From NCBI GenBank assembly GCA_963920765.1, contig OY987250.1, positions 14,686,409 to 14,750,408 on the forward strand: DNA of 64,000 nt. The letters run 5' to 3'. The notes below the pieces were generated by a model, which searched no databases, was not told where the DNA came from, and was given only the letters and a program-made list of their open reading frames with translations. Shown here piece by piece: positions 1 through 64,000 of this stretch. How positions within the stretch are numbered: position 1 is the stretch's first letter; every line of letters begins with the position of its first letter. Made by a program: the position numbers and the translations under genes. This DNA comes from Ulota crispa (Eukaryota; Streptophyta; Bryopsida; Orthotrichales; Orthotrichaceae).

Positions 1-1296
1 TCCACTTCAAAAATTCATCATCACCAATGCTTGTTAATCAATTATCATAGCAATATGAAGAGAAAACGAGGTGTCGCTCATGGAAAGAGAGAGGCTAATT
101 ATTTAGAAACTGATTAAGAACAAATGGGAAGTATTTGCAACAATAAGTACCTTTTTTATCAGCTCTTATTGAAGCTTGTCCAATATTTGGTTGTTCCATT
201 AGCTTTGTCCAAATGCACAAATATTAACTTGTAACAACCACTTTTTGGCTTCAAGTAGCTGCACAGGTGTATCTTGAAGCACAGATGCTTTCCGGTTAAG
301 ATTTTACAGCAAGGTATCCGTATATAGTGATGTTTTTGCTCATAATTTCAACTTAGCCAAGCCTCATCATTAAACTTTCAATTTCAAATGCCGGTGTTAC
401 AAGCAGAGGAGATATACATTGAACAAGGAGTTCTCTTTCTCAATGCATCCTAGAGAAAGACACAATTCTCTTGTACACCAGACTCCCAGTGCAGCATGAT
501 TTCTTGGACTTCATTATGATATTTAAAGTTCAAATATCACATGCATATATTTAAACAAACATAAATGTACTAAATGAAGTTTTCTTTTCAGAAGCAATCA
601 ACTAGAGTTTCTTAGGGGCTAAAATTCTACCAATCCTTTGCACGGCATCTAGGGGCACATCCCTCCTGAGAACATTCACCGTCAGTAGAGCTTAGTACCT
701 GAAGCACAATGTATTTGTTAGTATTACCATGTGATATTTGGATAATAGTGGGCATTGTATAGAATGAAGAGATTAAATGACTCTACTAGCAAGCAGACAT
801 CTCACCGAAAATCTATGAGAACATCATAGACAGCAAACCTTGTGGACAGGTATTTCTAGATAAACATACGAGTAAGATGACACACTTATAAACAAGATAG
901 CTGTTCTCCTAAAATACAAAGTAGAATCTATGAAAAGATAACCAGGTGGCGTACTCCAAAAAAGAGAAGAGGACATTATGTCCTGTGACAAATGCAAGGA
1001 GTGCCTGTAACAACAACCACAATTGCCCCATTAAGGTATGTACACCCATAAGCATCAAACTAAGGGTTTTGAACATGATGAGTATCAATAAGCTGCTAGC
1101 AAATTATAGGATCCTATTAGGAACAGAGAAATAATAAGTTTGTACTTTCAAATGTATTATTTGGATGCTGTGAGAATAAGTTGTGAATTTTTAAAGAGCA
1201 AACTGCCGTTGCACGCATAAGGCCACCCGACCTTCGATAGCACGGCGATGGTTGAGGGGAGTCAGGGACGAGATAGAGACCACGCAGCAGCAAGTC
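1..1296. other. Unassigned AT-rich stretch with a foldback-element remnant at its start
   Basis: No gene was recognised upstream of the piggyBac fossil. Bases 1-55 resemble an internal part of the Stowaway-like foldback element at 27629-28834 (around 28340-28380), so the window probably opens inside a diverged copy of that family. A short open stretch at 946-1134 followed by a GT-rich donor-like site has no recognised similarity; it could be the decayed upstream part of the piggyBac element. Confidence 0.4.
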
Positions 1297-1311
1297 GTAT
1301 ATCAGACTTAA

Positions 1312-1774
1312 GTGCACAGAGTGGATCTCGTCGATCAAATGCGGAAGGAGTACTGCACGCAATTTCATAGCAACAAATGGTGGCATAAATACTTGATGTT
1401 CACGTTGGATTCGGTGCTTCACAACGCATGGGTTTGTTACCGCCATGATCGACGTTCTAGGCCGGGAGAGCAAGTAGTGCGTCGGGTGTCCATGCACGAT
1501 GTGGCATTCGGGCTTCTAATGCCCCAGAATTGCCCAGATCGATCACCGTCGCACTAGCTGTACTTGGAACCGGAATCCAAATACTGTACATTACTCTCAG
1601 ACTCACGTCCAAATCCGCCGCAGGTACTGCATTTGTAAGAGGAAGCAAGCAAATTACTGCCAAGCTCGTGGGTTTGTTTTCATGTGTCAGGATCCGTGCT
1701 TCCCCAAGGTGCACTCGTCGAAGAAGTGCGCCTTGCGTGCCCGCGAGTTTGCAATGAGGTACAACAATAATTGA
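1312..1774 (+). pseudogene. piggyBac-type transposase, 3' fragment
   Basis: This is the C-terminal part of a DDE_Tnp_1_7 (piggyBac/PGBD) transposase, a cut-and-paste enzyme that targets TTAA. The frame from 1312 has the family signature VDLVDQMRKEY followed by KWWHKYLMFTLDSVLHNAW, equivalent to the GGVDxxDQ...KWW...D...NA block that contains the last catalytic Asp. About 40 bases further on, in another frame (1601-1774), lies the Cys-rich C-terminal domain, with a Cys/His pattern of the form C-x-C, C, C-x3-CF-x-x-H (RRYCIC ... YC ... MCQDPCFPKVH). The two pieces may be joined by a very short intron (GT near 1560, AG just before 1601) or separated by a frameshift. The upstream RNase H-like core was not found, so it is probably a fossil. 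The TTAA-bounded miniature elements in this window are its likely dependants. Confidence 0.72.
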
Positions 1775-2805
1775 TGGCGCGTTTTTGTTGTGCATGTATG
1801 TAGTTTGGATTTGTGCAACAAGCCCCTTGATGGAGCCCGGCTCGCTTACCCGCAGTGGTCGCAGCTCTAGAGTGCAAACATCGCACTTCGAACCGCTACT
1901 CCTGGGCGTGGTCACCACCGCGAACTCCACCTTCGGAGTGAGTTGGAGAGAACCAGCCATCGGCGGATTTCTTCAGCGTACCCCCTTTTGAGTCCAGCAC
2001 TTCATCGGAAATAGGCATGCAGTCACTAGCACAATGTAGTGGAGAATTTGTAGGAATTTTGGGTTCGTAGAACCGTAGAGATCTTTTATCCTGCTCTTGT
2101 TTTTGATTCTGGACTGGCAACGCATCTTCATACCCGGGTGAAGGCCGGTGGGGGTTCAGTCAGCCCGGCAGTGGCCCGTGTTTGAATGGCCACATGTGAT
2201 CGGTAGTCTCCGGTGACTTGACCACGGCTCAGACAATGTACTTGCCGTTGATGCCTTTGCAAGTCGTCGCTGGCAAATGAAACATGCAATTTTTTGGGAA
2301 TAATGCAGTGTGTTCGAGGTCTAGTTGATGCCCTTATAAGTGGGGGTTGTTTGAAACTTCGTGCCTTACAAGATTTGTCAAATTCCACGGCTGACACCTC
2401 CAAACACATGTTTGCATGTGCCGTAAACTCATCATCATCATCAGTTGCTAAAATCTCCGCATCCAATCGGCGGATTCTAAATTTTTCAACTTTTGCAGTA
2501 TCAACTTCCACTAAGGTAGCATATTGAACGGCTGATTACTGCAATTCCAACTACATTCTTGGCGGGGGACACATTAGTCGCTTTGGATTGCCAAAGCGTG
2601 TTGCCGAAGCAATCCGTGGCTGGGCGGTGAAGATTTAAGCACAATCAATACAAGAATGACTTGATTACACTAGTTTAGGACATTATAGTCATTGTGAACT
2701 AGTTGTTTAGGATGTGTTTTTCTTCTATGAATAGCTTTATCTGATTGATGCACTCTTGTTACTCGGCTTATTGACTACAATTTTAATGAGAGAGAATTTT
2801 GGTGA
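1775..2805. other. Unassigned stretch; open minus-strand frame only
   Basis: A 127-codon open frame on the minus strand (2128-2511) has an acidic run (DDDDE) but no recognised family. It lacks splice context and could be more of the piggyBac element or host sequence. Near 2686-2705 there is one end of the GTTCAC-type CACTA-like miniature element seen again at 34941-35086 and 50504-50610. No other structure was seen. Confidence 0.3.
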
Positions 2806-2884
2806 TTAATCCCTAAATGCCTGCAACACCACATTCTGGTGATTTTTACACTAGAATCCAGTGCCTCAAGCATTTAGGGACTAA
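2806..2884. mobile_element. Deletion remnant of a TTAA (piggyBac-like) miniature element
   Basis: The ends match the TIR of the elements at 11595-12247 and 37033-37684: TTAATCCCTAAATGCC on the left and GCATTTAGGGACTAA on the right. Only about 79 bases remain, so nearly all of the interior is gone. One flank keeps TTAA and the other has drifted to CTAA. Confidence 0.55.
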
Positions 2885-3516
2885 AGTGAGTTTTTGACAA
2901 TTTCTTCAAGATACTACATCATTGATGTATGGTTTTGAAGAAATCAACATAAAAATTTACTATAAATCATTGTAAAACTCTTACATATGACAAATACAGA
3001 AAAATCTCAAAGTTGATTTTTTTTCTTATATTAAAGAATATTGCATACTACGCTCTTATTACTGGGCTACTATATCTGTCTCTCTCACTGCAAGTCCCTC
3101 TCTAATCTCTATACCCTCTATGAGCTTGTTCATAAATTAAGTGTGTTGTCTCACCCAGAGCAATGTTTTTTTTGCAAGAATGCAGAGAATTACAAGAGCA
3201 AAGACATCTAAAGTAGGACTACCAATTCCCAACTAAGGATCCAAACCCAACTTGTAGGGTATGTTATTTCTAACCAGCCTATTTTCAAGCCTTGGAATGC
3301 ATATTTTTTCCCTTTTCAAGATTAAACTTTGAGCGCTAGTAGTGAAATCAAGAAAATGAGGTCAATAGGGACTTTGCTCAAAAACATTGTACACCTCAAG
3401 CTGAGAACTTAGATTGGGGAGGATTCACCGCTAAAATAGCAAAAAGGGTGTTTGATGCACCCAACTAGAAATTACAAATTTTTCTATTGCACCATTTTGT
3501 AGATTATAATAGTCAA
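2885..3516. other. No feature recognised
   Basis: AT-rich sequence with no coding frame, inverted repeat or family match that I could see. Confidence 0.4.
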
Positions 3517-3519
3517 AGT

Positions 3520-3651
3520 CACTAGTAGAAAATTGTGTCAAAGTCAACATAAACTACATAATGTTTTTGTGCTTCTAATGCAAAAATTTGCATTAGAAGC
3601 ATGAAAACATCATGTAGTGTATGTTGACTTCAACTCAATTTTCTACTAGTG
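3520..3651. mobile_element. Miniature CACTA (CMC/EnSpm-like) hairpin element
   Basis: A 132-base near-perfect palindrome starting CACTAGTAGAAAATTG and ending CAATTTTCTACTAGTG. Each arm is about 63 bases and they meet at AAATTT. The trinucleotide AGT sits on both flanks (3517-3519 and 3652-3654). A CACTA terminus plus a 3-base target duplication is the hallmark of the CMC/CACTA superfamily. If transcribed it would fold into one long hairpin. Confidence 0.8.
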
Positions 3652-3654
3652 AGT

Positions 3655-4520
3655 GCAGTTGACTATGTGGCAACTGGCAACTGGCCAATTTTGGGGGGGT
3701 CCATGACTGTGGACGCAAAAATTTAAGCCTTAGAGGAGGCTTCTTTTGATGAAATATAGGCAAGGGGTGCAATTATCGATATCTTGCTTGCTGTCATATT
3801 TGGTGATATTCTAACTTCCGCAAGGCGCATGGTGCTTTTTTAGAGGCCCAAAGTTGCAAGGCTCATACGGCATGGTGGACAATAGACGAGAAATGGGTAC
3901 AGCTTTGACCTCCACAAGGGCATGGCTCTTGATGGAATAGGTGCAAAACCCTTCTCCAATCTGAGGCATGCGTGCCAAAACACCCCTAATGATATGGAAC
4001 CAACCATAGTCAATGGTCTCTATCCTTGCAGCTAAAACCTAAACCGCATGAAATGAAGTTCTAGCATATTGATGTCATACTTGACACAATCTATGCTTGT
4101 ACAAGTAGTGAAATCCCCATCACTCACTATGTGGCATGAGAGTAGTACCGTATCCTTAACCAAGTGCAATTTTGAGTGGGCAATACAATTCTGGTTTGGA
4201 CCAAATTCTCAAGAAAGTATAATTTTGATAGGTGATACTATTGCCCCTAGGGCTCTCAAGGGTTAAAACTAATGAGGTCATGACATGTGTCCCAAAAGAA
4301 AGTAGGAATTAGTGAGCAAGAAGTAGTTTGGCTATGATTGGGATTAGGAGAGTTTAGTGATTGTCTATGAGTTCAAAACACTTTATGCACTCCAAAATTT
4401 GCATACAACTCAATTTTGTGTGAAAAAATTCACAAAAATTTATATCACAATATTTTGTATGAAGCCCCCCAAAATTTTTTGTTGTTGCATTGTTGTTCTA
4501 ATGTGTTTCCCTACACGAGC
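3655..4520. other. No feature recognised
   Basis: AT-rich sequence. A 65-codon open frame at 4069-4266 has no recognisable similarity and no splice context, so it is not called as a gene. Confidence 0.35.
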
Positions 4521-4754
4521 TTAACCCTTAAAGGACCATGAGGTCTTTTGCGACCAATACAATACGGGGTATTTTTCTTGTATTTGAAATGGATCTACAC
4601 CTCTACTACATTTGAAATCAACAAAGAAGTTGAAAAATAGATCAATGTGGTTCAAGTGAGCTACCTGAAATCCCAAATTAAATTTTCTTATTTATAACAA
4701 ATGACAATTATACGTCAGCGTATATACTAAGCCCTCTGGTCCTTTAAGGGTTAA
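4521..4754. mobile_element. TTAA-bounded piggyBac-like miniature element (234 bp)
   Basis: Begins TTAACCCTTAAAGGACC and ends GGTCCTTTAAGGGTTAA, a perfect 17-base inverted repeat that includes the TTAA target duplication. There is no coding capacity of its own. Its right end overlaps the 3' end of the candidate minus-strand gene at 4692-6068 and would supply that reading frame's last residues and stop codon. Confidence 0.8.
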
Positions 4755-6068
4755 ATGATTGGGAATGGGTGGTCCCATGTTGAGGTCCATGTTCAGCTTT
4801 CGGGGCAGCCTCGAGGCCTCCATGTCAAGCTCTTCCCCGTAAAAGCACGTGCCGTCGTTGTCGCAATTGCAAGTTGAGTAGTCATCTCTAACTTGGCAAT
4901 CCAAAGACCAGGTACTACATTCAATCCTGAAGCCAGTGCTGGGGTCGCACTCACAGCACTTCGTGTAATTTTTCAATAAAATTGAAATTTGTAAGTTTGT
5001 GCATTCATTTTTTTGTTATGATTGAATGATTGATAAATACGCTCATGTTTGAACATTTTTGGAAGGCGCTATATGACATCCAACTGACATCCAAAGTTTG
5101 TGCAAGTTCATCCACATTTGAGATACTAAGACTCCTGTTTAACGTCAACTATTAACTTGGGGTTCTCTATCGCAAGATAAAACAAACTACACTCCCATAT
5201 CATTTCTTCACATATTTTTGTATCTTACGACCTCATTTCTGTTGGTACAGACGAATGAAACTCACCCACTTGGGACAAGGTCCACTGTAAGGTGGAATCA
5301 GCATACCACCGTCCAAGTTCTCCAGAACCATGGCTTCGTCCAAATACCATACTGCTTTCCCATAGTTAAATATTGCCAGTTTCGAAACCCAACCTTCGAG
5401 AAATAACTTACGTGCTTCATGCTTCCACCATAAATCGCATATTACATCTCGGCTCCGTTACTCGGAAACACCAAGAAACCAATCAAAGAACTCTACCTAG
5501 AATAATCAACGTATTAAGGAGGTACTTCCATTACGGCTTCAGGTCCACCATCAATCGCCAGTTGTGGGGCTTCAATCGCCAGTTATGGAGCTTCAATCGC
5601 CAGTTGCGGAGCATCATCAACCGCCAGTGGCAGAGCATCAACAACCGCCGGTTGTGGAGCATCAACCGCCAGTGGCGGAGCTTCAATGAGCAACAGTGGA
5701 GCTTCAGTAGCCGTCTCTGGAGTTTCGGTAGCCAGCTGTGGAGCGTCAGTCGTCACTTGTGGAGCTTCGATGGCCAGCACTGGAGGCAACAGACCGAGAG
5801 TGTCTCGCAAATCGGACAGAAACTCTATAAACCCTTGCGGTAGAGGCATTGTCCGCAGAAAAGCTTCGGCCCTAGGCAAACGGAACGCCGTTGAAGTCTT
5901 CGGAACAGCCCTGCCTGGTTTTTTGGCGGCGGCAGCTTGAGTAACGACGTCAGAAGACAACGGCCACGCAGTGATAGTACTCTGTGTAGGAAGTTCTGAA
6001 TCCAAGTTGTGGTATGCCAAACTTAGTCCCACCTGGAGAGAAACCAAAACACACAAGATCTCAGCCAT
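4692..6068 (-). CDS. Candidate secreted protein with 7-residue A-P repeats and a Cys-rich tail
   Basis: I do not recognise the family. The minus-strand frame from 6068 opens with a signal-peptide-like hydrophobic start (MAEILCVLVSLQVGLSLA), then an Ala-rich region, then about eleven 21-base tandem units (about 5586-5785) encoding heptads such as APQLAIE and APLLLIE. That frame stops at 5583. Two further exon-like blocks follow on the same strand. One, ending at 5266 with donor GTGAGT, reads ...PPYSGPCPKW. The next, from 4958 and in matching phase, reads CCECDPSTGFR with eight more Cys residues. The last runs into the miniature element at 4521-4754. The gene would start only 65 bases after the CENP-O stop. 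The first intron could not be placed, and the blocks may not belong together. Confidence 0.4.
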
Positions 6069-6132
6069 AGTCGTTCACATCAAGAGCAGATTCGAGAGCA
6101 CTCTCACTGAGAACCTCATTGCAAGTAAAAGA

Positions 6133-8606
6133 TCAAGAGACACAACATTCAAATGTAAAGACGATCCAGAATCTTGATGAAACATCACCGAAAACATCAA
6201 CAGAGGAGGTGAGTTTATCCAGAAATACCTGGCATTGAGGTTCTTTTAGCATAATCTCAATCAGTGTATACGACAGGCTATGGTACAACTGCCCAATAAT
6301 GTCTCCTTTGAGTATCTTCAATTCATTGACCTGTAAGGATGTCCATAAAGGTCAAGTAAAGAACAAAAAAAATTAGCAATAAGAACACGTTATGAATTGT
6401 GGAAACAATAAAAGGAGAATAAAAGTTGCAAAATCTAGCAAGCAAACATCCACAAACATTAAACTATCGGCAAACATGGCTCTCTCTCCATATCACTAAA
6501 CTTCTGAGGTCCTTCTTCAGCAGCACACTTAGACGTACCTGTTCACGTCTTGAAACATAAGCTTGCAAGACATCGCTCATATAGTCAATAAACGTTTTGG
6601 GACTGTTCCCCAGATGCTGCTTCTCAAGCTCTCGCACCGGTAGAAAGAAGGGCATTGAGTGCTCAATCACATGCAGTTTATCCACAGACGAATTGCTCTT
6701 TAACACACAATAGTAGCTCTCAAGGTTCTTATCGTCGTAAACTGTGTCGAAGCGAATAACGATATGTCCCCCTTTCATCCCACGTATGACCTTCTGGTTG
6801 ACGAGGAGAGTTAAATCCTCTTCACCTGAAAGAATCCCCTGTAATTTAGAAACCTAGACGAGGATATTCAAGAACCGTATGAAGCAGAAAGAAATAGGAA
6901 GCATTAGAGAACCTACCTCCAAGACCGTCAACAACTTGAGTTTCCCCGTTGACTTCTTGATCATCTTGGCCACTACCAGCAGCATCGCTGCTGTATAACC
7001 TTTCTTGAAGCTCTTTGATTACACTGTCGTTCCAGTCATCCCCTTCCAAACGCTTGCCTTTGATTTCCTTTTCAAATTCTGCCTGTGCAGTAAGCACGTG
7101 GCCCAAACTCAACCCCTTGCTTTTTACCGCTTTCAAATTCAAGCCAGATAGTAACAAACAGACAGTCAGACACAATGCGTGATTAACGATACAATTTTCA
7201 GTATAACCAGCTGCCCAGAGCGATTTGGTAACACGAGCTTGAGAATTATCTGCCATAACCCTCCGTGATTGTTACGAGCTTCCTACGTCCTAGAATTACA
7301 TAACTCCATCCACGGCTGAGAATTAAGTTGGATGCATCCAGTTATCTAATACACAAGCTGAAATCCTGGTAAAGCAACGTCTTGACACATGCGCTCTACA
7401 AGTCAAATAGATTCAGTTCAAAGAAAACTCTTAAGAGCGACATCTGGCCGTTACTAAACCCCGCCAACAGGACCAATGGTTCCACGGGAGCCTTGCTATC
7501 ATGAAACAAGTAATTTTCTCGAGGCTCAAGACGATTAAAATATAGAAACCTAATCTCATGACCAGAGAAAAGCCTGCTAATTACCGACTGAGAAACCAGT
7601 AAAAAAGTCAATCCTGAAGCTCAAAATCAATCCCGAAAACCTCTCAGAATCATCCGAGCTCTACAAGTCCAACTCCGAGACATCAAAGACATCGTAAGAG
7701 AGAAAAGGCAGTTATGAACGCCTACCGACAGCACCAGATTTTTTATAAGAGAGCTCTTTTTTATTATATTAAAAAACAGGTCATTTTAGTGAAGCAATCC
7801 GAAAAGCTATATAGAAAATTATTCTTATAATCGAACAAAAGCCTACTCATTACCTACTGAGAAAACTATCAAAAGATGATACTCGAAGTAAATCGCTCAA
7901 CAGCTATCGAGCTCAACATGAACTTAACAACAAGTTAAAACATCATTGCATCAACACAACAAAGACGTGCACCTTTGAGCAGCTTCACAGCGATACCGAG
8001 AGCTAGAGTTTCTGACAGCACCAGAGGTTTTATAAGAGGCTATTTTAGTATATTAAGAAAACAGGTCATTTTAGTGGAGCAATCCGAAAAGCTACATAGA
8101 AAATTACTCATAGAATCGAACAAAAGCTTATTCATTACCTACTGAGAAAACTGTGAAAGGACGATCCTTGAAGTAAACCGCTCAAAAGCTATCGAGCTCA
8201 ACATGAACTTAACAACAAGTTAAACATCATTGCATCAACACAACAAAGACGTGCACCTTTGAGCAGCCTCACAGCGATACCGAGAGCTAGGGTTTACAAA
8301 AACACGAAATATTTAACAAAGACTAACCTGCAACCTCGAAACAAGAGACTTCTGAGGTGGACTCGGATTGGTGAGCTTCTCCCGCAACGACTTGTGCCTC
8401 TTTTGCAGATGTCCTAACTTCCTCCGAATGACATCCACGGACGAGTCCTGGAACTCCTCCGCCTCCTCGCCATCGTCTCCTGCCAACGCCCGCGCCTGCT
8501 TCGTAAGTTGCTCCAGATGCTTGGGCGTCGTATCAGCCAGCACGCGCTTGATTCTTTGCGCGCTCCTCCTGTCTCCGACCTTCCGCTTCTCTTTCTCCTC
8601 GGCCAT
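6133..8606 (-). CDS. CENPO: CENP-O, inner-kinetochore CCAN subunit (4 exons, about 309 aa)
   Basis: CENP-O is a RWD-fold subunit of the constitutive centromere-associated network at kinetochores. Proposed exons: 8606-8328, 7082-6917, 6825-6539 and 6330-6133. All phases agree and give 309 residues, close to the usual plant length. Exon 1 is basic and partly coiled-coil (VIRRKLGHLQKRHKSLREK). Exons 3 and 4 carry the plant CENP-O core: NLESYYCVLKS, VIEHSMPFFLPVREL, FIDYMSDVLQAYVSRREQV and IIGQLYHSLSYTLIEI. The start is the first ATG of the exon 1 frame. An alternative acceptor for exon 3 (6838) breaks the frame, so the one at 6825 is preferred. The exon 2 acceptor is less certain, and a small exon may be missed in the 1.2 kb first intron, which holds a tandem duplication. 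Confidence 0.82.
7440..8293. repeat. Tandem duplication inside CENP-O intron 1
   Basis: Two adjacent copies of about 285 bases lie at 7727-8010 and 8013-8293. Both open with GACAGCACCAGA and close with GATACCGAGAGCTAG. A third, much more diverged copy appears to lie at about 7440-7720 (shared AAAGCCT.CT.ATTACC.ACTGAGAAA). The unit does not look coding. It accounts for most of the length of this intron. Confidence 0.75.
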
Positions 8607-9890
8607 GGCAGAGTCTTAAGCTTAAGCTTAATCTCTCTCTCTTGAACAACACATTACTCTGTCATCGTTTCAAAAAATTGAAAAAAGAACTGACAAAAGA
8701 ATTTCTTAAATGAGGACTATAAAAATCTGTTCGCTTTTCTTATTTCGATTCCTCCCGAAGTGCTGCACATCGAACACAAAATAGTGTGTAAATAATAAAC
8801 ATCGAAAATCGCTCTAAGCAAACAGTCTCGGCGGCTATGGCGATTGCCGCATCGGCCTCGACGCTGCATCACGAAATGGTAGTTTTCATTCATCCAAGTA
8901 ATGAAACTCATCTCCACTAAATGGATGTAACATTCTCCTTAGAACTCTTTATCACCTGTTTTAAGGACCGGTTCAGATCAGTGATCCCAAATAGAATTTT
9001 CACTTTTAGCTCAAGTGGCTAAAAACACTGCTAAAAAGCTTTTACACTAGGGGTAGTTATGGCACTTCCGAGAATGGAGAGAATGGAGAGAATGGAGATT
9101 GAGAAGTTGTGGAGAGAAAGGAGGAGTCAATAGGAGCCCGTTCTTCGTGGAGATGTCGTGACATCTCCATTTGTGTGTTTTGGAGAATGAGAATGGAGAA
9201 TGAAGAATAATTTACTTAAAGAAAGGTAGCAGGGTCAGCAATTGGAGGAGCAGAAATAGCTGGCATGAAAAGGGATGCACGAACGGGAAAACGCGTAAAT
9301 CATGGTAAGAAGTTCACATGCTAACTCATTCTTCACTCCATTTTTCACCTCCGGAGGAGAATAATGGAACTTTGAGAAGTTTATCACGCTAATCAAAAAG
9401 CACCCCTTGCGACAGCCGTCAGCAACTCGGCACGTATGCATTCTCATTCTTCGGACTTGGCCGAGGAAGTGCCGTGACTACTACACCTATTGTAAAGTTC
9501 ACAAGTTTTTTTAGCTGCAGAATTTTTTTAGTACCAATCCTACCATATTTAAGCCCCATTCGCACTTGCTGTTAGTGGTTTCCAAAGATTGGTCCTTGAG
9601 GTGGTAGGAGATGAGCATGTTGCCACTGGGCACGGTTATTACAACCCGAGCCTATGTGGTAGCCTTGGTGGAGGATTGTAAATAGCAGTTCTTTGGGTAT
9701 TAAGTAGATAAGACTCCGCAAATGGTGGGATTACATGCAATTTTTATGTAGTAACAAATTTTCTGATTTTGGAGATTCCAAACTATAGCGGGACGATAAG
9801 AGAGTACTTTAGTATTGTCACATGAAGAGCTCCATTACAAAAGAGCACTTCAGTATAAATCACCAAAATTCCCGGTGTGGCTCGCTGCTC
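8607..9890. other. CENP-O upstream region and unassigned repeats
   Basis: No gene was recognised. Around 8962-8995 there is one end resembling the CCGGTTCAGA family (full copy at 24495-24814). Bases 9070-9200 are purine-rich with repeated GAATGGAGA. No TATA or other core promoter could be assigned with confidence. Confidence 0.35.
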
Positions 9891-10294
9891 TAAGGTGGAA
9901 GCACCCATATCCAAAAACTTAAGCAATTTTGCAACAAACTACAAAGAGTTTGAGGCAACAAATGGTTTTCCCATGTAGGAAGATAAGAAATATAGGGATT
10001 GCAATTTTTTCATAATTTTATTTGCAAAACTAATATTATTGTGAATATTGGGAGTTAAAAAGTGTTCCACACCCATTGCCAAAGTCTAAATGTATGCAAT
10101 TCTGATACTAGCCAAACTACTTTCAGCTCATTACTCCCTACCTTGCTTTAGGACAAGTGGTATGACTTAAGTGGCTCCAACCTTGAAAAAGACAAAAAAA
10201 TGCATTCCAAAGCACCTATCCTTGCTCATGGTGGAAATAGCACACCCTACTAGTTGGGAATGGGGCTATGGTGGCAATGGGTGCTTCCACCTTA
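9891..10294. mobile_element. TIR element, TAAGGT...ACCTTA family (404 bp)
   Basis: Begins TAAGGTGGAAGCACCCAT and ends ATGGGTGCTTCCACCTTA, an 18-base perfect inverted repeat. Related copies of almost the same length lie at 20087-20515, 26368-26790 and 56632-57042. TA at the outer edge of both TIRs fits insertion at TA or TAA sites. The superfamily cannot be fixed without a transposase. Confidence 0.72.
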
Positions 10295-10594
10295 CAACCT
10301 AGCTGCCTATGACTGCGCAAGAGAGGGAGGCAATTTAAAGAGATTGCGGCAAAGAGATTTGGAAATTGAAAGTGCAAGGAATGGCAGAGCGCCTCTAAAG
10401 GCAGGCTTGCAAAAGGAATAAGGTAGGAATACCATAAATGGTTAGCCCCCTCTACTTGGAGAAGTAGATTGTTCTGAAACCCAACAATAGTTGGCTCTGA
10501 AAAAGATTTTGAATTATTCTAAAAATGTTTTATTTTCTTGCATTTGATTGGTTCATACATGTTTTGAAACAAGGTAGGTTCTAGAGGTAACCGT
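10295..10594. other. No feature recognised
   Basis: A 300-base spacer between two miniature elements. No coding frame or repeat was recognised. Confidence 0.35.
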
Positions 10595-10868
10595 TTAACC
10601 CCTAAAGAATCTACTTCATATTTTATTTTTTTTAAATGTAATTTTTAAAGAAGTTTTTGGGCTGCCCGATCTCACCCATTTTCCAAAAATTCATTATTAA
10701 CTTCTTCAATAAACATCAAAATGAAGAAATTTTTTGATGCCCATGTAAATCTTTGAATTCCCATCTTCCATAAAAGTTTCAAAAAATCACACAAAGTAGC
10801 TTAGCCATAGGTACATGCGTAAAATCCCATTTGTCCTCCAAAAGGGTGCTTGGTCCTTTAGGGGTTAA
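10595..10868. mobile_element. TTAA-bounded piggyBac-like miniature element (274 bp)
   Basis: Left end TTAACCCCTAAAGAATC and right end TTGGTCCTTTAGGGGTTAA share TTAACCCCTAAAG in inverted orientation, with TTAA on both flanks. The body is non-coding. The TIR is a relative of the one at 4521-4754 (TTAACCCTTAAAGGACC). Confidence 0.72.
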
Positions 10869-11594
10869 GGTACACCTATGAAACAAGAATAGGTCAAAAT
10901 CAAGAATCCACATTTATATTGCATAAAATATTCATTTTTGAGTAATTTTTTTTTCACTCTTCCTTATCCTTGTTTTTGCACATATTGAGCTTAATTTCTC
11001 AAGAAATTCCCCACACCTTATAGTCTAAGTGGCTTATTTTAATTGTTTATGGTATTTCTACCTTAGAAGAGAGTTCAATCTAGCAAGACAAGTCAGCGCC
11101 ATAGGAAGATTAGTTCTGCTAAAAACCAAAGTGATATATGTGAACAACGCTCCTAACAATGATTATTGTTGCCGCACTGGTGCAATCTAGGGAAAGCGTT
11201 ATTTGCGCATGATCCCAGGTGCGAATGCCCTCACCCTAAATGCTTCAAAAAAATTTAAAGCAAATTTTTCCATGCAAACCTTGGTTTCTTGTCACTTTAT
11301 TTCTATAGTGCAAATTTTTATGCCTTGCTACTGCTTCTTACAAGCGCCAGGTGAGAATTGGGCTTTAGCCACTTTAATGATCACTGGTTCAGACTCTATC
11401 CCAAGTTCCAGTTTACGAGGTCCCATGGGATTTCAAAATCCCATCTTTATGGGTCACAGAAAGAAGAGTGTAAGTGGGACTTGGAGTCACGTAGTATGAG
11501 TGCTAAAGTCCCAAGTTGAAGTCCCAAGTTCCATCTTTCTTGTCATGTCTCAAGTGGTTTATGTATTATTTGTTTCGTTAACATAAGGATTATA
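10869..11594. other. Spacer with a degenerate copy of the CCGGTTCAGA repeat
   Basis: Bases 11385-11560 contain CTGGTTCAGACTCTATCCCAA and several AAGTCCCAAGTT-type words, matching the element at 24495-24814 in diverged form. The open frame at 11203-11499 falls partly in this repeat and is not called as a gene. Confidence 0.4.
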
Positions 11595-12247
11595 TTAACC
11601 CCTAAGTGCCCACGGCCTGTTTTGAGCTTCTAGGAATTTGCTCTAAATGAACTAAAAGCCAACATTTTGATAAGTTATATCAAAATTTTCTTTAAACTGT
11701 AACCGTACAAATTCAAACTAGATATGTTAAACATCACATAGGAAAAGAAACACAACAATACCACTTATGGATTGAAAGATTATAATGTTTGATCAAGAGG
11801 GTGTTAAAACTACAAAAATGACTTCATGTCTTTCAATCCTCTTTTCACATGCCAAATCTAAAATGTTGGTCACCAAAAAATATGAGGTTAAAGGACACAA
11901 CATACATAACTCCAATCCATTTACGACTTTTCAAAATCTCTTTTACAAATTTTTAGAATGAGTTTCTAGTGTGAAACTTTCTCCAAGATCTAGTGTATTT
12001 GAAGCTCATTTTCATGAGCTCTCAACACTAAAAAAGTCAAGATTGCAATGGACACCCTTGCAAAAAATCTTAAATAGAAAATTCACAATCAACAATTTCC
12101 AAAATTGGGCTTTTAATGCTAAAACTAGACTTCAAAAATAATAGTTCTAAAATTAAAAATACTAAAAATAGTAGCTTAGTTAGGTTTTATTGAACTTCTA
12201 AATATTGTTGGCACCAAAATGTGGTGCCTTGGGCATTTAGGGGTTAA
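11595..12247. mobile_element. TTAA-bounded piggyBac-like element, 653 bp (twin of 37033-37684)
   Basis: Begins TTAACCCCTAAGTGCCCA and ends TTGGGCATTTAGGGGTTAA, with TTAA on both flanks. It is collinear with the element at 37033-37684 over its full length, with clear high identity by eye. Both contain the landmark AAAAAGTCAAGATTGCAATG. The 119-codon frame that is open in the twin is interrupted here. Confidence 0.85.
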
Positions 12248-12609
12248 TATGCTCTCCACATAGTTAACTAGAGTTCACTAGAGTTTATACTAATAGACGG
12301 ATCCCATAGACCAATAGTAGAGAAGGCCTTTTACTTTCTATCTTTACTCTTCCTTGTATATAATGGGGAAACTTACTTGGAATAATATTCTTGTTACTTC
12401 TTTCTCCTTATATACTTTGGTTATATGTTGTTTTGTATCTGTGTTTTCTATTCTCAACATGTTTTAGATAATACTCTCTCACCTTTACTAATCATGGATC
12501 TAAGAACGTGACACACCCTTTTAGTGCTTCTTCTTGTCATGGCTATTAAGCATGTCATTGTCAACGTTATGGTGTTGCAAAAGCTTATAATTTTCAACAA
12601 AATTTTGAA

Positions 12610-13932
12610 TTGATGATGATGATGTTTTATACTATTGGGAGCGGTAGGTATAGTTCTTCTAGGACTATTTGGCAAATTCCAAGGGTTCAAGGATTTTTGG
12701 AGCAATTCCTTTTTGGTTTTTATATGAAGAGTATGTTTCAAGGTGGAATGAGGGTAAGTAAGACCACTTTCAATTATTTATGTGATCATTTAGGCCTTGT
12801 TTTGCTTTAAAAAATAAAACTCTAAGGGATAGTATTTATGTTAATACTAGAGTTGCTATAACTCTCTCGCGCTTAGGGTCCAGAAATTCTTTAGCCGTCA
12901 TTGGTAACCTATATGGAATTGGTGTCAGTACAACTTTGGAGATTGTAAATGAATGTTGTGTGGCTATTAAACAGCATTGGAGGTCTTTAGAGTCTCCTAA
13001 ACCAACTTTATTCCGTATTCAACAAATATCTAAGGAGTTCAAAGATTTACATGGTATTCCATACATTTTAGGTGCTATTGATGGTAGTCATATTCCTATT
13101 TTAGCACCTTATGAAGATCCTATAGCATATTATTGTTGCAAAGGGTTTTATTTTGCTCTTCTACAAGGTGTGGTAGATGCAAATTGTAAATTTTGGGACT
13201 TTGATTTTGGGTGGGCTGGAAGAATTCATGATTGGGCATTATTTCAAAAACTAAGTTAGGGAATAATACAATGAGAGGTGTTCTTTGACCGTACAAGTTC
13301 ATAGAAGATGCAACTTATCCTATGAGACCTTGGTTTATTCACCATTTAGGGGGAAAAAGAGGGACTTTCTAGAGAGAAAGCTCATTGGAATTTTTTCCAA
13401 TCTAGTACTAGAATGGTTATTGAGAGAGCATTTGGGATTTCAAAGGATAGATGGCGGAATTTGTAGAAGAAGATTGATGTTCCATTGCAAAATGTACCAA
13501 ATCTAGTGACTGCATACATGTGTTTGCACAACTTGTGCATTATGGAAAATGACAACTTCAACATGACTTGGGCAAAAGAGGCAAAGGAAGACCTATTACA
13601 TTTAGCCAATAGCGTAATGGGGGATTTGCAAAACACTAGTGCATTCAATGTGCTAAAAAGTTATTTGAAAGAAATGAGGAGGTTGCAAGGACAAATTCTA
13701 GATGTTGAGAATATTGAAGAAGAAGATGAAGACAAAGAAAACACCAAAACAAACAAAAACAAAGACAACATTGGAGGTCAAGAATCTAGAAAAAGACCGT
13801 GATGAAATAACAAAGATAGTGTTACAAGAAGCAACAAAGGTATATGAAAGGATGGCCAAAAACTTCTATAAAGAAAAACTAGCAAGCAAATCAACCTTCA
13901 CTTTTGAAGATAGCTCTAGTTTAGATTCTTAG
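12610..13932 (+). pseudogene. PIF/Harbinger transposase (HARBI1-like, DDE_Tnp_4), decayed
   Basis: The N-terminal helix region is read near 12840-12960 (TRVAITLSRLGSRNS ... GNLYGIGVSTTLEIV). The catalytic core follows: GAIDGSHIPI at about 13073 (first Asp), HDWALFQ near 13226 (second Asp), YPMRPWFIH near 13320, and MVIERAFG near 13410 (catalytic Glu). The end is LVTAYMCLHNLCIMEND and a charged tail. These pieces sit in several frames with stops between them (one after HDWALFQKLS, another near 13350, one in the RWRNL block), so the gene is broken in at least three places. Clear TIRs were not found at the edges. Confidence 0.82.
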
Positions 13933-13957
13933 TAAACACTATAAGGGAAATAGTGTC

Positions 13958-14936
13958 TTAACCCCTCATTGTCTAAAGGGATGGAAAGTGTTCTCTTCTA
14001 CTCCATCACTTCTATTTGAAGTGTTGTGGCTTTTGAGTTTATTATTCGATTTCAATAAAATTTGTTGGAAAAGTTGCACATGTTAATGTAGTTTTTATGA
14101 TGGAATTTTTAGATCAATCTAAGATACATGGAGTTTTTAAAGGCCATCCAAAGTTCATAGGGTCAATTTTAGTTCACTACACTGCATTATGATGGTTGCA
14201 ACTTTAGAAGCTTGTATTTTTTTCATCAATTATTTATTCTCAAAGAGACTAGTTAGATTTTATTTCCCTTAAACTCTAGAAATTTTAATAAAATTTTCAA
14301 GTCAATCCAAATTTCCTTGAATGTTTGGGAGCAATTCAAAGTTCACAAGTCACACATTTATACATTACAATGAACTTTGGTGGCTTATAACTTCTTCATA
14401 GATACTTTGTGCTCAAAATCTATTATTGGAAATGTTGAGTATAGTAGTCTTGTTATTGTGGTTCTAGTTTCATATCAATCTGCAAAGTCATGAGTGAATG
14501 AGATGCATTTTAGTAGAGGGAGGTTTAGTCATACATGAGAAATTTTGCTACTTTTTCACAATTTTATGACATTTCAAAACAATTTCTCAAACAAAATGAG
14601 TACATTGATTGATTATTTTTTTCACCAATGTGTTTGAATATTGGTTTGTATCACTTTTCATTTTAACTTTTTTTCATTTGAGTAGTTTTAGAAATCAAGT
14701 TTCACCTCCACATTTGTTTTTAGGAAGCTTTAAGCATCATTTTGCAACACTAAAATATTGTACTCTTCCAATGTATGTGGTCTGATGACCCCAAATTTGA
14801 TCCACATCATCTACAACATGCTTGCTACAAGATTGTATGGTTGAGATTTTCATACTCCACTAGCATTTACACTCATAGCACTTGAAATGCAAGGATGCTC
14901 TAAACCCCCTTTGGACTTTAGGCAATGAAGGGTTAA
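13958..14936. mobile_element. TTAA-bounded piggyBac-like element (979 bp)
   Basis: Begins TTAACCCCTCATTGTCTAAA and ends TTTAGGCAATGAAGGGTTAA, an inverted repeat of roughly 18 bases, with TTAA on both flanks. No protein is encoded. It lies just 25 bases after the Harbinger fossil and is the longest TTAA element in the window. Confidence 0.78.
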
Positions 14937-15530
14937 TTGACAAACACATGACAAAATTTGTCAATCGTGCTGTCAATTAGAAGACCTTAATTTGGTGACA
15001 TAGTTGACGACTTCTTGTCACTATGTTTGTCAGTTTTGTCATGCATCCATGTCAAAGGGTCTCCTCTTTTAAATTTTTTGACCAATGGCTATGTGGCATC
15101 ATATGCAAATGGTTTGTAACTTGCAAGTTCCATCCCTTTTTCAGTTCAAATTGAAGGTGGTTTGTACGCACAGTTTTTTGTAGCATCATAGGATTTTTTT
15201 TTGTAGGCAAAATACATTCATTGGCCTTCTTTGAAAATATTCAAATAATCATTGACATTACTTGATTATTGCATGGAGTTGGATTAGACAATACCTCAAA
15301 TTTGTTTAAATTGTGGCCTCATTTTTTGAATTTATAAGAATTTTAGGAAAGCCTACTCTGCAATGCAATTTCTATTATTGCAATTTGGTATATTTTGAAT
15401 TTTTTTCTTCCACTCTCTGTATAGGCTTGAAGCTCACACCTTGCCAGCAGCAAGAAGTGCACATGAAATTGAGGCATACATACCTAAAATTTCTCTATTA
15501 CACAATCCATTTGGTGATGGGGAATGTTAT
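14937..15530. other. No gene recognised
   Basis: AT-rich sequence. Around 14938-15040 words of the type TTTGTCA/TGACAAA repeat in both orientations, perhaps a small eroded foldback. The 74-codon frame at 15313-15537 has no recognised similarity. Confidence 0.3.
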
Positions 15531-15760
15531 ATTGTGAGCACGGATTCATGAGCCGTGAGCCGTGAGCTTAATTTTTTGTCAAAATATTAAATTTTATCTA
15601 TAAATGTGTATATAGGACCTTATAATTGCACATTATAAACATTCATTTCTTGATTTTCTTTTGTTTTTTAAGTTTTTTCATTAATTTTGAGCTCAAAATT
15701 GATTCCAGCTCACAAAATCTTGGCTCACTACTCATAGGCTCACCACTCTACGCTCACAAA
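15531..15760. mobile_element. Small TIR element with GTGAGC-rich ends (about 230 bp)
   Basis: The left end has TTGTGAGCACGGATTCATGA and repeated CCGTGAGC. The right end has GGCTCAC, ATAGGCTCAC and ACGCTCACAAAA, the inverted counterparts. The subterminal GTGAGC motif repeats several times. The body is AT-rich and non-coding. Target duplication was not resolved. Confidence 0.5.
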
Positions 15761-15789
15761 ATAGCTTACCTCATTTGGTGATCTACCCT

Positions 15790-16284
15790 CTCTAGTAGCT
15801 AGTTTATTCTTTCAAAATGTTTGATTAATCCGGTACTATTCTCCACCATCTTCTCAAAAATGTCAAGTGCTCTACCTTGAAAGTTTTGTTTACCTTTAGA
15901 AGAAGGTGGAGTGGATTGGGTGCTGGATTTTGGAATGGTATTGTCTTGAGAAGAACTCCCTTCAACCATGTCTGCAATAGTTGCAATTGCTCAAACATGA
16001 TTCTTCACTTGGCCAATTTGATGCCACCATCAAATCATGCTGCTGTAAAATTTGCAGTCATGGCAATTGTTGCAAGAAACCCCATTTGCTACTTTATCTT
16101 CTTTGTATTGTTTGAACAAGTACAAGAATTTCTTCTTGCAAGCAAAGCTCGATTTTGAGAAGTTTGGTATTACAACAAGCATCTTTGTATGCAGCCTCAT
16201 CCAAGAGTCAATCCCTAACAAAAGACAAACAATCACAGCATAATATTTGAAAAAAAAGGCAGTACTCATTTTGCACAAACACAC
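15790..16284 (-). pseudogene. Possible MYB/SANT-like partner protein of a Harbinger element
   Basis: The minus-strand frame reads WMRLHTKMLVVIP, then SFACKKKFLYLFKQYKEDKVANGVS, CHDCKFYSSM and, in the next frame, WWHQIGQVKNHV followed by a Ser/Pro-rich tail. This layout (trihelix-like helix, a K-x2-F-x-LFKQYKEDK helix, then Ser-rich) resembles the DNA-binding ORF of PIF/Harbinger elements. It is broken by a stop and a frame change. A second minus-strand block, 17566-17810, with a Lys-rich end (SKKHAAPKRAPSKK), may be a piece of the same gene. The assignment is tentative. Confidence 0.33.
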
Positions 16285-18037
16285 CCAAGTTTAAGCCTCC
16301 TCCCCACATTAATATGCATTATCCTTCTTGTTTGTCTCAACCTCTCGCACACCCTCACAATGTATCCTTATATCTAGCATTTACCATAGATATTGCTATA
16401 ATCATGCACAAGGATTCGAACCTAAATTTCTTTGAAACCTATTGATAGCGAGCGTGTTTTGCTCCACAAATATTAGATCTTAGACTCTCAAGTCAAAACA
16501 CACTCTTGGCATTAATGCACAAGCACTCATAGTCTAGCTTTGACATTATCCCCATTTAAATGCCACAAAAGCTTCAACAACATTATTTGAGGGGCAAGCT
16601 TGAGCTAGCAACTTAAAACAATTACCAACCCTAACTTGTAACTCCCCACATTCACAGTGCAAAGTTTTGAAACTAAATAGTGAATTCAAGTAGAAACTTG
16701 TACTAAAATGGAAGTCACCAAAAAAAGCAATATGATAAGGTTTTATTCATCCTCATAGATTTGTAAACACCAAGGTTATGTGTCTTACACATTTAGGGTT
16801 CAAATTCAGTATGTGAGTTCTCATTGATACAACAAAACTATTATGTGAGAGTCAAATAATAAACTTGGAACACTTAACCTAATTCTATGTGAGCTAAGAT
16901 GATGCATGTGAAGACCGCTTCTTTTTTGCTGAAGTCTACAATTTTTCACAAAACTTATAATTTTGAATGTGAAGCAAGTATCCTAAGCTTGGAGATTTTG
17001 CAGAATTTTAAATACACTCATGAAGAATATTTAAACAAAATTGGAACACTTGAAACCACACCTTGTTTTTTTCCATTTTGAACAAAGATAGGCTTCATCT
17101 CTCCTCAAAGCGCAATCAAAGTCTCCACCTTGCTACTCTAGGTTGGGAGCAGATTCAGCAGGTCTCTGTCAAATCAATTGTTATTTGAGAAAAACTCAAT
17201 TAGGCATCTGATTTCATAATTAAACAAGATTAGGCACTTTCTAAAAAAAATATTATTATTTGGCATTCAACCAATTTTTTAGTAGAATTAAGCCTTTTTC
17301 TAAGCATCTTCCACTTTCTAAAATTAGCCCTTGGTATAAAATTTGCAGTAGATTGAGCCCTCTTGGAGTCAAGCTTGACCTTCCATTGTTAGTAAGCTTA
17401 ATAACTCTTATAATATTTGACATTTCAATTTTTTGATTTGTTTGACATTGGGCACTTTTGAAGAATAATTTATAGAATAATTAGGCAAAATTTTGGGGAA
17501 TTAATTTATGCCAAATTTGCTACCAACCTACAGTATTATGCCAACTTGCCTTTGATTCATCATCATCATCTCTTTCTGGTTTTTCTACTTTTGCAACTTT
17601 TTTTAGAAGGAGCTCTTTTGGGAGCAGCATGCTTCTTAGAAGAAGAGATGATCTTTACTTCTTCGTCACCTGTAGGATTTCCCTCTTGCACTTCACAATC
17701 CTCACTTTGAAGAAGAGTTGTGAAGGTTGTAGACTCTAAAAAATCTTCATTGCGACCTTCATAAACCTCTTGGTTGCCATTCAAAGAGTTTAGCACAAAA
17801 CATTCCATCCTTTGAAAGAAAAAACGACAACAACAATGCACAAACAATTTGAGTACAGAAGGGTGAACAGTAGAGCATTGACACAGAAATAGAAGAGAAA
17901 GGAGAGAGAAACAAAAGAGCAACAAAAAAAATAAAAACAAAAGAGACAACTAGGAGCAGGCAAGGATTTGGAGAACAAGGGCACGCTCCCTCCAGCAACC
18001 TAGATTGCTTCTTACAAGATCACTTTACCAAAAATAA
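16285..18037. other. Decayed repeat sequence without a clear gene
   Basis: At about 16730-16803 the sequence resembles the right end of the 653-bp TTAA family (AAGGTTTTATT ... ACACATTTAGGGTTCAA) in diverged form. Short open frames at 16899-17081 and 17566-17998 have no clear family. Long Phe/Leu-rich minus frames near 17760-17998 reflect an A-rich tract, not a protein. Confidence 0.3.
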
Positions 18038-18268
18038 AAGACGGGACTTGGGCTCCAACTTGGATCTGCCAAAATGCTTAAGTCAATTTGGGTGTGAAGT
18101 CCTTTTCTAGCGCCAACTCTTGAAAAGTGCTGCCATGTAGGCGCCCACTCAGCAAGTTCAATGTGGGACTTGGGCCTTTGAAACGCAATGTCCCATCTTC
18201 TACCTTTCCACCAATCAAATTCTCAAATTGAAGTGGAACTTGGGACGTGGGATACAATCTGAACCATC
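18038..18268. repeat. Degenerate copy of the CCGGTTCAGA repeat, reverse orientation
   Basis: It contains GGGACTTGGGC twice, CCAATCAAATTCTCA, and ends with GGATACAATCTGAACCATC, the counterpart of the left end of the element at 24495-24814 (GGTTCAGACTATGTCCC, TGAGAATTTGATTGG). The TIRs have eroded. The next transposon starts three bases later. Confidence 0.5.
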
Positions 18269-18270
18269 TC

Positions 18271-18518
18271 TTAACCCCTGAGCGCCCAAGGGGCCAAAAT
18301 ATGGCCTCTCAGTTTTCAAAAATTTCCTTGTTTGACCATTATAATTTTTTCAATGGTACAGTGAAAGGACATGTCCTTTTCCTTGGAGCTTCGGGCCTAT
18401 GTTCACTACCAATTGGTACAATCAATTTTTGTGGATCTCTTTTAAGTGAAAATTTGATTGGAATGAGTTCCAAAGGGTTTGGATTTGCGTGAACTTGTGC
18501 TGGGCATTCAGGGGTTAA
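18271..18518. mobile_element. TTAA-bounded piggyBac-like miniature element (248 bp)
   Basis: Begins TTAACCCCTGAGCGCCCAAG and ends TGGGCATTCAGGGGTTAA, with TTAA on both sides. It is homologous end to end to the element at 48622-48868 (same length within one base, same GGGGCCAAAATATGGC interior). Confidence 0.82.
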
Positions 18519-18519
18519 A

Positions 18520-18825
18520 CACCATATTTGTTATAATGAGAGTATTCTAGTGAAATGAGAGGTAAAATACCCGCAATTCAAAAAAATATATGTCAATTTG
18601 ATGAAAGGTCTTAGATCAATTCAGCTCAATTTGAGCTAAAATGACATAAAACCTTTTGCATTTGACCTAAAATTGAAAGGTTTTATGTCAATTTAGCTCA
18701 ATTTGAGCTAAAATCTCTAATTTTAATGGAAATCGGTGATTTTGGATGGAAATTGGTGATTTTGGTCAAATTCTAACAAATTTATTTTGAGAACTCCCCA
18801 TTCTCTCATTATAACAAATATGGTG
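18520..18825. mobile_element. Miniature TIR element, CACCATATTTGTTATAATG family (306 bp)
   Basis: The ends CACCATATTTGTTATAATG and CATTATAACAAATATGGTG form a perfect inverted repeat, continuing into GAGAG/CTCTC. The interior has short inverted blocks around AGCTCAATTTGAGCT. It abuts the TTAA element at 18271-18518 with one base between. A second copy lacking one TIR sits inside the Cactin remnant at 29453-29685. Confidence 0.8.
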
Positions 18826-18870
18826 TTCTTAATATCACATCCAAAGATTTGCCTGCCAAATCATAGTGAC

Positions 18871-19010
18871 TAAGGTAGGAGGCTTGAATTCTGTTCAGGC
18901 TCTAATTGCGTTTGGCTTTAGAAATGGCTGACATTTGAGGTGAAATATCTAGTACTTTGGTTGATGAGTTAGGTAGGCTTAGATAGACGGTTTATGAGCC
19001 TCTTACCTTA
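18871..19010. mobile_element. Short TIR element, TAAGGTAGGAGGCT family (140 bp)
   Basis: Starts TAAGGTAGGAGGCTTGAA and ends TTTATGAGCCTCTTACCTTA. The outer ten bases match the 410-bp TAAGGT family, but the inner part matches the repeats at 22952-23243 and 62397-62690 (GGTTTATGAGCC). No coding capacity. Confidence 0.65.
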
Positions 19011-20086
19011 CAAATTTCAAATCTCACTTTCAAACTCTATGTAAGCATGATAAATTAAGAGTTTTGAAATGTACAAATAAGGTATTGAGTTGTTTTTTTG
19101 TCTTGTAAGACTAACTTTTTCTATGAAGTCTTCAATAGGATAGGGGGTTCTTGAATAAGATGGAGTTATGAAAGGGGCTGTTTTTTTTGGCCTCTTAGCC
19201 CCAGACTTGATTGATAGTTTTGATTTTAACCAACTGACTTTTGTCCCTCCAAATATTCTCCTCATCTTAAAAGACATGTGGGGTTTCTTTGTAGTTGAAC
19301 ATGACTAAAAAGATTACCTTGGTTATGATAGTAAGTATAGATTTTTGGTATTAGTTGGAAGGTGTATTATAGATGTGGACAAGAAGATTCATTCCTCACT
19401 CAAAATCTTCTCATGTAATCAAATTTTCACCAAATCTAAAACCAAGTACATATTTTAAAGCTTAGAAAAGAGGACAATATGCATTAAATTTTGAAGAGTA
19501 AACTACTCTAACTCCATGCACTTAACTCATATTTATCAACTTCTAATCTTCCACCAATAAATTTTTTAGCTTTTAACCACCTTATAGAGCTTGAAATTGC
19601 CTCAACTCAAGCAAGTCTCTTCTAGATAGAAAGAGGGACACAATGCACTAAAATTTGACATGAATCATATTAGAAGAAGTGTTAATAAAAAATATTTGAA
19701 AAAAACATCAAATAAAAATAAAAATACTTTTAAAATCATTACAAGTCCACATCAGTCTATTACCAATATGTTCTCAATTCTTAAAGCTTTCAAGATATGT
19801 AATCATTAGTGAAGTACTGATTGCATGGGAAGGGATCTTGTGGTTCCCACCTCTACTTATGAAAGTTTTAAACTTTGATTTAATCAATTATTTGGGATTT
19901 GGAGAGTCGATTTTGACTAAGACCCTTAATGTTTATTAGTTGAGCTTAAAATTCTAAATCAAAATTGAACAATTCATTTAAAACAAGTAAAGATGCTCAC
20001 TCTTACACGTAAAGATGCCTTCTCTAGAAACATTTGGATGAAAGAGAAACCTACTTGAGTATTTGGCAGCTAAATTATAAGCAAAC
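19011..20086. other. No feature recognised
   Basis: AT-rich sequence of about 1 kb. The minus frame at 19017-19277 has no recognised similarity. No inverted repeat or transposon end was identified. Confidence 0.3.
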
Positions 20087-20515
20087 TAAGGTAGGAGCAC
20101 CTAATTGCAGCACTAGCCGTTTTCCAACATCTAAAATTAAACCTAAAGTAGATAGATATGCACCCAAACAAGACACGAATGCACTCAAACAAGACACAAA
20201 TGTACCCAAATCAGACACGCAAGTTGACATAAGGGAATAGAAATTGTGTAAGTGACAATTTTTGATTGGGTGTGACATGCACATGACATGGTCTTGTTGT
20301 TGTCATTTTTTCAGGGGTCTAGTGTCTACAATAGGTAAGTCTAGGGAGTTGTCTTCAACAATTCATAATTTATTCATATGATCTCAGAAAATTCCAAAAA
20401 CAATTTTCCTTGCATCTGTATCCATTTCGTAACAAGCCCATGCCATGAGATTCTCAGAAGACCCTCCCAATTACCACATCTGAGGTAAGTGTCGCATTTG
20501 GGTGCTTCTCTCTTA
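20087..20515. mobile_element. TIR element, TAAGGT...ACCTTA family (about 429 bp)
   Basis: The left end TAAGGTAGGAGCACCTAAT pairs with the right end ATTTGGGTGCTTCTCTCTTA. The whole unit matches the element at 26368-26790 in inverted orientation (shared GTTGACATAAGGGAATAGAA, GGGTCTAGTGTC). A short internal tandem encodes repeats of the type AAACAAGACAC. Confidence 0.7.
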
Positions 20516-21028
20516 TAAGATTGTCCCGGTTACAATTGATGAGAACAAGATCACTATAAATATATCATATGCACTTTGTTACGTGTCACTTTTACATTCA
20601 TAAAGTACACTCAAAAACAAACCAAGCTTCTAAGCACTCTGCCACAAGTCAACTTCCTCATTTCGCACTCTACATCATAAAAGCAACAAAGCATCCATCA
20701 AGTTTTACCTCTCTAAACAAAGCCAGCAATGTCTTAATTAGAGCTAGCGGGAGGAAACAAGTGTAGATTCTGCATCTTCTAGGAGTGGAAGGATTTCTAT
20801 AGAAAGTGAACTCTCACAAAATTGAAAAAGTCAGGTAGTCTCTGTCCCTGTGAGACAGAGCAAACCGACGCCAACCTATCACGAAACATGTAATAGAAGT
20901 CTGCTTGGGAGAATGAAATGAGGTGGAAGACATCCCGGATTTTGTTCCCAAACCTGGTGACTACCTTAAAGCTGAGCCGTGTCTACAAAAAAAAAATGAC
21001 TTCACATTGTTCACGTCACATTAGCTTG
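20516..21028. other. Downstream flank of the TPR gene
   Basis: No gene was recognised. A short hairpin, CTCTGTC...GACAGAG, lies at about 20838-20860. The stretch would hold the 3' UTR of the minus-strand TPR gene whose stop codon ends at 21029. Confidence 0.35.
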
Positions 21029-24000
21029 CTATCTGAACAACGGTGGCAGAACTGCATGTAAATCAATATCCAGCTGCTCCAGATTCCTACAGTCAAACAG
21101 ACGTTGTTCGTAAGTACAAGGTTAGACCCAAATGTGAAGAAGCTCTAACTTGTTGTTTACTAAAAGCCAAAGATAATACAAAAACGAAAGACAGTCGTGC
21201 AAGTTCAAGAGGGTTATTCCGAATTAAAGCAAGCTTAATACGCGCTGAAAGGTGAGCCTCATAATAAATAATGATCATAAATCTGATGTCTCACAAGAGG
21301 TTCGAGCTGTGTACGGTCATAATAAACACAAAGATAATGAAAGGCGCACCTGGAGACATTACGTCCACGTTCAACTATACAAGGCACAAACCATAAACGC
21401 CGAATAGAAGATGCCTCCAATTGTATGAAGAAGCCATCCGTGTCTCCGTGTTTCCATTTCCTTGACCCAGATCCTTTCCACACCTGTCACAATATACTCA
21501 AGTAATGATTATGCAGGTAATTCAATGACAGCGAATCCCAAGTTATATCCACCATTAATTGAAGGACTCTTGATTATAGGAAACATGCCGCAGTAATGTG
21601 TCAAATTCAGCTTCAAACGCACTCTACGTTTACGAAAAAAGCAAGGACAACACGTGGAAATCTATGAAAATGATCGCTAGGTCACCTGCGGAAACGAAAT
21701 GCTTTTCTTCGACACAACAAGGCAGGCAGCACTCGATGATGAATCGACAACATACTGTCGCAAGAATGCCGCACAGCTGTTCAAGGTGTCAGGAGATTCA
21801 AATGCCTGAACAAACACCCTGTCATTGATTAGTTGAAACTGTAAAGAAACACTATCAAGATCACAGGATCACAGAACCAAAATATCGTATAACACCAGAA
21901 TTTGGAAAGTAAAACTACAACCCAGTGCTTACTTCTAGTACCGATGTAACTGCTGAACAAATGTGATATTGGCATCGTTCCTATTCAATGAAGTAACATT
22001 TTTCTATCCTACTACATGAAAGAAAAAACAAACAAGAGCCTTCACAGAGTTTCTAGAGGAGTTGAGAAACCCTACCTTTTCCACAGCAACATTGGGAAGA
22101 GTATCTTTGGCAACGTCTTTGCCCAAACAGAAACGAACATTAGCAGCAACCTTTCCACTGTCACTCCACTCTGTCAATGCTGTCTCAATTGTTTCTTTTA
22201 CAAAATTTCGTGTTTCGTCAGAGGTTCCTGCAGGAAGGGCCTTCTCCAAGACCTATCATTCCCCCAAACAGAGCCATTAGTTACCATGAAAAACAAGCGA
22301 TTCTAAATGCCAAATGCAAACTGAAATCTCCATGCCGGCCAAGAGAAGTCATACCGCATTTAATCGTGCTGGTTCAGAGTCAGAAACAGCTGAAGCTCCA
22401 TTAGCTTTAGAAGCTGGCTGGTTCCGCTTCTTCTCTCGCACCAGTTGTGTCAGTCTTTTCACTTTAGTTGCAACTTCTGAACTTTGAGGATTCTGAGCCA
22501 AAGCTTCTCGGTATGTGGTCAACGCCTTCAATCAGAATCACACACGATTGAATTTAGTTTAATTTAATCTGTCTATTCTGAACTGCAAAGTCTGTGCGTA
22601 CAAGAATTAGGTCACTGAAAATGATGCTTTCAAGGGGCCATAACCACCACCTCTTCATAACGTTCCAAAGCCTCCAAGGCACATCCCTTCCTGAAGAAGC
22701 CCTATCCCGTCCACACACCACCACCCTGATCTTGTTAAACCCGAGGCTCTTAGTAATTATTAGAAAATATGATATCGCACAATGCCTCATTGAAAGGTAG
22801 CCGCTTATTGTTTTAAACCTTTTTATGCAATAAGATAGCAACACCCATAACCATCATTGTACCCATAACCATCACCTCTAAAATCTTGAAAAATCTGTGG
22901 AAATGAATAGATGTAATTACAAAGATGTAAGATAGTAGTCCAGGCATTAAAACTGCCCACCTTCTCAAATGTTCCCTTGCTGTACATGCTTTTTTTCATA
23001 GGTTTCAAAATGTACAAGGAGTGTACATTTGAGGAGGTGGGCAGTATTAGAGACTTATGACCTTTCCAATTCAAAATTTTATACCTAATTCCACAGAGCT
23101 CCAAAAAATATGAAATAACTTGGGTTAGATGTCAATTCTTCTTATCTTTCAAGGAAAACTTACAGAAAAATAGTTCAAGAAGTTTCACCTCCCAAAATTC
23201 AGTTTCAGCCCTTAGATGGACGGTTTATGAGCACACTACCTTACAGTGCAATTGCAATCGGCTCTTTAAAAATTCACAGCTTATTCTCACGGTATCCAAA
23301 AAATACATGAAAACATGACCCTAATCAACAATATTGTGATGATTTGGACATCTCGATTAGGACATTTTAAACATAGTAGTGTTGATTAGGACATGTTTAT
23401 GTTGATTAGGACCACTTGATTAGGACCCATTTTCTCCTAGTGAAATAAGACATTCAAAAGTTCAATCTCATCATTTTTCTCTTGCTAATAGGATCCTATA
23501 ATTTGCTAGATGATTATATCATGTTCAAAACACTTATTTTGACGGTTATGGATGCTGCTACCTTAGGTAGACTACACTAAGCACGCCAGCAATCAAAAGC
23601 GGAATCACGGTCATAGGAGTACATTCTCAAGGTTAAACCCTAAACTGACAAGAATTCGTCAAAAACGAAGCTAATTCATGCACAACGCACAGTCTCGAAA
23701 GCATCTCGAAAAACAGATGGACAAAAATAAAAGGATGCAGAGCAAGACCTTCTCCCAAGTAGGTTTCAACTTGATTGTCATCTCAGCATCAGCGAGCGCT
23801 TTCGTCAACTTAACCAAGTTTAAGAAAGCCGCCGATCGGTTGCTGCACACAAAAAGATTGAAAAATCACTGAACCGATCATCGAAAGGAAATTAGTAAAA
23901 GAAATTAGTGAAAGAAATTAGTGAAAGAAATTAGGGTTAGCAATTGTCACCTGTAGAGTGCGGCATTTTCCGGATCCAATTTGATGGCCTGTGTGTAGAG

Positions 24001-24087
24001 AGCCGCGGCTTTGAGGTAATTGGCGGCCTTGAATTGCACGTTTCCTTGGTCTTTCAAGGAGGCCGCAGCGGAGGGCGTGACCTCCAT
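21029..24087 (-). CDS. TPR-domain protein of a plant family (8 exons, 313 aa)
   Basis: Proposed exons: 24087-23951, 23842-23749, 22701-22651, 22525-22355, 22252-22076, 21805-21686, 21483-21350 and 21086-21029. All phases agree and give 313 residues. Residues 10-95 form a three-repeat TPR (SLKDQGNVQFKAANYLKAAALY, YSNRSAAFL, GFFRKGCALEALERYEE), the fold used by Hsp70/Hsp90 co-chaperones. The C-terminal half is a conserved plant domain: NFVKETIETALTEW, AFESPDTLNSCAAFLRQYV, VWKGSGSRKWKHGDTDGFF, RRLWFVP, and a final LEQLDIDLHAVLPPLFR. I know this arrangement from plant TPR proteins but not a firm function, so no symbol is given. The start is the only ATG ahead of the first TPR. Introns 2 and others are enlarged by repeats. 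Confidence 0.85.
22952..23243. repeat. TIR repeat in TPR gene intron 2
   Basis: Bases 22952-22972 (ACTGCCCACCTTCTCAAATG) and 23025-23045 are an inverted pair. The rest, 23045-23243, matches the repeat at 62397-62690 in reverse orientation (shared CCAAAAAATATGAAA, GGTTTATGAGC) and ends ACTACCTTA. The region seems to be one small element next to, or overlapping, a hairpin. Confidence 0.55.
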
Positions 24088-24410
24088 TGATGCGCGGAGA
24101 GCCGGGGACAAGAAAGTGAAAGATGTTGATTGGTTTTGAATTGTGAAGCTGAAGAGAATGGGAGGAGGTTCAGCTAAAGATTGTCAGGAAAAGAAGCGTG
24201 GCAAAATGGAATAAGCTTAACGAAGATTTGAAGAGCGATGGCGATGCGCTGCGATGCACGGGACACGCACCGAGACGGCTCCGGAGAGAGACCACAGACA
24301 GAGTTTGGCCACGGGCTTCGGTGCCCGAGGTAGTCTTCACACTGACGGTCTCATGACCGTCGTCTGTCCCCATTTCCGCACACCCTGACAAGGAGAGGAG
24401 CAGTGAAAAT

Positions 24411-24454
<44 letters not shown>

Positions 24455-24494
24455 AATTATTGCTTTTTTGCTATGCCAAAATTGGTGTGGCAAA
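24088..24494. other. TPR gene upstream region with a 40-base poly-T run
   Basis: This flank lies upstream of the TPR start. A pure T tract of 40 bases occupies 24412-24451. It produces a spurious poly-Lys frame on the minus strand, which I reject. The tract may be the A-tail of an old retroposed sequence on the minus strand or simple slippage; no SINE or LINE body was recognised beside it. Confidence 0.45.
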
Positions 24495-24814
24495 GGGCCG
24501 GTTCAGACTATGTCCCAAATCCCAAGTTCTACTAAAATCTGAGAATTTGATTGGCGGAAAGGCGAAAGATGGGACTTCGAGTTTCAGACTATGTCCCACG
24601 TCCCACATCCCACTTGCTTACATGGAGCCTACATGGCAGTACTTTTCCAAGTTTTGGCGCCAAAAAAAGTGAGACTTCACTCCAAGATTGAGTTTAGCAT
24701 TTTGGTGACCCATCTTTTTGCCCAAGTCCCATCTTTCTTAGCCCAGAAAGATGGGACTTTGCATTCCCGTGGAAATTCGTGAACTGGGACTTGGGACCTA
24801 GTCTAAACCGGCCC
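24495..24814. mobile_element. Miniature TIR element, GGGCCGGTTCAGACT family (320 bp)
   Basis: Left end GGGCCGGTTCAGACTATGTC and right end AGTCTAAACCGGCCC form a TIR of about 15 bases with one mismatch. The words GGGACTT and AAGTCCCA repeat inside. Degenerate copies lie at 18038-18268 and 11385-11560. The superfamily was not determined and the target duplication is unclear. Confidence 0.7.
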
Positions 24815-24839
24815 TAATTGTTCTATAGTATTTTTTGAA

Positions 24840-25305
24840 AAATGTAAAAGGGCATTGATATGTGCACCACACCCTTTGAACTATTGTATAGCACCCTTTG
24901 AACTACTGGACCACACCCCCGGGGTAAATTTCAGATTTCTACCATCACAAAGTTGAATTTGAGAAATTTGAATTTAGATTTGGACTTAGAGACCACAATT
25001 TAGTCTAGAACCATAAAAAAATTGCAATTCAACAATACCCAATGAAAAAGTTTATCTTTTTTTCCAAACAAAAGTAAAAGTAACACTTTTCTCACTAGCT
25101 AAACTTTTTCATTGGGTGTTGTTGAATTGCAACTTTTTTTATGGTTCTAGACTAAATCATGGTATCTAAGTCCAAATCTGAATTCTAAATTCTCAAATTC
25201 AGCTTTTAAAGGGAAGAAATCTAAATTTTACCCCAGAGTGTGGTACAATCGTTCAAAGGGTGTGGTACGCATATCAATTTCCAATGTAAAATATTTAGCC
25301 AACTT
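24840..25305. mobile_element. Foldback element with about 200-base arms
   Basis: The left arm (about 24855-25050) and right arm (about 25095-25290) are reverse complements with roughly 85-90 percent match by eye. Shared blocks include ACCACACCCTTTGAAC, TAGTCTAGAACCATAAAAAA and CCCAATGAAAAAGTTTA. Loop of about 45 bases. No coding frame. Such structures arise as MITEs or from inverted duplications and can give hairpin RNA. Confidence 0.75.
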
Positions 25306-26367
25306 TTATACACAAATTTGGGAGTAGAAGCCTAGATTTCAAGGTTCCACTTGATGTCGCCTCATCCTACTAGAGCAATATTCTAATTTCTCACAAACCC
25401 ATCATAAGATTTAGCTTTGATGAAAGGTTGAAAGCATCCAACTTTACATATGTAAAAAAAAATGTAGCCATCTTTGTTACTCAACCATTTTTTGATTAGA
25501 AAAAAAGCTAAGGCCACTTCATCCAAAACATTTTCACTGGAGAGGAGCATAGAGCAGCTCTAGCCCAAGGTTTTAATTTTTAATTTTGCTAGTGTAGAGC
25601 GATCGGCACCCTAGAATGCACGCAGGTAAGAACATCATCAATGTGTACACTCAAAAAGAGACGGGCTTGCATTTTGCTTGGTGGGGGCCATTTTAGCGAG
25701 AAGTTTGGGTTTTTGAGGGCTCCAACGTAGCCACCGGAATAGAAACATCAGACCTGACTCCGTTAAAACCACCTCTTGGAGCGGCATATTGTCTCATCTT
25801 CCTTTGCCCTAGCTAGTTTTCCCAATGCACACTGCATTTGCTAACGAAGTAACATGTTGCTTGTGATAGCTAACAATAGCTTGCAATTTCCTAGCAACAA
25901 CTTGCAAGTACTTGCGTTCTTCTACTACCGTGCTTGAATCTACAGTGGGGAGTTGCGTCAACATTGGGAGGATCCAGCGGGTGAAAGAAACTGCATACTT
26001 AAGGGGCAAGGAGAGGCGCAAGACCGGCTACTTCTGAGTCCCATTTGCATTGTACACATTGATGATGCTCTAAGGAAAATTTGGCTAAAAATGGAAATAA
26101 TGAATGATAAGCAAAAGCTCATCCAAACAACTACTAATATAAGCTACTTTCATCCAAAATTTGGCGAGCTGGGTCCTTGCTCCGAGAGGGATATGACGAT
26201 TTCATCCAATTTTTCACCCAAATTTCTTAGTGTGTGTAGCCAGTGGCCTTTTGAAGTAAGGTTTTGGCAAAAATTTGCCTATAAATTAAACATTGCTCTA
26301 ACCTTGCACTTCATACTTGACACTCCGAGACATCTGTTTTTGAAGGGCTCGCAAAATTCTTGCTCTC
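25306..26367. other. Dispersed repeat sequence, no gene recognised
   Basis: Bases 26040-26290 match 57120-57370 in reverse orientation (shared AAGTACTTTCATCCAAAAT-type blocks and GGCAAAAATTTGCC), so this is a dispersed repeat. A 70-codon minus-strand frame at 25809-26021 (TRWILPMLTQLPTVDSS ...) has protein-like character but no recognised family. Confidence 0.4.
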
Positions 26368-26790
26368 TAAGGTATGAAGCACCTAAATGTGACACTTACC
26401 TCAAATGTGGTAATATGGAGGGTCTTTTGAGAATGTAATGGCATTTGTCTATTAGGAAATGGGTATAGATTCAAGCAAAATTGTTTTTGGAATTTTCTAA
26501 GATTGTATGAATAAATTATGAATTGTTGAAGGTCACTCCCTAGATTCGCCTATTATGGACACTAGACCCTTGAAAAAGTGATAACAACAAGACCATGTCA
26601 TGACAACAAAAAGAACATGTCACATCCAATCAAAAATTGCCACCTACACACTTTCTATTCCCTTATGTCAACTTGCGTGTCTACTTTGGGTGCATTTGTG
26701 TCTTGCTTGAGTGCAAGAGTGTCCACTTTAGGTTTAATTTTAGATGCCGCAAAATGGCTAGTATTGCAATTGGGTGCTCCTAGTACCTTA
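26368..26790. mobile_element. TIR element, TAAGGT...ACCTTA family (423 bp)
   Basis: Begins TAAGGTATGAAGCACCTAA and ends TTGGGTGCTCCTAGTACCTTA. It is the inverted counterpart of 20087-20515 over its full length. Confidence 0.7.
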
Positions 26791-27626
26791 ATCATGCATT
26801 TCAAACATGGCTCTTACACTCCAAGCATGCACCATAAATGGTCATTTGATCTTGCACCAAAGGGAATATAGGAGAAAACTCACTAAAGTTAGGATGAATA
26901 GTGTTTTGAAGGGTCATTGCTTTGACACTCTAAAATGGAGTGCCATGAGAAAATTTTGAGGGGCCTTGAGCATTTATCATCTGTGCTTGGAATGTGTCAG
27001 ATCTTGCCAATGCAAGGGTGGAGAAGCTCTAAGTAGGGTCTGGGGAGAACCAGCATTTAGGGCTAGTTTTGGAACCGGAGGCCTATCTAGGGTGACTACA
27101 AGCAGAACAAAGAATTTTTTTTTGAAATCTTCATGACTTGTAGAGTTTAGAAAGTAATCTCCAATTTTGGGTCTAAACCCTCCAAGGATGTAGTTTGACT
27201 TTGGAGAATTGGAGACTAGACGTTCAAGCTAGACGTCCAGGCCGGACTCCTCCAACCCCACATGGAAACTAACCCTTAGTATATTGTCAGCCGGTTGAAA
27301 TTTAAAAGAAAAAAAGGGTTGAATTGGAAAAAAAATAAGTTGAACTTTGAAATTGGCTGATAAAAAAACCGACCATTTAAAACATTAAAAAATAGTGATA
27401 GTGTACTACAGGTTAGATATAGGAAATTTGTAGAAAATAACTGGTGCATACTTGTGAAAAATTAGTTGAAAATAGGAAGTGCCAAAATCTCTCCCCAAAC
27501 ACTAGTTTGGGGGAAATTGGCTTTTCATGTATTGTTAGCTGGTTGAAGTCTCTAAATTTTGAAACCACAAAAAAATATGGCTTGGTATTTCAAAAAAAGA
27601 CGAATTATAAAATATTACAATTTTAA
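26791..27626. other. No feature recognised
   Basis: Spacer between two transposons. A short internal repeat around TTGAAATTTAAAAG and two TAGACGT words near 27217-27235 were noted. No gene or TIR pair was identified. Confidence 0.3.
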
Positions 27627-27628
27627 TA

Positions 27629-28834
27629 CCCCCTCCGTCCCAAAATGATCTTCTTGATGGCCTTTTTATAGTGTCCCAAAATGATCTTCTTGTTGGAAGA
27701 GGAAGAAAGCTAGCGACACTTGTATAGTTGGGTAGAATAAGTTTCTATCCATCCCCATTTTACTATTCAAAAGACTTAGCATTTTATAGAATGTAGTTGG
27801 TCTTTTTGTATCTTGTATCACTAAGCTTTAGTTCCTACACAATCCTAATCAAGCATTCCAAATTTGAGTTCCAAAAAATCAAAATCCTATTTTTGGTGAA
27901 TTATTTTAGATAAAACTCATGGTTTTATATGATAATTGATTAAAAAACATTGGTAATGAATTTTTGAGATTTGATTGCATGGGTATGAAGGAAACATCCA
28001 TGTACACATCTTTCCTTCTAACAAAAATCTCCAAAAAGTTTCAAAATTCTTCCTATAGAGATTTTAATGTTGAAGTGATCATAATCAAATTTAGTAAAAT
28101 TGATATTTCTTTATGGTAATTAGATTTTGCTAATTGACTCATACACTATGATTAAGTTTGTACCTTTGAGCCAAAAGTTAATTAAAATTTAAAAATATAC
28201 ATTTTACTAAATTTGGTCATGATCACCTCAACACTATAATCTCTATAGAAGGAAATTTAAAACCTTTTTAAGATTCTTGTTAGAAGGAAAGATATGCTTA
28301 TAGATGTTTCCTACATATCCATGCAATCAAATCTCAAAAATTCATCACCAATGTTTTTTAATCAATTATCATATAAAACCATGAGTTTTATCTAAAATAA
28401 TTCACCAAAAATAGGATTTTGATTTTTTGGAATTCAAATTTGGAATGCTTGATTAGGATTGTGTAGGAACTAAAGCTTAGTGATACAAAATACAAAAAGA
28501 CCAATTGCATTCTATAAAATGCTAAGACTTTTGAATAGTAGAATGGGGTGGACAGAAAATTTATTCTACCCCATTGTACATAGTCTAAAAACATGGGCAT
28601 GCTAACCAATCCCATGCCATCAAGTGAGTGGCCATTGGTGCTCTTCAAAAATGTCTCAAAAATCCAATTTTCAAGCACTTTGAAACCATACTTTGAAAAC
28701 TAATTTAAAACTCAAATTTTGAGAACAATAAGAGGACATCAAACTCTATTCATAGGTCAATTTTTTTTGAAAAATGTTTCTTTTCAAGCTTAATCTATAA
28801 CATTTTGTGTAAGATCATTTTGGGACGGAGGGAG
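27629..28834. mobile_element. Stowaway/mariner-like foldback element (1.2 kb)
   Basis: The TIR CCCCTCCGTCCCAAAATGAT pairs with ATCATTTTGGGACGGAGGG, the classic Stowaway (Tc1/mariner) terminus CTCCCTCCGTCCC. TA flanks both ends (27627-27628 and 28835-28836), the expected target duplication. Unlike ordinary Stowaway MITEs it is 1,206 bases long and is almost entirely a foldback: 27770-28180 and 28190-28560 are reverse complements by eye (shared TCACTAAGCTTTAG, TGAGTTTTATCTAAAATAAT, TTTCCTTCTAAC). No transposase frame is present. Fragments of the family occur at 1-55 and about 56435-56600. Confidence 0.85.
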
Positions 28835-28836
28835 TA

Positions 28837-29079
28837 TGTTTTAATCTCCAAACACTAAAGCCCAAGGATCTCTCCTTGCCGGCTTGGGTTGGTGGGAAGA
28901 GCGGACTCCCTAATAACAAAGCAGTAAGCTTACACATGGCTTCAATATTGCTTGTGCAACTTCGTCGTCGTCATTGCTTCGTCGTCGTCGTCAAATGCTG
29001 CATGTTGTGAATTAGGGTTAGGGTTTAGAGCACGTCCTTGATCGTGTTGTTCCGTTTTTCGATTCGATTTCGCCAAGGC
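28837..29079. promoter_or_regulatory. Upstream region of the Cactin remnant with telo-box-like motif
   Basis: Contains a short CGTCGT microsatellite (28964-28994) and GGGTTAGGGTTTAG at about 29015-29029. The AGGGTTT telo-box is common in promoters of plant housekeeping and RNA-processing genes. Its presence suggests that the genuine Cactin promoter, not just a retrocopied cDNA, is here. The role is inferred from the motif only. Confidence 0.4.
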
Positions 29080-30040
29080 ATGGGACATCGAAGAGAGAGG
29101 AAGAAGGAGAGACGGAGACGACGAAGAGAAACGGATTCAGAGGACAGTGACGATTCCCCGAAGTTTACTGAAGAGGAGCTTCGAGAGTACGAAGCCAGGA
29201 AAGGGCACAAGAAGGCGATGAAAGTGGCCAAGAGGATGAAAACCTCGAGCGTCTCAAGATACTCCAACGACAGCAATCCTTTTACCGACTCGAATCTAAC
29301 GGAGAGCTTCGTATGGAGAAAGAAGATCGAACACGACATCAATCACGGGTCTAATTCCGTCGGAGAAGAAGCGACAACTGGAGCGAATGGCCGAAATTGA
29401 GAAGGTGAAGAAGCGGAGAGAGGAGCGCGCAATCAACCAAGCGCAGCATGAGGACCTCTCAAAATAAACATGTTGATTTCGACCAAAGTCACCAATTTCC
29501 ATTAAAATGAGAGTTTTTAGCTCGAATTGAGCTGAATTGACCTAAAACCTTGCAATTTTAGGTCAAATCTGACAGGTTTTATGTCGATTAAGCTCGATTC
29601 GAGCAAAATTGACATTATTTTTTTTGAATTTTGGGTAAATTACCTCTCATCCCACTGGAAATTTCTCATTATAACGAATATGGCTTCCTGGCAGGAATCC
29701 TAAGTATTTCATCAGGGTGCACACAGGTTATGAATGGAACAAATATAATCAGACTCACTATGATCATGACAACCCTCCCCCGAAGTTCGTGCAAGGGTAC
29801 AAGTTCAACATTTTTTATCCTGATCTTGTGGATAAGATTAAGGCGCCCACAATTTTCTTTGATGGGGATGGTGGCACTAGAGAAACATGTGTGATTCGCT
29901 TCCAAGCTGGCCCTCCGTACGAGGACATTGCATTTCCGATTGTGAACAAGAAGTGGGATAAGAAGGGATTGAAGTGCACGTTTGAGCGGGGCATCTTGCA
30001 TGTGTATTTCAATTTTGAGCGACACAGGTATCGGCGTTAA
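29080..30040 (+). pseudogene. CACTIN: Cactin (spliceosome-associated), gutted: both ends kept, middle lost
   Basis: Cactin is a nuclear splicing cofactor of about 600-750 residues. The N-terminal block (29080-29452) has the RS-like basic start MGHRRERKKERRRRRRE, then YEARKGHKKAMKVAKRMKT, VSRYSNDSNPFTDSNL and FVWRKKIE. A small frame break near 29345-29365 follows, then ERMAEIEKVKKRREERA and AQHE. The C-terminal block (29696-30040) has NPKYFIRVHTGYEWNKYNQT, HYDHDNPPPKFVQGYKFNIF and the strictly conserved end FERGILHVYFNFERHRYRR with its stop. The central roughly 400 residues (mid-domain) are absent. In their place is a partial miniature transposon (29453-29685). No introns interrupt either block. 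Almost certainly non-functional as Cactin, unless splicing to distant exons occurs. Confidence 0.85.
29453..29685. mobile_element. Partial miniature element (family of 18520-18825) inside Cactin
   Basis: It matches 18520-18825 in reverse orientation from CTCTCAAAATAAA through to CTCATTATAACGAATATGG. The TIR at the C-terminal side is present. The other TIR (about 30 bases) is missing, and the element begins abruptly right after Cactin codons for AQHE. This suggests that a deletion removed one TIR together with the middle of the gene. Confidence 0.75.
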
Positions 30041-31354
30041 AAGGACACCGGCTCTTGCATGGGACAGAGAGCTCTTTTCAGGTTGCGAAACTTTGCGGTA
30101 AGTTGGACACTAGATTGCAAGGTGTTATCAAAGAAACATTGATCTCTAGCAGTTCAAGCTCATTATATTGAAAGGATTCTTGAGTGTTTGAAACAGTTTT
30201 TGCAAAGGCCCAGGCTTTCCTTTGTAAAGTCATCAAGTTGATGTCACTTTCACTTTGTGTTCTCCGTTATTGGTTCTGTGACCCTGGTCTTCTTGAGTTT
30301 GGGCTTCACGCCACAAAGCATTGTGAATTGGATTCTCTTTGAGCTCCAAAAATTCCAAGTTCTCCTTTATCAGTCTTTGCTGTAATCCGCTTATTCTGGC
30401 ATAGTTTTGTCAATGATTTTCCTAATCTTCGTGTCAGCTTCTGAGGTTCACAATGCCTGCTCTTGTCTGCTCGACTCACAGTCATGTATCGTGTTTGGTG
30501 AGCAGCAATACAGGGGTTAAGTTGATTGGAAATCATTTTATATAACACGAGTACCCTTGTCTTCGTTTTCCTCAACATCAAAATACTCTGCCAAAGATGT
30601 GATTCACCAGGGTATCCGTTGGTGAAGGAGTCAGTCCTAAATGCTTGTGTACACCTTTCCCGTGGTTGGGCTTGGTGAAGCATGGGTTGGTCGAGAAGAG
30701 CTCTTTTACATTGAGAGGGAGTATTCCATTTCAGTAGAGCTCCTCCTCCATTCTTTGACACGCAGGTTCATGTTTAAACCGGAAGCCATTACTGTCTTCA
30801 GTTCCTTTCTTCATAGTTTCTTTGGGTGGTGTTTTTGTTTGCTTAGTAGTTTAATCCATCATCATCAAAATTTCTTGTCATGACTTGCACTAACCAGATT
30901 TTCGCCCATTATAATAACAAATCCATCTTTGTACATTTCAGATATTTTGGGAATTGTGTCGGTGTGTTTTGAGGGACGTCTACTAGGCATTACTTCACTT
31001 GCAGGAGCAGAAGGCCGTGCATACAGTTGAGACTCTTATAAGCCAATCCTTGATGCCAATTGGTGCAATATCTTCAGTTCTTTACGTAGGATGAGCCTTT
31101 CTACTCGTGGTTCCACCAATGTAATGCAATTGAGCCTTGAGCTTGCCTTGTGCATAATTGCTTTACAGTGAAGAAGCCTCTTGGTGTAGTGGCTTACTTT
31201 ATACAAATAGAAAGGAATCAAGGTGTTTCACTGCCGATGACATGAAATTTCTTTAAGCACCTGTACAACCAAGTTACTTCTTATGCTTCATTTCTTCATG
31301 ACCATCCAATTAGTGGCAGGCAAGCTCTGCTCCAAGCACTAATCAAGTCGGTGT
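30041..31354. other. No gene recognised
   Basis: The stretch lies between the Cactin stop and the end of the coiled-coil gene. It is less AT-rich than the transposon areas and may contain 3' UTR sequence. The plus frame at 30641-30883 and minus frame at 30306-30761 show no recognised motif. A donor-like site was not convincing. Confidence 0.35.
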
Positions 31355-33718
31355 TCAATTTTCAATAAGCCATTGGTAGTCCGTTGCTACAGTATGCCCC
31401 CACCGAAGCCTGGTTGCCATCAACCTCTGGAGAAGCTTCATCGACTTGAATTCCAGTTCTTTGGCTGAATTCTCCAGCACCACGTCCACACTTGCTTCCT
31501 GCAAGCTGACCAGGCTGCACTCCAGGCTCTTCTGCATGGATGCCTTGTGGTTGCAAGACTCACGAAGCTGAGTGGTGACATGCTCCAGCCTAGCGGAGGA
31601 CTCCAGCAAGCTGTCGTGCAGCAACGACATTTGGTACTCCATGTCGTAGCTTCTCATTCGTGCATGTGCGAGTTTTTCAGTCATTTCAGCTCGGTCTCGC
31701 TCTACAGTCTTCAGCTTCTTGTTGCTCTGAGAAAGTTGCTTTTTGGTGCTCCTGAGCTTCTCTTCCAAATCATAGTGCAATTGCATCTGCTTCCGTAATT
31801 CCTCTCCCAGTGACATTATCATTTGATTGCTGGATTGATCATTACTTTCTTTTCTTTCTTTTCTTTCTTTTCTTTCTTTTCTTTCTTTTCTTTCTTTTCT
31901 TTCTTCCTTCTTCCTGCAGACTGCGCAGTGATGGTGGTGTTTCTCAACCACTCGGTGACAATGTGGTGTTTCGCAGGTGCACTTGGAAGAGCCTTTTGAC
32001 TTCCAGAGCTTCTCTTGAAGATTGTTCAGCTTTTCGTGTTGGTGGTTGAACTCCTTCTTGGCTGCGTGGAGGGCCGATACCAACATGGCTTTCTCAAACG
32101 TCCAGAGCTCCCCTTCCCGTGTGAGCTTCGTCACCTTTGCCTGCATCTCACTCTTCTCTTTCTGCCACGAGTCCATACAGTGCTCAGGATCATGAACTGC
32201 ACATGATGCATTTTGTCTTAGCACCAATCAACTAAGTAGCAATTTTAACTAACATAAATTAATTACTGAATGCCCGCACTGTCCAAGCTGTGTCAATTAG
32301 CAAATTGGCGTTCATTCCTGCTAACAATGAATTTACATCGATTTCCTCCAATAAGCATTTCCTCCAATAAACATTTCCTCCCTGAGTTTGAACAAATATC
32401 TAATTGTACCCACACCTAATGTTTGAAGTGCTATATCTGCCTGCACCAAGTAGCGGCAGGTAGTAGCCTAATCCCCCCACTAGTTATCTTGCAAGTGTAT
32501 GTATGCACGTGGTTAACCTCTACTACACCATATGAGATAAATTGGAAAAAACGGAGGGACCATTTTGTACTTCATCTTAATCTTACATACAGTAAATGTA
32601 AGCATAGCTATAGCTCAAAGTTGCAATTATTTGAAATTCTTGGAGGCAATCGTTGAGACTTCACTATTGTACAAGAAAGTGCACGCTTGTTTTTTGTAAT
32701 ATGCTTAAATTGTACATAATGACAGAAATAGTGAAAGTCCCAGAATGTACTGTTTTTCCCAATTGACCTAATATGGTGATTAGGTGCCTAAATGGTCAAA
32801 AGTGGGCGCTTCCATATTTATTAAAGTTTAAGAAGATAATAACATTAACCAATGGAAAGGAGAAATCATATTCAACACTCTTGAACAACAGGCAACGTTT
32901 TGAGGTATAATTGATTATTTATTTCTAAGGGAACAATCGATTTTTGCATGGATACTTAGGGTTTAGTGGGCATCATCTTGAACACCTTACTTTTCTGATT
33001 GGTGCCTAGCTACTTGCTTAGTGTGGGCGGGAGCTTTCAATTTATAGAACTTACTTGTACTGGGGAGTGATTGCCAACAAGGTCTCATGTACTTTCTCTT
33101 TGATGTCTGCAGGCCCGAAAGTTGAGCTCTATGTATTTTAGACGCGTTTGTGCCCACTTTGGCCCTCTCATGCAAATGTTTGGCTTTCTTCAGGTCTTCT
33201 TCCAGAGCGCTCATCCTTTCATCTTTGATCAGCAATTCATCTTTACAATACTCCAGGGTGGACTTCATCTTCTGCAAGTCCCGTACCAGAATCTCAATGA
33301 GCTGCGCTTGGGAGCCCAAGTCCACTTTGGACTTTTCAAGAGCCCTGACAAGTAAGGTCAAGTCCTCCGTGTGTTTTCGTGCTGTGTCGTCCACTTGCTG
33401 TTGCATGCACGCCTGGCCCTTTGTAAGAACCTCAACATGCTCCTTTTTCACGCTCAATTCGTTGTGCAGGTCGTTGCAACGCTTCTCCATCTTGAGCAGG
33501 TGGGCACACCTGTTTCGCAGTTCGTGCAGTTTCTCATCCTTGTGGAGCAGCTTCTTTGTCAACTTTTTCTCCACAGTTGATGAGTTGGCTGGTTTCCGAA
33601 GCTTGCCATGCTCCCAATTCTCTTTGGTATTCGGCAAGACCAGAATATTTAAAGGTAATTCCTTGACATTTTCCGCTTGTGTCATTGCTGTCTCCCTAAT
33701 ATTTGGTAAATCACCCAT
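31355..33718 (-). CDS. Coiled-coil protein of unknown family (2 exons, about 529 aa)
   Basis: I do not recognise the family. Exon 1 (33718-32991, donor GTAAGG) and exon 2 (32216-31355, acceptor GCTAAG) join in frame to 529 residues. If the intron is unspliced, exon 1 alone ends in a stop after HQSEK. Most of both exons is heptad-rich coiled coil (EKKLTKKLLHKDEKLHELRN; LRSTKKQLSQSNKKLKTVE). Exon 2 has a Cys/His patch (CTCETPHCHRV ... HHHHCAVC) that could bind metal, followed by a run of repeated KERKE encoded by a pure TTTCTTTTC-type microsatellite (31848-31902), which is likely length-variable. The splice model rests on phase and weak signals; these could instead be two genes. Confidence 0.5.
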
Positions 33719-33929
33719 ACTAAGAAATTCACCTTCCTTAAAATAATTCTGGAGATGCCCACCCTATGCACGAGTCTGAATCCAGCTCAGCGTCGGGTAA
33801 GGATTGCAAGAACTGCGTAAACAAAAAAAATCCATGGGACTGGGGTGGGTGATGCAATTTTAGCAATTCTCCTGTGAAATCTCCTTATACCCTCAAACGT
33901 GGCATGAATCCCTAAAGCACTCAGATTTC

Positions 33930-34520
33930 ATGCTTTTTCAAATGTACACTTCGATCGATCATATTGTAGAAAACATACTTCAGACGCAGTCTACTTTGAT
34001 TTCACCAGAATCTCTGATGAGCGGTGCATGTTCTGTTCCGAAGCAAATTGAACAAAAACAAAGTCCGCATAAGAAGCACTCAAATGGGCTAAAAGAAATT
34101 ACTAACCCTTTGAGTTTCTTTCAGGCTCAGTGTAACATCACGCTTAATTTGATAAGTAGTTGCCATGAACAAGGAATATTTATTGTCTTACTGAAACCAT
34201 GGAATATAAAGACAAGGCATGAAATAAATCGTCAAATACCCCCAGCCTTCTTATTATCATGCCGAAATGCTATTGAAAGGAAACTGGCTATCTACCTCTT
34301 CCTCTTTAATAACTCCGAACCACATTTATCTTCATTACTGAAGAGTTTAGCAAAACTGGGTGCTTTGCCGCTGCATAAACGGAGAGATGTATTAATCATT
34401 AATATTGTTCCTTTATTTGCGGAGATTACCTCGCAACTGTCAAATTTCATGGGAAATCCTTACCCTAAGATAACCGTCCTTCCAGGGAGACAAAATGTTG
34501 TTAACTTCTTAAAGTTATAA
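33930..34520 (+). CDS. Orphan intronless ORF, 196 aa
   Basis: Unrecognised. It is one of the longer uninterrupted frames in the window outside the known genes. The middle is rich in Leu/Ile and the second half reads like a helical domain: LLSCRNAIERKLAIYLFLF, HLSSLLKSLAKLGALPLHKR and a hydrophobic VLIINIVPLFAEITSQL. It starts about 210 bases upstream of, and divergent from, the coiled-coil gene. No transit peptide is obvious. The KLAIYLFL/LLKSLAKLGA/HKRR stretch faintly recalls winged-helix segments of plasmid replication proteins, but this is not enough to assign. It could be a chance frame in transposon sequence. Confidence 0.3.
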   Translation: MLFQMYTSIDHIVENILQTQSTLISPESLMSGACSVPKQIEQKQSPHKKHSNGLKEITNPLSFFQAQCNITLNLISSCHEQGIFIVLLKPWNIKTRHEINRQIPPAFLLSCRNAIERKLAIYLFLFNNSEPHLSSLLKSLAKLGALPLHKRRDVLIINIVPLFAEITSQLSNFMGNPYPKITVLPGRQNVVNFLKL

Positions 34521-34940
34521 TCGAAGTTGAATTCTATAAGAATTTTTGTTATGAGAAAAGCAGTTGGCGTCAACCATTTGAGTGAATGGGAAACGAAAAT
34601 TAATAACAATGAAACCATAGAAACCAATTCTCTTTTATTTCGGTGGAAGCAATGGAATCCAATGTTGAAGCACATGAGTGCGTGTGAATCCAGCGAAGCC
34701 TTATGTTTTTTGATCTAACGTGCCACGGAAGTCTTGTGGAGGCGGTTGAAACTCACTACTCACTAATCACTAAGCTGAGATAACCAAGTATCTGTGGGCT
34801 TTAGTGTTGATGCCATAGTATTCATCAGAGGCCACGGTAATGGTTTCATTGGAAACGGATGAAGAACTGTTTCGTTTTTATGGGAAGTGGTTTGGTTTGG
34901 GTGAAATTTGTAAATGAGTTTATCCACTACATTCCATACA
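34521..34940. other. No feature recognised
   Basis: Short stretch after the orphan ORF. A 63-codon frame at 34527-34718 begins seven bases after its stop. It may be continuation of the same decayed sequence, but no similarity was recognised. Confidence 0.3.
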
Positions 34941-35086
34941 TCCGTAGAAGAAAAAACTGCCCTAAACAACTGGTTCACTATGACTGCAAATGTTCTAAAC
35001 AACTATACGATGACTCAATTACAGTCATTTAGGATATTTGCAGTCGTTGTGAACCAGTCGTTTATTGCAAGATTTCTTCTAGTGTT
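34941..35086. mobile_element. CACTA-like miniature element, GTTCAC family
   Basis: The arms TAGAAGAAAAAACTG...AACTGGTTCACTATGACTGC (left) and GCAGTCGTTGTGAACCAGTC...TTTCTTCTAGTG (right) are inverted. The right terminus reads CACTAGAAGAAA in reverse, typical of CMC/CACTA ends; the left terminus has eroded. A related element with ends near CATTACAAA is at 50504-50610. Confidence 0.6.
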
Positions 35087-37032
35087 ATAGTATATGGTGA
35101 TTTTGCTGTAGTGAGGGATTTTGATTAATTTGTAGTGAGTAGTGAATCTAGGTCTACGTGGTGTTACCTCAACCACTTACGTACTACTTTTTATATTTTG
35201 TTAGTTTTATTTTTGATGAACAGCAGTATGCATGAAGCCCCAAGAGAAGGGAAAATTCTTATGAATGTGTTCTTAAAAGCATGGTATCACGGAAGTTTAA
35301 CTTGTGACGCTCCTGCATCTTATACTAATTAATTGATATGCAATGTGGAAAAAATAAATTTTAGATGAGTAGTTGTGGTGGGTTTGTTCTTTGAATATGA
35401 TTTCAGGATAATTAAAAAGCTAGGGCCAATGTATGGCTATTTGGAACCTATAGGAGATAGGAATGCACAAAAGCATTACAAATTTGTAATAAGACATTGA
35501 AACATTTTAGTCCTATTCTTAAATTAGTTTTGGAATGTCAATAGGGATATTGCAACCTATTATTACTTAAAGTGCTTTTTTGCAATTTTTGTTGAAAATC
35601 AACCTCAAAATAGCGTAGGCTAAACCAAACAACTTGACATTGTTACATTATGTATTTTGTGAATTGATGGTTTTGAAACCATTTCCAAAACGGTCAAGAA
35701 AAACAAAAGCATCACATAATGGTTGTGGAGATGTGCTTATTCTTTTCTCATTTATTGCTAAATTATTCAGTTTATGCCCAATCGAACAAAGCACAGAGCT
35801 TTTAAAGACAACTCTCTTAACTTATAATTGAGTACACTTAATTGTTGAATTTCTCATATATGTTGTCCAAATGTTTTGTTATTAAAGGCTGGTTTTGACA
35901 AATGTTAACTTGCACTTTTAAAACCGGTATATAATTATGGTCTCTTCACACCCTTGATTGTGGAGTTCAAAATCCACATTCTCTTAAACAATAAATCCTA
36001 CTAAATGTCTCATGTTTGTAAAATGGAAAGAGATATATAATAAATCAATTAGTTCTAACACAATTATTATACATTGTAGTTTGCACCCCCTAGTGCATTG
36101 CTATGTTTACTTCTATGACTTGATATTGCCATCATTTCATAACAATATAATTCACGGAGTGTACTAATTTGATCATAATATATGTGAATCCTATGCTCTC
36201 TCTAAGAGCTTTATAATATGTTCATCATGTTTTGTTTCAATAATATCCACATAAGTTGTACAATTTTATAGTTAAAAAATGAACAAAAACTCCTGACTTC
36301 TACAAAATTTGCCAAGTTGTAAAGTAAGAGGCTCATAAACCGTGCTGTTGTTTTGACCACCACGTAGGAGTTTCAAAAACCGTATGCTCAGCTTCATAAA
36401 ATGGGTCACGCATTTTTATGTTCAAAAACTATATTTTTGCATGCAATGTTTTAGAACTCAAGAGAGTGACATGAGCTACCACCAAGTGTGCTTATTGTCA
36501 TAATTATGTTTAAATTTGTCTTTTAGTAAAATAAAGATACATGTCGTACTAAAATAAATGAAAAATTCTCCTCAATCATAATTTGAGTATTAGAATATGG
36601 ACTAGGTGCTTGCATGCTTTAGGAGCCTTATTGGAGCATTCTTGGCTTTATAGTGGTTGCTTTTAGGACTCATGTGCTCCATTTACAATCCACCTTTGCA
36701 TCATGAATGCTACCACCTATGAGCAAGAATAGCTACCTCCAAACGTTTTGCTTTAATAAATTGTAGTTAATTCTTACTTGCTCAAAAAAATTTAAATTAA
36801 ATGTTCGCATAATCATCTCTTCTTTGACTTTCTACCCAAAATATTTCCAAGCTGCTCTAGCTTGATTTTGTACAAATGTCATCTTTCCCTTTGATGGTCA
36901 ATTTACAAGCATTCTACCTTGGCACCATCTTGACTTAAACTTTTAAGGTTTTAGTTATACTGTAACATCTACACAACAAACGCAACCACGCCACTTTGGC
37001 CAACTTCACTAGAGTATTGTTTGAGGACTATG
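35087..37032. other. No gene recognised
   Basis: Nearly 2 kb of AT-rich sequence. Bases 36322-36360 contain GTAAGAGGCTCATAAACCG, one end of the TAAGGTAGGAGGCT repeat family. Open frames at 35135-35332 and 35634-35831 have no recognised motif. Confidence 0.35.
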
Positions 37033-37684
37033 TTAACCCCTAAATGCCCAAGGCCTTTTTTGAGCTTTTGGGAAGTTGCTCTAAATTGAACTAAAAGCCA
37101 ACATTTTGATAAGTTGTATCAAAGTTTTCAAAACTATAACCATACAAATTCAAACTAGATATGTTAGACATCACACAAGAAAAGAAACACAACAATACCA
37201 CTTATGGATTGAAAGATTATAATGTTTGATCAAGAGGGTGTTAAAATTGCAAAAATGACTTCAAGTCTTTCAATCTTCTTTTCACTTGTCAAATCTAAAA
37301 TGTTGGTCACCAAAAAATATGAGGTTAAAGAACATAACATATGTAACTCCAATCCATTTACAACTTTTCAAAATATCTTTTACAATTTTTTTAAATGCAT
37401 TTCTAGTGTGAATTTTTCTCCAAGATCTACTATATTTGAGGCTCATTTTCATGAGCTTTCAACACTAAAAAAGTCAAGATTGCAATGGACACCCTTGCAC
37501 AAAATCTTGAATAGAAAATTCACAATCAATAATTTTCAAAAACGGGTTGTTGATGCTAAAACTAGACTTCAAAAAGAATAATTCTAAAATACTACATACT
37601 AAAAATAGCTGCTTAGTTAGGTTTTATTGAACTTCAAAATGTTGTTGGCACCAAAATGTGGTGCCTTGGGCATTTAGGGGTTAA
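37033..37684 (+). mobile_element. TTAA-bounded piggyBac-like element, 652 bp, with an open 119-codon frame
   Basis: Begins TTAACCCCTAAATGCCCAAG and ends TTGGGCATTTAGGGGTTAA with TTAA duplicated. It is the twin of 11595-12247. Between 37222 and 37581 an uninterrupted 119-codon frame (MFDQEGVKIAKMTSSL ... KRVVDAKTRLQKE) is open on the plus strand. It does not resemble a transposase domain I know, and its twin is interrupted at the equivalent place. Confidence 0.85.
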
Positions 37685-38179
37685 TGAGGGTTTGGCTTAC
37701 AGAAAACCAAAGTCATTCAAGGCTTAGGTGAAATTCAAAAATGACTTGAATATGGTATGCAAAAGTTACAATTGGTTAATACAAAGGGTAAAATTCCTAA
37801 ACCTGTAACCTAATTTATTTGTTCTGCAGTTCAGCATTCTCCAATAGTTGCTGAAGTTATCCTACGAGGAACCGGTTGCCATGTACGGTGGTCTTCAGTG
37901 ATCTGCACCCCTCTACATTGAAATTGCAAAAGAAACTCAAACATAGAGATGAAAATTTGATCCTGACACATTTAGCATTTAAATGCAAGGAATTCTCCAT
38001 AGCACTATACACCTCCCAAAAATCACACTCCTAAATATGATAAGCTTAAACGTAATGCGGAAAATGTCCTCTACCCTGCGTTAACTCGAGTTTTAGGTCC
38101 AGGTCTGAGAATAAGGTCAATGATTATGTAAGTTTACAAAAGAGAAGTGGGATATCATTTTTGTTACCAAAAGTGAACC

Positions 38180-41100
38180 TCAATTCTTTCCACTCTTGAT
38201 GCTTGCTAGAAGAGTCTTCATCCGAATCAGCTGATTATGCAGTCTCGTTAATTCGTTGACAGGAGCAGTATCTCGAACTTTGGTCCCCCAACACATAAAC
38301 GCTTTCTCTTCTTTAATCCATCCCATGTGGTTACTGATTTTTGAGCAAAGCCCTTGCGAAGTAAGAATAGCAGCCTCCATTTCAGCAAGTTGCTTCTCAA
38401 GTTTTGTTTCGGAGCTTTTCACAGGTGCGACGGGAAGAGCAATCTCCTCCGGAACTTTTTCCTTGTCTTTCTTCTCTTCCGGCGGAAGCAATTTGCTCTT
38501 CTCTTCTGCAGAGAGTACCCCAAGAGTATGTCAGCAAAGTTCAGAGTGCTGCGATCGTGCACTGCATAAGATTCATTGCAGCTTTCTTGACTTTCAGCGT
38601 CTCATGTTCCTTCAAATTTTCGTGAGAGTATATTATCCCGTAGGGTGAGTTACGGTTTAATATGTACACAAAAATACATATAAATATACAAGGGAATATT
38701 TCATGGATACCCCTGAAGTTATAGATACCCCTGCTTTTTCAGAAATATCACAAACACCCTTGGACCAAAAAATTTAGGCATTTGTTTTGTTATGCATGTC
38801 ACTTCCTTCTCCCTTTGTGCGCACAGTACTTCTTTCTTGTTATGCGTGCGCTCAAAGGAAGAAGGGAAGTGGCATGCACAACAAAACAAGCGCCTAAATT
38901 TTTTGGTTCAAGGGTATTGGTGATATTCCTGAAAAAGCAGGGTATCTATAAAATATTGCAAACTTCAGGAGTGTCCACGAAATTTTCCCAATATACAAAA
39001 CACATACAAATTCTGCATTTTACAAGGTTGTCTAATGTTGATGGGAGAGCGTACCTATCTCATTAACAACTATAACAGCCGGGGGCGGAGCGGGAGGCTC
39101 AATCTGAAATAATTTTACAAATGCAGAAGCCATCTCCTTTGCAGCCTTCATTTCAGCTTTGCAAATTTCCCGCAAGTCCTCCAGCTCTTGTCTAGTTGCT
39201 GCAATCTCAACCTGCAATAATTTCCAAAACAAGTTTCAAGCCCATGCGCTGCCAGTGGGAAAATGCCAATTGCAAAGACTTAAAGGGTGCATAGCTTATG
39301 TGCTGGGTGAAGGTAGCAACAAATTAGAAACGTGGAAAATTTGGGTCCCCTGACGATAGATCAAACCATAACAACGTTGTGCTGCAGATTCTGAAACTCC
39401 TAACCATGCACATCTTCATCCAAGAACACCATTTTGATCAGGCATTCAGATCTCAAAATGCAGCAGGTATGAAAAAAAAGGCCGTGTCAAGTGGCATACC
39501 GGTTCCCCTACGCCAAGACGAAAGCTATTCATTAACCAGTTGCCCATGCCAAAATCCGTCTCAACATCACGTCCTCGTTCAACCAAGCAGACTTCAAGGT
39601 TACAACCACTTCTGCTGGTAATGTTGGGTAATGTATCCAGCATTCTCTTCATTCGCTTCAGGAGTCCGTCAGTGCCCAATGCATCAGTTGAAGAGCCCGC
39701 TCTAAGCTCAGGTTGCTGACTGTCAAAATGGAGTGCTCGATTCAATTCATTCCTGACCACTTGAAGCCCCTCAATTCGCATCTGAAGGCATGCATTGATG
39801 TAGAACACACAACATGTATAAAACTCCGCCAGTCGATGTTTCTTGCAGTAAACACGAAAAATATACTAACTTGAATGCTTGATCAAGCCGATAAATAGAA
39901 CTCTTTCAAGTGAAGGATAAAGTGACTACAATGTGAGAAAATGAAAACGAACAGAATTCACTACCTTGGAACGAGGATACAAATTCTTTGATCAAGGTAC
40001 ATCGACTCATATAACAAAGTACTCACCGTTAGATTTTGCACGGTGCGAGGATGCCTTCTCACGTCTTTCTTTGAATTATCTGACATCACCTCAGTTCCAC
40101 GCCCAACAAATTGCATTCGTCGGAATGTAGCGTACCAACCAACGTCAGCTCCTGCATTCCCAAACTCCTGGTTCGAAGATTTCTTGTTTGGGTCAGCGGA
40201 AACTCTAACACCCTCAAGAGAAAAAAGCCAATCTAGAAGCTGAAGATCTAGATCGAGAATACCGAACATGTCCACGGGCCATACACTCTCGTTACTGGTG
40301 AGCATGGCAAGAACACCTGCACCTGCATCCGAGTAACCAATATATGAGAGGGATGCATTCAACTATGAAGTCACAGGACTGAACAATCCAGGAAAAGCTC
40401 AAAAAAATTTGAGAATAAAATACCGTTCTGATCCGCTTGAGACGGCCTTATTATATTCGCAATAGGTCCATTGGAGAAGAATTTTATTAGCTTCTTGATA
40501 TTCCGCCCTGGTACGCCTCCGGGACCAACAAAATGATACCTCTGCAGAAGTGACTCAACCTGACACATACTTCCTCCTAACCTTACTCCCCCAATTTTCG
40601 CAATCACTTGCAACTTCCAACCATCCGTGTCTTGCTGTTTATAAGGTATAAGCGTCTCCACGTCTATGTCCAAGAAAGGAGTTGTTGGAGAACTGTGCCC
40701 CTCATTTTCGCCCATTTTCCTTTCCACTGGTGCCATGCTGCCTCTCTCTTTTCCAATCCAGATCACAGGGTGCAACTTATATGAAGGGGATGCAACACTT
40801 GTCAGCTCCACTAAAGGTGGATCCTTCCCAGGGGGATCAAAACGTTGCCTCTCTATACTAGACGCTCGGCTGGAACTAGAAGATGACGAGATTGAGCTGT
40901 CAGGGCTTCGTAAATAGGAATCACTGGATGGAATATGGATTTTAGCTCCTTGAATTGAAGAAGTTCTGGTTTCTAAAGAAAGGGGTTCAGGTTCAGCACA
41001 TTCGATCCGAACGTCTTGCCAGATGAGTTTAGAGGTGACCATTGCCGCTTCTGCCAACTTCTTATGCGTGACGCTCAAGAGAACCTTCCAGCTTAGAAGC

Positions 41101-44100
41101 TTTGCCAGGGTTGGACCATCTTTGCTAACTCGCTTAGGAACTGCTGCTAGTAATCTAAATTCAAGAGAGCTCACGCTCAATATCAATCCCGTGTCAGCAG
41201 GTACCATGTCGAGCAATTTCTTAGCATTATATCCATCAAAATTCATTTCGATCTTTTCACGGGTAACCGACTTGCTCATCTCGTAGATTGCCTCTACAGC
41301 CCTCCCTGCCAATTGATACACTTTTAAAAGAAACGCGTATTGCTCCTGTGACATGTGGGCCACACATTTCTTGCAAGAAAGTCCCAGTCGAACAATTCCT
41401 CCTGAAGGGAAGAAGGTCATCAAAGGTTGCCCGTCACCTGATAGCAACGCAACTTCAACACCAAGGTCGGACGTTTCAACACAGTACCATAATCTTGCCG
41501 CCCAATCAGTTTCAGTGGAAGTACTTCTCTGAGCCGAGTCATCTAAATTCTCAGTTTCTAGTGCAATTGCTGCATTTGATGCGCGAAGCACCCACCTTCA
41601 CAAGAAAAACTCACATTAATTATGCAATACGTAATTATCAGCAGTATTTTTCCCATGAGCTAGATTGTGGAAACTTATACATACCTTTGATGATTTGATT
41701 CCGCTGCCTGGCCCTTCCATATGCTGCTGCATGCAGGATCGTTGTCAAGGTTTAACACCCGGAAGCTCAGAAATGGGCTATTTGCCATCGTGAAGCCTTC
41801 AATGTGAATCCGTATACCAGAAAAAGGCCCTCGGTCTGCTTTGTCCATCAATGCTCCGTTGATAGGAATAGTGAGATCGAATTCTTTAAAAGTCAGATAT
41901 GCAGCATGCAATGATCTGTCTGGTAGTTTCACTGCAGATTCCATAACAACTGACTCAGCGAAAAGCAAAACGAGCCGAAGGCATGTCGCTTCCTGGAGAA
42001 TAATCTGCTGAACCCAATAGAATGTCAGTGTAATTGTGAGGTCCTGTAGCATACCAGGACTTAAGATGATAACACATATGCCCAAAGAAACTTTCATGGT
42101 ATTTCAAAGCAGAGAAAACATGGCCTTTTAAATGGTGAAGATTACATATATATGAACCAAATAGCTTAGGCATCGGCAATAACCTGAAAGACATTAAAAA
42201 AAAAAGTGTAAATCCACGTGCAACAAATTCTCCTTGACTAGGAACTGTGTACTTGTATCACCAGTTAAAACCACCAATTATTTCCATGCAAGACGACGTG
42301 AAAATAGCTCTACTTCTCAAATTCCAAGTTCCACAACTTACCTTAAAGGGTTGGCATTGAACAACCAGTTGTGTGGCTAAAGCTGGAGGTAAAGGAGATG
42401 GTGTAACTTGAGAAGAGTACATGCATAGCATTGACGGTGTTTCCCGCCTAGACGTTAGCCAGCTCTCAAAAGGATGAATTTTGAACCATAACTTCTCACT
42501 AGCTGCAAAGAAAAAACAGAAACTTAGTGACAAAGACACTGTCAACGTTCTCAAACGACAAAAAGGCAAAGATAGACCATTAAAGTTGAAGATCAACGTC
42601 CTTACCAAACGCAGGAACGGCAGGTTTCACATTTGGATCAATAGTTCTAATGCTTGGTTGCACGAGCGTGCACGAGGGTTGCACTGAAATGTCTCTGCGG
42701 TATCATAACGTATCTGTTCAGATGTGAACCAAAAGAAACTGATTTGTTCAAGCACAACATGCGAGATTTAATACGGCATGAACCACTGAAATAGGGCATG
42801 AACCAATTCCCTTCTAATCCCTGTGACTCGAAAAGAAGACACCAGCTAAACGTAACACAAAGAAACTTCACAAAAGACATTGACTGCAAGTTATAGAATC
42901 GCAAAGCCGTGTGGAGGGGAACCTCTAGTCATGCAGAATCGTGATAATTAACATAATTCAACGTAGTAGGCAGTCACTGCCATCGGAGGATATATATAAT
43001 ACCTGAGATAGAGGGCTCCCACCATAATCCGAGTCATAGCCCTGATACTTCTCTGCTCCACTATACTTGCCTGTATTTCCAATATCAAATACGACTACAC
43101 GGTTAGAAAGCACTTCGCTAATCGTCACCATCTCTATAATTGGGTAGATAACATCCTGAGATCCATGTAGTCTAAACCAACTTCCACGACGTAAACACTA
43201 GACATGCAGTCATTGTCGAAACAGATCAATCCCCGATTTGCAAACTGTTACGCAAGCCTCACACCATCTCAAAAAAGCGTAGGTTCCTACAATCAGTCTT
43301 AAATATGGAATGTAACAGCCAGACTATAATCACATCAAGGGGCGCATAGACTTACTCGAACATACTGGAAGTGCTCCATGAGAAATTCCAGCTGAAAATC
43401 TGTAACAACAGGTAAAGATTTTACACAGAACAACGTATAAAAGGCGAAGGTCACGCCGGAGTCCTCGGTACTGATGCATCACGAGAACTATGCAGAAATC
43501 ATAGAGCATAGACTTACCAGGTAGAAATGAAAGTAATTCTCATGTGTGCTCTCAAACTAGCGTATGAACAGACTTGTTAGGGATGATATGGCTAATATGA
43601 GTTCTGCGCAAGCTAATCGGATCGCTACTTCTCCCCACTCATATAAAAGGATTACATGTGCTCAAATTTTTCGATCCAGAAACCTCTAATTCCAGCACCG
43701 TGATTTCCGCAATATACACAAATGTAACCACATAACAATTTCACCAGCAGCTTATCACTCGAGAATATGTATCTGTGCCGAGACTAAGTTGTGAAAGAAT
43801 AACTGAAAATCATAATCATACACAAGTATAAACTCAAGCCACACCTATTCATAGTAAGCATGCCCAAGTGAATCACTAATGCTAAATCCTGAATAGGCCT
43901 ATAAATTACAAATTGTTTAGACATACACAGCAATCGAGAGACCTTTCTCAAAGTGTACAGGTTTAACCAACTTATCACGATCGTTCAATAAGAGCAGCTT
44001 GAATTTGCAGCGATGAAAATTTACGGGACTCTTCTACAAAGAATAAAGCAGCAAGCTTACCAACATCCTTGACACTCAAGAACATGTAATCGACTTTCAA

Positions 44101-47100
44101 GCCGAAGACTGTTCGACCAGCTTCATCCGCAGCCTGCAAAAACATCATGCCGCTCGCTAAATGTCTTGCATTAAATAATGCATCCATCTATGTGTTAAAG
44201 AAAATTTTGGCATGAACAGAATTAGGAAGGTAAATGTTTTGCTCACTTCCGTACGAAGAACTTACAAGATTCGTTATCAGAGCAAGACAGTTACCTTTCT
44301 GCTTCTATAATCGTCGCTACATATAGGTACATACGATGACGACGTTAAATGATAAAAAGATGATACTCACCTTAAAACTTCGTACGTTCGCCTCTTCACG
44401 ATTCATACAAATTGTCATGCCAGTCATAAATCGAAGCAAAGCCTGCAAACCTACATTTTAAGGAACAACGTCAGAAGTCTCCCCATTACATCGTTTGGAG
44501 ATCTAGTGAGTCCCAATGATGATGTTCAATGTTTTAATTGTCACTTATCAAGGGAAGCAGAACGTAGGTAAAATTAGCTAATGCTACGAAGTTCAATTAC
44601 GTAGAAGGTCAGGAAAAGAAAACAAGTGTACCTGATTCATTTAAACGGGATGACAAGATTTCTGGAACATGCATCTGCAACTCGAGTCCAAAAGGGAGAT
44701 TCATATCTGTTCTTTGTATCGTAATCTGCAAACATCAATGCAAAACTGAGTTTTTTGCACAACAGCGTGGTAGTACTTTCTTTCACGAAAGGGGGTTAGA
44801 AGAGACCAGTGAAAAAACCAGAAAGGAGCAAGGAGTAGTATAGCAATGGGGATGCCCTCAAAGATGCCAACAAGAGTATAGATAATGCTTCATCATTTTC
44901 AACAAAAAAACGAGCAGTGGGTCTCATTAATTCAATCCAGCCTTTAATTAATCAAGAGCCAGAAAAATCTCGCAGATGTAGGTAAGCATTTATTAACCAT
45001 AACGCCATTATTTCAGAGCACTGAAGGTACCATGGTGAAGACGTACAGCAGATAAAACGATCACATATCTTACAGAGAATCTGTTGCAAGAAGAAATAGA
45101 TCATAAGGAATCTTACAAACGCACATCCTGAAACATTATCCAGTATCCGCTCCCCTCTCCGCATTCTCTCGCCGTCATGGTCCCAAGAGGAGTTCACCGG
45201 ATTACTGTTTCTCATATGATCAGATGGTGGCGGGAGCAGGTCAAGAGATAGAGACTCCCAAACAAGTTTCTGAATGGAAGAAACGAGACAACAGAATTTA
45301 GAAGAATCAAAGGAATGAGCACGGTATGCTCCAAGTGCTACGTTAAAGACAGAACTGGCGCAAGCTAAGATTATAGTCACTAAGAGTACTTGGGAAAGAA
45401 CTTCCAGCGAAAGAGAAAGCTATGCACCTCACAGTGAACGTGTTCAGTCAGTTATTCTAGATAAATCACCTTGAAGACATAAATGGCGCCTTTGTTCGTA
45501 GAAAAATCCCTTGCTTGACTTAGCGGAACAATCTGGTCATCCAATCAAGCCAGATTCAGCGAGAAGAAATCAAAGAATCATCAAATCTTTTGCATACACA
45601 CAATTCAAGTAAAAAAGCTTTAAGGTGTACATTGCTGCTATCACATTTAAGAACATGCTCATCACGGACGAGATACGTAGCCAGAATCACCTGCCATTTA
45701 TCGTCGGTGGTGTACAATTCCAGATTTGTTATGGTAATAGACGCCACATCGGGGGTCCTACAAGGAACAAAAAGAACTCTCAGCTCTCACATACATTATA
45801 ACCGATATAACTGAGCAAGTTTTTTGCTGCAGCGAGTGAAAACTGCTGGGAAAAATTCCAATACCCAGGAGTACGAACACATTATACACCGTGTAAGTCC
45901 CCTTACTGCAACATTCGTCAAGTTCAGATAATTACGGGTAATTGTCACCAATTACACAAAAGTACAAAACATGCAATATTTCAACAGAAGAAATTCCTGA
46001 CCAAGAAATAACACCTCAAGAGCAACTCACTTCGTCTTCGTTCGTTCCCGCGGTATACTGCCCTTCGTTTCAAGCATAATGTGAATTTTTCCTATCCTTA
46101 TTGTCATTCCATCTGCAAGCTGGAGATGAAAGAGGCATAAGATACCTGACTTGCGGTCTTACGATACCTCGCTAATACCTATAGCTTCACCACAACACCG
46201 AGAACATCACTAAACACAACTGCTAAGGTTACATACAACGCTCAGCACTAAGAATAAACATGACAAAGACTTTTACATTTTAATGATATTGACGTTCATG
46301 TCCACTTGAGGCGCTGCACTAAAAAGGTACTTCGAAAGATGATCACCTTGTCAGAGTATCCATAGCCATATCCATCACCAGAAGAATCTAAGGCTAAGGT
46401 CCTGCAGAAGATCACCATCGCAAAAAATAAACGTGCAGCAGAGAAACACGTTCCAAGATTGCGACAACTGAACGTATCAATAGTATACAGCGTAATGTAG
46501 ATTAGTACCCTGGAATATAGCCAAGGTCACTGTACAGTTTTTCGGATATTAACAGATCCAGCACGTCAATGTCCACAACAATCGGCTCCCTATGCACATT
46601 CGTGATAGACGCAACCTGCGGCGCCAATGTAAAAAATTTACCACCAAGAGCATCAGAGCACAATCGACAACAAGGAATTCCACAAAGAAATCAATCTACA
46701 CTGCCTCGTCATCTTCGCAACACCAATCAGCAATGTGCTCCACTGCTGGAGCACCTTGAACCAACTCAGAAGCACTCCTTCTAAGCTCTCTTCATTCATG
46801 GCACCACATACGCTTATCCCAGGCCGACACTTAAAGCATCTCATCGAAATCATGCTATACTGCTACTTCCTTCTCTCGCTCATCAAGATAACCTAATCAC
46901 CGAACATACAGGCTTAGCTGCAGCTCCACAAACGCACCCTTAGCTCCAGATTGCGAATCCGAGCCTCCGTGATCCGTAGAGTTGGAGGCAGCCCCAGGCT
47001 CGCATGAAGAGCATCTCCATCCACATCTGATACAGTCCACACAATCACACTTCATCTCACATTCCAGCCTCTCCACACACCTCTCTCACAAAACATCTCC

Positions 47101-47532
47101 TATAACCTGCTTCTAAATCAACCACCGCCATCTGCCGAAGCAATGTCAAAAAAAAAATCATTCACGAGCTACAACGCAACCGAGACAAAAATCTCCACTC
47201 AAAATTCGCTCATCACCAGCCCTACACAAACGTGAGTCTACGATCGAACAGTCCCGTCGAGCATTGTGTGCCCTCTGAAACAAACTCACGCAAACAACAC
47301 ACCACAGAAGCATGCGTTCACAACACCGATATCGGCCATGCTTTCAGGCATCACTCAAGGTGGATTAATTGCCAGATGCAACCACTCCTTGCAAAATCTC
47401 AGTCCACAGCGACTACCTACCTAAATCGTACAGCTGGAAGCTGCGTCCCAGTAGCCTGAACTGCTCCCTGTTGAACGACTTCAGCCAGTACCGAAACGTC
47501 GACTCCAAACCTCGCAGCAACAGCGACTCCAT
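38180..47532 (-). CDS. Plant UHRF1BP1-like (BLTP3-type) bridge-like lipid-transfer protein, 21 exons
   Basis: This is a Chorein_N-starting rod protein of the VPS13/BLTP superfamily, thought to channel lipids at membrane contacts. Exons: 47532-47421, 47026-46938, 46615-46509, 46401-46347, 46119-46031, 45757-45691, 45532-45470, 45269-45117, 44725-44632, 44450-44371, 44133-44061, 43399-43356, 43070-43003, 42694-42606, 42502-42342, 42004-41685, 41595-40424, 40316-40027, 39781-39500, 39211-39055 and 38505-38180. All phases fit, giving 1,296 residues. Landmarks: MESLLLRGLESTFRYWLKSF (Chorein_N start), REPIVVDIDVLDLL, ASITITNLELYTTDDKW, ITIQRTDMNLPFGLELQ, RLLNL-like VLNLDNDPACSSIWKGQ, GGIVRLGLSCKKCV, DWLFSLEGV, and a C-terminal coiled coil (SETKLEKQLAEMEAAI, LTRLHNQLIRMKTLL). 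Its 5' end is duplicated in inverted orientation at 51146-53186. Confidence 0.9.
38692..38989. mobile_element. MITE in the last introns of the BLTP3-like gene (298 bp)
   Basis: The ends GGGAATATTTCATGGATACC and GGAGTGTCCACGAAATTTTCCC are inverted, and the whole unit is close to palindromic (GCATTTGTTTTGTTATGCATG ... TGGCATGCACAACAAAACAAG). It lies in the intron between exons 20 and 21. A copy sits at 50803-51119, right at the edge of the inverted duplication. Confidence 0.75.
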
Positions 47533-48478
47533 CGCCGTCGGACCACAACACAGCTCCCTCGTCCAACCTACTCCGCTTCGGCGACGACGCAGATCACACA
47601 ATCCACACAATTGCCGAACCTCGCGCTTTCGCACACCACAAACAACGAACAGAAACCTAATCCTCTGTAATTTAGTAACGCCTCAACACCGACTCGGCGA
47701 CGTCATCGCCGTCCGCTCGCTTCAACCTCACGCCACACTCTCTCCCTCCCTCAAGCACCTCTTCGCGGCGACATCGCCACTCTATCTATCCAGCTTCAAA
47801 CCTCCGCCACAGCTCATAAGGCCGCATGCACAACAAGCCACCGATACTCCTACCATCAATTGCGCGCCTCTCCAGCGCTGCACCTGTCCAAACGGCTTCC
47901 ACCGCAGATCCTTTCAATTAATAAACCCCGGCACTCCCGCACAGCATCCAATCGAGGCCCGATTACAACGATCCGACCGACGAAGGGATCGGTTCCAGGA
48001 GATGCTCACACCGACGGACCTCCTGCTTCCAGAAGAACTCCAAGTCCATAAAACCTACAAATGGCTACAAATGGCAAGAATAATCAGGAGCACGTCGCGT
48101 AAGTTGCAGAGAATCCGGATGCGATGAGAAGGTTATCAACTGTGCCGAAAGATTCTCGAGAGATTGTTGGAGGAGAAACGGGATTTGAAATGGAGGCTGC
48201 GAAATGTGTGTCGGAGACACGAGAAAGCTTTGAGGGCGGCAGTGCGAAAAGCAATGGAGACAGTATTTGAGAGCTCCCTTCGGAGTGGTGACTCAGGTTT
48301 CTGCCACGTGGAGGGGAGGAGTGACGTGGCAGGGAGTTCTGGACGGACTCTAGGTGATGACTTGGAATGGCCCAATCATTGGGGCACGATAGTGCCTAGG
48401 TGGCAGGAGATTGCCACGTTGGAACAGTGATGGGTCGAGGACTGCTACTCGCCTGACCGACTTCGCTGATGTGGCAGG
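46654..48478. repeat. Inverted duplication, left arm (parent copy)
   Basis: About 1.8 kb spanning intron 2, exon 2, intron 1, exon 1 and the upstream region of the BLTP3-like gene. It is repeated in opposite orientation at 51146-53186. The exon 2 segment is essentially identical for about 95 bases, and exon 1 differs by one amino acid (L to Q), so the duplication looks fairly recent. The distal edge is near 48478 (GATGTGGCAGG). Confidence 0.88.
48061..48430 (+). CDS. Possible divergent gene sharing the BLTP3-like promoter
   Basis: A short first exon is suggested by ATG at 48061 (MATNGKNNQEHVA) followed by a strong donor, GTAAGT, at 48099. Further on an open frame (48131-48430) reads ILERLLEEKRDLKWRLR ... 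KALRAAVRKAMETVF and ends VPRWQEIATLEQ; a basic, helical stretch. The splice joining them was not resolved. In the right arm the equivalent of the ATG is changed and the helical stretch has a stop, so if real, only the left copy is intact. It may instead be 5' UTR-type sequence of no coding value. Confidence 0.28.
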
Positions 48479-48621
48479 CGGTGTCGTACCGTTGCTCCAG
48501 TGGATGGAGTTTTCTACCAGAAAGTGCTCCTGAATGTTAGGCACCACTTTTGGCCTTTGGGTAACTGTAGATTGATTCCATTTGGTTGTCAACGGAGAGT
48601 TTTGGGTACGAAATTATTTTG

Positions 48622-48868
48622 TTAACCCCTGAGCGTCCAAGGGGCCAAATATGGCTTCTCTGTTTTGAAAAATGTTCATGTTTGACTCTTATCTTTTTCT
48701 TAATGATAAAGTCAAAGGACTTGTACTTTTTCATGTACTTTCAAGCATGTGTTTACTACCACTCAAAAAAATTCAAACTATTTGATTTTACTTAAGTAAT
48801 ACTTTTATTGAACTAAGTACACAAAGATATGGATTTGAGTGAATATGGCATGGGCGCTCAGGGGTTAA
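48622..48868. mobile_element. TTAA-bounded piggyBac-like miniature element (247 bp)
   Basis: Begins TTAACCCCTGAGCGTCCAAG and ends GGGCGCTCAGGGGTTAA, with TTAA at both sides. Partner of 18271-18518. It lies in the spacer of the inverted duplication, 144 bases from the left arm. Confidence 0.85.
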
Positions 48869-49958
48869 CAATAAGGTCCACAACCAGAAGTCAAATCACC
48901 CCTTCCCTATACTTCAACTTTTCACCATAGTCACTCATCAAATGTGAATTTTATTCGTTGTACTGTTTGAATGCGAGTGACCATAAGTGCTTGATACAAG
49001 GTCCAAAAAAGTTTACTTCAATTTTGGAGGAGAGTTTGCTGAGCCTAGTTTTTTATTTTTTATTTGCTTATTAATTTAATAATCTGGATTTTTCATAATT
49101 GTAAGTAAGATATAGCATCTCATCTTTGCATATTATGTACTTAAAGATATTATTGATTAAATTAGTGTGGATGGTCATAGTGGAGAATGTGGACATTGGA
49201 CAGTAAATAATCATTTAAACATGTAGAAACCTTTATTGAAACGAGTGTGCCTTGCTTGTGCTTTGCACTACGTCCATTTGAGATTTGCAGAATTGAAATG
49301 TTATAAGTTCAAATTTGAGAAAGTTTGATGACTATTCACAATTCCAAATGAATTTTAAAAATTTCAATGACTTTTTACATTCAAATGACTTTTCACCCTC
49401 ATTTTGGGTGCTGTTTCCTCTCCCTTTGTGATATTTCATGCTTTGAGTGCCTTTTCATCTCTTTTCTTCCCTCTCTATTAGAACTTGTGGTGTTAGTAAA
49501 AAATTTATGGCATGCCACGTCATTATATCATGAGACACTTTAACGTGAGACATACACACCATGCTTTATAGTATAAATTTACCTTTAACTCATTTTTGAA
49601 CTCTTTGTTCATAGTGACTTCTTAATAATTGACAAGAAACAAATATTCCTAAACAATGTAATTATAATTCATACCACTAAAATTGGTTAGAGGAACAAAA
49701 AAAAATTTATTTTAATTCAATTTTTAATGCAATAAACTCGAGAAACCAAAATAATTTTCATGTTGTTTTAGTTTAAATTTAAGAAATAAAACAATGTTTG
49801 AGATAATTTCTCATGTCCTTACAAGGAAACATTGTTGATTCAATTACTTTCTATGTATTTGGATGTGTCAATTTGGACATATTTTGTCAAATAGGACACA
49901 TTTAGTCAATTTGGACATTGTTTTTTTGTAGTAAGTGATGATCTTGTACTACCAACCC
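48869..49958. other. Spacer of the inverted duplication, AT-rich, no gene
   Basis: No coding frame was recognised. Around 49860-49935 there are repeats of TTGGACA/GTCAA ending in TTTTTTTGTAGTAAGTG, which looks like one end of a CACTA-type element (terminus CACTTACTACAAAAAAA in reverse). Confidence 0.4.
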
Positions 49959-50275
49959 TCATTACAAGGGATTTGGACCCCCAAAGGGGCTATGAGTTTT
50001 TTTGTTCCCAATGTTGGGAACCAACCCCTGCTGGTCATCAGAAAAATTAATAAAAAAAAATCAAAAATCAAAAAAAGTCTTAGAAACAAATAAGAACATT
50101 TTTGAATTATTTTCAAAAAATACAAAATAAAAAAGTAATACAAGCTGACGTGGTCGACGTGGTCAATGTAGTGCCAACCTGGCATGCAGCACACTGCCCA
50201 TGTGGAAGGTGTTCCCAAAGCTCCCATGAATTTGGTGAAAGGGGCCTATTTGGGGGTCCAAATCCCTTGTAATGA
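49959..50275. mobile_element. Miniature TIR element, TCATTACAAGGGATTTGG family (317 bp)
   Basis: Left end TCATTACAAGGGATTTGGAC and right end GTCCAAATCCCTTGTAATGA form a perfect inverted repeat of at least 20 bases, continuing CCCCCAAA/TTTGGGGG. No second copy was seen in the window. No coding frame. Confidence 0.8.
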
Positions 50276-50503
50276 CCAATCCTTGCATATCTTTTTATCT
50301 AATCATCCTCCTAAAAGTGAGGAAAATCTGGTTGTAGTAAACTAGGATGGAGGAGTTGCCTCACTAAATGGGCGATTTATCATTCTCAATGATGCTATTT
50401 AACAACCGAAGCATTTAGTGCAGCAAGGCTATCAATTTCTCTTGGCTTTGGAGAGCATTCTAATTGTATAGAAAATTGTTCCCAAAATTCCAAATTGTAC
50501 ATA

Positions 50504-50610
50504 CATTACAAAGAAAATGGCGTTCACAATTATTGTAAAGTGTCCTCAATGACTCATTTTAGTCGTTATTTAGTCATTGTCATTGTGAACGTATTGTTTT
50601 TTTTGTAATG
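50504..50610. mobile_element. CACTA-like miniature element (107 bp), GTTCAC family
   Basis: The left CATTACAAAGAAAATGGCG and right CGTATTGTTTTTTTTGTAATG are inverted, with GTTCACAATT / CATTGTGAAC just inside. Interior similar to 34941-35086 and the end at 2686-2705. Confidence 0.6.
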
Positions 50611-50720
50611 ATAAAAATCAAAAAGAACCATGCATATTTAATAATTCAACAATGAAATCATATTTACAATCAGCCTCTCTGTACACATACAAAAACATTA
50701 AAAATTTATATATGTACATT

Positions 50721-50723
<3 letters not shown>

Positions 50724-50778
<55 letters not shown>
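50724..50778. repeat. AT dinucleotide microsatellite
   Basis: About 27 uninterrupted AT units in the spacer of the inverted duplication, likely hypervariable and able to form cruciforms. Confidence 0.9.
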
Positions 50779-50780
<2 letters not shown>

Positions 50781-50802
50781 TAAATGTAACTAAATACATC
50801 AT

Positions 50803-51119
50803 GAGAAAATTTCATGAATACTCTTGAAGTTTGCAATAATTACATAAATACCTCACTTTTCTAGAAATTACACAAATATTCTTGGACAAAAAGTTTCAAG
50901 CATTTCCTTTGTTCCGGATGCCACTTCCCTTCTTCCTTTGTGCATACATTGCTTCTTTTATATTTCATTACATTTCCTTCTTCAACATTATCATGAAAGA
51001 AGTACAAGCACAACAAATAAATGCCTAATTATTTTGATCTAATGTTACTTATGTAATTGCTGAAAAAGCACTATGCAAATATTGTATTGCAAACTTCAGG
51101 GGTATCCATGAAATATTCC
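50803..51119. mobile_element. MITE at the edge of the inverted duplication (317 bp)
   Basis: Ends GAAAATTTCATGAATAC and GGTATCCATGAAATATTCC; internal words CTTGGACAAAAAGTTTCAAG and AATGCCTAATTATTTTGATC match the intronic MITE at 38692-38989. It stops about 27 bases before the right arm begins at 51146. Confidence 0.7.
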
Positions 51120-52131
51120 TTACAAAATAGGGTAAATTTAGACTACTATTCCTGCCACATCGGCGAAGTCGGTCAGGCGAGTAGCAGCCTCGGACCCATC
51201 ACTGTTCCAACGTGGCAATCTCCTGCCACCTAGGCACTTTCCTGCCCCAATGATTGGGCCATTCCAAGTCATCACCTAGAGTCCGTCCAGAACTCCCTGC
51301 CACGTCACTCCTCCCCTCCACGTGGCATAAACCTGAGTCACCACTCCGAAGGGAGCTCTCAAATACCGGTCGCCGTTGCTTTTCGCACTGCCGGCCTCTA
51401 AACTTTCTCGTGTCTCCGATACACATTTTGCAGCCTCCATTTCGAATCCCGTTCCTCAATCTCTAACAATCTCTTGAGAATCTTTCGACACAGTTGTTAA
51501 TCTTCTCATCGCATTCGGATTCTCTGCAACTTACGCGACGTGCTCCTGATCATTCTTGCCATTTATCGGTTTTGTGAACTTGGAGTTCTCCTGGAAGCAG
51601 GAGGTCCGTCGGTGTGAGCATCTCCTGGAACCGATCCCTTCGTCGGTTGAATTGTTGTAATCGAGCCTCGATTGGATGCTGTGCGGGAGTGCCGTGGTTT
51701 ATTAATTGAAAGGATCTGCGGTGGAAGCCGTTTGGACAGGTGCAGCGCTGGAGAGGCGCGCAATTGATGGTAGGAGTATCGGTGGCTTGTTGTGCATGCG
51801 GCCTTATGAGCTGTGGCGGAGGTTTGAAGCTGGATAGATAGAGTGGCGATGTCGCCGCGAAGAGGTGCATGAGGAAGAGAGAGTGTGGCGTGAGGTTGAG
51901 GCGAGCGGACGGCGATGACGTCGCCGAGTCGGTGTTGAGGCGTTATTGAATTACAGAGGATTAGGTTACTAAATTACAGAGGATTAGGTTTGTACTCGAG
52001 GTAGAATTTTTTTTTTTTGGTGTGCGCCTGTGCGGAAGCGCGAGGTTCAGCAATTATCTGGATTGTGTGATCTGCGTCGTCGCCGAAGCGGAGTAGGTTG
52101 GACGAGGGAGCTGTTTTGTTGTCAGACGGCG

Positions 52132-52723
52132 ATGGAGTCGCTGTTGCTGCGAGGTCTGGAGTCGACGTTTCGGTACTGGCAGAAGTCGTTCAACAGGGAG
52201 CAGTTCAGGCTACTGGGACGCAGCTTCCAGCTGTACGATTTAGGTAGGTAGTCGCTGTGGAGTGATTTTTTTGCAAGGAGTGGATGCGTCTGTAAACCGA
52301 TCCACCTTGAGTGATGCCTGAAAGCATGGCCGATATCGGCGTAGCGAACGCAAGCGTCTTTGGTGTGTTGTTTGCGTCAATTACGTTTCTGAGAGCACAC
52401 AATGTATGTTAGGACTGGTCGATCGTGGTTGGTCAAATTTACAATTGTAGGAGGCTGGTGATGAGCGAATTGTCAGTGGAGATTTTGTCTCGGTTTGAGT
52501 TGTAGCTCGTGTTGACATTGCTTCGGCAGATGGCGGTGGTTGATTTAGGAACAAGTTTTGGAGGACGTTTTGTGAGGGAGTTGTGTGGAGAGGCTGGAAT
52601 GTGAGATGAAGTGTGATTGTGTGGATTGTGTCAGATGTGGATGGAGATGCTCTTCATGCGAGCCTGGGGCTGCCTCCAACTCTACGGATCACGGAGGCTC
52701 GGATTCGCAATCTGGAGCTAAGG
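52132..52723 (+). pseudogene. Duplicated exons 1 and 2 of the BLTP3-like gene
   Basis: Exon 1 copy 52132-52243 encodes MESLLLRGLESTFRYWQKSF and ends with the intact donor TAG|GTAGGTAG. Exon 2 copy 52635-52723 encodes VDGDALHASLGLPPTLRITE ... IRNLELR with intact acceptor (TGTCAG) and donor (GTGCGTTTG). Exon 3 and everything after it are absent, so no lipid-transfer protein can be made. Both exons are open and in correct phase, which makes them able to serve as 5' exons for the next gene (HSCB). Confidence 0.75.
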
Positions 52724-52879
52724 GTGCGTTTGTGGAGCCCTGGGCAAACCTTTCTGTTTGGTGATTAGGTTGTCTTGACGAGCGAGAGGAGGAATAGCAG
52801 CATAGCATGAGTTTGATGAGATGCTTTGAATGTCGACCTGGCCCAAGCGTGCGTGGTGCCATGAATGAAGAAAGAATAT

Positions 52880-53050
52880 TCTTTCGTGAAAACAGTGTCC
52901 AATTGACACGTCCGAATTGACAATAAAATGTCCGAATTGACAACAAAATATCCGAATTGATTAAACCTGTCCGAATTGTGAATAAAATGTCCGAATTAAC
53001 ACATCCGAATCTACAAAATCTGACCGAATTGACACCGTTTTCTTTTAGTG
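52880..53050. mobile_element. CACTA-like insert built of GTCCGAATTGACAATAAAAT repeats
   Basis: The insert is present in the right arm and absent from the left. Ends TTCGTGAAAACAGTGTC and GACACCGTTTTCTTTTAGTGAA are inverted; the right end reads CACTAAAAGAAAAC in reverse. The interior is six or seven degenerate 20-base units based on TCCGAATTGACA. It entered after, or independently of, the duplication. Similar GGACA/GATTAGGACA tandem sequences occur at 23340-23450 and 49860-49930. Confidence 0.65.
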
Positions 53051-53165
53051 AATGGAAGTAGTGCTTGTGAGTTGGTTTGCGAGGTGCTCCAGCAGTGGAG
53101 CACATTGCTAATTCATGTTGCGAAGATGACGAGGCAATGTAGATTGTTTTCGTTGTGAATTGTAT

Positions 53166-55639
53166 ATGATGTCGATTCTGCTTGGATCCCTATTAAATTC
53201 ACACTTTGTTTTTTGGTCACAGGAATCGCAGGAGTTTGATCGGCAGGCAATAGTTCCACAATCCTTTTCGGGTTCTGTTTTCTGGGATGGATTGTATGTA
53301 GCGGCGCCAAAATTCGTCTCATCGTCTGAAAGGGTAGCTCAGGAATTCGCATCCCTTAGTTGTAGTCGCGCATTGTTTTCTGGAGTTAGGGTTAGGGGTT
53401 TAGGTCGAACTGCGAGGGGGTTTTCGAGTACAAGTGTACAGCAGCAGGTGGATGTGAAATGTTGGTCGTGCGAGGAAAAATCTGCCAAGTCTCCGTTTTT
53501 CGTTTGTCCTTCGTGCAGGGCGATCCAACCGTTGGATCAAGATGCCGATTTCTTTAAACTCCTGTCTGTGTAAGTCTTTCATTTTGCAAATTTGTTTGTG
53601 TACTTTTCCCGAATCCTTAAAAAGTCTTTGATTTATCTTATAGAAGTATCTGTGGCTTAGATTTATCCTTATGTATATTGTTTTACGGAATACAGGTTTT
53701 GGATGATACTTGCATTGGAATAGTTGATCTTTTCAATCCACGGGAAAGGGAAGAACGCAAAATGGGCTTCATGGAAAGATTACGATGGAAAATGACAAGT
53801 ATGCAACTTACGTAGAAGTGTGTTTGAGGTGAAACAGGGACAGAAGCTATATACAGGATTCTAAGGTTCTGGAAAAAAATTACAAGCAACTTCAGAAATT
53901 CTTGCACCCTGATCTGTCAAGCGGGAAATCAGAGGTTTGTTGCCCTTCCTTTATGCGTTAGTGATGACCATTGTTTATCACTTGAGTGACTCTTCAGTTT
54001 ATCATCAAGGCTCTATTTCACCTCTAGAGGACAAAGTGTTCATGTTTTTGAAATGGCCAATTTGAGTTTATCATAATTTGAAAGCACAAATTATATTACT
54101 TACATATCAGTCAAATTTGTATGAGATTGAACAAAAGAAAAATCCACAGGTGAATTATCCTTTGAATGTGCTGCCCAATTCGAGCCGCTTGGTCCTTTAG
54201 GAAATTAGATTTGTTCATTAAATTTTTCTTCTAATTTTGCAGAGAGAGCAAGGCTATGCTGCTGATCAGTCTGCTCAAGTGATCAAGGCCTACTATACTC
54301 TCTTGGGGCCCTTGTCTCGTGCTCAGTACATGGTGAGTTCATTCTAAACCTGAGGCTCATAGTAGCTCTCTCATCCATTTTCCTTTATACAATTCGCGTT
54401 TAAACAAGCAATTCCCTAATTTTTGCACTTGACCAAGTGCTCTTTGCTTTTGAAATTGTTTTGCACAAACAAGCGTGAGATTTGTAAAACATCTGAAAAC
54501 CTAGGCGGTTTCTTTTTCTTTTTCTTTTAGTTCAGCTGAAGCTCTAATTCAATTTGGTGGGTTGTGTGGATGTTACAAATTCTGTCCTAATGAGGGCAAA
54601 ACAAAGAATATAGATTAATGAATAAGAAATACTCATGACTCGCAGTATTCGTTGCTGCTGGACAGTTGCAATTGAACGGTGTGAACGTGGATGAGGAAGG
54701 CACAATTGATGATCCTGAACTGCTCATGGAGGTACTTATTCTAATCATTTCATTACTACAGTTATTTCGTTTATGTTATGCTCTGGTCTTTCCAGTAAAA
54801 GGCATATATATCTAGGAGGTATTGCGATTCGAGCTGAGTGACTGCAACATAACCTCTATTTGTGTCTCTTTGCAGAATGCTTTACACAATATCGCAGCTT
54901 TTTTTTACCTCACTCATATCTGCTGCACATTCTTGTTTTTATGTACAGATTATGGAGCTGCGAGAAGAAGTTGAAGAAGCAACGGATGCCGAGAAGCTTA
55001 TCAACTTAAAAGAGGAGGTACGCTTATTCGTCTCTATCTCTTGCGTTTTGATTATGTTGGAACCCTTTTCCGCGGCTTTGAGTGATTTCCTTTACTAAAA
55101 TGGAGATTTTATAATATCTGTTGGATTTGTTTCTAAAAAGGATTTTAAGTCACCAAAGCATGTATTGTTTGGATACTATATAAACAAATTATGAATTATT
55201 GAAGCAATAGGGTTCCAATCCCAAGCTTGACTAATTTTGAACCATGAATGTTGTATATATGATGCATCTCATGGAAACGTCTTTTGTTGTGGTAGACCTT
55301 AAAAGTATCTCATTTCTTAGAAGTCTTGTGTTGGCACAATACTCGTATCGTAAATGGGTGACCATTTTAAAGGGACCGGTTCAAAGGGTTTGGTTTATTA
55401 ATTATGTGAAGAATCTTGTTTAGGCTTGTGATGTGTTTAGTACAAACTTGTTGTGGCCTTATAGTCCAGCTAATTTAGTAATTTTTTTTGTTTTGATGCA
55501 GAACAAGAAGAAAATGCTCGAGTGTGAGAACTCTTTGAAGGGGGTGTTTGAAAGTGGGGCTATTTCAAATGCTGTTCCGCTTGTGCAACGCATGACTTAC
55601 TATTATAAGATAATTGAAGAGATTACTAGAAAGCAGTAG
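53166..55639 (+). CDS. HSCB: HSCB, mitochondrial Fe-S cluster J-domain co-chaperone (6 exons, 287 aa)
   Basis: HSCB delivers the ISCU-bound Fe-S cluster to its Hsp70 partner and stimulates its ATPase. Exons: 53166-53569, 53838-53934, 54243-54332, 54666-54731, 54949-55017 and 55502-55639; all phases fit (287 residues). The N-terminus is Arg/Ser/Phe-rich (RGLGRTARGFSSTS), fitting a mitochondrial transit peptide. Then comes the CxxC...CxxC metal-binding module typical of plant and animal HSCB (CWSCEEKSAKSPFFVCPSC), the J domain with HPD (KFLHPDLSSGKSE), and the HSCB C-terminal helices (GVNVDEEGTIDDPELLMEIM, VFESGAISNAVPLVQRMTYY). The only in-frame ATGs (53166, 53169) lie within or at the edge of the inverted-duplication arm, so the true 5' end may be spliced from the copied exons at 52132-52723 onto the acceptor at 53222. 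Confidence 0.9.
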
Positions 55640-56631
55640 TCTGTTATTTTACTTCTTACTAGAGGAATGACCTTCTCAATCTTACTAACAAACCTTGAGA
55701 ATATGATCTTTTGCAAATGAAACTGAGTGCTAGCTAAGAGCAAAGAACATTGCATGTTATTATGAGCACACCTAATTGCTGCTGCTCTTTGAGCGTAGTT
55801 TCTACCATTCAGATGGGCAGATTTTTTTGAACTGTCTTTGTTTGCAGAGTAAGCAGGATTCAAACACATCAAAAGAAGTTACAATTATTCAAAGTTTCAT
55901 TTTATTATTATGTAAAATTGTCATGAGTTTTGACGTCAGGGTAAGGTGCATTCTCAGAATCGACACGTACTCTTTGTGCGAGATTTGGGAGTCTCATTTG
56001 GATAGGTTTTGCAATTACGTTTGGTTACTTTGGAAAAGAAGAGTTTGAATGTGGATTTTGAAACTTGTATTGTCTGCATTTCTGCAATGTTGTCAAAAGA
56101 ATTGATACCAGACCAAATAACCAAATAACTTTACTTTCTTCATTTTCAAAGGTGGTCAAACACACAATGTTTTGAAAAATGTATATTATTGTGGCCTCTT
56201 ATTCCTTCAGCCAACCGTGTCTATAAAATAAAACATAGGAAACAAATGCTTGAAAATCTGAACTTCTTGGTGTACCAAGTATTACTGTCATTTTATTGAA
56301 AGTTAAAATGCAAGATGTTTTGCATGGTGTAGCTCTTTGATAATGTCTCTCATTTTAAACACCTAAAAAAAGCTGTTTATTTTATCAAATCTAGTCGCAA
56401 AATCTTTTTTCTATTGTAATGGGGGAGGACAAAGATTGGGAACACCTTATTATTCCATTCAAAGAACTTTGCATTACATAGAATATAATTGACATTTTAT
56501 TATTTGATATCATTGGTGTTTAATTCTTATGCAATCCCCATTTACCATACCAAATTTCAATTCCCAAAAACCAAGCCCCTATTTTCAAGTCAACCCTTAA
56601 ACGCCGGGTTGGTCATTGCGACTGGCTCGGC
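55640..56631. other. HSCB downstream region with a foldback-element fragment
   Basis: Bases 56435-56600 match the arm of the Stowaway-like element at 27770-27900 in diverged form (ATTCAAAGAACTTTGCATT, ATCCCCATTTACCATACCAA). The 90-codon frame at 55776-56048 is not recognised and lies in the expected 3' UTR. Confidence 0.4.
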
Positions 56632-57042
56632 TAAGGTAAACACACCGTTTTCCAAGCATCTCCCAATTTTGATCCCTATTTTTTGGGGCTACTCCACTCA
56701 CTATTGAACCCGAAGTGGAGTAGTGAATGCCTCTTGCACAAGCAAATTCTGCCACATGTTAGGTGCTAAGTTACTTTGAGATGGTTGGGATTGGGACCCT
56801 CAAGTGTCATTATAGGAACACATCCAAGTAGTTTCAAGGGTAGTCTAGAGTTGCTAACAAGGATCCTATGAGCTGCAACTTTGCCCTTCAATATAAAATA
56901 ATCTACAATATGTTTTTCCACCTAAATTACATTCCATGATAGCTTGTTGAAAGCTATACCTTGTTGATTTGTTTCTTGAATTCTCCGAGACCTTCAGGTA
57001 CCCCAAACCCTTAAACAGTTGGGTATGGGTGTGTTTACCTTA
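56632..57042. mobile_element. TIR element, TAAGGT...ACCTTA family (411 bp)
   Basis: Begins TAAGGTAAACACACC and ends GGTGTGTTTACCTTA, a perfect 15-base inverted repeat. Length and outer TIR match the elements at 9891, 20087 and 26368, though the inner TIR sequence differs. Confidence 0.72.
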
Positions 57043-57970
57043 ATTGAACTGGTTTTGCATTTGAACTCTTGACTCACCTTGATTTTGGGTTTTGACTTGA
57101 GCCCACAATTCACCCTCTGAAACTGAAGAGCTTCTTTTTGGCAAATTTTTGCCTAATTCTTACCTCGAATTGCCCCTTGCAACCTATACACTAAAAAATT
57201 TGTGAGAAACATTGGATGAAATAGCCTAGTTCCTCCATACTCAAACATCATGTTCTCCACATTTTGGATGAAAGTAACTTGTATTAATAATCTTATTGGA
57301 CGAACATGTGCAAATCATTCATTCATTCTAGTTTAAGCCAATTTTTCTTTACTAGCGTGCATTTTGGGGTGCAAGTCTGTCTACCTTGAGAAAAATAAAA
57401 AAAAGAAAACCATGTTTGAAACTCTCTGGTTTGTTTCCGAACGTCTGCTTGGCACAGGAATTTAGAGCTGAAGAATCTCTTATAACTTATCTGTCGGCCT
57501 CTTGCATTGCTTCGAAATCAGGTTGCCCAAATTGCCTTCGTCTGTTTGTGGAGCACAACACTAATTTTCAATGCTTTGAAAAGCAAAAGTGTAGTTTTAT
57601 AATACAACCGAAATAAAACTCACTATTTGCTTCTACATCAAAATTTTAAAAAATGTAAAATTAAATACACTTAAAATAAAGTAAAAGCAAAAGAAAGTAA
57701 AAGAACAAAAGAAAAAGTTTTAAAATTTATTATATAAAGGAAGGATGTATATATATATACATATAGTATATATAAGGAATTGATATACACCCGAGGTTTG
57801 TTATATGTACATCAAGGGTATATTTTGAAACCTCTGCCGATTTTATTTTTTTTTACAGTTCTCAAGGTTTGGAGGAGTTAGGGATTTCCCTCCGATTGCT
57901 TGCTTACATTTAGGGTTTCCCTTCGATTGCTTGCATTTAGGGTTCCACCGCTGCTTCAACCAAAAAGGTC
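57043..57970. promoter_or_regulatory. Upstream region of the DEAH helicase copy
   Basis: Bases 57120-57370 are a reverse copy of the dispersed repeat at 26040-26290. At 57878-57945 a short tandem duplication contains ATTTAGGGTTTCCC and ATTTAGGGTT, telo-box type motifs usual in plant housekeeping promoters. The frame at 57386-57616 is not recognised. A TATAAG-rich stretch lies near 57768-57775. Promoter function is inferred from these motifs. Confidence 0.35.
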
Positions 57971-60481
57971 ATGGACAAGTTCATTAAGCTCACAACGCAC
58001 CCAAAATCTGAGGAAGCGACAAGAAGACGACATCGTGAAGCTGCTCTGGAGCTGAGAAACATTTCCAGAGAAGAATATCTGAATAAAAGAAAAGCGAAAA
58101 AACTGCAGGAGTTGGAGGATGAGTTGATTGACAAAGAGCGTTTTTTTGGAGGAATGGAATTGACAGTTAAAGAGCAAGCGGAGTTCAAATACAAGAGGGA
58201 GGTTTATGAGCTTGCAAAGACACTTGCCAAAATTGAGGATGACGGCAATATGGTTAGGTGTGTGATACTTGATGCATCATATGACACGGCAGCAAAATCT
58301 CTGGAACGGGATGGTGATAAGGAGAGAGTTGCAGATCACTTTGCGGGACAAGATGCGTGGGAGAAACATCAAGTAGGCAAAGCAACATTGAAATTTGGAG
58401 CTGGTAACATAAAAAAGGGGGAGGAGTATGAATATGTTTATGAGGATCAGATTGAGTTTATTCAGGCTGGTAGAGATGGGGTTGATGAGGATCATGCAGA
58501 GTACAAACTAAACCCCAGAAAATCAGCCAAAACTAAGGTTGGAAAATTAGGGTTAGGGTTAGGGTTACTGGAGGAGCGGAAGTGTTTGCCCATCTTTGCT
58601 TACCGAGAGGAGCTGTTGGATGCGATCAAGGAGCATCAGATTCTTGTGATAGAAGGGGAGACGGGATGTGGAAAAACCACACAGATTCCACAGTATTTGC
58701 ATGAAGCAGGGTACAGCAAGCATGGGAAGAAGATTGGTTGCACACAACCGAGGAGAGTTGCAGCAATGAGTGTTGCTGCACGAGTGGCTCAAGAAATGGG
58801 AGTGAAGCTTGGCCGTGAAGTGGGGTATTCAATTCGTTTTGAGGATTGCACGTCAAGCACCACGGTGTTGAAGTACATGACAGATGGAATGCTTCTAAGG
58901 GAGTTTTTGGGTGAGCCAGATCTTGCAAGCTACAGCATTATCATGCTTGATGAAGCTCATGAACGAACGTTATCAACTGATGTTTTGTTTGGTTTGGTGA
59001 AGGATATTACCAGATCTCGGCCAGATTTCAAGCTGCTAATCTCAAGTGCAACTCTTGATGCACAAAAATTCTTTGATTATTTTGATGGAGCCCCTATTTT
59101 TCGGATTCCAAGGCGACGTTTTCTAGTGGACATTTTGTATGCAAAAGCTCCAGAAGCGGATCCTTTGGAGGCGGCTTTAGGGACAGTCGTGCAAATTCAT
59201 GTGACGCAGCCACCGGGGGATGTGTTGGTGTTCCTCACTAGTCGAGAGGAGATTGAGACGGCAGAGGAGATTTTGAAGCACCGAATACAACGTTTGGGCT
59301 CCAAAGTAGCAGAGTTGATTATATGCCCTATTTATGCAAATCTTCCACCGGATGTGTAAGCAAAGGTGTTTGAGGAGACACCGAAAGGGGTACGGAAGGT
59401 GGTTCTAGCTACAAACATAGCAGAGACGTGAGTGACAATTGATGATATCAAGTACGTGATTGATCCTGGCTTTTGTAAACAAAAATGCTACAGCCCTCGG
59501 ATTGGAATGGAGTCTTTGGTTGTCACTCCTATTTCACGAGCAGCAGCTCAACAACGTGTAGGTCGAGCTGGGCGTACTTCTCCTAGGAAATGCTTTCGTT
59601 TATATACTGCATGGGCGTTTTACAATGAAATGGAGGAGAACACGGTTCCCGAGATCCAGAGGACAAACTTGGGGAATGTGGTACTTTTGTTGAAGAGTAT
59701 AGGCATTAATGATATCCTAAACTTTGACTTCATGGATCCTCCTCCGGTAGAGACTCTAATGAAGGCTTTGGAGCAGCTATATGCACTTGGTGCATTGAAT
59801 TACCGAGGAGAATTGACAAAAATGGGCACACGTATGGCGGAGTTTCCACTTGACCCCATGCTTTCCAAGATGTTGGTTGCTTCTGAGAAGTATGAATGCT
59901 CGGAGGAGATTGTTACCATCTGTGCCATGTTGTCTGTGGGAAACTCTGTTTTTTACCGCCCTAAGGACAAGCGAGTGCATGCTGATAATGCACATATGAT
60001 TTTTCATGCAAGGAATGTGGGAGATCATATTGCTCTTATGAAGGTTTATGATTCTTGGAAGGAGACGAACTATTCCACTCGGTGGTGTTACGAGAATTAC
60101 ATCCAGGTGCGAAGTTTGAAGCGAGCTCGTGATATTCGTGACCAATTGGTAGGTCTTTTAGAGAGGGTGGAGATTGAGGTTACTTCTAATCCTACTAAAC
60201 TTGATAACATTCGGAAGGCCATCACGTCTGGTTTTTTCTATCATACAGCAAAGTTGCAGAAATTTGGAAGCTATCGCACCATAAAGAATGCACAGATAGC
60301 AAACATACATCCAAGTTCAGGCCTTGCTGAGGATTTACCAAGACGGGTTGTGTACCATGAGTTAGTGTTGACATCAAAGGAGTACATGCAACATGTCATT
60401 GAGATCAAGCCAAAGTGGTTAGTGGAGATTGCACCTCACTACTACAAGTTGACAGATAATGGAGGTCGCAAAATGCTTTAA
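57971..60481 (+). pseudogene. DEAH-box splicing helicase (PRP2/DHX16 type), intronless with two in-frame stops
   Basis: The parent family is the DEAH/RHA helicase PRP2/DHX16, which activates the spliceosome before the first splicing step. From [11 protein letters not shown] the frame covers 836 codons without an intron. Motif [10 protein letters not shown] (about residue 228), DEAH (327), SAT (359), [14 protein letters not shown] (about 528), then winged-helix, ratchet and OB regions to [12 protein letters not shown] are present. The N-terminal roughly 200 residues of the usual 1,040 are missing or beyond recognition. In-frame TAA (59357-59359, just before AKVFEETPKG) and TGA (59429-59431, within motif V, AET-stop-VTID) interrupt it. 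The family's G in PGRR is R. Three TTAGGG units (58547-58566) are embedded in the linker. It looks like a retrocopy, long kept under constraint. Confidence 0.82.
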
Positions 60482-62396
60482 AGGCAAAGGAAGAGCTAAA
60501 CTCAACTTGCTAGGTGTTGGAACCAGTCGATTTTTTCAGGATGGCACTGCAAGATAATGAATTTTGTTCATGCTGGTTTTGTTTTCAAAGTGCAGAAAAG
60601 AGTACTAGTAGACGGCAGTAATTCTGACTATTAGTGGAGGTGGCTGGTTTCAGCTTCTTAAATATTAATAGTATGTACTCTATATATTCTAAATCTCTCA
60701 CATATTTAGAGTTTGTGCTACAGAGCTCCTTTAGGAGGAAAATGCAGCATATAGCAGGATTTCTTCCTCTAGGATTCCGTTGCTTTAAAAAGCCTTGAAC
60801 CTCTCAACGATCTCGTTTTCGGAGCAGTCAAGTTCGTCAGGTTTGTAACATTTCTGTATCAGTCAGCTTTTTGTTTTTTTCTTCAGGGAAACACACACAT
60901 TTTCAATCCAATCTTAAACCCTAAATTTTCACGAGGATTTTTTATCCGTATGCTCGTAATGGGAAGAAACAAGATACACAGGAGGAAGTGCTCACGTGGT
61001 TTAGGTCTTGACAGAAGTTGTTATATATATTAAAAAAATTTGCCATGCATGCACCTTCTTACTGTTGTATGTGACATGTCAGTTGAGAAACTACAGATTA
61101 GGCGGAAGATGAGAGCCAGAGCACTTTCATCAGGAAAAAAGAAGATCCTGAAGGCCCCCAAGTTCGATCTCATGAAGTTGGATGGAGGTAAAAAAAGAGG
61201 AGATATCCTCGTTAAATTAGCCATGATACACTCATTTCACCTCAAGGTTTAAAATTCTAATAGTCAGAATTTTAGTGTATAAAATAAACGAGTCCAATGA
61301 TTCATGTACTTAGTTCATAACTGAGGAAAATCAGTTTTAGAACTAGTGCTTTGCCTCTTCTTCTATTTGTTTTTAAAGTTCATATTGTACACCACTGGGC
61401 TGATTTTGTATTGCAAGTCCTACTATTGCATTTAGCATTGGCCTTTCTAAATTGAAACACATTTTCTTTATTTTCAGGTCCAGATGTCCAAGCCCTTTGG
61501 ATGAAAAGCAACTCTCTACATTTACCTTCCCCCTTCAAATAAGCCATATTTGAAAGAGTCTCTAAACCTTCTAAAAGCTATATTTTCTTGTCATCATAGC
61601 TTATTTTATTGCTTTTGAAAGTTCCTTGACTTGTGATTGGTTGGCACTATACTTAGCAGGTTGCAATGTTGGGGATACAAGTGGCCATCCCCTCTTAAAG
61701 AGGAATTGAAAGAGGAATTGAAGGGACCTTGATAATTGCAGGGTTGCAGGAGATGCTCTAAGATTGAGAGGCGATGCTCTAAGATTGAGAGGCCCGTTGG
61801 AGATGAATCAGCACCAGAAAAGCTGCCGAGGCTGTGTCCGTGCCTGGGGCGTAGATTTTTTGTTTGCGTTTCCAGGATTAGACAGCATTACAATATTACA
61901 TGCCAATATAAAACGGTTTGGCGCTGCCTTCAGTGGTTCTGATTTTTCATGAATTCAGAAGAGTTTATCTCTTTTAAGCAAAGTTGGTGTGTTTGTGGGT
62001 GCCCTCGTGTTATAAAAGTTGTTTCAATTGGTGCAATACGCCTGTGAGACCGAAACTCCTTCACACTAATTTGGGTGAAATCACCACAAAAATGTGGCAC
62101 GTTACCTGTTTTTTTTTTTTTTGTCAAATAAGGTTTTGGTTACAGCTTTCCATTGTCTGCCCCTCGAGTACCAACTTGCAGCTTGGTGTTGGAGTCTTGT
62201 AGTGCGGTATCATTTGAGCTTCAAATCCAGTCACATTATTTGAGATAGTAACTTATTTGCATAGTGAATTTACTCAAAATTTACCCAAATTTAGTGTAAA
62301 CTTCTTTATTAGTGTGTCCAACAAATTCACCTATTGCAATTTACTATTATCGGTTTGAGATGCAGTAACTGAAATAACTTGTGTCGATTCCTTGCG
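60482..62396. other. Downstream region of the helicase copy, no further gene recognised
   Basis: No poly-A tract marking a retrocopy end was found just after the stop. The plus frame at 61040-61252 (KLQIRRKMRARALSSGKKK) is basic but unrecognised. At 61749-61791 a 21-base unit, GATGCTCTAAGATTGAGAGGC, is present twice in tandem. A 14-base T run lies at about 62108-62121. Confidence 0.35.
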
Positions 62397-62690
62397 TAAG
62401 GTAGGAGGCTCATAAACCACGCATCTAAGAGCTGTTTGCCATTTCAGGGAAGCTAAATTGCTTGAAACAATTTTCTGTAAATTTTACAATTTTCTGTAAA
62501 TTTCAGTAGGAAGAAAAATGGAATTCGCATCTAACCTAAGTTGTTTCATATTTTTTGGACCTTTGTGGAATTAGTTATGAATTTTTGAAGTTCAAATGCA
62601 GTGGTCATTAAAACCGATCACCCCTTGAGATGTACACTTTTGGTACATGAAAGAAAGAAAATGTATCTCTAGGCCATGATTGGTTTTACA
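62397..62690. repeat. Repeat of the TAAGGTAGGAGGCTCATAAACC family
   Basis: Starts TAAGGTAGGAGGCTCATAAA and matches 23011-23243 in reverse (shared TCTGTAAATTT, CTAACCTAAGTTGTTTCAT, GATGTACACTT). The right boundary, at about 62690, is approximate. Non-coding. Confidence 0.6.
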
Positions 62691-64000
62691 ACCCAGTTGG
62701 TTTATTAGCCTCTTTCCTTACTTGTTTAGGAATCAACATTGAATATGGTTCTTGTAATACCATACTTCCGTCATATTAAAGTATAGGTTCTTATTTAATT
62801 CTTAATTGTTGGGCTAGTAATTGTGGCTTGCCCCGCCTTGTAGCACTACATTCCTCTTACAAGTGACAACCCTACAGTATTGTTTCTAAAAGTTGCAAAA
62901 GTCAATAGTGCATGCTAACCTCATGGAAGGGCAATATGTGATCTCACATCATGTCTTTGAATCTTCTCATAATTTGAGTCACCTAAAAATATGAGTGTAT
63001 TTAATTGAGTTGTTTTTTGCCTTCCATGATAGACCTTGTGTTTATGATCACTATTGGAAAAAAATGAGATGAAAAACGTCTTTCTTTCGTCATATGGAAT
63101 GTTTTTTAGAGCCAAAGGACAAAAAAGGTCCTCCTTGGCATTTGGGGGTTAATAAATAGAATTAAAGACAAAGTTTGTTATTGTACCAAATATTGGACTG
63201 TGAAGCAAATTGGGGGAGGTTACATGACATTCAAAATTTGTATAAGGAAAAGATTCCAAGTGAAAATAGTGCAAAAACACATTTTGATTTTGTTAAATGA
63301 CAAAATTTTAGTAGAAGGTCCCCTCAATGCCTAAGGGAGTGCCCAAGGGAAATTTTCACTTCATTCTCATCTTGTTGCCCATCTTTTCAATGTAGAAGCT
63401 TGTCATAGGTTCTTTAGTGACACTGTTCATCACACTATTTGGTGTTAAAGAGGTGTCCTTGCAATTTAGCTTCCTCCAAAAACAATTTGAATAAGGTATG
63501 GAGGACATTAAAATTGAGTGCTAAAGCTAAATTCAGCTTGCAACTTCTCCAAAAAAAAAAGACCTTAAGATAATCAAATCTTTGCCTTCAACAAGGTTTC
63601 AATTTTTCTTGAAGTTTCCCAAAAATAGTGATTTGGTGCCTTGGGTATTTAGAGATTAATATTTCTTGTTGCAGCAGTTCAATTGGTTGTAAGTGTCATG
63701 CACTATAGCTCAAATATAGGAATTAAAACAAGCTTCCATGTTGCCCTCAAAATGAAAAACCCAAAAACAATAGTCATTTTTATAGTTCAATGTTATTTGT
63801 TTTTTCTAAGTTTTATAGTTCTGGGCACTACGCATGAAAGTTTGCTTTAAGAATGTTGCTATAATTATGATACGTCATTTATAGCTTCTATTTTTTGAAA
63901 AGATGCAAAAATTGATTTCAACCATTGATAATTCTTTATGTTATTTTTTCCACTTTACCCTTAATGTAGAAATCTTCATAGGTTTCATGCGTCTATCAAA
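62691..64000. other. AT-rich end of window with two isolated TTAA-element ends
   Basis: TTGGCATTTGGGGGTTAA (ending at 63150) and GGTGCCTTGGGTATTTAGAGATTAA (ending near 63659) both look like right ends of the 653-bp TTAA family. The second is preceded by diverged body sequence from about 63480. Matching left ends were not found. No gene was recognised. Confidence 0.45.

Follow-up and report, generated by a model that had tools for sequence, protein, structure and literature searches.

An old partial inverted duplication in Ulota crispa has probably (probability about 0.7) given the HSCB gene a new promoter, a new leader and 67 N-terminal residues, so that it would be translated as a 335-residue chimera. 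Judging from the sequence, a piece of about 1.8 kb from a BLTP3-like lipid-transfer gene, comprising promoter, leader, exons 1-2 and part of intron 2, would have been copied in inverted orientation directly upstream of HSCB, where it would replace or displace the native front end of that gene. The plastid PsaA on contig 157 of the assembly scores best against 8htu_A and 6l35_A, both from Physcomitrium patens, which points to a moss or close bryophyte. All coordinates below refer to the window, a stretch of 64,000 nucleotides of contig OY987250.1.

Self-BLAST confirmed the inverted duplication. An earlier sequence-only reading had described the 5′ end of the BLTP3-like gene as repeated about 2.7 kb away, with arms of about 1.8 and 2.0 kb; the measured spans are 1,822 bp for the left arm and 2,032 bp for the right arm, separated by 2,672 bp.

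46657-48478, minus strand: left arm, the original 5′ end of the BLTP3-like gene with promoter, leader, exon 1, intron 1, exon 2 and part of intron 2 (self-BLAST)
51151-53182, plus strand: right arm, inverted copy of that 5′ end (self-BLAST, arm alignment)
52879-53054, plus strand: dispersed repeat within copied intron 2, right arm only (arm alignment, genome search)

The main inverted block showed 88.07% identity over 1,752 columns (46786-48478 vs 52874-51151) and a second block 85.2% over 128 columns (46657-46781 vs 53182-53055). Substitutions were found at 157 of 1,796 aligned sites, i.e. 91% site identity, together with 15 gaps, one of them at the extreme end of the aligned stretch. The gaps include a 176-bp insert private to the right arm (52879-53054), which chiefly accounts for the extra length of that arm. 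The insert is a dispersed repeat with at least 40 matches in the genome, its own locus included, scoring having been confined to the best 40 of 144 candidates. With the left arm as query, the only matches apart from the two arms were two weak ones (73-75% over 123 and 140 query bases) to a repeat in intron 2.

The spacer contains four dispersed elements, all of which recur elsewhere in the genome at 81-90% (40 of 5,832 candidates scored). The TTAA element, the further MITE-like elements and the AT tract (near 50702-50801) reported before were all recovered, but the MITE said to abut the right arm ends 32 bp away from it.

48479-51150, unstranded: spacer; the four elements and the AT tract leave about 1.35 kb, which is low in GC
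48621-48869 (about), unstranded: MITE-like element with TTAA ends
49243-49581, unstranded: dispersed element, edges approximate
49959-50275 (about), unstranded: MITE-like element with 32-nt terminal inverted repeats
50802-51118 (about), unstranded: MITE-like element, 32 bp short of the right arm

Lipid-transfer-like reading frames of the donor gene extend leftwards from the left arm to about 38.2 kb. For its hand-stitched N-terminus of 275 residues, the scores were 14.3 bits for PF24917 (BLTP3A_B; cut-off 24), 20.8 for VPS13_N (cut-off 80) and 17.0 for ATG2_CAD (cut-off 50), all under the curated thresholds. The donor is likely a relative of the bridge-like lipid transfer proteins, but we do not class it as BLTP3. 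In a paralog, C5, exon 1 ends at the same point and exon 2 is likewise 89 nt long, which indicates that both exons belong to the lipid-transfer family.

47421-47532, minus strand: BLTP3-like exon 1 (MESLLLRG...), same exon end in the C5 paralog
46938-47026, minus strand: BLTP3-like exon 2, 89 nt, boundaries and length the same in the C5 paralog

The presumed near-identity of exon 2 and the single amino-acid change in exon 1 were borne out: exon 2 carries 0/89 substitutions and exon 1 2/112, one silent and the other L17Q. Since the C5 paralog has Leu at position 17, the change is placed in the right copy. Upstream of the exons, the promoter cores share identity runs of 46, 85 and 38 nt, and the right core holds TGGGCC and CACGTG motifs. 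The orientation of the genes points both promoters away from the spacer, as had been suggested.

48263-48436, minus strand: left promoter core, counterpart of 51193-51366 (coordinates counted from the arm alignment)
51193-51366, plus strand: right promoter core, differing little from the left core (arm alignment)
51696-51868, plus strand: 173-bp leader stretch identical between the arms (arm alignment)

The first HSCB exon begins 40 bases beyond the edge of the right arm, and the six HSCB exons read through without a stop. Together with the two copied exons they form an open reading frame of 1,008 nt and 335 residues that has no internal stop, with GT-AG at all seven introns. The sequence supports the suggestion that the duplication supplied a neighbour with a promoter; this neighbour is HSCB, and the arm also brings two coding exons positioned to join it in frame. 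Both copied exons are required for the frame, as exon 1 ends in phase 1 and exon 2 is 89 nt long.

52132-52243, plus strand: copied exon 1, proposed as coding exon 1 of chimeric HSCB
52635-52723, plus strand: copied exon 2 with a phase-0 donor, proposed as coding exon 2 of chimeric HSCB
53223-53569, plus strand: HSCB exon A with its own presequence-like stretch and CWSC/CPSC
53838-53934, plus strand: HSCB exon B with the HPD motif
54243-54332, plus strand: HSCB exon C
54666-54731, plus strand: HSCB exon D
54949-55017, plus strand: HSCB exon E
55502-55639, plus strand: HSCB exon F with the stop

PF07743 scored 70.5 bits (cut-off 22.1) and TIGR00714 101.3 bits (cut-off 46.75), both above threshold; three further HscB models score under their cut-offs of 169-198, and the J-domain profile PF00226, at 25.3 bits, lies slightly under its cut-off of 27.8. 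Residues 146-334 of the chimera align to human HSCB (3bvo_A, E 1.8e-31), and the HPD is present. CWSC and CPSC are visible in exon A and aligned to 3bvo; PF18256 reached 13.2 against a cut-off of 26.2 on the exon-A frame and is absent from the chimera hits listed up to E 0.1. The product is predicted to be the mitochondrial Fe-S J-protein. Exon-by-exon searches of the 275-Mb assembly, which scored the best candidates only (2 and 9), found HSCB at no other locus: both matches of the HSCB_C profile (two exons) and all six matches of the 268-residue HSCB part, at E up to 1, fall on it.

In the HSCB part itself the first in-frame Met is residue 178, behind the HPD at 139. With no in-frame Met ahead of the HPD, the start must lie upstream of 53223, and the copied ATG appears to be the best of several candidate starts. 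We infer that the right-arm promoter drives transcription rightwards, that splicing joins the donor of copied intron 2 to the HSCB acceptor at 53222/53223, and that translation from the borrowed ATG yields 67 lipid-transfer residues followed by HSCB. The borrowed N-terminal helix, together with the presequence-like stretch of HSCB, would target the protein to mitochondria and be cleaved there, leaving ordinary mature HSCB. The open frame of exon A ahead of the presequence is weak evidence, since in 3,000 shuffles a frame of 42 codons remained open 757 times and one of 60 codons 223 times. A more specific and rather doubtful version would have the first helix of the lipid-transfer protein taken over as the HSCB targeting peptide, with near-identical promoters driving lipid transfer and Fe-S assembly from one divergent locus. 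It has limited support from helical moments: among the 24 18-mers sampled over chimera residues 1-156, the first two gave the top values, 0.57 and 0.63, at net charges of +1 and +2.

The copied exons have changed less than the rest of the arms. Between the arms they differ at 2 of 201 positions, whereas 102 substitutions fall in the 661 sites of the adjoining introns (Fisher p 1.3e-10) and 155 in the 1,595 sites of the arms outside the copied exons (p 1.8e-6 vs the exons). Random placement of two exon-sized windows equalled this conservation in 221 of 20,000 trials, and circular shifts did so in 59 of 1,796. The 60 positions after each copied exon hold 10/59 and 12/60 substitutions, those before each exon only 3 and 4. 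Conservation of the copied exons, a possible sign of purifying selection, seems strong relative to introns and moderate relative to random placement. Gene conversion or leader constraint may contribute, given the few changes ahead of the exons, the 8 substitutions in 300 positions at 51601-51900 and the identical 173-bp leader, a run longer than the longest (150) in 2,000 shuffles. The intron divergence of 15.4% (K80 0.174) marks the duplication as an old event, which speaks against the idea of a rearrangement in progress.

It is unlikely that promoter and leader were captured without a protein fusion, with HSCB starting elsewhere in the right arm and the copied exons being passengers or leader. 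Such a start could be the ATGATG at 53166/53169, if the RNA retains intron 2 or has its 5′ end there; alternatively, a start within one exon could be spliced to 53223.

52314-52403, plus strand: rival single-exon start with 30 residues and a phase-0 donor, within copied intron 1; a stop interrupts its left counterpart
53166-53171, plus strand: two in-frame ATGs in copied intron 2, rival start; the left arm has TTGTTG

The frame is indeed open from 53130 through exon A, and a filter of donor GT[AG]NG and at least 12 codons left five single-exon starts in the right arm that have a phase-0 donor and encode 14 to 30 residues (longest 52314-52403). However, at the 53166 start the left arm reads TTGTTG, and the resulting N-terminus would lack Arg or Lys before DR. 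Left counterparts of three of the five single-exon starts (two of them nested) contain a stop, and the five stretches carry 11/89, 11/77, 12/37, 8/42 and 8/42 substitutions, as expected for introns. None of the alternative starts accounts for the low divergence of exons 1-2.

Quite improbable is an inert right arm, in which case HSCB would rely on a native exon and promoter that escaped detection, and gene conversion from the left arm would have kept the copied exons alike. Patchy identity, including the 173-bp run, is compatible with conversion tracts, but both coding exons lie within the low-divergence tracts and HSCB exon A begins just 40 bp past the arm end. The spacer yielded one poor single-exon candidate for a native first exon; considering single-exon routes, this one of six phase-0 candidates has 15 residues, starts in the end of an element and is unconvincing.

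Inverted duplication is a route to plant small-RNA loci, and arms of about 1.8-2.0 kb at 91% site identity could pair. A hairpin RNA silencing the parent or the neighbour, one of the roles proposed earlier for the repeat, is nevertheless very improbable, because the promoters would fire away from the spacer, so that neither transcript would span both arms and both mRNAs would carry the same sense sequence. Rfam gave no matches at gathering thresholds in 46000-56000, which is weak evidence against a hairpin RNA. An assembly artefact is scarcely credible, since an artefactual palindrome should be near-identical and the arms differ at 157 sites and 15 gaps.

We also considered a whole-gene inverted duplicate that later decayed. 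Comparison of 37901-46650 with 48481-64000 and 1-37900 gave only MITE matches: all 18 tblastx and 3 blastn rows pair a MITE at 38.7-39.0 kb with the one at 50.8-51.1 kb. A complete duplicate may still have arisen earlier and been shortened by deletion.

Chimeric genes formed by partial duplication are already known, and the HSCB case is a rather striking further example: it joins two genic sources, the copied parent is still present, and one uninterrupted ORF with GT-AG introns results. In the type II fusion genes of Oryza (PMC9199173), one parent is duplicated beside an unduplicated second gene and likewise fuses with it, and the duplicated parent is still detectable. Unlike there, the Ulota copy is inverted and lies head to head with the parent gene, and the putative recipient is the only HSCB match found. 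The Katju review (PMC3449122) covers partial and chimeric duplicates in which a gene copied only at its 5′ end draws on other sequence to complete the ORF; here that sequence is a whole conserved gene and not exonised intergenic DNA. Local duplication has also led to shuffled regulatory elements and chimeric structures in Drosophila yakuba, through exon shuffling with regulatory change (PMC5460883); those duplications are tandem, whereas our case is inverted and old by intron divergence. Among the matches listed from the open-licence PMC literature there was no BLTP3-HSCB fusion.

According to PMC2764847, AtHscB of Arabidopsis is a J-protein with HPD, as is the chimera, has a predicted targeting peptide of 59 residues and rescues yeast jac1; its ORF, at 759 nt, is shorter than the 1,008 nt of the proposed chimera, to which a lipid-transfer N-terminus is added. 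The yeast counterpart of HSCB is essential, as stated in the same source. If the proposed history is true, the only HSCB found in this genome had its promoter and N-terminus replaced from an unrelated gene, and the replacement was retained long enough for 15% intron divergence to accumulate. The locus would then be a concrete and dateable example of an inverted duplication replacing a promoter and presequence, with the donor still adjacent for comparison.

Self-comparison of the window (contig 9, 14686409-14750408, in a plant assembly of 274.8 Mb and 157 contigs) bore out what the sequence-only reading had reported, that a lipid-transfer-like gene has its 5' end repeated in inverted orientation. 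That reading overlooked, however, an HSCB gene (mitochondrial Fe-S J-protein) just past the end of the right arm at 53182, whose first exon starts on the plus strand at 53223. We consider it probable (about 0.7) that the right-arm promoter and copied exons 1 and 2 are fused to the HSCB exons, forming a chimera. We assigned the HSCB exons manually, guided by reading frames and GT-AG sites.

46657-48478, left arm, donor gene on the minus strand (self-comparison)
51151-53182, right arm, inverted copy (self-comparison)
52132-52243, plus strand, copied exon 1, ends in phase 1
52635-52723, plus strand, copied exon 2, 89 nt, brings the phase back to 0
53223-53569, plus strand, HSCB exon A
53838-53934, plus strand, HSCB exon B
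54243-54332, plus strand, HSCB exon C
54666-54731, plus strand, HSCB exon D
54949-55017, plus strand, HSCB exon E
55502-55639, plus strand, HSCB exon F

The arms, separated by a 2,672 bp spacer, differ by 157 substitutions in 1,796 aligned sites, with gaps up to 35 bp and a single right-arm insert of 176 bp. Searched against the whole assembly, the left arm gave five matches. One is the arm itself, two are pieces of the right arm, and the remaining two are weak, covering 123 and 140 query bases and hitting a repeat in intron 2. This dispersed repeat (46736-46875, ~125-140 bp) has copies of 73-75% identity on contig 5 and elsewhere on contig 9, and in the right copy it is interrupted by a second inserted repeat. 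About half of the spacer consists of four dispersed elements together with an AT tract; the remainder has a GC content of 25-44%, against 50-52% in the arms. A MITE at 38681-38990, near the 3' end of the BLTP3-like gene, is of the same family as the MITE ending 32 bp from the right arm. Intron K80 between the arms is 0.174; with general plant rates of 5-10e-9 substitutions per site per year, which are not specific to Ulota crispa, the duplication would be roughly 9-17 million years old. Elsewhere in the assembly, psaA/psaB plastid fragments are spread across contigs 1-10, some with open frames of >200 codons; two of the 48 PF00223 matches are the intact genes on contig 157.

The six HSCB exons keep an open frame throughout, without a stop. 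The HSCB_C profile (70.5 bits, cut-off 22.1) and NCBIfam hscB TIGR00714 (101.3, cut-off 46.75) were both passed, and the alignment to human HSCB (3bvo_A) spans 146-334 (E 1.8e-31). All assembly matches to HSCB fell at this locus (profile search 2/2, protein search 6/6), with none on the contig 5 paralog of the lipid-transfer gene. One neighbouring gene encodes a cactin C-terminus (29675-30040; E 2.5e-51 to PF09732); another, at 57941-60481, resembles DEAH-type splicing helicases (named by eye, DEAD profile E 3.5e-6).

HSCB exon A, its acceptor preceded by a T run, opens in phase 0, matching the end of copied exon 2, whose donor, as we read it, is the one by which the left gene reaches its own exon 3. 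The joined exons give 1,008 nt and a 335-residue ORF, with GT-AG at 7/7 introns. Since the first methionine in HSCB's own part is residue 178, past the HPD motif at 139, translation must begin upstream of 53223. It is possible that the start lies at another in-frame ATG, either the contiguous ones at 53166 and 53169, opposite which the left arm reads TTGTTG, or in a single exon with a phase-0 donor. A scan for the latter gave six candidates. The spacer holds one of them and the right arm the other five, of which 52314-52403, encoding 30 residues, is the longest. However, a stop breaks the left-arm counterparts of three of the five right-arm candidates (two nested), and these five stretches carry between 11/89 and 12/37 substitutions; they are thus unlike conserved coding exons.

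The exons themselves differ little between the arms: 2/112 substitutions in exon 1 and 0/89 in exon 2, against 59/381 in intron 1 and 27/155 and 16/125 in intron 2 (Fisher p 1.3e-10; 1.8e-6 against all else in the arms). About 15 exon changes would be expected had the right-copy exons drifted at half the intron rate. Upstream, substitutions were 13/249 (51151-51400), 17/197 (51401-51600), 8/300 (51601-51900) and 15/188 (51901-52131). Because divergence along the arms is uneven, exon-sized windows were also placed at random; changes were as few in 221/20,000 placements and in 59/1,796 circular shifts. Divergence rises directly after the exons (10/59 and 12/60) but not directly before (3/60 and 4/60); the effect of the exons is thus genuine, though not overwhelming. 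In the leader, 173 bp are identical (51696-51868 and 47755-47927) where the arms otherwise differ by 9%, exceeding the maximum of 150 in 2,000 shuffles; conversion or leader constraint therefore acts too, and the stretch might be a conserved leader, an upstream ORF or a conversion tract.

The contig 5 paralog (matches spanning 24602842-24606244; 11 stretches matched by tblastx in the piece compared) shares the exon 1 end and the 89-nt length of exon 2, and its best exon-1 match is 64% identical. Because the paralog carries Leu at position 17, the L17Q change was probably acquired by the right copy. Codon 9 reads TTG on the left, CTG on the right and CTT in the paralog; this silent change more likely originated on the left. 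The N-terminus of the BLTP3-like gene scored under Pfam cut-offs, leaving the BLTP3 name unconfirmed.

The right promoter core (51193-51366), nearly the same sequence as the left core, carries CACGTG and TGGGCC, the latter associated with genes for mitochondrial proteins, and would serve the probable chimera. Among sampled 18-mers of the chimera, the first two had the highest helical moments (0.57 and 0.63; net charge +1 and +2). Within HSCB exon A, a basic stretch with ARGFSS at its end resembles, by eye, a presequence end; the protein would be imported and cleaved, leaving ordinary HSCB. As a comparator for targeting, AtHscB has a predicted 59-residue targeting peptide and is located in mitochondria and cytosol (PMC2764847).

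The probable chimera belongs to a known class, fusion genes that form when one parent is duplicated beside a second, as described for rice (PMC9199173); related partial and chimeric duplicates are described outside rice (PMC3449122 and PMC5460883). What is uncommon here is that the copy lies inverted and head to head with a donor that is still adjacent, and that the recipient is the sole HSCB found in the assembly.
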